From positions 112,857,054-112,921,053 of the forward strand of contig OW121846.1 of the NCBI GenBank assembly GCA_933228895.1: DNA of 64,000 nt, in the 5' to 3' direction. The notes under the pieces were generated by a model. The model was not told the origin of the DNA and did not search any database. It saw only the letters and a program-made list of their open reading frames with translations. Below, piece by piece: positions 1 to 64,000 of this stretch; within the stretch, counting starts at the first letter, position 1, and each line of letters begins with the position of its first letter. Origin of the DNA: Platycnemis pennipes. Taxonomy: Eukaryota; Arthropoda; Insecta; Odonata; Platycnemididae. A program made the translations under genes and the position numbers.

Positions 1-112
1 CATCTTTAACGACTTGTAATAAATCTTCAGGAATTATTTCGGTGTGCCAAAATATGAACATATTTTTGTTGCATTGTGAAAGATTTCCTGCAATCCAGTT
101 TTGGAGGTTATC
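1..112 (-). CDS. torsin-like exon 3 (partial, altered Walker B)
   Basis: The acceptor TTTTTGCAG lies just above 112. The exon starts in phase 0 with DNLQNWIAGNLSQC and continues to the window edge. The Walker B position reads MFIFWHTEIIPEDLL, without the Asp-Glu pair expected in an active AAA+ enzyme. Confidence 0.75.
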
Positions 113-1060
113 CTGCAAAAAGAATTGAATAGGCAATATGTGAAATGTTTATGTGGAAGCATCAGCAAAATGATTTCATAAATGTGGTTGAGGGTCCATT
201 TGTGATGACATAAAATAAAGTAGGTTGTGCTTTGAAAAACATATTCTCCTGATCAGTTACCAGGCATTATTTTCCCAGAGATATTCTGTACTTCACTGCA
301 TGTTGATACATTGCAGTACTTACTAGTCTTGATTGTCATTGGAATAGGTTGCTTAAGTGTACCTTGTAGGATATCAGCTGATCTCCGGTATATTGCAATG
401 CAGTTCCATCAAAGGCATGAACTAAGGGCGTATCCATTCCTCCAGAGAATATGGCTTCAGCCAATAACGTACTGGAGTAGGTTTTTCCAGTCCCCGGGGG
501 TCCGTAAAGTTCCATAGTAATTGGCGAACCGTGCATAATTCTATCATAATTACTTTTGACGGACGTAATCATGGCGTCGATAGCCAAGTTTTGGCCATGA
601 ATTTTGTCCTGTAGGATCCGATTGATGAGTGTGTGTTCTGTATTAGATGGGAAAAGAATTAAATGAGTTGCAATTGTTTGTATAAAAAAAGGTATGGAGC
701 ACTGCATAAAACGAATGAAATAGGTGGGAATGAACTAGTGACGATTTTTGCAACAATATTGGAATAGGTAAAATAAAGATTACGTGAATAAAGTGTAGCG
801 TTATTGCTGAAAGCATGCAAAGTTTACCATAGCATACACATGTGTCCTACACATGGTGTCTTACCTCCGTGAATGTTGAGAACGAAAGTATCGCAACATT
901 TCATCCATTTGCAAGCGATGATCATGATCGGTAACCATGGTAGAATTTCGGTTTCATTTTCCGTCTCATCTAGGTAGTGATAAGTTTTCAGGAATTCCAC
1001 AATCAAAATGGGCCACGCTACTGCGACCACGAAGAATATAATTGTAGTTCTGATACTCAT
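1..1060 (-). CDS. torsin-like AAA+ ATPase gene, 5' part (three exons, runs off the left edge)
   Basis: Torsins are ER-lumenal AAA+ ATPases that act with membrane activators on the nuclear envelope and ER. Three minus-strand exons (865-1060, 363-637, 1-112) join in continuous phase. The product has an N-terminal hydrophobic segment (signal peptide or anchor), then a KCC pair, a KIHGQ box typical of the torsin KLFGQHLA region, a Walker A motif GPPGTGKT, and a block LQNWIAGNLSQC that matches the torsin QLWIRGNVS region. Two oddities: Walker A is classical GPPGTGKT rather than the GxTGTGKN/H form usual in torsins, and the Walker B segment reads FIFWHTEIIPEDLL where torsins have FIFDEMDKM, so the acidic Walker B pair is gone. 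It could be an active divergent torsin, a pseudo-ATPase, or a decaying copy; intact frames and splice sites argue against simple decay. The C-terminal half is outside the window. Confidence 0.8.
363..637 (-). CDS. torsin-like exon 2 (GQ box and Walker A)
   Basis: The acceptor is TAATACAG at 645-638 and the donor is AAG|GTACAC at 362-361. The exon encodes HTLINRILQDKIHGQNLA, then the P-loop GPPGTGKT, and ends with DGTALQYTGDQLISYK. It leaves the frame in phase 0. Confidence 0.82.
865..1060 (-). CDS. torsin-like exon 1 (start codon, signal/anchor segment)
   Basis: The ATG is at 1060 and is followed by a hydrophobic stretch (TTIIFFVVAVAWPILIVEF). A short acidic linker and a CKWMKCC motif follow, as before the ATPase core of torsins. 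The exon ends at GGAG|GTAAGA (donor 864-863) with one base left over, which together with the first two bases of the next exon gives Glu. Confidence 0.72.
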
Positions 1061-1802
1061 TTTTGGCGCAAGGTTCTTTCAGCTTCAAGTTGCCGTAATG
1101 CTTTCACGATTTGTGAGAGCGGCTATCAAATTAAAGCTAACGGCTGCACTCGAGCCAATGGTTTGAATTGCGGTGACGTAACTGGGCAATTGTGTTTTGC
1201 GCACATAATTGCACCGAAGTGGCGGATGATTTGTAATGACGAACTCGTAGCAGTTGATTCATCATTAAGTCGGTTCCACGAATCTCTGTCGTGCTTCTTG
1301 TCAGCTTATCTCTACGCATTATTTCAGTTATTTGCATCATTGCTTATCACCAATCGTTTCGATTATTTCGCACGCCCTCTTCCTTGTTAGTTTTACCCGG
1401 TGACGTTGAGGCCGAGGAAGAAACCGTTTTCCTTTGGGAACTTTATGATATTTTTTTCCCGCTGCCTTCCTGAGACCCCTTAGTTAGTAATCAGTAGGTA
1501 TATCGATGTGTTTTCATTGATCAATCCGTAGCATCACATTTCGAATTCCGCATTCCCCCGTGTTGTATTTTCACCTGAGGACACGTCTACATGCCGTTCT
1601 CCTGTCTGCAAATCACGAAGCCCTAAGTGTCCGTTTGATTGTGGGAATGCGAATTGACATTCCTTCAAAGTCGGTCAGCTTTCGAGTAAAATTGTTGGAG
1701 TAATGTGGGCTGCGTCTACCAGGATAACCGAACTAACCTTATTTTAGAGGACTGGTTTGCTTGGCATTTGCCAGAGTCATGTCATGTTTCGACAGTATAC
1801 GG
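1061..1802. other. intergenic, upstream of the torsin-like gene
   Basis: This stretch holds the presumed 5' UTR and promoter of the torsin-like gene. I see no convincing TATA box, coding region or repeat. Short open frames here have no recognisable domains. Confidence 0.4.
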
Positions 1803-3586
1803 CCCTGAGAGCAGACTACATTTGGTCAACTTAACGTCTACAGATAACTTCAATGATTGAAGTTTGCTGTAGACCAATAATTGACCTAATGTAGACACGA
1901 TAATAAACTCCTAATGACGGATGCTGTCGACCAAATTGTATACCAAAAATTACCAACCAAAACAAATGTAACATAATATGTTTTCAATATTTCACCATAA
2001 GACCCGTTAAAATATTTATAAAAAACGGAAATACTGGTACACCGGCGAACATTATTTCGTAATTATCAGTCCATTACTGCGCTTAAACAATATCATCCGG
2101 TAGAAATTCCGCTCATATGGCCAAGTTGGCCGCGCTTGCTTCGGCAGTTTTCTTTTGTTAAATCGTTCCCGCGCATGAAACGAAAGAATACAGTGCATGT
2201 GCAGAATATTATTGCAGTGTAGTTGAAATTTATCATCTCAGTGTTATTTTACACACCCTAGTTACATAATATACAGTCTTATATTCTAAAGAATAATTTG
2301 GTTCCGGTTCATCCGCTATAGGTACTTGTGTACTGAAGCTGTATCGTAGTGGTAAGTATAATTTGAAATTAAAGGCAATGGAATAATGTCCGCTTAGAAA
2401 TCCGTTTTTCTTTCTGTAGCATCTGCGTTTTACTGTCTTTACAGATTTTCTCAACCGTAGAATACTTGTTCTCCGAAGGTACCAGTAACGTTACGAAGTT
2501 AAAAAATACGTCGTTGAACGAAGGATCCTTGAAGGTTCAACGTGTGTTACTATACTGCTAGCAGATATGACACTGTAGTGGGGTATTCGGACCTTTTTCA
2601 TGTAATTTATGCCAAGTGAGGTTCCGTTTTGTTTGGTTTGCATTATATTGCCAAATGAATAACCGTGTTTGGCAACAAAATAGTGTGATATCGGTGAACT
2701 CTTTCTTTTCGTTTAAAATTTTGGTATTGCATAGACAGTGTCTTCGAAAACGCTGAGGAAGTGCCATTGATTGTGTGTTGAGGTGCTGTTGTGTAAATTT
2801 TGTATAATTCATTTGCACTGCTCTTCTGGTAAATAAAGGTATTTATTATTATATTTTTGTTATATGTTGATGGTTTCTAGCGTAATTCCTGTAGAATCGG
2901 TTGGATTTGGTGTTTTTCAGGCATTTTTGACGAAGTCATTTTTTTGTAATAGTCAAATAAATTGTTGGTAGATGTGAGCTTTGTACTGTACCACTATAAG
3001 TTTCGACTACGCAGCGTAATTATTAGTTTACCCGGTGATGAAGTGTCGTAGAAACGTACGTTACGTAGTTAGTGTATTAAATATTAAACTACGTAGTTAG
3101 TAGGTATTTTAATATTCTGTGTGGAAAACCCAAGTTTACTGCCTTGTTACATTTTTGTGTTGATTATCGCACTACCGTGAAAACTCTTTCTCTTAAATCT
3201 AGTATGCTGAAAACCTACATTAATGGTTACCAGTAGACCACGAATGGCCGACATTTGCACCTTATTTCGACCACATGTGGACGTAATGTGAACCAAAATA
3301 AGACGTTTACATACGGTATGAAACAAAATTTATGGTTTTCTGTGTACCAGATGTAGACGTTAAAATTAGGTCTACATTAGGTTTGCTGCAAACTTTGCGA
3401 GGTTACCAGTAGACCACGAATGGCGGACATTTGCACCTTTTTTCGACCACATGTAGACGTAATGTTAACCAACATAAGACGTCTACATCTAGGAATTCAG
3501 CAAACCTTATGGTTAGCTGAATACCATATATAGACGTTGAAATTAGGTTTACATTAGGTCTACTGCAAACTTTGTGCTCTCAGGGG
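1803..3586. mobile_element. 1.8 kb non-autonomous DNA transposon with CCCTGAGAGC termini
   Basis: The left end reads CCCTGAGAGCAGAC and the right end is its complement, ...GCTCTCAGGG. Subterminal motifs (AGTTTGC, GTAGACC, CCTAATGTAGAC) also recur in inverted orientation near both ends. No transposase frame is present. Two extra G residues flank each side of the termini, but no longer target-site duplication is obvious, so the superfamily cannot be named. Length, inverted ends and lack of coding make a non-autonomous DNA element the best reading. Confidence 0.6.
3225..3574 (+). repeat. two tandem 177-bp units inside the TIR element
   Basis: Both units start GGTTACCAGTAGACCACGAA, at 3225 and 3402. 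Each contains several GTAGAC/GTCTAC hexamers and ends CTGCAAACTTTG. The same hexamers recur near the left terminus (1820-1890), so this looks like amplified subterminal sequence. Confidence 0.75.
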
Positions 3587-4054
3587 GATCATCAGAATAT
3601 TATACCTTCCAGTTTTTTAAGGGTTCTTGATCTCTTACATAGTCTTTGAAATTTCTCGTTGGGGTGGGATGGTGGTTCCATTAGGAGAAAAACAAATAAT
3701 CATTATTATGTTCTTAGGCCCCTGCAGTACCAGTCCTTTGAGTAACTGCAAGGGGAGATAATTGATGTGCTGGGGAAGGTAACAGAATGTCCGGCCATGT
3801 GATAACAGAGCCGGAGATAGTGCTTCCACATTATATAACTCCAAAAATACAATAAAGTCTCTGAAAATAAGGTTTAACAGAAGTCTAGAAGCTTGATTCC
3901 AGAAATTTATTCTATAGTTGAGTTTACTGTAAAAAAGACCATTAAACAGCATAAATACTGCATCTTTGGAGCAGTTTTGGTGTATGATTCATAGAGCATA
4001 TACTCGGCTTCCCTTGAGTTACAATCTGAAGTAAGGCCAAGCAACCTATTTTAA
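3587..4054. other. no recognisable feature
   Basis: AT-rich sequence between the TIR element and a LINE fragment. No domain, repeat or RNA signal was recognised. Confidence 0.3.
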
Positions 4055-4977
4055 TGTACTGCTGTATAGTTTGGTGGAAGAGAGTCCGTCAGAAAACAGC
4101 AGGGAATAACTGAACCATTTCCAAGGAATGGCCTGTATTGGCATTTCAGGAGCAAAGAGAACAACCCCAACTCTGGCACTAGAAACTCTGCTGAACCTCG
4201 ATCCACTGCATTTCGAAGCAGAGGTGCAAGCAAGGACAGTGGCTTATGGTCTCGAATGTTCGGGACTTTTTATTTTTTATTTATTTATCATTGACCCGAA
4301 AACAACACGTGCGGTCGTTACATCGGGTACTTCAACTGATAACAATGACACAAGAACAGACATCCATGCCCCGGGGAGAGAAAAACCTCCCCGTGCGGGA
4401 ATCGAACCCGCGACCCTGGGATTGACAGGCAAGGGATTTACCCCGCCGCCACCCGGGCCGGCCGGGATTGTGGTGTGGAAAAGGAAATTTCTTTAATCAC
4501 AGAGAAATTTGGACAGAGCTCAGGATGTCGAGTCCCATCCTCGAGATGGGCAGTGATGGAATGAAAGCCTGGTACAACCAATCACCCTCTACTTAAAAAC
4601 CTGCTTCTCAAATAGAGAAGGGTGGTCTAGAGGAAAGGGGAGTGCACTTCATTCCGAGGCCGAGGTATGGTATAAGGATGGCTCCAGGAAAACAGGAAGA
4701 GCGGTAGCAGGGGTCTACAACTGTAACACAACAAGGCAGGTCACTATCCCCCTGGAAAAATGTGTAACGGTTCTCCAGGCGGAGGTATATTCCCATCTGA
4801 CGTACGTGTATGCCATTAAGTAGATCGTATGTTCAACTTATCGATGGCATATGCACGGATAGTGAGGCAGTTCTAATGGCGCTGACATCACCATGGTGCA
4901 AATCACAGCTTCTTCAAGGGTGTTGTGATTCAGTCAATGATATAGGCAGATGCTGCAAGAGGGAGCTTGAAGGGAAA
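4055..4977 (+). pseudogene. LOA-type LINE fragment (post-RT region and RNase H), decayed
   Basis: The sequence is collinear with the better-preserved LINE at 39700-40400. It has the same GTGGTGGAAGAGAGTCCG run, the ACAACCCCAACT block, and an RNase H stretch starting with an AEVWY-D-GS-like motif. Stops and frameshifts are scattered throughout. It is interrupted by a tRNA-derived SINE at 4268-4461, and after about 4977 the similarity ends. It is 5'-truncated and on the plus strand. Confidence 0.8.
4268..4461 (-). mobile_element. tRNA-derived SINE inserted in the LINE fragment
   Basis: On the minus strand the head has a pol III A-box-like TGGCGGCGGGGTAAA and a B box GGGTTCGATTCCCGC. The tail is an A/T-rich run (TTTTATTTTTTATTTATTT on the plus strand). 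The flanks TCGGGACT (4260-4267) and CCGGGATT (4462-4469) form an imperfect 8-bp target duplication. The LINE homology resumes exactly after it, which confirms the boundaries. Confidence 0.78.
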
Positions 4978-5164
4978 CAATGACATAATCTTAGTGTTTG
5001 ATTACCCTTGCCTCCATATCAAAAAATGGATCCGATTAAATCCTTTCTGTTTTTCCCTTACAACATTAACCATGTTCATATTAAGGCTTAGGTGGATAAA
5101 GGGACTATTTAGTCCTTATAAACCCCACATGAGTACAGTTTATTAGGTATTTAGGTTTATTGAT

Positions 5165-5356
5165 AGGGAAGGGTGGGCTACAGGAAAGGGGAGTGAACTT
5201 CATTCTGAGGCCGAGGTATGGTATAAGGATGGCTCCATGAAAACAGGAAGAGCGGTAGCAGGGATCTACAGCTGTAACACAATAAGGAAGCTCTCTATCC
5301 TTCTGGAAAAATGTGTAACGGTTCTCCAGGCGGAGGTATATTCCCATCTGACGTAT
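5165..5356 (+). pseudogene. second copy of the LOA RNase H fragment
   Basis: This 190-bp block repeats 4614-4806 almost base for base: the GGGAAGGGTGG start, the GAGGCCGAGGTATGG run and the GGCGGAGGTATATTCCCATC end. It looks like a local duplication of the same decayed LINE piece and not a separate long insertion. Confidence 0.75.
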
Positions 5357-5957
5357 TGAATATTTGTATTCTCTTGTTTTGAATTGTTGACCAATGTTGA
5401 TAAGCTTTGTATTTTGTTGTTTCATCGTTCATTTCAACCCTATATTATATTTATATGCAGAATCAACGTAAAAAAACAACAGAGAAACTAAATAATCGAA
5501 ATGTAGAATTTAAGCATTTTTAGGGCGTGGTTATATAATCCAGTGGATGGTGTGATTTGAAAATTCTACCTTGACTGCAGCGCAATCCAATGCCGAATCT
5601 CAATATTACGAATTTCTAATTTTTGAAAAATAATACATTCGAACTGCATTTCAGTTATATTCCATGTTGTTTGCCACTCCCATTTGCACCATGTTGTTAA
5701 ATCTCTCTTTGCACTGTTTCTCGATAGCCGCTGTAAACCCAAACTTATATTTGCCTAGAAACAAACTCTCAATGTATTTGAACTTTAACGAGTTAAATAT
5801 AAAATCTACTGTTTTTTCTCGTCTTTTTCGTTTTTATAGTTCCTTATTACCTCAATTATTTTCTGAGTGCCCTTCACATACGCATTCTCGCCCACAGACA
5901 CCCCCTTTTATATACTCAAATTTATATTTTTCAAGCGTCTTATCTATGAAAATTACG
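5357..5957. other. no recognisable feature
   Basis: AT-rich sequence. The longest open frame has no recognisable domain. Confidence 0.3.
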
Positions 5958-6030
5958 CTGCCTTGGATTTGAACCTGTGAACCTCAGTTCCATTTCCCAG
6001 TGCTCTTACACAACGTTATCTCAGCGGCAG
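5958..6030 (-). repeat. tRNA-like relic (73 nt), probably a SINE head
   Basis: On the minus strand the piece begins CTGCC and ends GGCAG, which pair as an acceptor-like stem 73 nt apart. It has a B-box-like GGTTCAAATCC. The T stem and anticodon arm do not fold well, so a working tRNA gene is unlikely; a decayed tRNA or SINE head is preferred. Confidence 0.45.
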
Positions 6031-6120
6031 CCTTCCCCTTACCGAAAACGACCAGTTTCAAAAAATAAAATGAACACCTTTGACTTAAAATGTGGTGTTT
6101 TCGTGTCTGAATATAATAAA

Positions 6121-7428
6121 CAAGCTGACCCGGCCACGCGTTGCTGTGGCTTAATCTGGTTAAATGGAAAGCGCACGTTTATAGTATGTTTAATTTCACA
6201 ATTCTTATGGGTATACAATATTTTTTGTTGTTCCATTGTCTGTGCAGATATAGACATTGTCTGGTTTGCCGACTCTAGAACACGCAACATACACGTAGAA
6301 CACGCAACACACACGCAACAAAATACACGTATATGTGAGAAGCAATCCGTGTCTAGATCTAAACCGCATAGTTCTAAAGATTGGCCCTGAGCTTTGTTGA
6401 TGGTGAATGCAAATACCAATCGAATTGGGAATAAAATCACTTAAATTGAAATGGCATATCTGTTGGATACATAGGAATGCGAGGAATGAGGAATCTTCGC
6501 CTTTGAAAGTTCCTGTCCATATTTTGGATTCTACGATGTTACTCATTAATTTATTTACTGAAAGCCGCGTGCCATTGCAAAGCTTTGGCTGGTTGATATT
6601 TAGCAACATGATAATTGGCACGCCGTTTTCAATTTCAGTATGTGCGGTAGCATCCCTGGCAGATCGAGTAAATTCAAAAATTCCGTTCGATAACCAATTG
6701 ACTCATCTGCTTCCACAACATCGTCGACGGTCTTGTACATATGTGCCTGCGTCGCTTAGAGTGTTAGACTGAATAATATTGTTTAGTTCGCAGAAGTCTT
6801 TGTTCATGGCCGCAAGAATAGCTCGTTCACTTAGCCAATTGTGATCCTTATAATTGATTTGAATATTGGGAAATACTTTTTCAACCATTTCTTCTTTTGA
6901 CTTTACTAAATTGCAAAAGTTATGAGGCAATGAATTTTTCCTGAGGTCAGATCAACCGGCACATTTCCGTTCCCAATTTTTTGCAATTTATGTGAGTATA
7001 TCTCAGCTGATCGATTGTTTTGCAGCTGGACACGCATATTTGTATATAATTTTAACGTCTTTACATGTCGTCACAAAGTAGAATATTTCAGGCAAGCATT
7101 TATTTCATCCGCTAGTGTCAATTGAGGAATTACAGGTAATGTTTGCCTGAAATGTCGTGCAAGCAATATTAATGCGTTCTCAAATGGTCTCAGGATTCCA
7201 CGGAAATCTTGCAATGATTGATCCAGAGCTTCAAGCGATGCTTTGTGCACCATTTTGCATCTCAAGCAATAACCTGGCATTTCTGAAATATTTGTCCCAT
7301 GCCAGATGATTTGAATATGTTGCACGTGACTGTTTCCATGAATTGCAAGTTCAATGGGATGCACATCCCGTCTCCAGTGTTGATATTGTATTCTCGATAT
7401 TGTACAAACCTTCATGAAGTGAACAAAA
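6121..7428 (-). pseudogene. Helitron remnant: C-terminal part of the Pif1-type helicase plus the 3' end
   Basis: Minus-strand frames give, in order, a RHFRQTLPVIP block (GDFRQTLPVIP in intact Helitrons), LPHNFCNLVKSKEE..WLSERAILA, the PIIMLLNINQPKLCNGTRL block, and FPIRLVFAFTINKAQGQSL with a YVACSRVG end. These are late motifs of the Rep/helicase of Helitrons, the rolling-circle transposons. Stops and frameshifts break the frame, and the Rep part is missing. Downstream, a GCCAC/GTGGC hairpin is followed by CGGGTCAGCTTG and then T at 6120, which fits a Helitron 3' end (usually CTRR, here CTTG) inserted before T. Confidence 0.85.
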
Positions 7429-7975
7429 CAACTTTCCAAAGCTTCATGGAAATTGGATGAATGTTGTGGTAATGCATGAAGTTATCAATATTGTATCGAT
7501 ACAGTATCGATATTGTAATGATACTTTATAAAACTTTGAAAAAAACACCTAAATAATTTCACCTCAATTTTGTAGATCAATAATGTAAGGATGTATCCAT
7601 TTTTATCGATATTATATCGATACAGTATCGATATTGAATTATCGCTTTTTTAGAAACCTTCGCGGAGCGTACTCAACAACTTTCCAAAGTTTCATGGTGA
7701 TCCGATGAATGGTGTAGTAATGCATAAAGGATAAACACATTACATACATTCGATACAGTATCGATATTGTAACGATACTTTATTTAAAAAAAACTAAATA
7801 ATTTAACCTCAATTTTGTATCAATAATGTATCGAATTATCGATACTTTAGCGATATTATATCGATAATGTATCGATATTGAAATATCGATTCCGTAGTCC
7901 TCTTTTCGGGAATTTACTCAACAACTTCCCAAAGTTTCATGGCGATCCGATGAATGGTGTAGTAATGCATAAAGG
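7429..7975 (+). repeat. tandem ~246-bp repeat rich in ATCGAT palindromes (2.2 units)
   Basis: Units start CAACTTYCCAAAG at 7429, 7677 and 7922. Each has a conserved TTTCATGG...GATGAATG.TG block followed by several TATCGATA or GTATCGATAC palindromes and an AAATAATTTNACCTCAATTTTGTA block. The array abuts the Helitron helicase, so it may be Helitron internal sequence that was tandemly amplified. Confidence 0.8.
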
Positions 7976-8160
7976 ACACACACTCACACACACACATACA
8001 TTCATTTTTATATATATCTATAGATGTTATCAATACTTCAGAGATTTCTCAAATTTCTCAGCAGGGATGTACGTCTCCAAGTTATTTTCGAATCGGGATC
8101 CTTGCCTTGGTTTCGGATCTTTGTCTCGGTTTCGGATCCTTAGTTTCAGATACTAAATTT
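7976..8160 (+). repeat. CA/TA microsatellite and a short TCGGATC minisatellite
   Basis: A (CA)n tract and a TATATATATCTATAG run are followed at 8091-8150 by imperfect units of TTTCGGATCYTTGYCTYGG. Confidence 0.6.
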
Positions 8161-9857
8161 TGAATTTCATTTCTTTTCTAATCTCAGAGTTTTATTATAT
8201 GTATACAGACAAACAGGAAAAGTAGTAGTTCCACAAAAACAAGTAATTTTATTGTAGAAAAAAATGTTTTTTCTGTTATGTGTGGATAATATTTCCCAGG
8301 AACAAGATTTTCAGATGCAATATATGTTATTACTCCTCACATAAAGTTCACTTTCCTTATAACATACTCATTCAACATTTAAGTTTTTAAACCTGTACAA
8401 CTATTCCTTAGAGTGCAGCCAAAAGAAACATTATAAGTTCATTTTCATTAATATTTGAATTATTTTCCAAAATATAAGACCCTATTGATGCCATATTGTT
8501 TCACGCTCTATTGGCAAAGGTTTGAATGCAACAATAGAAAAAAGTCTTCCGGAGGCATCACATTCCAAGAATAATAAAATATAGAATATTAAATAATAAA
8601 CAAATTAGAACCTAAAGTTATCTTGATGCAAAATGGGTTTACATTAACTTATTCCATTGTGGGTTGCTGTAGTATAGGTCTGTACCAAATCCTTGAATGC
8701 TTTCAAATTGTTTTTTGGAGACAAAAAAAATTCATGCGGTCAGGAAACTCCATCAATGCTGCTGATTCCATTTTTAAGATGAAAAAATTATTGTGGAATA
8801 TTTCAAGCAGTTAAACTAGTAATTTTTCAATGTCTTATTCATAATAACATTTAGTGATATTTTTTGGGGGGTTTTATACTTAAAAGTAGAGGATGACGAA
8901 ATGAGATCAACCTTTACTCGTGCAATTAGAAGCAATATGAAAAAATACGTGTTTCGGCTCTTTTTCTTCATTGGCCCGAATTTGTGAGAAAAAGTTGAGT
9001 CATGCGAGTAGTCTGCATTCTTCGAACTCTGGTAAGCCGACAATAGCAGGTCTGCAGGTATACTGCCGGTCATGAAGTTTCGTTCTTATAGCCGTTTTAA
9101 ATTTTTCTTTCGGGCTTCTTCCAAAAATTTTATTATCCTTCATTTTTAACTCTTGTACATGGACACTCTACCAATAAGTGCCTGTGCGTTAAGTCTACCA
9201 TTCTATGGTTAAATGCCCTGATCGCAAAAGAGCTCCGATTATAGCCTTTATTAGGGGTACAATTCCCTCCAGGGATCATTGTAAAGGGGTGGAGTTGCAC
9301 CTCTCTCAAGTGTACAGCCAGGGCAAGCCGCATTTTCCGCGATTTCTGCTATAGGACGATTCACATTTAGGTTAAAGCGTTGACAATACGGTCTCTTATG
9401 ACCATTAATTTCCCATTATTATATCCATAAGGATCATGGGATTACCAAAAGCAGTAAAAAATGAACATCTACCTAAGGAGTGTAAATAAATGTTTCCTGT
9501 CGAAAAAAGTGCCTGAAAGACGGTGGTATTGGTTAATAAATATTGTGTCAAATAAATGTCATAGAAATATTCCTCTTTTTCAGCCGTTAAGGTGGCTTCT
9601 CCGATTCTAAACTCCATAAGCTGCTTTCAAAAAACCGTTCTTCTTAGCAGCTCAAAAATTATAAGGATGACTTCTTGGATATTTTTCTCTATAAAACTCA
9701 GGTTCTCAACAGATTCTATTAGTGCATAGCAATATTGTTACTTAAAAACTATATTTATGAAAGGTAAGTTTAAATAATATTAAGCAAAAGTGGTCGACTA
9801 TTAGCTTCCATATTTATAGATGTACGTCCTTTTTAGTAGCGTATAAAGGTTGGATAA
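8161..9857. other. no recognisable gene
   Basis: AT-rich sequence of about 1.7 kb. Open frames are short and carry no motif I recognise. It may hold old transposon sequence, but I cannot name any. Confidence 0.3.
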
Positions 9858-11574
9858 AAATATCAGCACAAAAGCTATTGAAGAGGAAAGGGAAGTGGAA
9901 AAGGATGATATGGGAGCATCAATATTAAGATCGGAATTCGACGCTGCAGTAAGGGACCTTCGGATGAAAAAGGCTTCTGGTATTAACGATGTACCTGCAG
10001 AACTAATGCACGAGAGAAGACTGTACTCCTCTTTACAAAACCATCTACGACATGTACTTAACAGGAGACATTCCAAGGGACTTCGAGAAAAACATCACCA
10101 TTCCTATTCCCAAGAAGAATAGAGAGGAAAAATTAGAAAAATTTAGGACTATAAGCCTGACGACACATGCATCGAAGATACTGATCAGGATCATCTAGAG
10201 AAGAATAGAATGAAAAGCAGAGGAGTTACTGGATGAAGATCAATTCGGATTCAGGAAAAGTAAGGCTACAAGGGAAGCAATATTGGCCCTTAGACTGCTC
10301 ATGGAGAAGAGAATGGAGAAAAACAAGCCGACGTTCATTGCATTTGTGGATTTAGAGAAGGCTTTTGACAACGTGGATTGGGATTCAATGCTTGGAATTC
10401 TGAAGGGAATTGGAGTGTCCTACAATGACCGAAGAATTATACTCAGTCTGTATAAAAACCAAGTAGCTGTGATGAGATCTGGACCCAGCTGTGAAGAGGC
10501 AAGAATAAGGAAAGGAGTGAAACAAGACTGTGCACTGTCTCCCACAATTTTTTATGTTTACATCGAGAGAGCCATCAATTAAATCACAGAGAAGTCTTCT
10601 GGAGAGAATCTCCACAGAGAAACAATCAGCAGGCTACGATTCGCTGATGACATCTCTCATAGCAGAGACAGAGAGGGATCTGAACAAGATTCTAGTAACC
10701 ATAGAAAGGACAATGGCCATATATCAGCTGAAGATAAATAAGACGAAGACTAAGATATTGGTGTGCAGCAAGAAAGATGAGTCCAAAACCAATGTCAAAC
10801 TAGGAAAACAAAAACTTGAAGAGGTGAAAGAGTTCTGTTACCTAGGTAGCCGAGTAACCAACGATGGACGAAGTAAGACAGAAATAATAGAATAGCCCAG
10901 GCAGAGAGGGCATTCTATCAAAAGAAGAATCTACTTACAGCTGGAAATACAAGCGTAGAAGTAAGGAAACAGTTTATCAGAACATACATCTGTAGCATGT
11001 TTCTTTACGGCAGTGAGGCATGGACGATGACAACAGCGGAGAAGAAAAGAGTGGAAGCATTCGAAATGTGGTGCTGCAGAAGAATGCTGAAGATTAAATG
11101 GATCGACCGAGTAAGTAACGAGCAAGTCCTACGAAGAGTAGGAGAAAAGAGAAGTCTGCTGAAAACTCTAAAAAGAAGAAGGGACAACTTAATCGGCCAT
11201 ATCTTGAGTCATGATGGCCTGATGAAGACTATCGTAGAGGGAAAAGTGAACGGGAAAATTGGAAAAGGCACGCCTCGTATGAGATACATGGAACAGGTTG
11301 TGAAGGATGCAAAAGAGAAGAATTACGTCACAATGAAAAGGTTAGCCGATAGAAGAATCGAGCGGAAAGCTGCGTGAAACCAATCCTAGGATTGTTAACC
11401 AATGGCAGAAATTCCACAGAGAAAAAATCATTCGCCTTGACCGGGATCCCGGTCAAGGCGAATGATTTTTTCTCTGTGGAATTTCTGCCATTGTGCATTT
11501 TCAGCGGGTAACGCCGTTAAGGTCCTCGCGGCTAGTTCGCGATCCTTCAATTTGTTAACCAATGATGATGAAAA
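9858..11574 (+). pseudogene. RTE/CFDP2-like non-LTR retrotransposon, 5'-truncated, decayed (copy 1)
   Basis: Plus-strand frames carry the reverse transcriptase core: KASGINDVPAELM, FRKSKATREAI, FVDLEKAFDNVDWD (catalytic Asp region), a QDCALSP relic of QGCALSP, RFADD in the palm, and KEFCYLGSRVTNDG with YGSEAW downstream. The frame is broken by an in-frame TAA just after ERAIN (10579-10581) and by several frameshifts. The endonuclease half is absent. The 3' end CCTAGGATTGTTAACCAATGATGATGA matches copy 2, but a foldback element (11405-11551) with a 13-bp duplication has inserted into it. Confidence 0.88.
11405..11551. mobile_element. foldback SINE-tail element with a perfect palindrome
   Basis: The insertion is flanked by TTGTTAACCAATG at 11392-11404 and 11552-11564, a 13-bp target duplication inside the 3' end of the RTE. 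Positions 11400-11493 are a perfect 94-bp palindrome (two 47-nt arms, no loop, centre GGGATCCC). Its right arm continues into a tail CATTTTCAGCGGGTAACGCC. The arm and tail match the SINE at 51838-52000, where the same sequence follows a tRNA-like head. The element is therefore an inverted duplication of the SINE region just after the B box plus one tail. Confidence 0.85.
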
Positions 11575-12735
11575 CTATAAAGTTATTTTTGGTGAAAAAA
11601 CAATGACTTTATGATGATTTCAAAGGGAGTTTTTAATGTTAAGAGTTTTGTTACACGCCATTAACCTGCCTCAGGACACTTTCAAGGCCAATAGCTTCAA
11701 AACACGCAGGAAAAATATTCTTTGCACGGAACTGTGCTTCCCCAGGAGCAAAGGTGAACATTTGTGAATGGTACATAGGGGATAAAAAGATAGATAATGC
11801 AATTTAAATTCATTAATCAGGAGAACTCTGCTGCCGAAAGCGGAAAATCAGTTAAGCATTCGGAAATGAGTCTCTGAGGCCAATACAGAAGGGAAGACCC
11901 CTCAGCATGGGCTACTCTCGTAAGAAAGAAAAATGGGTTTTCCAATTTCTCCGAGGCAGGTACATATATTATTAGGGCGTGATCTGCAATAGTTAAAAGA
12001 GGGTGCTTAGTTTATTTTAAGTTCCGTTAGAAAGGAACCATAAAATATCGGCACGAAAAATAAGACCATTCAACCTACAGTATCAAAAGAGAGTGACGAG
12101 CGGCACTTAGTTGGCCATAAGATTTCTCAGAGAAACCACCTGGTTGTGCAGGTGGTGCGTTTAAAACCGTTCTGTGGTTTTTCTCCTGCCCGTGTTGCAA
12201 TCATGTCTAAAGAGAATCGAAGGAGAGAATTTGAGAAGTCGTGAGAACCATCTGATTTTAATTGTTTTTCATTGACTCAGTCAGCTATTTATTGCATTCA
12301 TCGACTTGAATAAATTATTAAGATTTACGAGAGCTGCAAAGAAGCTTCAAAAGGCACAGAGTTCTCACTATTTAATATTTACAGGGTGAAAGACAAATCT
12401 CTTGATGCATAAGCTACTCCATTGAAAATAAAAAAACAAGAATGTGAGATCTTTTATTTTCGATAATTATGTAAGATTGGGTGAAAGAAGGAAAGTGTAT
12501 AAAATGTTCATAATAAGTGTTCCACCTACTTTGACAGCCATCTTGGTTCCTCGAATATGGGATAATATCTAATACGTCAACCTTAATTTTAAAAAAACCA
12601 CGCTATACTTTCTCATGAGTGACATTAGTTTCGTGACCGTGATCAACGAAGGGGTAGGCGGAGTGTGCTACCTGCAAAAGAGAGGACATAAAACGCTGGC
12701 CACGCCGTTATTTATGGGAGCTCAAAAATATCGAA
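11575..12735. other. no recognisable gene
   Basis: No domain-bearing frame or clear repeat boundary was found. The last few hundred bases may be the degraded 5' part of the transposase fossil that follows. Confidence 0.3.
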
Positions 12736-13140
12736 ATGTATAAAGGACTATTGTAAGTGACAAGACTAACTGACGAGACTGGGATTAAAGTTTCCCAAAC
12801 AGTGAAGACGGCAGGATACAGAGATTAACTCCGCGTCAGGCTTTTCTTAGTCGTTTGAGCACTGATATGAGGGCGCACACCTGCCGAGGAGGACGTTTTG
12901 CTATAATTCACGCATGCAGAGAAAATAGCTTTGAAGAGGGTGTGCTTCACTCCTTTTTTTGCAAGAAAAACACGACGAAGTTGACGGGGAGTATGAAGAG
13001 AGCTATATCGAAAACTGTCTCCTGTAGAACATACAAAAACACTCCGTAATTGTTATGGATAATGCATCCTACCATTCAAGAAAGTACGAGCCATTGCCTA
13101 CTTTAAAATGCTATCAAATAATGGATAGTGAATTAAAAAA
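12736..13140 (+). pseudogene. DDE transposase fossil (Tc1/mariner/IS630-like)
   Basis: A frame reading LTDETGIKVSQT resembles the helix-turn-helix before the catalytic core. It is followed by GGRFAIIHACRENSFEEGVL, like the block after the first catalytic Asp. At 13055-13110 a shifted frame reads VMDNASYHSRKYEPLPT, the hallmark of the second catalytic Asp. Several frameshifts and stops make it non-functional. Termini were not identified. Confidence 0.55.
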
Positions 13141-13250
13141 GTAACATTGATGAGAATGCTTATAAAAGACTTGGTACATTAAAATCAAATGCGGGAAATA
13201 ATCGGAAAAATGATGGTTGATGAAGGTGCTAAAGCTTATAGATTTTCAAC

Positions 13251-13738
13251 ACAAAATCGTTTGATGGAAACGAAAAATGAATTTTAGTGAAAAAATTATC
13301 TTCTAACCAGAGCCATACACTCATAAATCAAAAATTAAAATAAAATAATAAAAGGTGACGCCCACTCAAGAAGCTGCTTTGTGATCATTTACGTCCTTGA
13401 CTGCTTTCAGGGGAAAGGAAGGGAATGGAGGGGGGTTGTCGGAAGGTCTGCTCGCGCAGGTCCTGTCGAAACCGCTCCCATTGGCAGAGTCAGCTGTGTT
13501 CTCCCCCCATTGCGATAAGGCGAATTAGCTTAGCGGGCCCAGTTGTCATTGGACGAAGTGAATGACGTAAGAGGTCGATGCACGCCCACTTTTACGAAAG
13601 GGTTACATACATCAGTTATTCGCCGATTATAATTCGAGCACTAATTGACGGATCTAAAAACGGAAAAAACACAGGTCTTTTTATTTTACAAACTCTATCA
13701 GATTCGGTAATAAAACAATATGGTAAACGATCCCATTG
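13251..13738 (+). repeat. 488-bp dispersed repeat, copy 1 of the R490 family
   Basis: The copy runs from ACAAAATCGTTTGATGGAAACG to TAAACGATCCCATTG and is collinear over its whole length with 45747-46241. It has a GC-rich middle (GGAAGGGAATGGAGG, GCGATAAGGCGAA) and an AATAAA-bearing end. No coding capacity is seen. It could be a solo LTR or a non-autonomous element; no terminal TG/CA or duplication settles this. Confidence 0.7.
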
Positions 13739-14820
13739 TAAACTGAATCCTTTGAAATGATTTGGGTGCAATTAAAATGTTTCGCTGGAATGAATAATTC
13801 AACTTTTAAAAAGAAAGACGTTGAAAGACTCATACCGAAAAGCTTCAACACTGAGTCTTCGGAAAAAATTATAATCACCAAATTAGGAAATTAGAAAAGG
13901 AAATGCGGAAGGCAGATAATTTGCTGGTTATAACCGAAGAGTTTATTGTTCACCTGACATCTTTCTCATCATCTTCATCGACATCCCCTGCATTAGAAGA
14001 CTATCCCTAACCACAGCCAAGCAATCGGGATAATAGTAATAGACGTTTTATTGTCATAGAGAAACTGGCCTTTTAGATATACATGCACTTGGTGTACTAT
14101 GCAGTTTATATGGAGGGAGTTGAAATACTTTCATATTCTTGAGATGGAAGGTATGAAACTGTAACATTATTTTAAAATAAAATGCCCTCATACGGGAAAG
14201 AAAACCCGTTTTCTATTCATTATGAAGTTTATGAGAAGGTATTCCTCAAACAAATAATTGTAATTGAACTTGCAGCCTTGCACTCCGCATATATTATTTG
14301 CAAACCAATTTCTAATTTAGATGTCGCCTACGGCCTTTCGGAAACTAATTTCTCTTAAATAGCACGCATTGAGTTTTTACGCTGCTGATGTAAATACGCT
14401 GTTTTACGGCAGGTTAGTTCGGTTGCGTTGGCTTCTGGTCACCCAGAAGAGGTAATAGCATTGTTAAGAATTCAGCCATTGAATTTAGATGTTTGCTAAT
14501 ATGGCCAATGTTTCATCTTTAATGCTCCGAATTTTATTCTGCAGCGGCTTTAACACAATGTTACACAACACCTATTTTTACCATGACTACTTATTTACCA
14601 GCTTGCCTCCATACAAAGACAGCAACAATAGCGTCATGAAATTTTGCCTTCACTTTTGAGGGCATATGAAACTAGTAAACACGTGACTGCATTCAGGAAC
14701 CGATGATTCAGCAGTATAGATTTCCCCGACCGGCAGAATGGAGGCCGCGGCACTTCTTTGAGCCGCCTAATTACCACAGTGCACACTTGAGGCCCTCCCT
14801 CACCCTTCCCGCCCGAGCCC
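13739..14820. other. spacer between two inverted R490 copies
   Basis: About 1.1 kb separates a full R490 copy from a partial inverted one. No recognisable coding region. Confidence 0.35.
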
Positions 14821-15104
14821 GCGAAGCTACTTCGCCTTATCGCAATGGGGGGGGACACAGCTGATTCTGCCAATAGGACAGTTGCGAGAATATCTGTGCG
14901 AGCAGACCTTCCGAGAACCCCCCTCCACTCCCTTCCCTTCCACGAAAAGCAGTCAAGGACGGGAAGAAAATGACGTCAATGTTATCACAGTAGCTATTTC
15001 TGTGGGCGTCACCCTATGCTTATTTTAATTTTTGATTTATGAGTGAATGGTTGAGGTTAGAAGATTAATTTTTACACTAAAATTATTTTTTTGTTTCCAT
15101 CTAT
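14821..15104 (-). repeat. R490 copy 2, inverted, 5' part only
   Basis: The reverse complement matches the first 280 bases or so of R490 (GATGGAAAC start, TCACTCATAAATC, GCGATAAGGCGAAGTAGCTT). It ends two bases from the left terminus of the endogenous viral element. Confidence 0.7.
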
Positions 15105-15106
15105 CC

Positions 15107-15405
15107 AGGTATATCCGGACGGGCATGCTCGGCCATACCCTTCCAAGAGAACCCACGCCTTTCCCGTCAGCGGTGGGAAGACCCTATGCGTTTCCCTGGT
15201 GTTCATCGTTAATTAGGCATTCGGTCATTTCCGCTTTATTTTCCCCATCTAGGGAAGAAATTAGGAGAGCTGGTGAAGTACAGCGTGATTATCACTTCCT
15301 TTTCCTCGTTGAGCGCGTCTTAATGATAGATCCATTGCCCTCCGATAGATTTATATCATTTTTCACTGCTGAGATATCGAGAAAAATTGTTCAATCTCCG
15401 GAGCC
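15107..15405 (+). repeat. left terminal inverted repeat of the viral element
   Basis: The first 108 bases or so match the complement of 27232-27341 closely. After a divergent gap the match resumes (GAGCTGGTGAAG, CTTTTCCTCGTT, TCTTAATGATAG, CCTCCGATAGATTTATA, ATATCGAGAAAAATT) up to about 15405. The 3' end of a small minus-strand ORF lies inside it. Confidence 0.85.
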
Positions 15406-15515
15406 GGAGTGGAGCAGAGAAATTCGTTCCTCTTACCGGGTGGCAATCTGTCGAAATCCGAGTAATCGGAATCCCAGGAAAGCTCCTGGACGATCCTCAC
15501 CTCAAATACAGACAT
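15363..15515 (-). CDS. small acidic ORF A of the viral left-end array
   Basis: A 50-residue frame starts MSVFEVRIVQELSWDSDYSD and ends at TGA in the left terminal repeat. The N-terminal part is paralogous to ORF B: both begin MS, share QxLS and S-DYSD, and both have a similar AT-rich leader after an AGCACATAG block. No domain is recognised. The position at the end of the element, opposite in strand to the virion genes, recalls early genes of small DNA viruses, but that is inference. A GTAAGA after PPG could also be a splice donor. Confidence 0.4.
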   Translation of the reverse strand: MSVFEVRIVQELSWDSDYSDFDRLPPGKRNEFLCSTPAPEIEQFFSISQQ

Positions 15516-15720
15516 TATCCTCCGTTAATATATTTACTAAATTATAAGAGTAGCAATACTTTGAAGTAGCTGTGTTTATAATTTCTGAGAAAATAAATAC
15601 CCGAGGGTATCTCTATGTGCTTACCTCCTAATAAAATCAACTGATTCAGGCGAGATGTAGTGGAAGTTTGACATATTAGAATCAAATATCGGTGCACTTT
15701 TCCACAAGTAATTTATTAAT

Positions 15721-15769
15721 GCGTACGACGCGTTTCGGCTCACAGAGCCATCATCTGGTACAAGACACC
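15721..15769 (-). ncRNA. hammerhead-ribozyme-like motif (left, minus strand)
   Basis: On the minus strand the core reads CAGATGA, then a GGCTC/GAGCC stem II, then GAAAC. This is the type seen in Penelope-like elements, with A in place of the conserved U of CUGAUGA. Self-cleavage may therefore be impaired. Confidence 0.5.
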
Positions 15770-16411
15770 AACATACATGTTAACAGCGTATTTATACATA
15801 GGAGAAGGGGGGGGGGAAGTAAGAGGCAGAGGGAGGGGGAGGCAAAGGTACGGTTGGGGGAACAGTGAGAGACGGAAAAACCAAGGAAGTATGGAACGGG
15901 GGAGGAGGGGTTCTTGAATGAAGGGACGCGTGTCAAAAGAAAGGGATACGAGGCGGCAGTTAGCGAGGCAAGGAGGAGGTGTGTGGGAAGTCCCCGAAAG
16001 GGAAACTGGGAAAGGAGTAAGGGTAAACAGCAGGGGTTGGTGAAGGGATTATTGGCGGTAAAATGGTCAAAATAAGGTGGGGGGAGTGGGTGGGTGGACC
16101 GGAAAAAGAAAGAGAAAAACCCGAGGAGGTGGAGTCGGTTGGCTATGGGGGGGGGGTGAAGTGGGAATTTGGTCGTTGCTTTTCGGGAAGGGGATGTTCA
16201 GGAGAGGAGAGTGGTTGACAAACACTTGATCATTCATAAGTACATTCGAATCTGATTGTAGAATTTCAAGTTGCTCCAAAATGTCTAGCCTGGAGCCCTT
16301 ACTTTCAAGATGAAGAATTTCTGGATGGAATTGACAAGAGTGAGAAGTCTGCAATAAATGTTTGGCTAGAAGTGACTTGTCATCACAATTTTAATTGGTA
16401 AATTCACAATT

Positions 16412-16460
16412 GGTGTCTTGTACCAGATGATGGCTATGTGAGCCGAAACGCGTCGTACGC
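16412..16460 (+). ncRNA. hammerhead-ribozyme-like motif (right, plus strand)
   Basis: The inverted partner of the motif at 15721-15769, with the same CAGATGA core, a GGCT/AGCC stem and GAAAC. It carries the same core substitution. Confidence 0.5.
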
Positions 16461-16469
16461 ATTAATAAA

Positions 16470-16604
16470 TTACTTGTGGAAAAGTGCACCGATATTTGAT
16501 TCTAATATGCTTACCTCCTGCTCGATTTCCTCAGGATTGTCGACATCCGAATAATCGGAATACGACGAAAGCTGTTGGGCGCTCCTCAGCTGAACTATAG
16601 ACAT
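16470..16604 (-). CDS. small acidic ORF B of the viral left-end array, cut by a Penelope-like insertion
   Basis: The frame begins MSIVQLRSAQQLSSYSDYSD and continues to EEIEQEV; the last codons now run into the inserted Penelope-like element. Before insertion it would have ended at AGCACATAG, as ORF C does. Similarity to ORF A in both protein and leader indicates tandem duplication. Function unknown. Confidence 0.4.
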   Translation of the reverse strand: MSIVQLRSAQQLSSYSDYSDVDNPEEIEQEVSILESNIGALFHK

Positions 16605-16709
16605 TATTCTTACTTAATATGAATACTACATTTTAATAGTGGCGATATAATGAAGCAATTGTGAAGCTAATTTGCAAGAAAATAGTACATCCGGATAGAG
16701 AGGAGGAGA

Positions 16710-16934
16710 CTATGTGCTTTCCTCCAGTTTTATGTCCTCTGCGGTATATTTGGGTGAGTCCGCGTTGCCCATGGTGATAGCTGGTGCTGCTAGTGGGTTT
16801 TCACTGCCTGAGGAACTAACGACGGGTGAGATCTGTCTCGGTGTCCACTTGGTAGGGCTGGTGGATGAGGGAGATACTCTCTGGAGCGATAAGGTGTGGG
16901 TGGGAGAGAAGGATAATGAAAGGACGCGCGTCAT
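16710..16934 (-). CDS. ORF C of the viral left-end array (Ser/Pro-rich)
   Basis: A 74-residue frame rich in Ser, Thr and Pro. Its C-terminus (AEDIKLEEST then stop) lines up with the ORF B end EEIEQEVST, and the DNA around the stop, GAGGAAAGCACATAG, matches GAGGTAAGCACATAG of the neighbouring unit. It is therefore probably a third, diverged unit. No recognised domain. Confidence 0.35.
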   Translation of the reverse strand: MTRVLSLSFSPTHTLSLQRVSPSSTSPTKWTPRQISPVVSSSGSENPLAAPAITMGNADSPKYTAEDIKLEEST

Positions 16935-16987
16935 TGGGTCTTTCCGATGCCTTTCAGAATTTCTCTAAAAGACTGTCCACAGCCGCG

Positions 16988-17245
16988 TTAATGGGTAATT
17001 ACTAACGTTGTAGGGAGCGGTATAGGCGCCACGGTGATAGTCGAGTCGGAGAATAGCCAATTATACCTTAATATTGGGGATGCTTCGGAAGCGGTGAGAA
17101 AGTTTCCTATTGTATTTCCGGAATTACGAGCTGTACTTTCGCTGTGTCTCCTGCGGGGAGAGACATTAGTTATAAATTCATTGTTGGTTAGAGACCCTTC
17201 ACTATGTAGCGCTGGAGTTGGAGTCGAGAGAAAAGCACTTGCCAC
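16988..17245 (-). CDS. ORF D, hypothetical, next to the left-end array
   Basis: An 85-residue Ser/Thr-rich frame on the same strand as ORFs A-C. No motif is recognised and coding is uncertain. Confidence 0.25.
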   Translation of the reverse strand: MASAFLSTPTPALHSEGSLTNNEFITNVSPRRRHSESTARNSGNTIGNFLTASEASPILRYNWLFSDSTITVAPIPLPTTLVITH

Positions 17246-17734
17246 GAACGGTAAAAATACGCTGATTACCTGTTTATTCTGTCCATGCTCGTTAAATAAT
17301 ACGTGAGTTTAATTATTATTAACGACGCGTTCTCTCGTCGTAGGAGACAATATTGAACAATCCAGACGTGGGTCGGTTGGACACCATTTAATTATGGATC
17401 ATTAGTGATGGCTATCTTGCTGCAATATGTTGCAGCTTTCAGAGTTGAAGCAATAAGCTTTCAATGAAATGGCAGTGGCGTGAAAATGGTATATGGGAAA
17501 GTGGTGATTACCTGTTTATTCCGTATGCGGCCATTAGTCCCTATGTGGCTTTTAACTAACCTTAGCGAGTGCACTAACAAAATTGGCGCGCAAATTGGTA
17601 GGAGAATAAACGAGGGTTTATGTTGGACAACGTAATGAAGAGGTTGATTTGAAAGGGAGTGAGAACTCCCTTTTTCAAACCGCTTGAGCGTGAGAAAATT
17701 TACCAGAAGCCGTTGCATTCCAACGTCGCCCCTT

Positions 17735-17752
17735 GAGCTGCCTATATAAAGG
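17735..17752 (+). promoter_or_regulatory. candidate TATA promoter in the viral element
   Basis: CCTATATAAAGGG sits in GC-balanced sequence about 200 bases upstream of the first plus-strand frame (17958). It is a good TATA-box match; no start site can be shown. Confidence 0.45.
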
Positions 17753-17957
17753 GATAGATGACGCAGTGTCAATCCATAAATTGTCCGAAATTTTGCGTCG
17801 CCTACTCAGTTCTCTGCCTTCAGCTACCCGTTTGAGGGCAGGACTTCTGCATCTGCGACGAGTTCGTTGATATACCGTGTTTCAGTATCGATATCCTATT
17901 CAGAAGGTGAATCAACATATTTTCCAGCACTCTAACTCCTGATTTTGCCATCATTAG

Positions 17958-18200
17958 TTGCTTTCTCCCAGAGATTCAGAGAATATTAAGCTACGATCTA
18001 TCGTGGAGGATAATAACTCTAACCTACGCAATCGCACACTCGCAAGCCGCAGAAGCAGCATCGCCATCGAGCAAGGAGCTTCTAAGGGAGTTGGACCTTC
18101 GATATTAGTTTCTTCGAGTCGCTCGGGTTCCCCATTCGGACCTCCGGGCGTGGACTACCCGAGAGTCCTACGTCACCACACGAGTAAGGAAGCCGGCTAG
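17958..18200 (+). CDS. hypothetical ORF downstream of the TATA box
   Basis: An 80-residue Ser/Arg-rich frame. Its 3' part overlaps a sequence block (GGACCTCCGGGCGTGGACTA) that recurs at 19237 and 19322 in the RTE leader. That end is thus likely RTE 5' UTR sequence, and the frame may be partly chimeric. No known domain. Confidence 0.25.
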   Translation: MLSPRDSENIKLRSIVEDNNSNLRNRTLASRRSSIAIEQGASKGVGPSILVSSSRSGSPFGPPGVDYPRVLRHHTSKEAG

Positions 18201-18278
18201 ATTGGGTGAAAGCCGTGAGTTTTGTTTACCTGAAGATATTAAAGCTTTTCGGGGAGAAGTTAAAATCGAGTAGACACG

Positions 18279-18599
18279 ATGGAAGACATTTTTGCGTGTG
18301 TACCGGCAATTGGAATAATTCGCGCTCACCGTGAGGGAGCATATGACACTGTCTCTCTTTTAAATGCCGCATTGAACGGTTTAGTTCATCGCATGACAGA
18401 GATGAATGAGAAAGTGGACATGAGCGACTATGTGAGACTGGTGGAGGAAGTTAAAAAGGCTGAAGATGCAGCCGCTTCGGAGGCGCCCCTTCGGGAAATT
18501 GGCGATGCTAGTCAAACATTGCCCGATGGGGGGCGGCTTGCTTGTCAAGGTGTCGGCTCCACATTGCCGCTATTAACTGGAGAGCTATTTTCGCAATAG
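18279..18599 (+). CDS. hypothetical 106-residue ORF in the viral element
   Basis: The frame starts MEDIFACVPAIG and has a predicted helical middle rich in Glu and Lys (MNEKVDMSDYVRLVEEVKKAED). No homologue is recognised. It lies between the TATA box and the RTE insertion, on the strand of the virion genes, so it may be a viral gene truncated by the LINE. Confidence 0.35.
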   Translation: MEDIFACVPAIGIIRAHREGAYDTVSLLNAALNGLVHRMTEMNEKVDMSDYVRLVEEVKKAEDAAASEAPLREIGDASQTLPDGGRLACQGVGSTLPLLTGELFSQ

Positions 18600-19189
18600 G
18601 TGGCAAGTAGCAACTCTAACAATTTAGCGACGGGAGCTTCCTGCGTTGCGACGCGACCGCTTCCTGGATTTGAAGAAGTGAAGTGTACGATTTTTTGTGA
18701 ATAACTGGTGGTAAATATTCTAGGTTTTCATTACTCTATCAAAGTATATCCATACTACAGATTCCTCGTTGCTGAGCTTAAAGCCACCGAGTGCGTCCAC
18801 CGGGTTGCGGATGGTGGGTCGACCTCTAGATATAGAGGTTAGCTGCGAGATAAGCGAGTTTACTCGTCGAATAAGCAGTCGTGGACAAAAAGTGACGGCA
18901 TTCCGAGGGGGTATTTGGTCTATCCCTGGGTAAGGTAAGCCATTAAATAATACAGAACCTGTGATTATGCCGTGACTTGGCGACGGAGGCCGCCAACAAT
19001 TACGCTTCCCATCACCCGGAGGAGAGGGCAGCAGCTCTTCTTCACATGAGTGAAGGTGGAGACCACAGTCGTCGCTACAGCGACACTCATTTCACTACAG
19101 GAATGGTGACATATACTTTAACGACTATAGTACTGCCATGTGGAAGGCAAGGGGAAACCACCACATTATTACACAAGAGTCGCGACGTG

Positions 19190-19345
19190 ATGGAACCCTC
19201 TTGAGTAAAAAATTCCGGAAAATATTGTAAAATAGTCCCCATTCGGATCTCCGGGCGTGGACTACCCATGGAACCCTCTCGAGTAAAATATTCCGGAAAA
19301 TATTGTAAAATAGTCCCCATTCGGACCTCCGGGCGTGGACTACCC
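19190..19345 (+). repeat. tandem ~75-bp leader repeats of RTE copy 2
   Basis: Each unit reads TGGAACCCTCTYGAGTAAAA, then TTCCGGAAAATATTGTAAAA, then CCCCATTCGGAYCTCCGGGC and GTGGACTACCC. A third partial copy lies at 18135. Tandem 5' UTR units are common in RTE-type LINEs. Confidence 0.75.
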
Positions 19346-21693
19346 GAGAGAGTACATCACTCAAGTGTGATAGACATTTTAGGGTAGGACGGTGGAACGT
19401 GCTATCATTCCGACCTGCGGAAGACTGGAGAACTTGATGGTGGAAATGCGGAGAATGGACCTTGATGTATTAGGAATCAGTGAAATGAGATGCCCCGAAG
19501 GAGGAGACTTTTGGAGTGGAAGTTATACAATTATTCACACCGGATCCCTGAATGGTAATGCTGGAGTAGGCATAATGCCCAGGAAGAGTGCAGGACTACG
19601 TGTGAAGAGCTTCCTGCAGTACAGTGAGAGGATTATAAGGGTTAAAATTGAAACTAAGCCTACAGATACCATTGTGGTGCAAGTTTACATGCCTACGTCG
19701 GACTACGAAGATGAAGAAGTGGAAGACGTCTACGAAGATATCACGGAAGTAATAAAACAGGTAAGAGGAGAAGAAAACCTAATTATTTTAGGAGACTAGA
19801 ACGCTGTCATCAGAGAAGGTCAAGATGGAAAAATAACAGGAAAATATGAATTAGGAAAACGAAATGAAAGAGGAGAAACACTGCTGGAGTTCTGCTGACA
19901 ACAGAAGGTAGTGGTTGCCAACACATTGTTTAAAAATCACAACCCAAGAAATTACAATGAAGAGAACGTCTCTACGGCTGTATGCCATGCAAAGTTGAAG
20001 AATAAAATAAAACGGAACGCAAGATACAATGCCACGAGGGAAAAGAATGGAGAATTTTTGACTGAAAATGAAGACAAAGTGAAGAAAATGAAAGAATATA
20101 TTGAAGAGTTATGCAACGGGAACAGCATCGAAAGTTATTGAAGAGGAAAGCGAAGTCGAAAAGGATGGTATGGGAGTATCAATATTAAGATCGGAATTCG
20201 ACGCTGCAGTAAGGGACCTTCGGATGAATAAGGCTTCTGGTATTAACGATGTACCTGCAGAACTAATTAAAAATGCACGAGAGAAGACTGTACTCCTCTT
20301 TACAAAACCATCTACTACATGTACTTAACAGGAGACATTCCAAGAGACTTCGAGAAAAACATCATCATTCCTATTCCCAAGAAGAATAGAGAGGAAAAAT
20401 TAGAAAAATTTAGGACTATAAGCCTGACGATACATGCATCGAAGATACTGATCAGGATCATCTAGAGAAGAATAGAATGAAAAGCAGAGGAGTTACTGGA
20501 TGAAGATCAATTCGGATTCAGGAAAAGTAAGGCTACAAGGGAACCAATATTGGCCCTTAGACTGCTCATGGAGAAGAGAATGGAGAAAAACAAGCCGACG
20601 TTCATTGCATTTGTGGATTTAGAGAAGGCTTTTGACAACGTGGATTGGGATTCAATGCTTGGAATTCTGAAGGGAATTGGAGTGTCCTACAATGACCGAA
20701 GAATTATACTCAGTCTGTATAAAAACCAAGTAGCTGTGATGAGATCTGGACCCAGCTGTGAAGAGGCAAGAATAAGGAAAGGAGTGCAACAAGGCTGTGC
20801 ACTGTCTCCCGTAATTTTTTATGTTAACATCGAGAGAGCCATCAATTAAATCACAGAGAAGTCTTCTGGAGAGAATCTCCACAGAGAAACAATCAGCAGG
20901 CTACGATTCGCTGATGACATAGCTCTCATAGCAGAGACAGAGGAGGAGCTGAATAAGATGCTAACAACCATGGAAAGGGCAATGGCCATACATCTGCTGA
21001 AGATTAATAAGAAGAAAAGTAAGATATTGGAGTGCAACAAGAGAGAGTAGGCCAAAACCAACGTTACATTAGGAAAACAGAAACTGGAAGGGGTGAAAGA
21101 GTTCTGTTACCTGGGAAGCAGAGTAAACAACGATGGACCAAGCAAGAAAGAAATAGTGAGTAGAACAGCCCAGGCAAAGAGGGCATTCTATTAAAAGAAG
21201 AATCTACTTACAGCTGGAAATACAAGCTTGGAATTAAGGAAACAATTCATCAAAACGTATATCTGGAGCATGTTTCTTTACGGCAGAGGCGTGGACGATG
21301 ACAGCAGCGGAGAGGAAAAGGGTGGAAGCATTCGAAATACGGTGCTACGAATGATGAAAATAAAATGGAATGATCGAGTGACAAATGAGGAAGTCCTAAG
21401 AAGAGTGGGAGAAAAGAGAAGTCTGCTGAAAACTATAAAAAGAAGACAGGACAACCTAATCGGCCATATCTTAAGACACGATGGCCGTATGAAGACAATC
21501 GTCGAAGGAAAATTGAACCGGAAGAATGGAAAAGGCAGGCCTCGTATGAGTTACATAGAACAGGTCGTAAAGGACGTGAAAGAGAGGAGTTACGTCTTGT
21601 GAAGAGGTTGGCCGATAGAAGAATCGAGTGGAGGGCTGCGTCAAACCAATCCTAGGATTGCTGACCCATGATGATGATGATGAATCATTAGCC
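19190..21693 (+). pseudogene. RTE/CFDP2-like non-LTR retrotransposon with 5' leader repeats (copy 2)
   Basis: The leader has two tandem units of about 75 bp (19190-19345). Then comes an APE-type endonuclease: LDVLGISEMR, GNAGVGI, QYSERIIRVKIETKPTDTIV, VQVYMPTSDYEDE, with a stop at the catalytic GDWN site (reads GD then TAG then NA). The 3' part of the endonuclease is deleted around 19940. The reverse transcriptase follows with FVDLEKAFDNVDWD, QGCALSP and RFADD, then GRPRMSYIEQ near the end and an ATGATGATGATGA tail. It shares with copy 1 the same in-frame TAA after ERAIN (20846-20848). It is inserted within the penton-like gene of the viral element. Confidence 0.9.
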
Positions 21694-21696
21694 CTC

Positions 21697-22163
21697 TATC
21701 GACGAGTTGGTCAAAGCGATAAATGAAGACCTAGAAAAAATATCACACCAAAATAAGGTTACAATCACGTACTAAGAGCATACAGGTGTTTTATTACAGG
21801 CAGGAAACACAGTAGTTTTTACCGTCGAAGATTCTCGCGCAACAGCTAGGATTTGGGCCCGGTGAAGATATTGTAAAGGAGAAAAAATCCGCTCGAAAAC
21901 CAGAACTTGGTATCGGTTTTCCCTCGCAAATTTACGTGTATTGTGACGTCGTCGAGCCGCAGGTCATAGGTGACACCGTTGCACCTCTTTTGCGTATAGC
22001 AAGTACGGTAGCGGAACAAAATACATTCAGGCTTGATATTAGTCACGTTTTCGTCAGGCCTTTCTACTTATCGGTTTTAAAGCGAGAATTTGAAACAGAT
22101 GAGATAGATTTAAAAACGAATTCGGCCATCCATTGCCATTTCTTTACGGAACATAAGTGGTAG
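21697..22163 (+). pseudogene. penton-like capsid protein of the viral element (broken)
   Basis: The reading starts at IDELVKAINEDLEKIS just after the RTE tail. It continues, with one in-frame stop (about 21772) and one frameshift (about 21850), into LGFGPGEDIV, IYVYCDVVEPQVIGDT, APLLRI and VLKREFETDEIDL. This pattern is what I know from the small single-jelly-roll, penton-like protein of Polinton/adintovirus loci, where it precedes PX and hexon. The N-terminus was removed or separated by the LINE. The vertex role is inferred from family and order. Confidence 0.6.
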
Positions 22164-22190
22164 TGCTTAACTTTCGTAAGAGAGAAAATA

Positions 22191-22610
22191 ATGGGGAAGA
22201 CTAGTAGTTATTGCGATCCTTATATGCGGTACTACCTCAACCAGGTAGGAAACGGAGTGGGTACGGTGTATCGAGGAGTTAGTTATCAGAAAGGGCAAGG
22301 CATTGGAAGTTTTCTTGGCGGTCTGTTTCGCTCAGTACTCCCGTTTCTTAAAAGCGGCGCCCGGGCCGTGGGCCGAGAGGCTCTCAAGGCAGGTGTGAAT
22401 GCTCTGGGAGACATGGCTTCTGATGGCCAACAGTCGATTAAGAGAGTGAAACGGAAGCGGGTTTTAGAGGCTGTAGAGGATCTAGACAGAAAAGCAGGAA
22501 ACAAAATGCAGAAAATGTCAGATGCTGGATACCCTCTCAGGACGGGCAAGCGAGAGCTTCAGTTGACGGCTAACCGTCGCGCAAGTAAGATGGGTTCTCC
22601 AAGTGATTAA
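22191..22610 (+). CDS. pVI/PX-like minor virion protein of the viral element
   Basis: An intact 139-residue frame, the only clearly unbroken gene of the cluster. An aromatic N-terminus (YCDPYMRYYLNQVG) leads to the glycine-rich amphipathic signature VYRGVSYQKGQGIGSFLGG, LFRSVLPFLKSGA, VGREALKAG, as in PX/pVI-like minor capsid proteins of adintoviruses. A basic KRVKRKR stretch follows. Adenovirus pVI acts inside the capsid and on membranes during entry and is cut by the viral protease; this role is inferred. The ATG is 27 bases after the penton-like stop. Confidence 0.72.
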   Translation: MGKTSSYCDPYMRYYLNQVGNGVGTVYRGVSYQKGQGIGSFLGGLFRSVLPFLKSGARAVGREALKAGVNALGDMASDGQQSIKRVKRKRVLEAVEDLDRKAGNKMQKMSDAGYPLRTGKRELQLTANRRASKMGSPSD

Positions 22611-22795
22611 CGAAAGCGTGAGTCGAAGAATTCCAATAAAAGAAAGAAAAATACAGTTGGGAAAGATATATTTTCGTAACATGTCGTTCTTACATCAACA
22701 GTCGTGCGAGTGTGCAAAAACAGAGCTACATTTATTCTTGCTTCCACCGACGCAAACAAGTATTGAAAACGGACAATGGATATATTACAAGCCTG

Positions 22796-23028
22796 GTGTG
22801 GAATCACGGAAGTATCTCTCGCGTTGTCACAATCTTTATCGTTAACCCTTACCTCTAGAGTAGCGCAGGGTTAACAATAACCGTCTATAAAATTCGCTTC
22901 ACTGATTGTGATAAGCGATTTGAAGTGCTGTGCGAAAAATTAAGAACGGAGATCACGTTCTCTCCGAGATATGTTAAATCAAAAAATAACGATGACGCTA
23001 GCGGACGCCTTATGAAAAACCATGATCG
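22796..23028 (+). repeat. 240-bp dispersed repeat inserted in the hexon-like gene (copy 1)
   Basis: The block starts GTGTGGAATCACGG and ends about CATGATCG; hexon homology stops and resumes across it. It is flanked by AAGCCTG and AAGCCCTG, a possible 7-8 bp target duplication. A second copy lies at 34608-34845. An internal inverted repeat GTTAACCCT/AGGGTTAAC lies around 22840-22876. It is not an intron: removal at GT-AG sites does not restore the frame. Confidence 0.7.
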
Positions 23029-23742
23029 AAGCCCTGTTTCCACTTGGACCGATGACGCTCCATTGGAGTTCGTCATTCCAGGGCATGGTGATAAGCGTGT
23101 GTATCTCTCGCACACGTTAACTAGCGTAACATGGATGATTGAACGAAGAGCTCAAGCAGCGGATGATATCTCAGTGATTGGCCCCGTTAACCTGTGGTTA
23201 CATTCTTTATTTTCACAATTTAACATATTTCTGAATCAAAAACTTGTCACACCGCCTAGCCATATATATTCATAAAGAGCTTACATAGAAACACTCCTCA
23301 CCTACGGACCCGCAGGAAAATCATCTCATCTAACTACTGGTCTATGGTATGATGATGCTCCTGGAATGATGGACGATACACATCACAATTTAGGATCCGT
23401 CAAACGTCGAGAGTTCACAAATGACGGACAAGAAGTCTAACCAATGGGCCATCTTCATTGCGATTTATTCGACCAAGAAAAAATCCTTTTAAACGGAGTT
23501 GAGTTGCGATTAAAGCTGGTAAGATCTAAGATTGGTTTTTATTTAATGGGATCGCGGGACTACGAAAACGTGGCGGTGAAAATGGTCGATGCAGTTCTGC
23601 TAGTATGGAAAGTTGAAATAAGTCCATCGGTGCTCATAGCACACATCCGCGCTTTAGAGAAAGCCACGGCTAAATATCCTATTACACGGGTGGACATAAA
23701 AATGTCAACAGTTCTCGGGACGTGCAGAGTAAAACCATTGAT

Positions 23743-23865
23743 CTAAATCTGAAGATTCAGGCGATATGGAGTGGAAGCGAAACGTGATAACACAGAAAAA
23801 ACACAAGCCAAATCCACAAAAATTTGTGGGTTTGTGGATTTGGCTCGTATTTTTTCTTTCTGTGT
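23743..23865. mobile_element. small hairpin insertion in the hexon-like gene
   Basis: TAAAACCATTGAT occurs at 23730-23742 and again at 23866-23878, a 13-bp duplication. Within the insertion, 23789-23820 and 23831-23866 are near-perfect inverted arms (AACACAGAAAAAACACAAGC and complement). The net addition of 136 bp shifts the frame of the hexon-like gene. Confidence 0.75.
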
Positions 23866-24543
23866 TAAAACCATTGATAATATTTTCTTGGGTCAACTTC
23901 CGAAACGCGTCACAATTGAGTTCGTCTCCAACGCAACATTCAACGGGGACATTAAGAAGAATCCTTACAATTTTCAAAATTTCAATCTGACCTTCCTATC
24001 GCTTTATATGGATGGACTTCAAATTCCCTCGAGGTCACTGCAACCAGATTTCACCGGCTCAGGCTACTTCCTACAGGCATATCACACATTCACCGGCACC
24101 GTCATTCACTTCTTGGACAATGGTAATGGTATCCCCAGAGATAAATATAAAGACGGTTTTTTCCTTACAACATTCGATTTTAGACCCTATCTGGAAGCAA
24201 ATTCGAGCCACTGGAGTCTGCAGAAACACGGTAGACTCCGCTTGGAAGTTAGATTTTAAAACGCGTTGCTAGAAACTATGAACTGTCTAGTTTATGCAGA
24301 GTTTAATAACGTTCCCGTAATTGATAGACACCGAAAAGAGGGCGTGGATTATAGTAGTTAGAACCACGGAGGGGAGTCAACGTATGAATAGAGTGGGGGA
24401 AGCTAGTCGGTGAAAGGAGAGCAGGCAACAGAAGGCGTTTAACGAGGATATGCCCGCTTCACTCCCACTCGCTGCCGCATCCTCTCGCGACGCAGGTCTC
24501 CCCTAATCAGTCTTGTCTCTGCTCTATCTACTACTGGCTGATC

Positions 24544-24825
24544 ATGACTGCAATAGTGGATATTCAAAATTTTGAAGGGAAGGGGGACTTGGTGGTGAAA
24601 GAATTATCCATTGTTAGGACGGGATCGTCGGAGGTGAAAACCTGGATATTCAAACCACCATATAATGGGAGGGAAAGGTGCGCCGCGGACCAAAAGCAGG
24701 ATCATTGGCTTTGCGAAAATCATCACGGGCTACTTTGGGAGGACGGGGATACGGAATACGATGATCTCAAATACGTTCTTCACTTGCACTTATCTACGTG
24801 CAAACTAGTATTTTCAAAAGTGTGA
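24544..24825 (+). CDS. unnamed conserved KPPY protein of the viral element, N-terminal part
   Basis: The frame begins MTAIVDIQNFEGKGDLVVKE and contains IFKPPYNG, then DHWLCENHHGLLWEDGDTEY. I have the impression that proteins with FKPPFP..WL..NHHG..W are common in F54H12.2-type loci, but I cannot assign a function. After the stop at 24823, shifted frames continue the same protein type (CRHRKREYEFTASNCPNLRE) into the BIR segment, so the original gene was longer and perhaps fused to the BIR domain. Confidence 0.5.
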   Translation: MTAIVDIQNFEGKGDLVVKELSIVRTGSSEVKTWIFKPPYNGRERCAADQKQDHWLCENHHGLLWEDGDTEYDDLKYVLHLHLSTCKLVFSKV

Positions 24826-24957
24826 TTTCTCCAGAGAATATTAAAATATAGAGTAGTGCTCGATATGGAAATTCTCTGATGTCCCTCTCTGAGGAAAATA
24901 AAACATATATCCTCTCGAGAAGTCAGCAGCATTTATTGTCATCGGAAAAGAGAGTAT

Positions 24958-25243
24958 GAATTCACGGCAAGTAATTGCCCCAATTTACGGGAATGGTTCC
25001 TGAAAAACGGAGAGGATAAATTAATATCTACCAATTTTCGCCTAAAGGCTTACGCTGGGGCCTCGCAATGATTTGAGCTGAAAACCGAAAGTCTCGCAGA
25101 AGCCGGATTTTTCTATTCCAGAGTACGCGATGAGGCAGTTTGCTGCATATACGGTCTCGCTCTGGGGTCTTGGGATTCATGGGATATTCCGGAGAAGGAA
25201 CACATCGATGGAATCCTTACTGCCCACTGGTTAGGATCCCAGG
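24958..25243 (+). pseudogene. degenerate BIR (IAP-type) domain of the viral element
   Basis: One frame reads NLREWFLKNGED, then FRLKAYAGASQ, a TGA stop, and ESLAEAGFFYSRVRDEAVCC..LGSWDSWDIPEKEH. This matches the BIR fold, the zinc-binding module of inhibitor-of-apoptosis proteins: the RL start, the LAEAGFFY strand, D-x-V-x-C, G-L-x-L-x-x-W, and D-x-P-x-x-EH. The second zinc Cys of CxxC is Tyr here (CCIYG) and the last Cys after EH is absent. With the stop, this marks decay. Viruses use such proteins to block host cell death; that role is inferred. Confidence 0.68.
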
Positions 25244-25403
25244 TAGCTTCCAGCCTCCATACATAAATAAAAATGAAATAAGGTGGTATTCATCCTTTGA
25301 AAACAGTTGCATTTAACAGATGGACAGTATTCAGTTAGAGAGGTCCCTGAGCAGTCATAAAGAGACCGCTCTATTTTTCGCGCTCGTGTTTGCTGCGGAT
25401 TAA

Positions 25404-25735
25404 TTGCCGGATAATTGCCGTCACCCCTTCGCTCTAATTGTAAATACCGACCCCGCATGGAAGCAAGGAACGCATTGGATAGCGATATTCATTGATGCTA
25501 ACGGGCGGGGTCAATATTTTGACAGCTACGGAATACGGCCCTTCATCAAAGATCATATAACCTTTCTTGATAGGGAGTGTTCAACGTGGTGCTATAACAG
25601 AAAAAAATCCAAGGGTGGACATCGGCGACTTGCGGAAATTATTCATCCTTGTTCTTATTTTTCCGCTTCTTGGGCTATACGATGCGACATTTTACCATTT
25701 TTTTAATTCAGGAACTACCGGAAAAAACGACTTAA
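25404..25735 (+). pseudogene. adenain-type cysteine protease of the viral element (frameshifted)
   Basis: The protease family matures capsid proteins in adenovirus-like viruses. The first frame (25404 to about 25606) gives PFALIVNTD, then GTHWIAIFID with the catalytic His, and GQYFDSYGIRP with the catalytic Asp region. The nucleophile block, ATCGNYSSLF (C-G-x-Y in place of CGQYC), is in another frame, 25610-25735. The shift lies at the A7 run at 25601-25607. Positions upstream of 25404 are too decayed to extend. Order after the hexon fits an adintovirus-like cluster. Confidence 0.78.
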
Positions 25736-25940
25736 TCGTCCTTATCATGTACAACATAATTTTTGGGAAGCATTGCAAGTCGTACGTTGTGAATAAGCGT
25801 TCGATAAATACGCAAATTGGTAGGGCTAGAACTCTACTGCAATAATCCTCCTCGATGACAGATTCGCGCATACGCCATGCTGTTTCCCCTCCTACCCCCT
25901 CTCCAGACTTCCTCTCCTCGACTCACCCCTCCACCGCGCG

Positions 25941-25955
25941 TGAGGGTATATAGAC
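25941..25955 (+). promoter_or_regulatory. candidate TATA promoter before the basic ORF
   Basis: GAGGGTATATAGAC lies after a C-rich stretch. A TATA box here would place the RNA start downstream of the ATG at 25956, so the in-frame ATG at 26031 is the likelier start of the next gene. Confidence 0.45.
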
Positions 25956-26276
25956 ATGCCCTCCAGAGTAGAGGCACAGTACCGATTCAAATTTCACAGC
26001 ACATCACCGCCTCCCGAGCAATGGCAGGAAATGCCTTTTCGTACACCTAGGAGACTCACCAGGAGAGGTTCCTCAAAGGGTGGAAGTCGTCTGCCCCGTC
26101 CCAACTCCCCACGTCCACCAAGAAGTGGGAAGTTTCGTCCTCCGTCCTATAAACCTTTCATCAGCCCCGATATGTCGGCCGTCGAAGACGGGGCGAGTTC
26201 AGCGGAGACGAAATCAACCTATAATCAACGTCCTCAGCGCCTTGGACTTATCGATTTTGCATATCGCTTGCATTAG
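25956..26276 (+). CDS. basic Arg/Pro-rich ORF of the viral element
   Basis: The frame from 26031 starts MPFRTPRRLTRRGSSKGGSR and stays rich in Arg, Pro and Ser (RPNSPRPPRSGKFRPPSYKP). Basic, disordered small proteins of this kind bind DNA in several virus cores, but no homologue is recognised, so that is speculation. If the TATA at 25947 is used, the upstream ATG at 25956 would not be transcribed. Confidence 0.4.
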   Translation: MPSRVEAQYRFKFHSTSPPPEQWQEMPFRTPRRLTRRGSSKGGSRLPRPNSPRPPRSGKFRPPSYKPFISPDMSAVEDGASSAETKSTYNQRPQRLGLIDFAYRLH

Positions 26277-26417
26277 TGCGATACCAAACGAGTGCCAATC
26301 GGCTTCGACATAAAAAACGCTAAAGTTGGTGGTTCCCGTATACAAATGGATTACAGAGACTTTTGTGACTTGTAGAAATGTGTAAGTGTTAAAGCATCGT
26401 ACTTTTATCACGATACT

Positions 26418-26726
26418 ATGCCCCATGCCATCAGCATTGGAAAATTCGTGCTGAAATTCAAGTCTCTATTCGGAACCAAGTCTGTTGTTCTCGGAGAAAT
26501 GAATTCATCTCATGATCACGGTGGTGAGTGCCTAGCGAAAACGTCGTGGTATGGATTGCTATACTTTGCCGAATGTGATAGACTCCGATGGGAGGAACGG
26601 TGTGATTGGTCTCCGCATGCGCAAGAAATAGTGACGTATACGGACTCAATTTTTAATGCTGCGGAACCTGAGGACGGCGAAATTCGCGAGTGGATTAACT
26701 GGGAACAAGTGACATGTGCAAAATGA
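26418..26726 (+). CDS. hypothetical 102-residue ORF near the right end of the viral element
   Basis: An intact frame starting MPHAISIGKFVLKFKSLFGT, with two Trp-rich blocks (SWYGLLYF, EWINWEQ) and acidic spacers. It is not recognised. Reasonable composition and the strand shared with the virion genes favour a real viral gene over chance. Confidence 0.4.
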   Translation: MPHAISIGKFVLKFKSLFGTKSVVLGEMNSSHDHGGECLAKTSWYGLLYFAECDRLRWEERCDWSPHAQEIVTYTDSIFNAAEPEDGEIREWINWEQVTCAK

Positions 26727-27065
26727 ATTTGGGCGAGATCGCCACCGCGCCACCATCCCTGAATCTTCAAGCGCTTGCAGAAGAGATAGTCTATTCTAAG
26801 TACTCGTGAAGGAAAAAATTTTCTCGTGGAGAATATCTCATTCACTCATTCAAATTCTTCGGAAAATTTAAAAGTGTAAATGAAACATATATTTCATTAA
26901 TTAAATTCAATTAAATGCTAATTTGCTTTCAATTCTGTACTCAACGCCATGCTTTTTAAAAACCACCCAATTCTTCTCTGTACAACAAATATTTAATAAA
27001 CGTACATGCGAAATTAACGTATTGCATTCCGTGATGTGTTTCTCTACCTTACCGCACCCATCTCC

Positions 27066-27341
27066 CATATAATTACCACCCTGGCTCCTGAGATTGAATA
27101 ATTTTTCTCGATATCTCAACAGTGACGAATAATATAAATCTATCGGAGGGCTGAATAAATGGAGCTATCATTAAGACGAACTGAACGAGGAAAAGGTAAT
27201 GAAACTCACGCCGATCTTCACCAGCTTCACCACCGAACGATGAACACTAGGGAAACGCATAGGGTCTTCCCACCTCTGACGAGAAAGGCGTGGGTTCGCT
27301 GGGAAGGGTATGGCCGAGCATGCCCGTCCGGATATACCTGG
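27066..27341 (-). repeat. right terminal inverted repeat of the viral element
   Basis: The complement of the left terminus, ending GGATATACCTGG at 27341. Divergence between the two arms is moderate, with small indels, so the element is not recent. Confidence 0.85.
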
Positions 27342-28436
27342 GTTGCGGGAGACCGTTCTCATCACCCATTCTCTATCCACCCCCCCTCGTTCCATAGCCC
27401 CCGCGCCAAGGTTGGCGGAGAACATAACTAGCGAAGCAGCACCCGACAATTGGAGTGCGGTGACTTACCTGCGCCGACTGGATGGAGTTCAACAAGGCGG
27501 TGAGCGGAGGGGGTGGGTCGGCTACGGCTGAAAATCTCCCTTCCCCCATATGTTCCATAATCCCGGAAGAGGTCAGTGAAATTCCCCACCCCTAATTAAC
27601 CACGCCCCATCCCTAATTAACCTCCCTCACCCCCTCGTATCATAGTCCCGCGAATAGTAGTCCCGTCGGTCCTGCCAAGCACGGTAGTGTCGGTTTAGCC
27701 CCGCTGCACACTTCCAAAAAAGAATGGCAATTTTAGCATGCCAGCAACAGATTAAGTAAACTGATAAAACCAGAGAATTTAAGGGAGGACTTACCGATGG
27801 TGAATTTTCAAAACCGAAGAACGCAGTATGCTGCACAAGTTGGCACAAGTCTTTAAATTTTCCAATAAATATTGCGACGAGAGTACGTGTCTGGCGGGAA
27901 CGAAAACCAGCTGTGCATACCCGTCATGGCAGCCGCTCAACTAGTTAGCGTTCATTCCAGCACGCATCATAAAATTTTAAGGTTGCTTTGACCCACCAGG
28001 TGGGTTGTTCCCCCCAATTTGTTCGTTTCCTCCCATAAATGCCCATAAGTGCCACAAACTTAAGCTTGTGGCACAAATTAACTGAATGGAATGAAACACG
28101 TCAAAGAGGGAGAAATTGTATATTTCAATTTTAACATATTTTAAAAATATTATGTTGCAAAACTTAATAGATTTTCACACATTGCAATGCCATGGTACAT
28201 CATACAATGAATATTTGGTATAAAAAGCTGTGATGCCCACTCCCACAATTTGGATTCCACTTTTGGACTTCACAATTTCTACATTTACATGTTATCATTA
28301 TGCAATGACGACTTCTCCATCAATCTGGTTGTGTTAAAAGTAGAAGTCATCTGGAGAAAGGGGCGGGACTAAGTTATTCGAGCCAAAAATAACATTGTTT
28401 CTACATGACAACCAGTCCGTGGATCATTTAATGCAA
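27342..28436. other. intergenic, C-rich simple sequence and a hairpin
   Basis: Right flank of the viral element. It has imperfect CCCCTAATTAACC units near 27585-27625 and a perfect inverted repeat GTGCCACAA/TTGTGGCAC at about 28049-28074. No gene is seen. The 3' UTR of the Nudel-like gene lies at the right end. Confidence 0.4.
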
Positions 28437-28770
28437 CTATAAGCATGAAATATATAAACTTGTACAGTTTCCATGCAAATGATTCATGGATACAAATGGT
28501 CTTTCTCCTCTTACATAAATAACTAAATCCTCTCTCAATTTCAAAGGGAAAAACTTTTCAACAGAAGGCTGCATCAATCTCTCAAATTTACTCAAGTTTT
28601 CATTCCTCTGGTAATCTGTATGAGATACAGTATCAGGGATAATCCTGTACTCCTTAACTGATGCATATGAATATCCAAGTTTTTTGCATATAGTGTCTGC
28701 ATCAGCCCATGTTGGTGAACAATCAACATGCCAATTCCCACTTGTCTGAAGCATTAATGTACCGGCATTC
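28437..28770 (-). CDS. Nudel-like terminal exon: SRCR-like domain and stop
   Basis: It encodes [20 protein letters not shown], then [14 protein letters not shown], and ends CTSLYISCL before a TAG stop. Acceptor [31 protein letters not shown] is an SRCR core. No donor follows, so this is taken as the last exon. Confidence 0.8.
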
Positions 28771-31700
28771 CTGAAATGCAATAAAAAAGTTCTTTACATC
28801 CATAAATAGAAATATATATTCTAAAGGTACCTCAGCTAAATGGAACAACTAAAAACTCATTCGTAGAAATTTGCCTTCTCTACCCTACAAGTGATGTTTA
28901 ACTGGAATCCAGGTAGATTCTAGCATAAGTAGCTTCAATCCAGCTGTATTAGAAAACCCTGAAAAAGCTATAAAAGTGGAGTTTTCCAAACTTAATATAC
29001 ATAATAATTCTTTTCAGAACTTCATTTACTTTTCATTATTCATTGTACAAGTAATTTATCGCTGCACCCAGAGTAGCAACAGAAGAGAACGAGCTATTTC
29101 ATGAGTCATTTATAAGAACATTAGAGACTAATGATCATTTACTGCAACTACTCGTCTGTGGTATGGATTATGTCCAGTGACCAAGAATTTTTAAATGGGC
29201 TTTGTCGTTTCAATAACAAGATCCCTTATCTGCACAGGGAAGGAATGGTGTTCATCTATGTATCCCAGGTAAAAAATCCAGCTAAAATACTTAGCAGACT
29301 CCTGCCAGATGTAGCATGAACAATCTTGAACTTAATAGAATCCAGCAAGAACCATGAAATTTAGGATGAATAAATTAATGTTTGCTCCTGCTATACACAA
29401 ATAGATGTTTTAAGATGTAGGATTTAGCAGGATGTATAACTATTTGCATCAATCACAGGTTATATTCTTTTCCATCTGCATACAGTAGGATCTTGCCGAT
29501 TCCAAATCTAATTCTCATAAATCATCCATTACTCTTTGGCTAAGTAGCAATCAATGTGTCCATCAATGATTGAAGTTGAGCGAATAAAATATAAACAAAG
29601 CCAAAAATTTTAATTTGAATAATAATCCAATTTATAGCATCACAAGGAATGAAATGGAAGTGATCTAGAGCTAGGAAAGGGCTGCTGGGAAATGCATGAA
29701 TTCAAGCCTGTTTCCATACTAATAGGCACTTCAGACCGGGGGGAAATGTATAAGGATGGGAATGGAAGGGCGTTATTGGGCCGTTGGGATTTTTAAGACT
29801 GGGAAATGGACTTAAGGGCATGTCATACCATAAAGAAAACAAGTCCATTTCCAGGCAAGAAAGAGAACAGAAGCCTATCTCTTTTATTTTTACAGACATC
29901 ACATGAATAAAATGGTAGGAGTCACTCACTCACTCAGTGATTCAACCTGAAGGTTGGGTTCACAGGTGAACTTAGTGCTCACCCCTAACAAAGCCACGGG
30001 CATGTGAATTTTACACATTCAGGGTAGGGGGGCCAGTTCCTCTCCCTGGGCCACCTTGCAACCCGAGGATTTTTTTCGTTTGGGGGAATCCAAAGGCTTC
30101 ACCCAGATTTGAACCCGGGACCCTTCAATCAAACATTCTTCAATCAATAGCCAAGCACTCTACCCACTAGGCCACCATGCTCCCTAATGGTAGGAATATA
30201 GATTATAATTAGGGATGGGTCGGTTCGGTTCTTCGGTTCTCGGTTCCACCGGTTCTTGAGCTTAGAACCGGAACCGAGGCCAAAAATAATCGGTACCGAA
30301 ATAATTGGCGCGAAAACCAGTTTGAAACCTACTCACACTCCGAAAGTGGAGGCTTCATATTAAAACCTGGTGAAATAGTGTACTTAGATGCTTCAAAGTC
30401 GCGAATTATTCTAATTCACTCTCTGAAAATGATTATTGATTACCTTATCTTACCATTGAGCAATGCAAAGTAAGTGGTAAATTAAGAACCGGAACCGAGA
30501 ACCGGACCCGAGAACCGAAGTTAAGAACCGAACCGAAACCGGAACCGAAAAAAAGTGGAACCGACCCATCCCTAATTATAATATAGGACCAGGACCACAT
30601 CAGAAACTCATTTCAGGGTACTGTCTGTCATCACAATGTTGCAAGTAATTAGATTCTCATCATTTACTACTGAGAATAAAAAGAATAAATACTGCATAAT
30701 ATACAACATAACTGCCCTACTTTGAAATTTTCAATGATTGTCTCAGTCAAACCTCATTTGAAGTCCGTAAGTTGTTGTCAAGAACTTGAAGTGCTAAACA
30801 CTATACTTTTCACTTCCTTGACAATCACTGAAACATTCAGTTTGGGCTAACTTCAGTTCTCATAAAACTCAAATTCATTCTTTTATTTACTGTATGAATA
30901 CGGAAAATAAATTCTATGGTAAAAAAGTGCATGTCTTTAAACAATCAAGTTTTAATTATGAATGATGAAACCCCAAATCCGATCAACCACACTAAAGGTT
31001 ACAAAGCTCTTTTTTTTAATAGAACACTACCATTAACCATAAATATCAACTTTGGTGCCCACGAACAACTGTACCCCGAATATCCATTTTATATATAGTT
31101 CCCCGTGTGCGGAAAGGTATATGGTATTGATGCAATCACAAGAAAAAAGCGACTGTCGTTCAAATGACAGCAAACTTCTATTTTTTAAATGAAGCAATTT
31201 CAACAATTGTAAATTAAAACTTTGGTAAAAACGAATACCTTTTACCAAGAATATTCATTTCAAAGTTTGCAGTACATGGAAAGGAATTGAATGTATTCAT
31301 ACGATCTTGTGGTATAACAATTAATTAGTGTTTTAAAATAGTTGTTGGAATGGGTGTGTAAAGAAAGTTACCAAGAATTGTCTTAGGGAAAGATTAATGT
31401 CATTAAAACAATACTGGGATTATGGCCACAACCTAAAGTAACGAGGAAAAACAAATTCTGGACCACATGCATATGGCTAGAGAGAGAAAAAGGCATCTGC
31501 TCAAAAGTTCCCATTAAAAAATATGATTGGGTAACCAATCAGCACCCACCTAACTTTCAGATAATCTGGTTGGCTGCTTGGTTTATCTATGTTTCAAATC
31601 GACTTTTCTGATTCTTTAAGCCCTGAAGACAATAAGTAAGTCAGTCAGGGAAATATTAGAGGAAATGAAGATTATAGTGCAGCTAAAGATTTGCTATCTT

Positions 31701-34700
31701 TTTTTCAACTGGTCACGGGGTTTTCGATCCATTCACGCCCTTATCATTCCAATTGTGCCACAGTTGCAAAAATGAAAATGTTATTTTTTACCAAAATTAA
31801 AATAAATATGGAAGAGACAAGCATATGTACACCACTAGACTTCACTTGAATGAAAGGAGATTAAGTGGATGGTCCTTCATGAGGACGGGAGTGAAAATAA
31901 TGACAGCTAAATAAGAGCTCTATGTCAGTTAACATTTAGCAAGAAACAAACTAAGCAAAAAAGAATGACAAAACTGTTTTTTTGGATCCTGTTATGGTCT
32001 TTTTATTCAAGTATAAGATGTAGGTGTCTTTTTATTGCATCACTACGACAAGAAAAAAAGTTGGTAATTTTTCGGACCCGAGACTAGATTTGCGATAATT
32101 AAAACTTCTTCCCAGCATAGTAAAATTAATTCAATTTTCTAATTCTACACTGCATCCACAGATGATATAATTTTACAACATTGAAAGGGAATGGAGGAAA
32201 TAAGGAGGTTTCAAAAGTTCAAAAGCCACTTCAATGAACTTACCTTTTCTCATGAACGTTCAACAAGGCAATACAGCGTTCCTCGTCCTCTCCCTCTGGG
32301 CAGTCAGATTCTCCATCACACAAGAAATCCTTTGGAATACAATGATGTGACCTACACATTCACACAATGCATAAAAAATCATTATATTCACACATCTTAG
32401 AGCGCTAGTATAATATTACAGGCAGTCCCAGAGTTACGCAATTAATGTTTGTGTCCGAATGCTTGCTGCGATGCTATCACAGAACTTTTACATCGACTTT
32501 CAACGAGAGTAGAGGTTGCCAAGATTTGACAGCAGATCCAACATCAGACAGACTTTTATTGATGGCTAATAACCAGTTGAAAACATCTGGTCAATTTGGT
32601 TTCGTGCATCCCTTAAAACCCGAGCAAAGCGACCTTTCCTCCATACACTCATGTATGACAGTTAACATTTTTTGCGCTCATGTAGGAAAATATCCATATC
32701 AATTGGATCTTTTTGGACAAGGTTATACACTTACATCAGAAAGGATAAGCCCAATATGAAGCTTGCGTAACTTGTGGCCTGCCTGTAGTTAAATAAGACA
32801 CTTGTTCAAAAGCACCATCTAGTGTATCATTTAGGGCCCCCCTCCTTATATTCATGGTCAAAGCATCTCTTACCGCATGCATGCAGGGAGGGGAGTGAAA
32901 AGAATGCATAAAATCCCAACTGGTGTCTTTTGGGAAGGATACATGGTCCCTAGAAAGATTCCACACTTTCTCAATATTCTAACAATTTCATCAATATAGA
33001 GTCTGTGAAGGTTAGCGGCAATGCATACAGCTGAAAAACGACAAATTTGAAGCATTAGAGACCATTTCACTCAAACAATATAAGTGTCGTGGTATTTCTA
33101 GCCCCAGCACACGGAGCCGGACCCTGGAGATGCAGGAAAGTTTCCCCGGACTGTTTTTTGCTGTACTATAACAGCTAAAATGATTCTAACATGCTAAATA
33201 CAAGTAACCTCAAATTATAATGTATGAAGGACTCAATAATGTCAACTGCATTTTCTAAAATAATGTAAAATACACCCACTTGATTTTAGGAAATTCTGTT
33301 TGAACGTATCATATGAAGTATTTTTTTGTCAAAACATAAAAAATATTTATTTTTACTCCCCTGTTTTCTGCAGAAAACCTCAAACGACTTGATGGCGAAA
33401 GGTAAAATAAATGGACGGCGATGTAGTTTGCTGACAGACACGGGTTCTCATACAATGTATGGGTGATAACTAGGGCTTTAGTAGATTACCATTCAGGATT
33501 AGGGGAATAATGGGTAAGTGTTAGAAATATCAGAGAGAAAGTGGCAGAGATCGGTCTAGGATATTTTGTGTCAACATAAAATGTGGGCGGTCGACAAGCT
33601 AGTTGAGGGGAACCTAGGGATGGATTTCCTAAACCGACAACAGGGAATCACAGATGTGAGCGCAGGTATGTTAAGAATAGGGAGAAATACTGTCTTCCTT
33701 ATGGAGGACTACTAATTGACGGATCAAAAAACTGAAAAATACAGGTCGTTTTCTTTTACAAACCATCAGATTTGGCAATAAAAAAATATGGTAAACGACC
33801 CCATTGGCAGACTGTGAAAAATAACCAAACTTTGTGACACCATAAAACATCGGCATACTAGCCTCGATGTTGTATTCCCGGTTGCATCTGGCAGGAGCAG
33901 GCTACGCCGTGCATTCAAAAAATTGATTTATTTTCAGCATCGCAAACGGTCGCAAAATTTCTCAACGGATTCTAACTCAGGACACTTTGTAGAATCTCGC
34001 GATATAACTAACGTTTTGTAGCTCGATGTAGCTTTCAACTATTTTCCTGCATGTAGAGAAAATATTGACTGAAAATAGGGTCCAACATTTTGTTTTATAT
34101 CTATGGAAAATATTCCCACACCACATCCAGAGCACCCCTTGGTGGTGCCCTCATCACCTCTGGTGCGCCCTGAGGATGAGTCCGGCTCCTACGGCATTGC
34201 TTGTGGACAACAGGTGGTACCCCGTCACCACAGTACACCACCCACCGCGCCCCCAGCAGCATCGCTGCATCCTGGTATGTCTAGCGACCGATTATGTTCT
34301 GCACTGCAAGTCCATTTTATCACGATTCCCCATTCCCTTCAAGGAAAATTTTTGGTTTCCCATAACTCCTGGAGTTGTTTCCTACTTTTGTGTGTGGGGG
34401 TGGGGGGAGATGTCGCATATGTCCGAACCCCAGTATATCATTATTTGAATCACTCCAGCTCAGCCCTCATGTGCCTCCTGGCCGTGAACCGGAGAGTCTT
34501 GGCTCCCCCACCTCATCACCCTTGTCTTGTAGTGCCTCGCAGAATGCACTATGGACAGAGCCGGTACTTGAGCATGACATGACATTTCGCCTTGGGCTCA
34601 TGAAACCTGTGTGGAATCACGGATGCATCTTTTGCATAATGGCAATCTTTATCGTTAACGCTTACCCCTATGGTAGCGCAGGGATAACAAAAACTCTATA

Positions 34701-37700
34701 AAATTCGCTCCACTGATTGTGAAAAACAATTTGAAGTGCTGTGCAAAAAATGAAGAATGGAGATCACGTTCTCTCTGACATAAGTTAAATCAAAAAATAA
34801 CGATAACACTGGTGCACGCCTTATGAAGATCAATGATCAAGTCCCAGGACTTGGCTTGCTTGCATAGCTAACATAAATAAAGTGAAATAAAGGATTACAA
34901 ACATATTGTGCCGTCAGTCAATAACGCAGAGACAAAACTTCCAATGTCACCAACTACAAAAGAAACTTTTTCAGCTTATCTCATTCTTCAATGGTTTGAT
35001 TAAAAATTTCCTTATGCTACCCACATCATGTGAAGTTTCTGAAAAAGGAACAATATCAAGGCAAAGATGTTTAAGTTCATGAACATCACTCATAATATGT
35101 GCAGTTATGCTCTAATAACTGTCGTTTGCAGTGGAACTCCACAACTGCAGTGATTGGCATGCTATTGGTAAAGTTCAAAAGAGTATTGCTTCCTCATACA
35201 AGTAAGGAATTATTGAATTGGATAGATGCTTTCTAGGCAGAATAGTATACAGAGACTCAAGATAAGCAATTAGAGCATGAGATTCATTGCTCTCAACAAT
35301 AATGAATGGCTGATTGTCCACACATCAACTGTACAGTAAATTTGACCCCAGCAGCTCCCAGGTTTAAACTTCCGGTAGCAGTAGAAAGCTTCTTTTAACA
35401 TTTGCTGTTTAATATCACATTTTAATTTCAGAGCTAATATTAGCTGCCTAAAGAATGTAGTTTCGCTGTATGGGAAATCTGAAGGGCTAACGTAATTGCT
35501 GGATGCAGAAGCAAATGGAGAACTTGGACAAGGGTTGTCAACATCCTCAGCACTAAGTTCTTCACTGGCATCAATTAGTGGGCTTATAACATTGTTCTTC
35601 ACTTGCCACTGCCTTTCAATGAGACCAAAACAACATGTTTCTCAATGGCTGTAGTAATACGCTTTCCACCCCTTGAAATACGCAACCCACAATGCACACA
35701 TTTTACATTTTTGTCTTTCTTAACTGACAATAAACTTTTTCCAAACCTCTGACACAACAATGCCAATTTCCTCTGAATTTTTATCTCAGATGTAACCACA
35801 ACTCATCCCAAGTTCTTGATTCTCTGCGATACTACACCCGCTACACTATCACTAACTCAAGGTGCAGCTACTAACATGGCCATTTCAATTGTTTACCATA
35901 TTTCAGATAAATTTTCAAAATAAATCCACTAAATAAGCAAAATTATGTTTCTTTCTCTAAGATAATATGCATTAATTAAGTTTCAGATTCTCTAGCTGTA
36001 AAAATAATTTTCTGTAATATTTGAAAATATCGTACGTTGGTAACCTGTATTGACGGGGGTAAGGAGTAAGGGACTCCAGGGTGGGACAAGGGCAGACCAT
36101 GCCTATGGACCACCAAGACCGTCATGCGTGGTGAAGAGCCACATCCTCCACGAGGTGCCCCTGGTATCGCTGAACATGACGGATCTAGACCTGGCGGTCG
36201 ATAAACAGCTCCCATCACCACGGTGCGTCTCTGTGCCTAGGGTGACCGCAGCTGCGGGGCGGAGGGTAAGAAGTCGCTAACAGAGAGACTCCGGATACTG
36301 GGCGACCTCCGGTTTTATTTAGCCTTACCCATGCATGCGGGGCTCTGTGTGGGTGGACCCTTTATTTCCCTAGCTACTCGTGGGACCAAACATGGATACC
36401 AACTCAAAAATAACCAAGGAGGGAGCTATGGAGGGTGCTGAAAGGCACACTCTCAAAATGGACTCTTGTAGTCTCACTTCCCTTGTGGAGGAAGCAATAC
36501 TGTTGGAGAGCCCCTGCGGGGCTGTCAATGAGGACGCGGCCTCCACTACCTCATCCCTACCTGTGGGGGAAGCGATACTGCTGGTGAGCCCCTGCGGGGC
36601 TCCCAGTGAGGACGCAGCCCCCACTACCCCATCCCTATCTATGGAGGAAGCGATACTGTCGGTGAGCCCCTGTGGGGCTCCCGATGAGGACGCAGCCTCC
36701 ATTGTTCCATCCTTACCCACCCACCTGGAGGAGATGGGCAACCTTTCTGACTCCTCGGAGTTGACCATCAAAGAGGCACCGGGTCGGGGCTCCCCCCCCA
36801 AAGGGGCAGACTCTGACTCGGGGGCCTCCATTAACACCCTAGGGAGCGTTTCTCAAAGAATGGAGAGGCTCACTACGGGAGGAAAGCGGACTGGTGCCGC
36901 CAGGAGGAGGAAGAGGAAAAAGCCGGGAGCGGGGGGACGTGGTGAGAGTCTGTCGGACCCTCCTGCTCATGGGGGAACTGCTGGTGTGACTGCTGGCGGG
37001 GCCCCAGCACTCCCCCACCTCTGTAAAGAGGAGGCGTACCCCAGGGGGTACGCCTACAAATAAGATTCAGGACGCCAAGAGGGCAAAGACTGGTTCTCGG
37101 CCCTCATATGCAGAGGCGTCCAAGAATCTTAAGAAAATGGCCATCATCCCAATAGGGTATCCTCAGGTGATGATGATAGAGGAATGGCAAGAGGAGATAG
37201 AGAGGAGACTGGAAGGACTCTGGGACGAGGTCCCAGAAGACCAGGACCTCCCTGTCTTTCGGGGGACCAGGTTTGCAAACGGGGCGTTGGAGATTAGCTG
37301 TGACAACGACCGTTCGGTAACCTGGTTGGTTGAAGCGGCAAAGAGGATGGGACCGGTTGAGGGGACCATCTTCCAAGCTGTGGATGCCGATAATCTCATC
37401 AGGAGGAGGAGAGTGATGATCTGGGTGCCGGGGCGTAGTAAACCGGACACCAAGACCCTCCTGGGAAGGTTACAAAGGGTCAATCCGGGGCTGCAAACAG
37501 CCCTATGGAGACCTTATGAAAGGTGCGACACCCCTCGGGGAACTCGGTTTGTCCTGGGGGTGGATGAAGCATCCATCAAGTGCTTGACAGCGCCAAACTT
37601 CAAGGGAACCATCGGCCTACAGCAGGTAGAGGTGACACTTTTGGGTAGGGATGGGGCTGAGGAGAAGCCCCATACTTCTGCGGACGGGAAGGTCCAACAT

Positions 37701-40700
37701 CCCCCCAAGGAAAAGGTGCTGGGGGAGGAAGATGGTGCTGGGAGGGCCTAAGCATGGCGGGCATCGACATGCTTCAGGCCAACCTGCAGCACAGCAGGGC
37801 TGCCTCGGGGGTCCTGCAAAGGATCCTGTCGAAAGGTGAGGTTAAGATAGCTCTGATTCAAGAGCCCTGGGCTTTCCAAGGCAGAGTCAGAGGACTAAGT
37901 ATGACTGTGGGTAAAGTATTTTACTGCACCACTGTTGATAGACCTAGAGCTTGTATCTATGTGAATGGGATAAATGCAACACATTTATCAGAATTTACTA
38001 CGAGGGATCAGGCAGCAGTTCTGCTGACCCTTGGGGAAGGTGAGAATAGGAAGAGAGTGGTTGTCTGCTCCTCTTATCTGCCATATGATTCACCGGCTCA
38101 TCCACCATCGAATGAGATGGAAAGGCTGGTGAGTCACTGCAAGACCAACAAGTGGGACCTGATTATCGGTTGTGATGCTAACTCGCACCACATTGTGTGG
38201 GGGAGTGGGAGCACCAACGGTAGAGGAGAGTCCTTGTTGGAGTACCTTATGTCTACGGAGTTACAAATACTCCATAAAGGATCACAACCTACCTTTGCAA
38301 ACAGCATTAGGCAGGAGGTGATAGATATTACACTGTGCACCAGTTCTCTGCTGCACAGGATTGATGGGTGGAGAGTGTCAGGGGAGATAACTTTGTCCGA
38401 CCACAGACACATACTCTTCACTCTTTTAGAATCCAATTACAGGGAAATAACATAGAAACCCCAGGAATACCAACTGGGGACTATATAGAGAGAGGCTGGG
38501 AGCTGCCCTAGAGGGGGCACCTCAGTACAAGTTTAGAAACGTGGATGAGGTGGAGGCTGCTGTGGAGCATCTACAGAGTAGCATCATCACATCCTACGAA
38601 AACAGCTGCCCCCTAAGGACCAGGAAGGAAGGGTGTAAATTGCCCTGGTGGGGAGCAGAATTAGACGGTCTCCGTAGAGAGACTAGGAAACTCTTTAATA
38701 AAGCAAAGAGGACAAGAATGCCTCGGGATTGGGAAAACTTTAAGGTTGCCCAACGGAGGTACAAAGCAGCAATCAAGCGCTGTAAAAGGGACTCATGGAG
38801 GGGCTTCTGTGAGAGCGTAGAGACTGTTCCACAGATGGCGAGACTTCATAAGATCCTATCAAAAGACTCGGAAGCAGGGGTGCGTTCCATTAAGGGAGGG
38901 ACCATTAAGAGATCACCCCCTACACCTGTATCAACATGCCTACCAGAAAGGAAAATCCATGGAGACGGCGCTACACAATCTTGTTAGCAGGATTGAGGGG
39001 GTGCTGGAACATGGAATGTACGGACTGGGGGCATTTCTTGATGTCGAGGGAGCATTTAATAACACGTCCTTCGATCAAATCTGCATTGCTGCAGGAAGAC
39101 ATGGCATCCATGCTCACATTGTGAGCTGGATTAGACACATGTTGGAACAGAGAACTGTCTAAGTAGTCTTGAGAGACAGTTCAATGAAGGTGGCAGTGAC
39201 TCGAGGCTGCCCTCAGGGAGGAGTGTTATCTCCACTCCTCTGGAATATGGTAGTCGACAGTCTTATCTTAAAATTGAATAGGACTGGCGCATACACTCAG
39301 GGGTACGCAGATGATGTAGTTATACTCATCACTGGAAAATACCTTGATACTGTCTCCGGACTTATGCAGAAAGCCCTGGATAAGGTAATGGGGTGGTGTG
39401 CAGAAACAGGGCTGACTGTAAATCCGGAGAAAACCAAGCTTGTATTGTTTACCAATAAAAGGAAAATGGAGGGCTTTAGACCTCCCTCCTTGCAGGGAAA
39501 GGTTTTACATCCCTCACCATCGGTCAAGTATCTTGGAGTTATTCTGGACTCCAAGCTTAACTGGGGAGAGCATTTGGAGACCAAGGCAAAGAAAGCTTGT
39601 GCCTCTTTATGGATGTGCAGGAGGACCCTTGGTAAAACATGGGGACTTCAACCAAAAGCCACTAGATGGATTTAAACGGCAGTCATTAAACCTAGTTTCC
39701 TGTACTGCTCTATAGTGTGGTGGAAGAGAGTCCGGCTCAAAACTGCTGAGAATAAACTGAACCACCTTCAGCGAATGGCCTGCATGGGCATTACGGGGGC
39801 TATGAGAACAACCCCAACTCTAGCTCTGGAAACGCTGCTGAACCTCCCTCCACTTCATGTGGAAGCTGAGGTACAGGCAAGGACAGCAGCCTATCGTGTC
39901 AAATGTATGGGACAGTGGTATGACAAAGGAAGTTCCTATGGTCATAGACAGGTTTGGACGGAGCTCATGAAGTCGAGTCCCATCCTCGGGATGGGCAGTG
40001 ATGGAATGATAGCCAGATTCAATCAAACACCCCCCTACTTCAAAACCCACTTCCCGGATAGGGAACAGTGGGCTAGAGGAAAGGGGAAAGAACTTCACTC
40101 TGGGGCCGAGGTATGGTATACGGACGGCTCTAGGAAAGAAGGAAGAGCGGGAGCGGGCATCTACAATTGTAGTACACCAAGAAAGCTCTCAATCCCTTTG
40201 GGAAAATATGCTACGGTGTTCCAGGCGGAGGTATATGCACTTCTGACCTGCGCGTATGCTATTAAGGAGATCGGGATGTTTAACAGACCGATACACATAT
40301 GCACGGACAGTCAGGCAGCTCTAAAGGCGCTGACATCGCCATGGTGCAAATCACAGCTGCTGCAGGAGTGTCGTGAGGCACTCAATAATATAGCAAGATG
40401 CGGCAAGGTGGAACTTTTCTGGGTGCCTGGTCATGCAGGCATATCCGGAAATGAGATGGCTGATGAGCTGGCAAGGGCCGGTTCCAGCCGAGATCCGGTT
40501 GGTCCAGAGCCAATCATACCTATTGCTTCGTCGGTAGGGATGGCGGAAATTAGAATGTGGGGGCTAGCCCGACATTCTGAGATCTGGCGAGTGGCACCAG
40601 GCCTTAGACAGGCCAAACTGCATATTGGAGAGCCTAGACCTGGGCCTGCCAGAAGACTCCTGTCATTAAACAGGGGTCAACTACGGACGGTAGTGGGTCT

Positions 40701-43700
40701 CCTCACGGGGCACTACCAGGTGATGAGGCACCTGCACCTCCTGGGAATCGCAGATTCCCCCAGATGCAGGTGGTGCGAAGAAGGGGACGAAACCACATCC
40801 CACATACTATGCGAGTGCCCTGCGGTGATGAGGACTCGAAACAGGTACCTGGGTTCCCCATTTTTGGAACCCAGGGAGGTAAGGGAAATCCCCATCGGGG
40901 ACTTGCTGGCCTTTAGCAAGGCGATTGGCCTCTATGGGTGACTTCTCCAAAAGGGTGGTTGGCACAATGGACCAATGGGTCTAAGTGCCTCAGGGCCTCC
41001 ATTGTGAGGAACTCCACCACTATTTCAATCTATCTATCTAACCTGTATTGACACCCAATAACTTTGAGGCACTATATTTGGGAGAGGATGGCCAAGTAAT
41101 CCGGTCATTTTTTATTTGCAGAGTGCTTTTTACCAGAACTCACGCTGCCTGGATGCCATTTCTCGTTGGCGATTCAATAAGGTTGCATTGCAGCATATAT
41201 GAGGTTGTTGCAATTTTGTTATTCTGTGACATAGTTCAGGTAAGTACACCAAAAATTTTACTTGAATCACAAGCGCAAGTATTGCTGTATCAATGAAAGT
41301 CTTAGTGAGCTTTATAGTTTTTCTTATTTAAGCTATGTAAAATACTGTACTACTGGTGTGACATGTTACTCCATAGTAATTTGCTGTTTTGTGGAGTAAT
41401 ACAAGATAAAATTGATTACTTTTCATTGATCATGATGTCGGAAGCCTAAAAGCATTATTTTCAATGCAATATGCATGATAAAGTAATCAGATGGCATAGT
41501 TAGGACATAAGTAATACACGACCACTGTGACTCACCCTGTTTTTTTTCCTTTTGCTAACTATTGATAAAATGGATAAGTTGTCTGGAGTTGTTTGGTCGT
41601 TTAAGAGAAACACCAATTTTCACCAACGTTTCGCCTCTTTATTGCGGCTTCATCAGGGCTATTTGATGCACAATGTAAGTTTCTACATTTTCATTAATTT
41701 TTTACAGACTTAGATCAGAATTTAAAGAGAGGAAAAAAAATTATTACAGAGCAATCTTGTTACATACCTTTCGGTGACAATTTTTTTTATAAACAACAAC
41801 AACAATGTTACGCTTCTTGGTTACATAAATTCATCACAAACTAGCCCTGATGAAGCTGCAATAAAGAGGCAAAACGTTGGCGAAAATTGGTGTTTCTCTT
41901 AAACAACCAAACAACTCCAGACAACTTATCCATTTCTACATAAATAAAGTGGTCGATAACATACTTCACTATTGATAAATATACTATACCTTCATTTTGA
42001 CTGTACATACCAGTGTAACCATTTAAATTTTCTTAAAAACCTGAATCAGTTATTTTTCAAATACTTTGGACAAGATCACACCAACGTAAGTGTAGCACAC
42101 AATGTGAGTCCAAGGTTGCATTTTTCTGTGGGGGTGCATGCTTAAATCTGGGTACTTGTAATGAATTTGGAAACCTTAAGAATTTATTTCATTCTTATTT
42201 ATTTGTGAGGATATAACTTTTATCTGTCACTTATCAGGGTGGCTACTGATAACATACTTTCAAATTCCCTGACTTTTCCATGATGGCTTTACCAATTTCC
42301 CTGACCAATCGCCAAAAGGTCTCCTACTATCGGAATATTTAATTTCTGCTAAATTAAATTTTCGTCAAAACACAGCAAATGTTAAAAGCTGAAATCAATA
42401 CATTAAAAGCTATAAGAATGAAAAAATATACTAAACCCTCACAAGTTAAGCCCTCACACAAATTGTACACACTTTTGATACAGTTCTCGCGGTCGCGTAT
42501 CCGTGTTTCGTATTTCCGTGGCAGTGTAGTTTCCTTCGGTAAAATTACAAGGTGACAGTGTCTAATTTTCAAGTAAGAGGTGGCGTGTCGTGGTAGTTCT
42601 GGGAAGTTGAAGATTACTGGAAATGCATCGAAGTGAAAGTTAATGGCGAATTTAATGGCGGACTCCGGCACAGGTATCACTAAGCTGTGCGAAAAATACA
42701 AACCAAAGCCAAGTTGTTGGACTGGATCAGAATCGGATGGCACGAGAGGCCTTTATAGGCTAATAATATTTTGATTAATGTGGTCATAACCCCTCGATTG
42801 TAAGAGGGAACCAAAAATGTAAAAATATTTGTATGAAAAAACAAAACGAAAGCGTGCCACTGCGAGCGAAAACAGGAGGCAATTAGCAACGGCAGTATCA
42901 TATTTAGGAATATAATATTTGAGGTGGTTTGTAACCAGACTAAATTGTTTAAAGAAGGAGCTAAAGGAGCCATTCAATAATTACGTCGAGCATGAAAGGT
43001 GGGGAGGGGAGGAGGACTCTTCTTATGGTCTTGCGAAGTGGGGTATGGAAATCGAAGATGATCTTACGTAAGATTTTGTTTACACGTGTGATCGTACTTG
43101 TATTACCGTTTTAATAATCATCATCTGGTATTTTTAGAACTGCAAGCACGCATTTAATACAAGCTAGTGTGCTCAAACTGAGTCTCGACCCGAGTCTTGG
43201 AAGTTAATAAAAAAATGAGAGGTAAAATCTTCCGAACAACATAGCCTCGGATTCCTTGTGATGAGCGGAATACATGGTGATCATGAATTTTAACACTACT
43301 AGGCAAATATCGCATTAAGGATATACAAAAAGGATACATTGTACGACTGATTCACAACTAAATCACTAAGATTCACTACTGAATGTTCCACGAATTGACG
43401 GGGCTTATTCTATGCACTTCGGCGACGGACATTAGTTTTAGTTGGTGAAATATTTCAGTGAAATAAAGGGGGGGAAAGACTGCCCGGTAAACGTAATGGT
43501 AGAAAAATAGCAAAAAATTCCTATCCCAGTTTCTCCCTGACCGTTATGGGAATTCCCTGACTTTTCCAGATTTCCAAAATTCCCTGATAATTCCAGGTTT
43601 TCCCGGTTTTCCCTGACAATCGCCACCCTGCTTATGCTTTCCCTTTTCATTGCACAACATTTTTCCTCTCCAACATCAAGGCCTTGGATTGTGTATTCAG

Positions 43701-46700
43701 TATTATGGTGATTGTTACAGATATAAATCAATTGAAATGAAATGGCTAACTGTATTCACCTCAACAGGATTCATACCAACTTTTCATTTTCAATTTCCCT
43801 GACTTTTCTCTGATTTCCAGGCCCAATTTCTGAAATTTCCCTGACTTTATGTCAATGACAAAGCAGTCGTATATAGGGATTTTATGGGAAAATGCAGCAT
43901 GGTATATTATGAATTAAAATTTATTTATTCCAGGAAAGTAACCCATTCCAGTCAAAATTCAAAAACAAAACAACAGATGAGCAGACCAAGCAGCCAGATC
44001 CTGAGCCCGAGCAAACCGCCAAGTCAGTGCTACCCCATGCCACCCAGCCAAAACGAGAAGCTGATGGTAAAAAAATGTGCACCTCGCTGTTCGAACGCAG
44101 CAACGGTCAGTGTGTTCAACCACGGGTTTTACCTTTATGTAGTGCCTCTGGAGTTTTTCTCTGACCAGAATCTAATTTCCCTGACATTTCCATGACTTCC
44201 CTGATCGGTATGAACCCTGCTCAACTGTAACCTGTCCATGCCAAAAAATTTATTGAGTACTTGTCTCAGGTGCTACTAAAACCAGAGCAGAGGTTACCTC
44301 GTATAAAATGCAACAGATATACCTCTCATAGGTGTTAAATCAACAGTTAACCTTCAATTGGCATGTTTTATGACCTCCTCACCTCTGCACTCAAGCCTCA
44401 CATCAATCAGACCTAAACCCGTTGAGTTGCTGCCCATTTGCTGATGTACTTTCAACGGTAACCCAAGGTCAATCGTTAGTTCTGTGCTGAGTTGAGTTCT
44501 GGGAAGCCAGCAAACACTAGAAGGAGGGGTAGGCTCCTTATACAATCTAAGGAATTGGTACAGTGACACTTATTCCATTATGAATGTGTAAATAAATACT
44601 TCAGTAATTGGTTTAGGATTTTTAGGCCCCAATGACTGAGTTTATATTATTATTTAACTATTGTTGTGCAGCTAAGGGTGAGGTGGAAGGGAAGGCCATA
44701 CCACCACATTATTATCCCAAATAGCTACGACTAACAGCTCTTTTCCTTACAATATGGCACGAAAGAAAAAACTGAACCATACACTCACCTGTCACACTTA
44801 TAATATCTTTCTGGACATCCACAAAGTTGAAATGATTCATCGGACTTGTCTTCACAGTTTCTAATGCCATTGCACAATTGTGATGGATTTGATACATTTA
44901 AGAAAGCAGTACATATTGACTTGCTTGGAGTAGAAATCCACATTGGCTCATCTGTACCATCCCCACACTCATCATTGCCATTACTGAAGAGATTTTTGTC
45001 AATGCATTTTCCATTCCGACACCTCAGCTCAGTTGATCCGCAAACTGATCAGATGTAAAAAAAAGAGGCACTTGAAGAAATTTTTAAGATAACACAGGAC
45101 TATATCTAACAACATTTAATACCAATACATTCGATAGGAGCCAATTAACCATACAGTTCTCCACGGCAGATGATGCAGTCGCCATTAAAGCAAATTCTAA
45201 GTTCTATACACAGGGGAAAAGTATACACCCATGAAAAATTTAATAACGATATTCTTTGTGGGACCAATTGGGTGGTTGAAAAAGTTTTCCCTAATCCATT
45301 GGATGTGGTCGGATGCTCTCTTCTGAGTGGGAGATGTGAGTGAAGAAAAGATGGGGAAATCAAAGATGGTAAGGAAAAGAAGAGGTAGAAGGGTTAACAG
45401 ATAACTTTATAGTAGGACAAAAATGGAATTAGTCATTAATATCATTCAAGAGTTATCATATCGAATTATATGTGGGCATCCATTGATTTAGTTTGTGGAT
45501 GTGTCTAAGGATACACTAAAGCTGCGGACATCCATGCCTTGTGTTAGTGGAACTAATAATGCTTGCTGAATATCCACTTCATTGTAGGTGGATATCCACT
45601 AAAATGAGAACATCCACTACTTGTATTTGCGGATATGCCTAAGTATCCACTAAAAATGTGGATATCCACAACTAAGTTAGTGGATATGTCTCAGAATCCA
45701 CTTACAACGGGGGCATTTACTCGGAACCAAAATCGCAATTTTTTGTACGAAATTGTTAGATGGAAACGAAAAAAGAATTTTAGTGAAAAAATTAATCTTC
45801 AAACCACAACCATTCACTCATAAATCGAAAATTAAATTAAGCAAAAGGTGGCACCCAACGAAAAAGCTGCTGTGATAACATTGGCGTCATTTTCCTCCCG
45901 TCCTTGACTGCTCTTATGGGAAGGGAAGGGAGTGGAGGGGGATTCTCGGAAGGTCTGCTCGCACAGATTGTCGCAATCGCTCCCATTGGGAGAGCCAGCT
46001 GTGTACCCCCCTTTGCGATAAGGCGAAGTAGCTTTGCAGGCTTAGTTGTGATTGGACAAAGTCGATATACGTCATAGGTTGCACCACACCCACTTTTCCG
46101 AAAGGGATAAAAAAATCAGTTTTTTGCCACTTATAACTCGAGAAATAATTGACCGATCAAAAACGGAAAAATATGGGTCTTTTTATTTTATAAACTCTAT
46201 CATATTCGGCAATAAAAAAAATATGGTTTACGACCCCATTGTGGACATACACATATTGTGTTAGTGAATCCACTAAGCTCAGTGGACTTTTACCCATGGG
46301 TATAGTTCTTGTAGTACATGGGTTGTCTGTTGTAGTACATGTTAAGTTTCTTCTTAATTTTTATTTGTGTCTGGGCATACCTCACTTCTATGCAATTCAG
46401 GTTTCTGAGAATAGGTATTTATACCATTTTGTTCATCGGGAAGAACCTTCTTTAGGCAGGACATAGTATGAACAGCTTTCATACTTGGTTTCATGCAACA
46501 GTTTTTGGGTTAAACAGCTGAGTAGGTTGCTACAACATTTTGGCTCATACTTTGGGTTAAATACTTGTAAAATTTTGCACTTTACCCATTGCAAACAATA
46601 GTGGATGTTGCTATGTTTATTTGTCTTAAATATGTGATCTTCTAAAATTTTAGAGGACACCGACATCACCACTATTTGTGGATTCAAATAAATTTAGTGG

Positions 46701-49700
46701 ATCCACTAAAATTTTACTGGATTCACAAATCGCCACTAATAGTGGATTGTTACCCATGGGTATTCTTAATAAAAATATTCAACTCTGAATGCAGGTCAAT
46801 TAGAGAAAAAGTGGGATATAGTCATAACAAAGCATTACCACTGAAAAATATTTCCACAACTTAAGGAAAGTTATTAACTTATTAATAAATTAAAATTCAT
46901 GTGGATATTTGCTTCTAATTTCTTTGAAAACAATATAAAATTATTGTATTGTCAGTTCCTTTACTCAAGCTTCTTTTAAATGATGGAAAAATAAATAGTA
47001 AATAATGTCTTTGTCAAAGCTTTTCATTCCTCAAATACTATCTAATTTGTAAAAAAAATCTTCACAAAATTTCCACGGCATTGACTATACGCTGCACCAA
47101 TCTCTTCATAAGTTAAAGAAGATGTTTATTTATTGGAAACTAAAAGTTGGAAGTTTAAAATTCAATCAATTCTAGTATTTCTAGTGATTCATGAGACTAA
47201 AATTGTATGTGTATATTATTATACTCACCACATTTTACTGGGCCCAGAAATTTTTCACAATATCCTAAACCTTGGTTACAGTAATTAGGCTCATCTTCTC
47301 CATTTCTACATTCCTGAACACCATTGCAATGTTTCTCATTTCCCAGGCACTGACCAAGATAGCATCGAACTCCATTGCAAAATGGTGAATTGGTTTGGGG
47401 TGTGCCTGAAGAACCATTGAAAGCAGCATGAAACTATCAATAACATTGATAAAATATGACTTTTCACAAGAATTTGATCGAATTTATATCAAATACAGGA
47501 CACACAATAACATCAACGGCAAACTAGCATAGAAATTTATTTTTTCACCGTTAACTTTATGTAGTAATTATACAAATTAATAAACTGAATAAATAATTTA
47601 AAATCAAATGCATAATTGTAAATTGTAATAAATCTGCAGTACCATCCTGTGGCATGGACAGGAAAGAATGTACATACATTCCATGTCCTGTTTTTGTTTC
47701 TTCACTTTTTTATTAATGTGCAAAAATACTTAAAAGTCATTTTAAAATCCAACTGCATCATGTGCATACTCCATAGGTTATAGACTTTTGATCAAGACCA
47801 TAAAAAATAGGAAATTTACCCTAATAGGGAAATAATAAAGTTGTGTGAACGACAGTGAAAGCAAGGGTGGAAGGGGCAATACAATGACATGGAAAAATTT
47901 CCAAGAGGCAGAAATAGGTGCACTGTACTCAAAAGTCAATACCATCCACCAATAAGGTAGGGGAAGCAATACCATCACTCACTCAGTGATTCAACCCGAA
48001 GGGTGGTTTTGATAGGTGAGGGTAGAGCTCAACCCATACTAAGCCAATGGCTTGTGAAATTCACACATTCAGGGTAGAGGGGCCTTTCCCTGGGTCACCT
48101 GCAGTTTCCTACGAAGTTCTGACATGCAGAAAATCGAGTCGCAAGGATTTTAGATGGGGGTGTCCAGAAAGGCTCTTGCCCGGGATTTGAACCCAGGACT
48201 CAGGATCTGACCCAGTAGCTCAGTGCTCTACCCACTAGGCCACCACGACCCCAATACCATCTTTTAAGGATAAATCAGGGAAATCCAAAGAGATCCAGAT
48301 CCAAATTTGGATGATAATGGTATAGATCTTAGAATTCTTCTTATATTGAAAGGTTGATTCAGGCCCAGTGAAAGTAATAAGTGATGAAGGAGTTAATAGA
48401 ACTTAATGACAGAACATAGAAGATGCAAATGATGATTAAGTAAGGCCAAGAATATTAGATTGTGAGTTTAAGAAAGCATTACGTTGGTGTTCTTTAAGAT
48501 ACTTAGGTGACATTACGGGCAGATTGGCCAAAATATTTCCTAAAGAAATTTATAATATCTCGTATAGGACCCCGGCTACACTTAAAACCTTATTTGTTAA
48601 GTGCAAAGATCCAGTGGATCTCCAAAGAGAGAAGTGGTGTGTATGCTCTACGGTGTGGTGATTGTGATGGAATGTATGTGGGTCAAATGGCCAGGAATTT
48701 TAACATTAGAAGTAAAGAACATTTGAATGCTTTTAAACATAACAATGACGAAAAGAGCAACTTCGCGAAGCATCTTTTAGACTGTGACCATCGGAGTGAT
48801 TTTACTGTTGACACTTTACATAGTTCGAATAACAGACGGGAGTTGAATTCTCTCGAGCAACTTGAGATTTCAAAAGCAGTGAATGACCCAAAGGTTTCGG
48901 TTATAAATGAATATTTATACCCGGCCTCCTTGCCTATCCTCGACACAGTCACTGCCTACGCTCCCTCCCCCATTCTACCCAAGGTCTACCACTAGCCCTG
49001 CAAATCACCGCTTATCTCTCCACCCTCCACCACAATACACTCAGAGTCTACCTCCTAATTACCTCCCACCCTCTTCTCATCAACAACCCCCCCCTCCAGT
49101 CCAGTTGGTGGTATATATACAGGGGTCTCACCCTGGGACTTCACCTGATGATGGTGCTTAGCACCAAAACCCGGATCGTGAGTTTACAATGTTATTGTGG
49201 TTTGTTAAAGATTGTAATAAATCTATTATTCTGATGTCTGCAAGGATTAAAATGTGATTGCCCTGATCTTGTACATGGAAGTGGTATAGATCTTAGAATT
49301 CTTCTTATAGGCATAATGGTATAGATCTTAGAATCTTAAAGAACAGGAGGTCACAGAGGAGGTCAAATGAATTCTTAATAAGATCAATTTGGTTTTACAA
49401 AAGGTATAGCAATCCAAGATGTGACAGCATGTATGAAAAAGTTTAGGGAAAGAAATATTTAGTAAAATCAGGATGTTTCAGCTTGTGTTGTAGAGAATGA
49501 GAAGGTGTTTGACAGTGTAAATTAGGAGATACTAATGGAAGCACGAAAAAATCTAGGAGCTGACTGGATCATTGGGTACAAATACATTAGGCTGAGTGCT
49601 CAGGCAAGGATAGCAGATGGAGAGTCTGGATAAGCAAGAATACATTGGGGAGTTACGCTATGACAGGTGGAACAACCTTTTTACTTGGGGAGCATGATAG

Positions 49701-52700
49701 ATGAAGGTGGGCATGGAAGCAACCATCTAAAGATAAGGATTACTTTTGCTAAGTAGACGTTTATTAACAGGAGAGAACTAATTATGATAACCTTGAGCAG
49801 GGATGCAAAGAGAAGATTAGTTAAGAGCTTCAAGTGGAGCATGGCTTTAAATGCATCTGAGTCAGGGACTCTTGGAAGAGATAGTGAGAAAAAAATTGGA
49901 AGTTTTAGAATTGTGGATGCGGAGGAGAATATGGAGAATGTGGTGTGATAGGCAAAAAGATATGCAAATAGGGAGGAAAGAAGGTTTCTGGCAGAGAGAA
50001 GGCAGCATAGGTGGGTGGAACAGGTTCTTGGGAATGATGGTTAGAGATGGGCAACTCGGTAAATTACCGTGGTAATTTTCGTAAATTACCAACACCCCTG
50101 AAAATTACCGTAATAAACGGTAATTTTCAGAAAAGTTCTTATTCAGAAAATTTCTTTCTCACAAAGAAACCATTGGAATAGATGATATTATAAATTAAGA
50201 AGCTAAAAGGATTTTGTTTACATTGTGTCCATGATTAATTCAGAGTAAAATAACAAATTTACATTGTGCAGAGGTATGTCTTTGGAACGAGAATTTCTCA
50301 TGGTGTGACAAAAGAGAGGCAAATTGGGTGTTGCTGCCAACTTTTTTATAATTTTTTTAATGAGTTATAATAGATAAACGTCGTGATGTGTTTGATATAA
50401 GGATCGGAATTTATATCTCAATGCTATTTGATTTCGTTTTGAATCCTCTGATAAGGCAGCTCAAAACTTAAAATTACCGGATAATTACGGTAATTTTTGA
50501 AAATTACCATAATTTACCACGGTAATTTACCTCAATTGAAAATTACGGTAATTTACCCATCTCTAATGATGGTGTGCTCAAGGTTATTGAAAGTTGCTTG
50601 CTTGGTCAGTGAAGACAAATAAAAGGTATTGTAAAGCTTGTGAAGAGATGTAGTAAATATGCTGATTTGAACAGAGAAATACCATAGAGGTAGAGTGGCT
50701 GGATGAATGAAATGCAAAAGTTGCGTAGCGGTACTTCCATCAAAACCACTCATAATTGGTAGAAAACTATCAATCAATTAATGCATCAACCATCATTTTT
50801 AGCTTACGTACCAACAAATTCCTTCTCTTTAATCTCATCTTTAATTATGCTGGTAATATAAGGTACACTGGTGTAAATCAACAATTTGTTGAAGGCACAA
50901 GGGCCATACTCTTCATAAAATACGGCCATCGGTAACCATCCATAATTTGTGTCACATACCACAGCACCAGACCATGGTTTTGATTTTTTTTCACTTGCCT
51001 AAAGAAAAAAGGTCTTTAGATTGTCACAAATAATTCCACACACAAGACACCCAGTAAAATGATTATTCTCACATACTGATTGAAAACCAAATGCCATAAA
51101 TCTGAACAGTTATTTGCTTGAATATAAATTCTCCAAGGCAAGAATAATACGATCAATGTAAATCGAGAGAGCTCACCAACATTATTGGGAAGATTTACCT
51201 CACAAGCATCACTAGCATTTCCTTCAAAGCATACCTTTCCCATTTCAAGGCAATCATAAACAACTTTTAGAAAAATCACTTGGTTAACACCATAAGCATC
51301 AGGGCCAACAGCCACACAAGTTGACTTTAACGTAGGATGAAAACTTGAAAGAGATAATACAATTATTATCAATCACTTATCGAATCAAGAGATAGCATCC
51401 AGTAAGGATCCCAGCATGGAAAATAATAAATTACCTACCCAAAGAAGGGGAGACTTATAGGGTGCACATAATATGTCACATGAACTGGTTTATCTAAATG
51501 TAGCAATGCAGCATCAGTATTTGATATGAGATGAACCAAGTCAACACGGCGAATCTGTTCAAATGGGCCGGCCACACCTAAATCACGCCTCACACCCATC
51601 AGCACAGTAACCATGTGGGCACTAACACTGTCAAGAAAAAAAACAATAACACTGTACTGAGCTATGGTCTAAAATCAAGGAAAAAATACTGTAAGAATAA
51701 GTGACCCTTTTAGGTGAACCAATGGATCAATATATACATCTAACCACAAGTGCTCTATTTATGCACCTTTCAATATCATGCCATAAAGTTTCATTTTCAA
51801 CAAAGATTAAGGGCTCTGTGAACAATTAACTGACATCAAATTGAAAGACCGTGAACTGGCCGCGAGAACCTTAACAGCATTACCCACTGAAATTGCACAA
51901 TAGCAGAAATTCCACAGAGAAAAAATCATTTGCCTTGACCAGAATTTGAGCCTGGATTCCCTGATTTCCGACCAGGTGCTTTAACCAGTTAAGCTACCGA
52001 GGCGTCATATTTTCCTGTGGAATATTAGCCACCTCTACGACATAGACTACTTTGTGGCATAACATGTCTAGCAGTTCGAAAACATCTAGTTCCTTTAAGG
52101 CTTCTAATATTCCACAGGGAAATATGATGCCTCAGTAGCTTAACTGGTCAAAGCACCTGGCCGGAATCAGGAGATCCAGGTTCAAATCCCAGTCAATGCA
52201 AATTATTTTTTTCTCAGTGGAATTTTTGCTAACTAAAATCATTATACAGAAGCTAGTCGTTCAGATAACTTCTCAGAATCACTGGATTCTCTAATGTGGT
52301 GATCCAGGAACAGTTATAGTTTTCTCAGAGAGCCAAAAGAATGGCTGCGCCATGATCCTGGTGAAAATAGAGTAAGCACAAGAGCGTGAAAACAATTCCC
52401 ACATGTGCTCACACTTCTCACCTTTTTTACACTTTCAGTTGGCAATATTGATGACAAAAGGTTGTTAGATCTGGGCATCAGGCATCGGCAGGCAGATACG
52501 CTTTCAGTGACAAAAGAAATCGACAAGGAGCTACTTTTGGAATGTGTCAGAAGAGAGTAAAAGTTTAGTGAGTGATGCTGATGGAGTGATATAAGAGTTT
52601 GACAACTGAAGATAGGAAAGAATGAGATTTGGAGCAGGAACCCTAGGATACCTTTTCATGGGAGGATAAGCTCGAGTGGGATATGATGAGGGAGGAATAT

Positions 52701-55700
52701 GTCAATGGCTCTGGACCTTAAGGTGAAGCTGCATAATTTTACGGAATTTTAGATGCCTTTGAACTTTTACTTAAAAGGCAATAAGTAAAACTGCCAAAGT
52801 GACTAATTGTTATGTTGTATGAATATATCAACTCAGCTGGGAATTCTCTTTCATAAATATTAAGAATTTACTCTTCGAAAATCAATTAAATTTATGCATG
52901 CTAGGGGATGTTCAAGTTGATAGGACTATGTCAAAAGCTCACTTTTGCTCATATTTTTCTGCAAAAATAATTCTGTCCAAACTTTGGTTTAGATGAAAAT
53001 TTACAGTACATTGCTATGAACTTCTTTATAATTTTTTTATTTCACAAAAAATGAAGACACTTGGAGATATCATGAACCAGCAAAGGAGAAAAAAATAATT
53101 CCAGCCTTTTCAAGTTCAATAATGCATTCAAACAATACAATTTCCCTCTTAGGGATATTTCAACTGATGAATCACAAATATTATGGAAAGGCAGTTTGTC
53201 TTTCAAGCAGTACTTTTTTATCAAAACTGTCAAAAATCGGCACTAAAATATTCGAGAAATATGATGAAAAAAACTAAAACTGTTATAAATTCAGTTAACT
53301 TCCACTCCCTGTATTTTGTGGAAGAATATTTTTCCCATGATGTTTCTCATCTTGCCTTTTGATATGTCCTGAGTGTTGTTCATGTTTGCCTTCTATAACT
53401 TGCGGGAATCAATTGATCCTTTAGGCATTTACAATACCTAACAGATAAACATTATTATTATTGGTTACTTTTCAGTAACTTCCACATCCAAGTCTCCAGC
53501 TAGCATCGGGTTTCATTGCCATCATAACGGCAGGAGAGACTATAGGGGTTGTCCCTATGGGTAACCACTTCTCCCACCACCGGTTAGGCGGCTACTCTAA
53601 ATTCAGGTCATGCGCATTAAGCAGGCAGAGGGACCTGAGAAGGACAGCCTTCTGCATCATTCCTGAAAGTGCATCCAGTTGCACCCTGCATGCTAGGATG
53701 CTCTTGATGTTGACTATCAGTAAGCGCTACCACCACCGAGCACATCCACAATGAGGATTACCAGTTTCACAGAGTAGCCCGCGTACATTTGCCAGAGTTT
53801 GCACGGCAGAACTTGATATTTGGTCCTTTTTTTATGAATGGAGACAATCGCCAAGGGACTAATGAATGGGAAGAGTGGAAAAGGAAGACCTCACATGAAA
53901 TATATAGCACTAGTTGTTAAGAATGCAAAAAGGGAAGAATTATCTAAACTTGAAGAGGTTGACAATTGCAGGATTGAGTGGAGAGCTTCATCAAACCAAA
54001 CTTAGGATTGTTGACCAATGATGATGCTATGGAGAGACATCAGAATCACGTGGAAAGGAAATGACCATTAACTTACAGCATAAATTTTACACACAGCAAC
54101 ACCAGTTCTGGGTAAGCCCTAAATCACCAATTCCACCAACCTTAAGGTTGAAGGCTGTGGTTGTTTAATGAGAGCTACAACATGAGATAATAACACTCGA
54201 CTTAGAATTGGGCTGCAAGCTGTTCCAATATTTTGCAAATTTCAACATTTTTTGCAATCAAGGAGGTTGGAAAGTACAGGGGGAGCAGGCATTGGCAAGT
54301 AAAACAGAAGAAAAGAAAGAAAGTGAAGTACATACCTACATGGATCAAATAAATAAAGATTTTGGAAATAAGTACAGCGATGTAACTAAACTAACAACAT
54401 TTGAGAAGAATAAAGGGCAGCAGTAAACCAATATTTGGATTAAAAACAAAAAATCACTTATCATTCACAAAAAAACTTTCAAAATTGTGTTTGCTAAAGA
54501 AACCTTGGTTTGATTAATAATTAATTAATAATATACTCACTCAGTATCAATGCACTTGATGGAAGTTATCATCCAACTTTCGTGGACTAATGTGGCACCA
54601 CATTTATAATATCCTTCCAGGTGAATATATCCATGCCATGGCCAATCTAACAGGAAACCTCGAGTAATGGAAGGCACCAAAGGTATTTTCAAACTGTTGG
54701 CACAGCGTATCTGAATGCCATACCCATTGTGACTCTGCAGCTGACTCCTGCCACCCTCATCCTCAACACTCGATGGAAGAAGAAGTGTGTGCGATGTGCT
54801 ATAAACAGGTCCCAATTCCACATGTGCAGAATCTTTGGCTTTATTCACTTGGAGTGTTCCGTTTTTAAGAGATATAACTCGGAACCATTCATAACCACTG
54901 TAACAAGAATATATATCATTAGACAATTAGACAGAATTGGAAGGAAAGAAGATTAATTTATTGCGTTTTCAGATAAAGGTACTGTTAATATCTCAGACAG
55001 GTAACAAGTAAATAGCTTTTAATTACAATGGTGACAAACCATAGCTGTATCAGTGATTGCATTAAAAATGATGAAAATGCTGATAATAATTGTGACTATG
55101 TTGATGGGATTAGAACTAAATGGAAACTCATATTTGAATAATAACAAACAACCTAAGTAATTTTTCAAATATTTTTATTCAATTTCAATGATAAGTCATC
55201 ATTACCAGGCAAAAACTTTTCTGACACTGTCAATAGGCACATACTTACTCACTATAAGAAGGGAGAGGGAATGTGGGTTATGCAGGTGATGGAGGTTAAA
55301 AGGTGCAAGGTGTGAGAGAGAAAGTATTGCCGACGAGGACAACTGCTCAACTGTGGACTTGGTCCCATGAGAAGGTGAATCATTTTCATAAATTTTGCAA
55401 GAAAGCACAACCCTTTTTTCTTTCTCAAACAGATCATCACTAACTGCCAATCCTGTATCAATAATGAAACAAAACTTGGCACTTTTAGGAAATTTTCATC
55501 TTTCAAACAACATGCTGTGTGATTGTTTCACAAGCAGAGGAGGGAAACAATATACTGCAATAAACATGGCAATGTTCCACTCTGCAGTGTAGTGGGGTGT
55601 GATATACTCATGCTGAGCTTCTTGGAGTATGGGCAGCGGGCAGCAAAGGAGGATGACAATCATATATTTGGTCATTAAACAAAATTTGTTCTTACATGCA

Positions 55701-57930
55701 AGTTCATGCCTGTTCACCCTATGTGTTTTGCTTGACATTATTAGCAAGATAGGGCATACACTCCACTTCTGTCCATAGGCTTTTATTTGTCCTTAGAATT
55801 GCAGAGAGCCATCCCCATAGAGGTTTTAAAATGAATATTGAAAATTTTCTTTTGGTAACACTTTCAAAAAGTTGTGAGTTAACTTCCCCATAAAAGATAA
55901 CTTACACCAATGTTTGGGTACATCAGGCAAGGAAGGTAACAAGAAAGAGGAGAAAGTAATTTCCTGTCTTTCGCATATTCTGTCTATAGTAATGATAAAA
56001 TCAAAGTTTCATCAGAGCTATTATTTTCAGCTACACGTACAACGGTAGAGAATTCAACAATAAAATTATTATGTGACACGGGTACATTAACTAGGCAATA
56101 CAGCATTGCATGAAAAGCAGAAAGTTAATGAGAGCAGTGGTGACACAAGTCTACTGGGATTACTGCATCTATATAAGTTTGTTTCCAAAAAATTGAAAGG
56201 TCACGTTTGTTTTCAAATATGGCAATCATCAAATGTAAAAAAATTGATTTTCTTCTTCCCGACTTCCACAGTGAAATGAATTTTTTAGTGAAGTGATCCA
56301 ATTGTGGTTTGCTATCCAACCAAAGGAATAAAATATCGTCAATGTAACGATGTCAATAAAGTATATTTTTCAAAAGAGCTTACTTTCAAACAGAGTTATC
56401 CAAAGGATCCATGAAAATATCAGCTGAAATAGGGAAAGAGAGGACCCCATGGTGAAGCCGTGGTGCTGGTTGTAAAATGTTCCATTAAAGAGGAAATAAT
56501 TCTGCTTAACACACTAAAGAAAGAGACCTAAAAATCTTGAACCTCACAACAATTAGCATTAGAGTTCCTCATAAGTTCTACAGCTAAATCCACCACCTCA
56601 GTAGCTAAACACTATTAAATTAATTGGTTATATCAAAGGATATTAATTTAGTATGGGGTGGTGGATAAGCATTCACAAGTTTATTCACTAACTCTGCTGA
56701 ATTTTTCACTGTATCACATCCCCCTAAACCATGTTAGAGGTTGTATTCTTTTAAACTTCCTCCGTCAACCTATCCGGCCCACAACATCCAATTCTACTTC
56801 CTCCCTCCCCTATTTTCCTCCTCTATCTTCCTCCCCTCCCTCAATAGGGACACACACATATGCAGGCGCATCGCTGGTGTGAGAGCTTGAAAATGACAGT
56901 GACCTGTTTAAACCTTGGTCGGTGGTAGTGAGGGATAGTGTGGACAATACTAAAAGTTTTTTTTTTGTTTTTCAATTTGTAATAAAATTTCTTTTGTACA
57001 TACTGTCACTCATTAAAATGTTATTAAACTTGTTAGTGGTGTCTTATAGATCCAAATTTAATATTATTTCCTTAAGCATATAGCCCATGAATTGAATGGT
57101 TCCTTGGGGCCTTTCAATTAAAATGAATTCGGTAAACACAGTCCTTTTTCTGAATGTATAGTTCGTGTTTTACAGGGGTTACCTGCATTCACATCAAGTT
57201 AGATGGTTGGAATTGATAAAGCAACAGCAATGTGATTGTAGCCTGATATTTCTAAACGCCAAATATTACTACCTCTGCTCAAGGTGATTGCTTTTCCCAC
57301 GAAATGTAATTTCCAGTCTTCTAATACTTGTGCATTAATTTGACTACTTAAAATTTCTGAATTTATTTCATTTGTCTTTATGTCCTTCTTCACAAAAAAA
57401 CTGCATAATCTAGGAAGTGGTACCGATAAGTTTCAGTCAACAGAAAACATACTACCTAAATAGTTTCCTCGGGCATTAATAAAGAGCAGGCCCAACAACA
57501 CTTGCTGCAAAGCACAATACCACAGGGACCACTAGCTATAATTCCATTAATAAAGCATACCTGAATCCTAAAGAAAAGCACACATCCGCAGCTAATCCAG
57601 CACTTATGTCTTCTTTGGTATCTGAATAATACAGCATCCATTTTCCATTATCCATTATACTAAATATTCCTTCATTTCTGTAAGATGGATTCCCCAGAAT
57701 GTCCAGATTCACTGTATCTCCATTTGTTAATGCAACTTAAAGAAATAAAAAAATTACAAATCATCAAATCATTGAAAAAATTAAGAAAGACTAAAAAATA
57801 TTCTAAAAATACTTACAGCAATAATCTTCATCTTCACCATCAGGACAATCTATAATCCTATTACATACTTTATTTCTTGGTATACAAAATGAACTTCGGT
57901 GGCAATGAAATTCTTCACCATGGCAAAATT
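28437..57930 (-). CDS. Nudel-like modular serine-protease-homologue gene, 3' part (ten exons, continues beyond the seen 5' exon)
   Basis: Nudel is the large secreted, LDLa-rich protease of insect egg chambers that starts the dorsoventral protease cascade; its C-terminal region holds a second, inactive protease-like domain. Here the minus-strand exons are 57817-57930, 57561-57735, 54541-54897, 51439-51627, 51199-51343, 50812-50998, 47229-47405, 44789-45044, 32244-32351 and 28437-28770. All ten joins keep phase. Domain order: LDLa, SRCR, trypsin-like, LDLa-type, LDLa, LDLa (split over two exons), SRCR-like with stop. The trypsin domain lacks catalytic His (TSIKC for TAAHC) and Ser (KPWSG for GDSGG) but keeps an Asp (TDAALL). 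The active protease domain would lie upstream, outside the window or missed. Another LDLa/SRCR mosaic protease homologue is possible. Confidence 0.72.
28771..29910. other. intron of the Nudel-like gene, nothing recognised
   Basis: AT-rich intronic sequence without a recognisable repeat or ORF. Confidence 0.4.
29921..30185 (-). mobile_element. tRNA-derived SINE, family 2, copy 1
   Basis: Flanked by AATGGTAGGA at 29911-29920 and 30186-30195, an exact 10-bp duplication. On the minus strand the head has GTGGCCTAGTGGGTAGAG (A box) and GGGTTCAAATC (B box). The body and the CACTCAGTGATTCAACC end match copy 2 at 47977. Confidence 0.88.
30210..30574. mobile_element. hAT-type MITE, 365 bp
   Basis: Termini TAGGGATGGGTCGGTTC and its complement, flanked by the 8-bp duplication ATTATAAT (30202-30209 and 30575-30582). 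The ends consist largely of repeated CGGTTC/GAACCG motifs that can fold back. Eight-base duplications are typical of hAT transposons. Confidence 0.9.
30583..32243. other. intron of the Nudel-like gene, nothing recognised
   Basis: About 1.7 kb of AT-rich intron. No domain-bearing frame or bounded repeat was found. Confidence 0.4.
32244..32351 (-). CDS. Nudel-like exon: second half of an LDLa module
   Basis: Joined across a 12.4 kb intron, the sequence becomes [20 protein letters not shown], then [11 protein letters not shown], a textbook LDLa repeat, which confirms the splice. Acceptor GTGTAG, donor GAAAAG|GTAAGT. Confidence 0.87.
32352..33391. other. intron of the Nudel-like gene, nothing recognised
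   Basis: Start of the 12.4 kb intron. No feature that I can support. Confidence 0.35.
33392..33725 (+). pseudogene. gypsy-type retroelement aspartic protease remnant
   Basis: One frame reads [18 protein letters not shown], with the DTGS catalytic motif of retropepsins. Farther on, [20 protein letters not shown] and [12 protein letters not shown] give the LGMDFL and IG strands of the C-terminal half. Stops and a frameshift separate them. Reverse transcriptase is not seen. The next bases (33711-33806) are the 3' part of the R490 repeat, joined by deletion or insertion. Confidence 0.6.
33711..33806 (+). repeat. R490 copy 3, 3' end only
   Basis: From ACTAATTGACGG to AAACGACCCCATTG it matches the last 100 bases of R490 at 13640-13738 and near 46241. 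Confidence 0.75.
33807..34607. other. intron; Pro-rich open frames without recognised domain
   Basis: Overlapping plus-strand frames at 34065-34582 are Pro/His/Ser-rich because of a C-rich composition. No motif supports a gene. Confidence 0.3.
34608..34845 (+). repeat. 240-bp dispersed repeat, copy 2
   Basis: It starts TGTGGAATCACGG and ends about AATGATCA. It is collinear with 22796-23028 in the viral hexon-like gene, with the same CAATCTTTATCGTTAAC, GTAGCGCAGGG and AGATCACGTTCTCTC blocks. Confidence 0.8.
34846..35259. other. intron, possibly degraded transposase 3' sequence
   Basis: On the minus strand, shifted frames may continue the transposase remnant at 35260-35799 but are too broken to call. 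Confidence 0.25.
35260..35799 (-). pseudogene. BED-finger/hAT-type transposase remnant
   Basis: The upstream frame has [17 protein letters not shown], like the first half of a BED zinc finger (C..C...ISRGGK), followed by TTAIEKHV. After a break, a Ser-rich linker leads to an ATLLxxCY-like block and [11 protein letters not shown], resembling T.D.WTS of hAT transposases. The call is tentative because both matches are short. Confidence 0.45.
35800..36040. other. intron, left flank of the LOA element
   Basis: AT-rich host sequence up to the target duplication at 36041-36054. Confidence 0.4.
36392..37751 (+). pseudogene. LOA ORF1 (nucleic-acid-binding, DUF4780-like C-terminal half)
   Basis: The first part (36392-37063) is low-complexity and has three near-repeats around [21 protein letters not shown] frameshift near 37000 leads into the second frame, which carries [13 protein letters not shown], a Lys/Arg-rich linker, [20 protein letters not shown], and a folded region ([42 protein letters not shown]). 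This resembles the DUF4780 type found in arthropod LINE ORF1 proteins. It ends at a TAA three bases before the ORF2 ATG. Confidence 0.62.
37754..38455 (+). pseudogene. LOA ORF2: apurinic-type endonuclease domain
   Basis: It begins [18 protein letters not shown]. Motifs: [45 protein letters not shown] (catalytic D-N region) and [11 protein letters not shown] (catalytic SDH). This is a full APE-type endonuclease, which nicks the target DNA. A TAG at 38453 ends the frame before the reverse transcriptase. Confidence 0.85.
38541..39674 (+). pseudogene. LOA ORF2: reverse transcriptase, with internal deletion
   Basis: A linker ([20 protein letters not shown]) runs to about 38920. The frame then jumps to [16 protein letters not shown], so the first RT blocks are deleted. 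The remainder has [15 protein letters not shown] (first catalytic Asp), [14 protein letters not shown], and GYADDVVIL (YADD). There is a TAA at 39160 and one at 39673. Confidence 0.85.
39715..40941 (+). CDS. LOA ORF2 C-terminus: RNase H and zinc knuckle (408-residue open frame)
   Basis: The longest open frame of the window. RNase H motifs: [16 protein letters not shown] (Asp), FQAEVYALL (Glu), [11 protein letters not shown] (Asp), and [17 protein letters not shown] (His/Asp). The last part has [18 protein letters not shown], a CxxC..H....C knuckle usual after RNase H in this group. It is only the 3' portion of ORF2, not a gene by itself. Confidence 0.88.
   Translation: MWWKRVRLKTAENKLNHLQRMACMGITGAMRTTPTLALETLLNLPPLHVEAEVQARTAAYRVKCMGQWYDKGSSYGHRQVWTELMKSSPILGMGSDGMIARFNQTPPYFKTHFPDREQWARGKGKELHSGAEVWYTDGSRKEGRAGAGIYNCSTPRKLSIPLGKYATVFQAEVYALLTCAYAIKEIGMFNRPIHICTDSQAALKALTSPWCKSQLLQECREALNNIARCGKVELFWVPGHAGISGNEMADELARAGSSRDPVGPEPIIPIASSVGMAEIRMWGLARHSEIWRVAPGLRQAKLHIGEPRPGPARRLLSLNRGQLRTVVGLLTGHYQVMRHLHLLGIADSPRCRWCEEGDETTSHILCECPAVMRTRNRYLGSPFLEPREVREIPIGDLLAFSKAIGLYG
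41053..41557. other. intron; right flank of the LOA element
   Basis: A plus-strand frame at 41048-41296 is bounded by TTGCAG and CAG|GTAAGT, but it has no recognised domain and is listed under rejected items. Confidence 0.3.
41625..41662 (-). ncRNA. hammerhead-ribozyme-like motif with canonical core
   Basis: On the minus strand: CCCTGATGA, a GCC/GGC stem II with a GCAATAAAGA loop, then GAAACGTTGG. Core residues CUGAUGA and GAAAC are both intact. Confidence 0.6.
41846..41883 (+). ncRNA. hammerhead-ribozyme-like motif (plus-strand partner)
   Basis: CCCTGATGAAGCTGCAATAA, then AGAGGCAAAACGTTGG. The same fold as its inverted partner, but GAAAC is AAAAC, so it is probably weaker. Confidence 0.5.
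42235..43630. mobile_element. hAT-like non-autonomous element, CAGGGTGGC ends, 5-bp duplication
   Basis: Ends CAGGGTGGCTACTG and ...AATCGCCACCCTG, flanked by CTTAT on both sides (42230-42234 and 43631-43635). Internal AATTCCCTGACTTTTCC motifs crowd both ends. The 1.4 kb interior has no transposase I can recognise. Confidence 0.78.
43765..44219. mobile_element. hAT-like MITE, CAGG.TTCATACC ends, 5-bp duplication
   Basis: Ends CAGGATTCATACCAAC and ...CGGTATGAACCCTG, flanked by CTCAA (43760-43764 and 44220-44224). It shares TTCCCTGACTTTTC subterminal motifs with the element at 42235, so the two are related. The interior contains a candidate captured exon (43935-44067). Confidence 0.78.
43935..44067 (+). 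other. candidate captured exon inside a MITE
   Basis: The segment is bounded by TTCCAG|GAAAGT and GCTGATG|GTAAAA, open in one frame, and encodes a hydrophilic [20 protein letters not shown] type sequence. The composition differs from the AT-rich MITE around it. The source gene is not recognised. Confidence 0.35.
44225..44788. other. intron, nothing recognised
   Basis: Intronic sequence up to the exon at 44789. Confidence 0.4.
44789..45044 (-). CDS. Nudel-like exon: two LDLa-type modules and the start of a third
   Basis: It encodes [27 protein letters not shown], then [20 protein letters not shown] and [11 protein letters not shown], and ends CPERYYKCD. The last Cys-rich start is completed by the exon at 32244-32351. 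Acceptor CTGATCAG, donor GTGAGT, two bases left over. Confidence 0.85.
45045..45469. other. intron, nothing recognised
   Basis: No supported feature. Confidence 0.4.
45470..46765. repeat. GTGGATATCCAC-rich palindromic cluster, split by an R490 insertion
   Basis: Many copies of TGGATATCCAC, TAGTGGAT and ATCCACTAA in both orientations lie at 45470-45715 and 46240-46750. Two TTACCCATGGGTA blocks occur at 46287 and 46752. The R490 repeat interrupts the cluster at 45747-46241. It could be a foldback transposon; its ends are not defined. Confidence 0.55.
45747..46241 (+). repeat. R490 copy 4, full length
   Basis: From ACGAAATTGTTAGATGGAAACG to TTTACGACCCCATTG, collinear with 13251-13738 with small indels. 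It is nested in the GGATATCC cluster. Confidence 0.75.
46766..47228. other. intron, nothing recognised
   Basis: AT-rich intron before the exon at 47229. Confidence 0.4.
47229..47405 (-). CDS. Nudel-like exon: LDLa-type module
   Basis: It encodes [19 protein letters not shown], then [16 protein letters not shown] and a [12 protein letters not shown] tail. Acceptor TTCTTCAG, donor GTGAGT, phase 1-1. Confidence 0.82.
47406..47966. other. intron, nothing recognised
   Basis: AT-rich. No bounded repeat recognised. Confidence 0.4.
47977..48251 (-). mobile_element. tRNA-derived SINE, family 2, copy 2
   Basis: Flanked by CAATACCATC at 47967-47976 and 48252-48261, an exact 10-bp duplication. The minus-strand head has GTGGCCTAGTGGGTAGAG and GGGTTCAAATCCCGGG. 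The body is collinear with copy 1 at 29921. Confidence 0.88.
48507..48995 (+). CDS. Penelope-like GIY-YIG endonuclease domain (truncated ORF)
   Basis: The open frame shows [20 protein letters not shown], with GVY and YVG as the GIY-YIG pair. [15 protein letters not shown] (conserved Arg) and [12 protein letters not shown] follow, then [10 protein letters not shown]. This is the endonuclease that follows the reverse transcriptase in Penelope-like elements; here the reverse transcriptase is missing. The frame is open, so the copy is fairly young. Confidence 0.85.
   Translation: MTLRADWPKYFLKKFIISRIGPRLHLKPYLLSAKIQWISKERSGVYALRCGDCDGMYVGQMARNFNIRSKEHLNAFKHNNDEKSNFAKHLLDCDHRSDFTVDTLHSSNNRRELNSLEQLEISKAVNDPKVSVINEYLYPASLPILDTVTAYAPSPILPKVYH
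49137..49176 (+). ncRNA. hammerhead-ribozyme-like motif
   Basis: CCTGATGA, a TGGTGC/GCACCA stem, then AAAACCCGG. The CUGAUGA core is intact; GAAAC reads AAAAC. Confidence 0.5.
49370..50033 (+). pseudogene. RTE-like reverse transcriptase remnant, heavily decayed
   Basis: Frames show [20 protein letters not shown], then [11 protein letters not shown] (FVDYEKAFD equivalent), ARIADGESG, and near the end [13 protein letters not shown], as in the C-terminal part of RTE proteins. Stops and a large internal deletion are present. A hAT-type element is inserted at 50042. Confidence 0.6.
50042..50565. mobile_element. hAT-type MITE, 524 bp
   Basis: Ends TAGAGATGGGCAACTCGG and ...TTTACCCATCTCTA, flanked by ATGATGGT (50034-50041 and 50566-50573, 8 bp). 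The ends contain repeated GGTAATTTACC-type palindromes. The interior is AT-rich and non-coding. Confidence 0.9.
50812..50998 (-). CDS. Nudel-like exon: trypsin-like C-terminus, catalytic Ser lost
   Basis: It encodes [20 protein letters not shown], then YGPC and [24 protein letters not shown] of active enzymes is KPWSGAVVC here, so Trp sits at the nucleophile. Acceptor TCTTTAG, donor GTACGT. Confidence 0.8.
51199..51343 (-). CDS. Nudel-like exon: trypsin-like third quarter
   Basis: Using acceptor TTTCAAG at 51350-51344, the phase fits and the exon reads [42 protein letters not shown] matches the C..GWG strand. Donor CTTGTGAG|GTAAAT. Confidence 0.72.
51439..51627 (-). CDS. Nudel-like exon: trypsin-like middle (Asp block)
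   Basis: It encodes [23 protein letters not shown], then [20 protein letters not shown] and HPISLPF. The Asp position of the triad is kept. Acceptor TTGACAG, donor TTTGG|GTAGGT. Confidence 0.82.
51628..51837. other. intron, nothing recognised
   Basis: Short intronic stretch before the SINE pair. Confidence 0.35.
51838..52231. mobile_element. inverted pair of tRNA-derived SINEs (family 3)
   Basis: A minus-oriented copy (about 51838-52031) and a plus-oriented copy (52103-52231) face each other across a 71-bp loop. Each has CTCRGTAGCTTAACTGGT and AGGTTCAAATCCC (A- and B-box regions) and TTTTTTCTCTGTGGAATTT after the head. The minus copy keeps the full tail that also occurs at 11494-11551. The unit itself starts TATTCCACAG and ends CTGTGGAAT, so it has short inverted ends. 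Confidence 0.78.
52232..53467. other. intron, nothing recognised
   Basis: About 1.2 kb of AT-rich intron. No supported feature. Confidence 0.35.
53468..53700 (+). repeat. dispersed repeat paired with 59340-59572
   Basis: AGTAACTTCCAC, CTAGCATCGGGTTTCATTGC and AGAAGGACAGCCTTCTG blocks recur in inverted orientation at 59340-59572. No tRNA-like boxes were seen. Class unknown. Confidence 0.65.
53845..54030 (+). pseudogene. RTE-like 3' end fragment
   Basis: Translates as [20 protein letters not shown], then [11 protein letters not shown] with minor breaks, the C-terminus of the RTE reverse transcriptase (compare GRPRMSYIEQ of copy 2). It ends TTAGGATTGTTGACCAATGA. Confidence 0.75.
54031..54540. 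other. intron, nothing recognised
   Basis: AT-rich intron up to the exon donor at 54540. Confidence 0.4.
54541..54897 (-). CDS. Nudel-like exon: SRCR end and start of the inactive trypsin-like domain
   Basis: The exon has [13 protein letters not shown], a linker, then [20 protein letters not shown] and [22 protein letters not shown] is the N-terminal half of a trypsin fold. The activation site (ITRGFLL) is not IVGG-like and the catalytic His of TAAHC is replaced. Donor GTGAGT at 54540-54535. Confidence 0.8.
54898..56099. other. intron, nothing recognised
   Basis: No domain or bounded repeat recognised. Confidence 0.4.
56100..56540 (-). pseudogene. Penelope-like reverse transcriptase remnant
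   Basis: Minus-strand frames: [27 protein letters not shown] (YxDD catalytic motif), [15 protein letters not shown] and [14 protein letters not shown] (equivalent to the VYRKPTHTDRYL block). These are consecutive palm and thumb motifs of Penelope-like reverse transcriptases. There is a stop between the MGSP block and YIDD. Confidence 0.75.
56541..57560. other. intron with a C-rich tract
   Basis: A CCTCCCTCCCC-type tract near 56800-56840 resembles the C-rich 3' region of Penelope-like elements elsewhere in the window. A possible exon at 57273-57400 is rejected on phase. Confidence 0.35.
57561..57735 (-). CDS. Nudel-like exon: SRCR first half
   Basis: It encodes [15 protein letters not shown], then NGKWMLYY, and ends ADVCFSLGF, the core of an SRCR domain (..VC.xLGf). 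Acceptor TTTAAG, donor CAG|GTATGC with two bases left over. It joins directly to the exon ending at 54897, giving [11 protein letters not shown]. Confidence 0.75.
57817..57930 (-). CDS. Nudel-like exon: LDLa module
   Basis: The exon encodes [20 protein letters not shown], then [16 protein letters not shown], a complete LDLa repeat with its acidic Ca2+ site. Acceptor CAACCAG and donor GTAAGT. It is a symmetric 1-1 phase exon, typical of shuffled LDLa modules. Confidence 0.85.
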
Positions 57931-59250
57931 CTGGTTGAAAAGAATAAAATATACAAGCATTTAAATAGACAGCATTGATGAACAATGTTTTGACCACCTC
58001 AGATTACAAGTGGGATCTAATGGTACACGGGAACTGTCACAAAACACGTTAATCTACCATAAACATTGCCTCAAGCACTTTTATTCAAAATGACATTATC
58101 CCCATAAATCATAACAGACTACAAAAAATATACAAAAAGGAAAAATTTACAAAAATATACAAAAACCAAAACAAAGTTAAATCATCACATATTTTAAATA
58201 TTCTATGCTTTACCTTTATTAATCCATCAACAGAAAAGTTTCGAGTTTTCCCCGGATAATGTATACAATTGGTACAAAGGCTTTCACTGGGTATGGATGA
58301 TGAAGGCTGCATGGCTTTTGGGTTTCCACCAAGCATGCTGTCATTTCTTGACTAGATCATCTCTCTTGATTGTGTAGGCTGTTATCCTTTGTTGTCAAGA
58401 GATAATTTATGCGGTGGAAACCCTGAAGCCATGCAACGTTCAACATATGCAATTTGAGTTTTTTTTTCACTCTCGTTTTCAATGAATAGTTTCTCCACTA
58501 CCCAGTCTTGCCCTTATATTTAAGTTCATTTCTCTTTTGTGGCGTGTCTTTTCAAGTCTTAAAAACATGATGTACCCTTCATGCCTTCATGCTTTGCAAT
58601 CATAAACCATGTAATTGTGTCTAAAATGTATAGAATTTGAAGCAAATTAATTTAATGACTCCCCGTTTTCCAATACGACATGAAAGTAGCTCAATATATA
58701 GAATTTTGCTTGAACACTTTCCGGACCTCCCGAATACTTATATCTTTCCTCCAGGGCCAACCAAAATTTAAAAAAAATTGAGACTCTCAAGAGAAAAAAA
58801 CAAGGCCAATCCATCCACTAAGATGGCTGAGATAAATCTAAGGCCCACTGCATTTTTTAGCACTTTCCTGGCTCACCACATGTGCTGGGATACTGTTAGA
58901 TTCTGAACACCTGAGCATCCTCGTATGCATCCTCGGTCCTGAATGTGTTAATGGACTCATCATTTGAAAAGACCACAGAGGAAAGATCATATAGTTTGGA
59001 AGAAACAAGCAAATAATTGTAACTGTATGATCATGGAAAGAAACAAAATCATCCCTTATGCTCATGGAAGAATTCTAAATAAATAATTTTCATTGTTCAC
59101 AAACTGCAGCTGCCCATTCACTAGTATGTACATAAATCTTTTCTACTTGCTCCGTACATCTTATCCTCTTCACTTTTTTCTATTTAAAGTTTCTAGGTCT
59201 CTTTTCTCCCACTCTTCTTCTTTTATAATAAATAATTATAATATAATACA
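57931..59250. other. upstream intron or flank of the Nudel-like gene, nothing recognised
   Basis: The exon at 57930 needs an upstream exon ending in phase 1; none is recognisable here. Confidence 0.35.
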
Positions 59251-59325
59251 GGGCTCACTGTTCAGTAAGGGCTCACTGATTGGTAGGGGCTCACTGATCG
59301 GTAAGGGCTCACGGATCAATAAAAT
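59251..59325 (+). repeat. minisatellite, about 4 units of ~22 bp
   Basis: Units of GGGCTCACTGATYGGTAAG vary slightly (GTTCAGTAA, GATTGGTAG, GATCGGTAA, GATCAATAA). Confidence 0.8.
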
Positions 59326-59339
59326 CAAGTGAATCCCAG

Positions 59340-59572
59340 GGTTCAGGGCAGAAGAGGATGCACTTGCAGGAGCAACACAGAAGGCTATCTTTCTCGGGTC
59401 CCTCCACCTTCATGCATACAACCTGAATATAATGTAGCCACCAATTTGAAGGTGGCAGACGTGGCTGCTCGCAGCCGCAACCCCTCTTGAGTCTCTGACC
59501 ATTATGATGGCAATGAAACCAGATGCTAGCCGGAGACTCTGAGGTGGAAGTTACTAAAATGTAACTCTAATA
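59340..59572 (-). repeat. dispersed repeat, inverted copy of 53468-53700
   Basis: The reverse complement matches the 53468 copy in the TTCCACCTCAGAGTCTCC, CTAGCATCTGGTTTCATTGC and ATAGCCTTCTG blocks, with a divergent centre. Confidence 0.65.
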
Positions 59573-60699
59573 ATAATATGTTTATTTAGCCAGCTGAAAA
59601 TATACATGGAGTATTCCTTACCGCATCAATAATGCAATTGTATACGACATGTCAAGGATGATTCACAAAAAGTAGAGTTACTGTATATTTTCAACACGTT
59701 GTGTAGTGAAGTCATTTATATTGTAAAATTATTCATCATTTAGGTACTTCAAATCTTTCTTTTGAACGTGAAGGTTTGCATGAGAATAATTCTCATGCAA
59801 ACCCTCATCATTAGTGGATCTTAAGTTTCTAGATATTGTCCTTAAAACCATGGACATAGGTCTGATTTCCTCAAAATTCAATCTATTTCATATTCATTGG
59901 TCATATATAGGGACCCTGAATTTTTGCAAATGGCTCTTTCCGTGAATTTTTTTAAAGAGCATAAAAGTGGTAATTTTTATGTTTGAAGCCTTAATAAGTT
60001 AAAATTTGCCATTTTATCACTAGCAAAATTCACCGAAATTTTGTGAATAGCTTTTTATTCACAACATGCAGTAGTATTTGGCTGTTAGTGCGATATTTTG
60101 CACAAAATTTCACATTTTTTTAAACCTATCATACGATATTTTGTGAAAAAAACATGAAATGCTTTATAAGTTTTATTTTGATATGTATGTAAATATGCGT
60201 AATGAAAGCCGTCCCATTTGGTGAAAATATGTTTGAAAACTCATGGTGTGAAATAAATACATAATTATTATTTACATGACCATGCCACTATCCACAGTCT
60301 GATGATGGGCGTTACCATGATATCTGCATGTCTCTCCCTAGATCTCATTTATGGTGGTGGGGTTGGGGTGCATCGTTTTTGTTGCACTGCCGAAAGGACT
60401 TGCATAGTATTTATCCCAAAAGATTATTCAGAAAAGTTGCCATTAAAGTAACTGCCCTTGTGAAAGATGATTTCAGTAAGTCCGCACATAACACTAATGG
60501 GACCAATAACTACGCTGGACAAGAGTATCTTAACCCACCAGTGCACGAGTTGGATCTGTGGGACCCATGTACAAGTATTTCTTTGAATTGTCGACAGACA
60601 GCAGGAGACTTGTCTGCGTGACATTTAGCACCTTCCTAATCATGCCTGCTCAGTTGACCTGCAGATTGTCAAGGAGGTGGCTGAGTTCATTTGTATTCT
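59573..60699. other. no recognised gene
   Basis: AT-rich sequence, then a plus-strand open frame at 60328-60621 without a motif that I can name. It may be degraded transposon sequence linked to the piggyBac-like remnant that follows. Confidence 0.3.
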
Positions 60700-61000
60700 G
60701 TGAATGTTATTTTTGTCTCCTGGGTCTCACAGACCCAACCCATGTACTCAGGTAAGTTTTTATCTACCCCAGTCATTTTGATTTTATGTGCTTATATTAA
60801 TTTTCAATGTTACAAAAAATATTTCTGGAGTGAAGGAAGTTCCACAGGCCGAATATAGTGAATTAGATAAGAGGGCAGTGTGCATACTGCAAAGACAGAA
60901 AGCCCAGTTACTTGTGCTGCCAATGCAAAAAGTGCTTGTGTTTGGAGCATTCTTCATTTTTTTGCATTGACTGCAAAGACAAAATGTGAATATGCGAAGA
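60700..61000 (+). pseudogene. piggyBac-like transposase C-terminal zinc finger remnant
   Basis: From about 60880 one frame reads CAYCKDRKPSYLCCQCKKCL, then CLEHSSFFCIDCKDKM and a stop. C..C..C..C..LC.EH..C..C is the cross-brace zinc finger that ends piggyBac-type transposases. Just upstream EVPQAEYSELDKR fits the linker before it, in another frame. CTGGGTCTCACAGACCCAAC near 60720 resembles piggyBac internal sequence. The catalytic domain is not recognisable. Confidence 0.55.
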
Positions 61001-62389
61001 GATGTGCTGAGATCAAGGACATGTCTGGACAGTTTTCTTTTGGTATATGCTTATTTGTATGCCTTTGCATATTCTTCTATATAATGATTGGAGATAATGA
61101 TATAGATTCAATAATATTAGTTGTTTGATTTAATTTTTTGATAATAATGCAGCCATTATGTAACAAAATGCCACTGACATGAGTAGTTTAAAATACATAA
61201 GGTTGATCAAATCAAATTTTATTTTATTTTTGTATAGTATTTATATTTTTAAAAAATCTGTCTATGAGACCCAACCGGTGCACTTATGGAAGAAAATCCA
61301 ACCTGAACACTGGCGGGTTAAATGTCTTCACTCTTGGGTAAAAAGACTTTGTCAAATGGACGTAATAATTTCATTCAATGATCACTCCACCTAAGCTGTG
61401 ACTGATGGGTCACAATTACTCCTCAGATAGACAGAAAGAGTTATTTAAGGATAAAGTATCGAATTCACTGAATGATGTTGAGTATATGTTGCCGACTTTA
61501 TGATGACTCTGGCGCGATGGCATTCCCGCCACAGCAAACTTATTTGGTGCCCATGGTGGAGGGTCCGTGGCTGGAGAGGTGACGGCATCGTGGGGTGGTA
61601 AAAGTACAAGATAGGGACACACATTTCCGTATGATTCGGCGCATTATTTTTCCGGAAAGGAATTTTAGAAAAATTACCCGAGTCAAGGCAAGCACTCTCA
61701 TTTTGAATAAGCCGCAGCGGGGAGGTACCAACAAAAGACAAGTCTGGGCAGGCATATATTTCTGATTCTCAGTATCTCTGGATTAATTAGTGTCACCACA
61801 TGTTTATAGTTCAATCGGAGCTACTGCTGATTAGAAAAATTATCTCTGTAGACCATAATGCTGAAAATTGTCAGCATATTTGATCGCCAAAAGGAGTTTG
61901 AAATTGATACATATAGGTTTATATACATTTGATGCAACAAGATTTATATATATTTGACGCAATTTTGAATACGCAGAAAAGCAGTAGGTACCACGGAAAT
62001 TGAACATAGGCAACCCACACAACACCATCCTTGGGCTATGTGGCTATTTAGTCACCTTAGTTATGGCCTGTATTTTACATATATCTCTGTGTATATATGC
62101 GTATTTTGTTAACTATCAATGAAGATTAGATAGAATAAGTAAGATAAATCAATTTATGTCTCTAATTTAATTGTTTGTTTAAATTGGGAAATACGTAAAT
62201 ATTTTTTTCACTGCATGGGGGATGAAATTTGTGATTTTTGTACCGCTGGAACTATGATTTTTATGCCGCTTTCCCTCGAGTTTATTTACCAATTTTCAGG
62301 GTCCCTATTCATATATAACAGTTCCAGTCTAGCCTTTTCTACAGCTTCCATAACAAAGAATTCACCACATGTCAATATTTGTGAAATGC
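61001..62389. other. no recognised gene
   Basis: AT-rich, except for a more GC-rich island at 61500-61740 with minus-strand open frames. No domain recognised. Confidence 0.3.
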
Positions 62390-63440
62390 TACCTTACTTT
62401 CAAGCATGTATTTCCGGCTACAAGTAGAACCTTCTTTAGGATGAATGTCCCCTAGGTCTGGACTAGTCTACTATTTCCTTCATGCTTCCACATCACTGGT
62501 TAATCTGCTTCCCAGAGTGCAATACTCAACATTTTGTTTCCCAAATATTCACCAAAGCCTCTGCTCTTTTACTGTGATTAACTTTGATTTCTTCCCATTG
62601 ACCTTCAGGTAATATCCCTACAATACCTTTTCTGTTACAGCCAGAGTTTATCTTCATTCAGCCACTTTCTAACTCTGCCATGACCACTATGTCATTGGCA
62701 AAAGGCAGAATGTAAATTTTCTCTTACTCATCCCTGATTCTCTTCCCTTGACATACATATTTTATTCCTTTCTCAACTGAGAAATTAAGAAGTAATAATA
62801 CATTGCAAAACTTGGTTTACTCCTCCTTTTATTCCAGCTTCTTCCCTTTTTTTGATTTTATCACAGCCACCTTGTGTTTATATTAATTATGGATAATTCT
62901 TCAATCACAATGTGGCACCAAAATTTTCATTAGGATTCAAAGCATATAATTGCAGTCAATGTCATTCAATGCAGTTTCAACAATGGATATCGATGACGTC
63001 TCCATTTTAGTAGCCTAAGATTGAAAACTGAAACCCTCTGACTATTGCTTTTTCTGAATAAAAACTAATATTCACCCAAAAACTTCTCAGCTTTTCACTC
63101 TAACCTTTTACAGATGGTCCTTGTCAATATCTTCAAGTATGTATCATTGGGGTAATGGCTTGGAAGTTTTTGAATTTCACTGCTTTCTCCTTTTTGAGTT
63201 TGTGAAAATGACGTCTTTTTGGTAGTCATCTGTTATCTCTCAAGTTCAGCACCTGTAACAGACGGTTTGGTACAGTTACTTTAATGTTTTCTGCAAAACA
63301 TTTTTGAGGAGCTCAGCACAAACTTTATCAATTCCAGCAGCCTTCTTAACCGACAGATTCCTAACCAATGCATCAAATTATGATCTCCTTAACAAGGCTT
63401 CTCTATCTTCATTTTTCACTTCATTTTACTGATCTGTCAC
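62390..63440 (-). pseudogene. RTE-like reverse transcriptase remnant, minus strand
   Basis: Minus-strand frames give FDALVRNLSVKKAAGIDKVC, AELLKNVL, and farther on ILPFANDIVVMAELES, equivalent to FDAAVRDLRMKKASGINDVP, AELIKN and LRFADDIALIAE of copies 1 and 2. Frameshifts and stops are dense, so this is an old copy of the same or a sister family. Confidence 0.6.
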
Positions 63441-64000
63441 CTTTGCACTGACAATATTTCCATTGCATAAATTAGGGAGTCAGTAAGCACTACAGCCTTC
63501 CAAGTATAAATGCTCAAAATATCATTTGCAAGAGAAATGATTAGATGTCTACTTCCAGAAATTTCGGGAGGAAGAAGAGAAAGATTTTTAACCTCCCTTG
63601 GATAACTATACTTACTTCAATAAAACAAAGATGCTTACTTTAAACATCTGAGCTAGTATTTCATCTATATTAAACATGCTCCACATATGAAAAATCATTT
63701 GAAAAATAATTAATATATTTCCAGAGCACTGGGACCAAATATAAAAATAGCAAGAATCTTCATAAGATGCAGTGTAGTATTCAACCAACATCAACTGATA
63801 ATGTAGCCATCCTCTGTGGCAAATAATTTTTTAATGAAAACGGGATCCCTTTGATGAACTTTGAAACATTATGGTCTTACGGGCTTTATAAAAATTCTAT
63901 AAAATTAGGTATAACTGATAAGATTTATTACTATTATTAATAGTTTCAGCCTCCTGAGGTCTACATTAACTTAACTCTATTCGCTCTATTTCTTTCCTGT
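63441..64000. other. no recognised gene
   Basis: A minus-strand open frame ends with ATGTTTAAA|GTAAGC at about 63637, which could be an upstream exon of the Nudel-like gene, but no domain supports it. Confidence 0.25.

What the first reader, a model, noticed from the sequence alone, without database searches (positions are those of the whole stretch)
15107..27341. Adintovirus/Polinton-like endogenous virus with inverted termini but no visible polymerase or integrase
Both terminal repeats and a collinear virion cluster (penton-like, PX-like, hexon-like, protease) are visible, yet the replication and integration genes that define Polintons and adintoviruses were not found. Either a large internal deletion, possibly near the RTE insertion, removed them, or this is a capsid-bearing lineage that replicates differently. 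At 12.2 kb including insertions, the virus-derived part is small for a full Polinton.
Basis: partly seen in the sequence, partly recalled or inferred. Interest (0 to 1): 0.88.

Follow-up and report, generated by a model that had tools for sequence, protein, structure and literature searches.

The report
Broken Polinton that lost polymerase, integrase
The window holds an old, broken copy of a virus-like mobile element (a Polinton) that still shows its shell genes but has lost nearly all of its DNA-copying and integration genes, most likely by deletion, because a fuller sister copy elsewhere in the same genome still carries those genes in the missing place.

Summary
Inverted terminal repeats (15105-15412; 27076-27341) flank remnants of penton, PX-like, hexon and protease genes; no integrase or ATPase gene was found between them.

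A sister copy in the same genome (C6:122,973,930-122,994,114, 6-bp target-site duplication) has matching end regions, the same gene order and PolB, an A32-like ATPase, rve integrase with chromodomain, penton, PX-like, hexon, a BIR-domain gene and protease. Against it the window copy lacks about 8.0 kb. It keeps about 137 codons of PolB, then about 80 bp of unplaced filler, an RTE retrotransposon without target-site duplication, then mid-penton. That RTE insertion is independent of the one in the sister's ATPase gene. The true right end is 27661; the outer left repeat is gone.

[quoted passage not shown] PolB is absent at the three best-read ones and truncated at one. They look like snap-back defective genomes that integrated as units. 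The family also carries a conserved BIR-domain fusion gene.

The parts
14901..15103 (.). flanking repeat that abuts the truncated left terminal repeat; other copies at about 45757 and 13263 diverge at nearly the same point
15105..15412 (+). left terminal inverted repeat, inner part (outer part missing)
15672..16509 (.). insert with 100-bp, 99% inverted ends; absent from sister copy C6b
16507..18263 (.). left-end viral region, largely collinear with the sister copy (17046-17259 and 17895-18029 unmatched); gene content uncertain
18264..18684 (+). 5' remnant of the PolB gene, DNA for about 137 codons; frame stops at 18599
   Evidence: 76% identical over 111 aa to the PolB frame of C6b; frame; breakpoint; codon count
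18685..18764 (.). unplaced filler between PolB stub and RTE; no significant match in the loci then fetched
18765..21680 (+). RTE-type non-LTR retrotransposon insert (class by recall), no visible target-site duplication, at the deletion joint
21698..22163 (+). penton gene, 3' part only, broken
22191..22610 (+). PX-like (glycine-rich) virion protein gene, C-terminus lost
   Evidence: 42 homologues of 58 candidates, alignment, C6b match
22681..24259 (+). hexon (major capsid protein) gene, broken by stops, frameshifts and two inserts
   Evidence: fold of the C6b homologue
22796..23032 (.). repeat inserted in hexon; same repeat at 34609-34838
23742..23865 (.). hairpin-bearing insert in hexon, flanked by a ~12-bp duplication
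24544..25266 (+). broken exonuclease-like (weak lead) + BIR-domain gene
   Evidence: BIR E=9e-8 in the window; one open 276-aa frame in C6b
25320..25845 (+). adenain-like protease gene, broken
   Evidence: Peptidase_C5 E=0.069, below cut-off; open 176-aa frame in C6b
25944..26726 (+). right-end gene of unknown function, broken
   Evidence: open 320-aa frame in C6b
27076..27661 (-). right terminal inverted repeat; true terminus at 27661

Best explanation
The window holds a decayed copy of a Polinton/Maverick-family element that keeps parts of both terminal repeats and its broken virion genes but only a stub of the polymerase gene and no integrase, and because a sister copy in the same genome carries those genes in the gap it most likely lost about 8 kb by deletion, probably at or with the RTE insertion. 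How the family works: complete members are predicted to copy linear DNA from their terminal repeats with a protein-primed PolB, to package it with the ATPase into double-jelly-roll capsids matured by the protease, and to integrate with the rve integrase (inferred from gene content; the 6-bp target-site duplication is shown for C6b). Shown for the window copy: matching TIRs and gene order, breakpoints in PolB and penton, an RTE with no target-site duplication at the joint, and frames broken by stops, shifts and further inserts. Inferred: one event, an RTE insertion accompanied by target deletion and repair filler, removed the block after integration. The window copy is predicted to be inert.
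For: Own-genome TIR search: 8 matches, two of them the window's own arms. All 17 window pieces tested match C6b in order, two of them only weakly (E 0.003 and 0.009). C6b holds DNA_pol_B_2 (E=9e-8 and 3.5e-22 in two frames), rve (E=1.7e-15) with Chromo (E=1.2e-6), and an A32-like ATPase frame (Pox_A32 E=0.0021, below cut-off). C6b ends carry a 6-bp duplication. Breakpoints: window 18684 against L012:3163, window 21698 against L013:4773. The C6b RTE has its own 12-bp duplication inside the ATPase gene; the window RTE has none, and the two RTEs (88.7% identical) are no closer to each other than to a third copy (90.7-90.8%), so the insertions look independent. Left and right TIRs differ by 9.2% in the window and 1.3% in C6b, so the window copy is the older integrant by this measure.
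Against: The window's own target-site duplication cannot be tested because the left terminus is lost. About 80 bp at the joint are unplaced. A deletion made before integration, with the RTE landing later, is not excluded. The ATPase and protease Pfam scores are below their cut-offs. Only one fuller copy of this close kin, itself damaged, was compared.
Confidence: 0.9

Rival explanations
1. The deletion happened during replication, before integration: a defective genome with both ends but no polymerase block integrated with help from complete relatives, and the RTE landed in it later.
For: Deleted and rearranged members of the family did integrate as units in this genome: palindromes at five loci with perfect 6-bp duplications, and an internal-deletion member at C8 that keeps PolB but lacks PX, penton and integrase.
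Against: No second copy with the PolB-to-penton joint was seen in the fetched loci; the RTE lies exactly at the joint and lacks a duplication, which one RTE-associated deletion explains more simply.
Confidence: 0.3
2. A capsid-bearing lineage that never used PolB or integrase and replicates in another way.
For: The window copy has virion genes and no detected integrase or ATPase gene.
Against: The PolB 5' end is present at the right place, and the sister copy has the full set.
Confidence: 0.02
3. The two arms are unrelated repeats that happen to bracket viral fragments.
For: Repeat ends also occur at C3 and C7 (C7:45.02 Mb), where none of the 17 gene pieces matched in the roughly 9 kb fetched on each side.
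Against: The same arms bracket C6b with a 6-bp duplication and the same gene order.
Confidence: 0.01
4. The retained capsid genes were kept by the host for a function.
For: The virion cluster is the part that remains.
Against: Hexon, protease and the BIR gene are interrupted by stops, shifts and inserts.
Confidence: 0.01

Closest known systems
Polinton/Maverick (Polintoviricetes)
   Same: TIRs, PolB, rve integrase with chromodomain, A32-like ATPase, adenain-like protease, double-jelly-roll capsid protein, and a 6-bp duplication in C6b; vertebrate Mavericks also have 6-bp duplications (PMC8097293, passages seen)
   Different: The window copy keeps only a PolB stub, and no integrase or ATPase gene was found in it. 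The family ends read ACTACT...AGTAGT (one base off on the left of C6b), the reverse sense of one vertebrate end motif. It has an extra BIR-domain gene.
Adintoviruses (animal-associated Polinton-like viruses)
   Same: rve integrase with C-terminal chromodomain, PolB and hexon in one element, C6b; definition from PMC11071296 (passages seen)
   Different: The OTU-like domain of PolB was not tested, and hexon was not compared with the reference adintoviruses. The window copy fails the integrase and PolB criteria.
Snap-back defective genomes of AAV
   Same: Palindromic viral genomes with the same end twice, symmetric or with a loop (PMC8235507, abstract and passages seen); resembles the palindromic Polintons at C2, C4, C5, C9 and C10
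   Different: AAV is a parvovirus and its snap-back genomes were read from virions; here the palindromes are chromosomal insertions with target-site duplications, in a family with family-B polymerase genes. The window copy is not a palindrome.

Membership tests
Polinton/Maverick | Terminal inverted repeats | tested here: met
   Window; family. Outer left part missing in the window.
Polinton/Maverick | 6-bp target-site duplication | tested here: inconclusive
   Left terminus lost in the window copy; met in C6b.
Polinton/Maverick | PolB gene | tested here: not met
   Window copy: DNA for only ~137 codons. Met in C6b. The window copy is therefore filed as a deletion derivative of the family, not as a complete member.
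Polinton/Maverick | rve integrase | tested here: not met
   The stretch that holds it in C6b is absent from the window copy; present with a chromodomain in C6b.
Polinton/Maverick | Packaging ATPase | tested here: not met
   Absent from the window copy; in C6b a frame with Pox_A32 E=0.0021, below the curated cut-off, interrupted by an RTE.
Polinton/Maverick | Double-jelly-roll major capsid protein | tested here: met
   Window pieces match the C6b hexon; the C6b model (mean pLDDT 77.7) matches Sputnik and mavirus capsid proteins, E 2e-15 to 1e-12.
Polinton/Maverick | Adenovirus-type protease | tested here: inconclusive
   Peptidase_C5 E=0.069 in the window piece, below cut-off.
Adintovirus | PolB with N-terminal OTU-like domain | not tested
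   No Pfam hit to such a domain in the C6b PolB frames at E up to 0.1; structure not predicted.
Adintovirus | rve integrase with C-terminal chromodomain | tested here: not met
   Not in the window copy; met in C6b.
Snap-back defective genome | Same viral end at both termini in inverted orientation | tested here: not met
   The window copy has a left-end and a right-end region. Met at C4, C5 and C2 by gene content and termini; at C10 and C9 by termini, with part of the arms unread.

The most novel reading that the evidence does not exclude
This genome is a germ-line archive of defective Polinton genomes. Derivatives without PolB, or with part of it, formed by at least three separate snap-back events (right end at both termini; one type carries two virion clusters and one nearly whole integrase) integrated as units at five loci, each with a perfect and different 6-bp target-site duplication, one type at two sites and probably three. 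That is what defective-interfering DNA of a linear, end-primed virus would leave behind. It would make animal Polintons behave like replicating viruses with trans-complemented satellites, and the window copy may be an old, simple-deletion member of the same population.
Probability: 0.6. Interest if true: 0.78.

Novelty: new member of a known kind. Interest (0 to 1): 0.45.

Why it matters
The window element is an ordinary fossil: a Polinton copy whose missing genes are explained by a sister copy in the same genome. The hexon family is large (99 matches, some of them pieces of one gene; many frames open), the closest members carry a conserved BIR-domain fusion gene, and some derivatives are palindromes with two right ends that integrated with clean target-site duplications. 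Whether animal Polintons replicate as linear virus-like DNA and support defective satellites has had little direct evidence (my reading, not searched exhaustively). These loci make it testable with long reads and PCR.

Tried and rejected
A lineage without PolB: rejected by the PolB stub and the sister copy. A shared RTE insertion in window and C6b: rejected, since the C6b RTE has a 12-bp duplication in the ATPase gene, the window RTE has other neighbours and no duplication, and both RTE copies are slightly closer to a third copy than to each other. A second viral fragment at 34609-34838 (a match to the window hexon): rejected, since this stretch is absent from the C6b hexon and is a repeat inserted in the window hexon. 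Fold-back priming by inverted microhomology at the palindrome junctions: not above chance (best stems 3, 1 and 4 bp; 0.50, 0.99 and 0.15 of random positions do as well), so not claimed. Viral relatives in IMG/VR: none confirmed by tblastn in 2 scans. PHROGs: nothing convincing. Solved structures by sequence for the PX-like protein: one weak hit to a designed protein. The model of the BIR gene's protein is poor (mean pLDDT 59.3; residues 170-276, the BIR half, under 50), and its best fold match is E=1e-3 to an exonuclease domain, so the exonuclease label is only a lead. A count of palindromes and of PolB genes by the genome search did not complete. Reading the C10 junction: the 801 bp I took turned out on rechecking not to hold it (it lies in the long arm), and five later requests did not complete. 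Papers on Polintons with palindromes, snap-back or defective-interfering forms: none seen in the listings (at most 15 rows listed each); the head-to-head mention in PMC12721341 concerns gene orientation (passages). BIR genes in Polintons: none evident in the 12 rows listed of 658.
Full report
OBSERVATION. The inverted repeats are real. 15105-15412 pairs with 27076-27341 over 260 aligned bases with 24 substitutions. Six-frame reading shows many short frames. Pfam on ten window pieces gives BIR above cut-off (E=9.2e-8) and Peptidase_C5 below cut-off (E=0.069); the other weak hits are not convincing. The PX-like protein has 42 homologues among 58 candidates; the only ones with an organism name are two from the dragonfly Ladona fulva.

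THE SISTER COPY. The window lies in an unnamed 1.79-Gb assembly of 88 contigs. A search with the left repeat gave 8 matches, two of them the window's own arms. I fetched both sides of the other six sites and compared them with 17 window pieces. Two of these sites are the two ends of one element, C6b. It runs from C6:122,973,930 to 122,994,114 with the duplication TGCATC (coordinates computed). Reading left to right, the frames are: PolB in two overlapping frames (L012:2750-5914 and 5823-7529), an A32-like ATPase frame (L012:8076-8588) split by an RTE, two or three small genes, rve integrase with chromodomain (L013:3340-4518), penton, PX-like, hexon (461-aa frame), a BIR-domain gene, protease and a right-end gene. 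Pfam: DNA_pol_B_2 E=8.9e-8 and 3.5e-22, rve 1.7e-15, Chromo 1.2e-6, Pox_A32 0.0021 (below cut-off), BIR 3.4e-8. C6b itself is damaged: PolB has a frame break and the ATPase gene an RTE. The other sites: an old copy upstream on C6 with a PX-like fragment, one on C44 with a right-end gene fragment, and C3 and C7 with no gene match.

WHAT THE WINDOW COPY LOST. All 17 window pieces match C6b in order, two weakly; DNA alignment covers most of the left region and nearly all of penton to right end outside the inserts. The break runs from window 18684 (L012:3163) to 21698 (L013:4773). By these coordinates C6b has 11.4 kb there, of which 3.4 kb is its own RTE and duplicated target, so about 8.0 kb of element sequence is missing from the window: most of PolB, the ATPase, the small genes, the integrase and the start of penton. 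In its place the window has about 80 bp with no significant match in the loci then fetched, then an RTE that ends in an ATG-repeat tail. The C6b RTE is flanked by a 12-bp duplication; the window RTE is not. Window and C6b RTEs are 88.7% identical, and each is about 90.7% identical to a third copy at 9864-11404, so they look like separate insertions. One RTE insertion with target deletion is the simplest reading (inference). Further inserts absent from C6b lie at about 15672-16509, 22796-23032 and 23742-23865.

TRUE ENDS. Four of the seven end exactly in TAGTAGT (C6b right, C7, C3, window); C6b left is one base short, and the C6 upstream copy and C44 are diverged there. On the left the window copy stops at 15104 against a repeat also found at about 45757 and 13263; no match to the outer right repeat was found elsewhere in the window. 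TIR divergence is 9.2% in the window and 1.3% in C6b, so the window copy is the older integrant by this measure.

THE FAMILY. The C6b hexon finds 99 matches in the genome, with 95 of 403 candidates scored, so these are lower bounds; some matches are pieces of one gene. They form groups near 79-94%, 63-64% and 39-40% identity, and most listed frames have no stop. The predicted hexon fold (mean pLDDT 77.7) matches Sputnik, PBCV-1 and mavirus capsid proteins. Of 3107 homologues 120 are listed; the named ones listed are from insects, several called F54H12.2-like. In a FastTree of 51 hexon sequences (13 distinct ones from this genome's best 20 loci plus 38 that I picked from the list) the genome's sequences form one clade with one unnamed contig (support 0.988), next to a Ladona fulva sequence. 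That hints at a dragonfly or damselfly host but does not prove it.

THE BIR GENE. The 20 best-scoring hexon loci (of 99 matches; C6b included) all show this gene between hexon and protease or hexon and the end of the piece. Open frames were found by script in 19 of 20. The BIR zinc pattern is present in 17 of 19; C6b and L039 lack it. The window copy also lost at least one zinc cysteine (sequence). Six representatives give 15 pairs; 12 have finite dN/dS, 0.09-0.24, with near-saturated dS in several. In the protein collection 5 of 156 candidates are homologues, and 2 of the 5 have a Pfam BIR domain. The first half may be exonuclease-like (weak). A role in blocking host cell death is an inference.

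PALINDROMIC RELATIVES. The hexon list contains three pairs of hexons in opposite directions with identical 6394-bp spacing, on C4, C5 and C10. At C4 and C5 the centre joins the ATPase 3' part to integrase residue ~287 of an inverted second arm. The arms are 99.9% identical in the centre, the two loci are 99.98% identical over 5151 bp, and both arms run through penton, PX-like, hexon, BIR gene, protease and right-end gene to the same terminus. No PolB match was found in any piece of C4 or C5, with the C6b PolB or with an open PolB frame from C8 as query. The duplications are AAGAAG at C4 and CACATA at C5; sequences beyond the ends differ. C10 has the same hexon spacing, the duplication CCAGTG, both ends matching those of C4, and an 801-bp stretch identical to the long arm of C4 in the opposite orientation; its junction and most of its arms were not read. 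A second type at C2 joins the sequence beside the ATPase start to the BIR-gene arm, with CAGGCC and no PolB match in the pieces read (1.5 kb unread); three close relatives (C7 and two on C9) match it up to that point and continue into the end of PolB (18-21 residues matched each). A third type at C9:100.9 Mb joins the inside of PolB to the inside of hexon, with GTCGTA; 2.8 kb of its right arm are unread, but hexon end to terminus measures 3235 bp there as at C4 (computed). C8:134.46 Mb is a different derivative: PolB kept (an open frame of 1418 residues running off the piece), PX, penton and integrase missing between ATPase and hexon. Thus 5 of the 10 loci whose region upstream of hexon I looked at (C6b, C2, C4, C5, C10, C7, three on C9, C8) are palindromes; they were chosen partly because of paired hexons, so this is no frequency. 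Five of five palindromes have perfect 6-bp duplications. Frames for penton, PX-like and integrase are open in the C4 and C5 centres. Snap-back replication followed by integration, using an integrase in cis or in trans, explains the two right ends and the duplications (inference). AAV forms comparable snap-back genomes (PMC8235507, passages). An inverted duplication formed in a chromosome and mobilised later is not excluded. An assembly artefact is unlikely given different flanks and matching duplications at five sites, but raw reads were not seen.

VERDICT. The window element is a decayed deletion derivative of a Polinton family: ordinary in kind. The palindromic relatives are the unusual part and lie outside the window.

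Noticed in passing
L041-L046, L037-L040 (C4, C5); L047-L049 (C10); L036, L050, L051 (C2); L035, L061-L063 (C9:100.9 Mb): Palindromic Polintons with the right end at both termini, no PolB match (C4, C5, C2), PolB truncated (C9) or centre unread (C10), each with a perfect 6-bp target-site duplication; three junction types.
   Followed up: partly
L013:7251-8081 and the 20 best hexon loci; window 24544-25266: A gene joining a possibly exonuclease-like domain to a BIR domain sits between hexon and protease and looks to be under purifying selection in this family.
   Followed up: partly
L034/L064 (C8:134.46 Mb): Internal-deletion Polinton: PolB and ATPase kept, but PX, penton and integrase missing between ATPase and hexon.
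   Followed up: partly
own genome, hexon matches at about 40% identity: A second, very uniform hexon group (429-aa frames, dozens of sites) suggests a recent burst of another Polinton lineage.
   Followed up: no
window 18129-18165: A 37-bp stretch identical to part of the RTE 5' repeat unit (19314-19350) lies in the left viral region; origin unexplained.
   Followed up: no
window 23742-23865: About 124-bp hairpin-bearing insert in the hexon gene flanked by a ~12-bp duplication, MITE-like.
   Followed up: no
window 36484-36701: 78-bp tandem repeat, about 2.8 copies, in a GC-rich stretch (36-41 kb, 48-58% GC) unlike the rest of the window.
   Followed up: no
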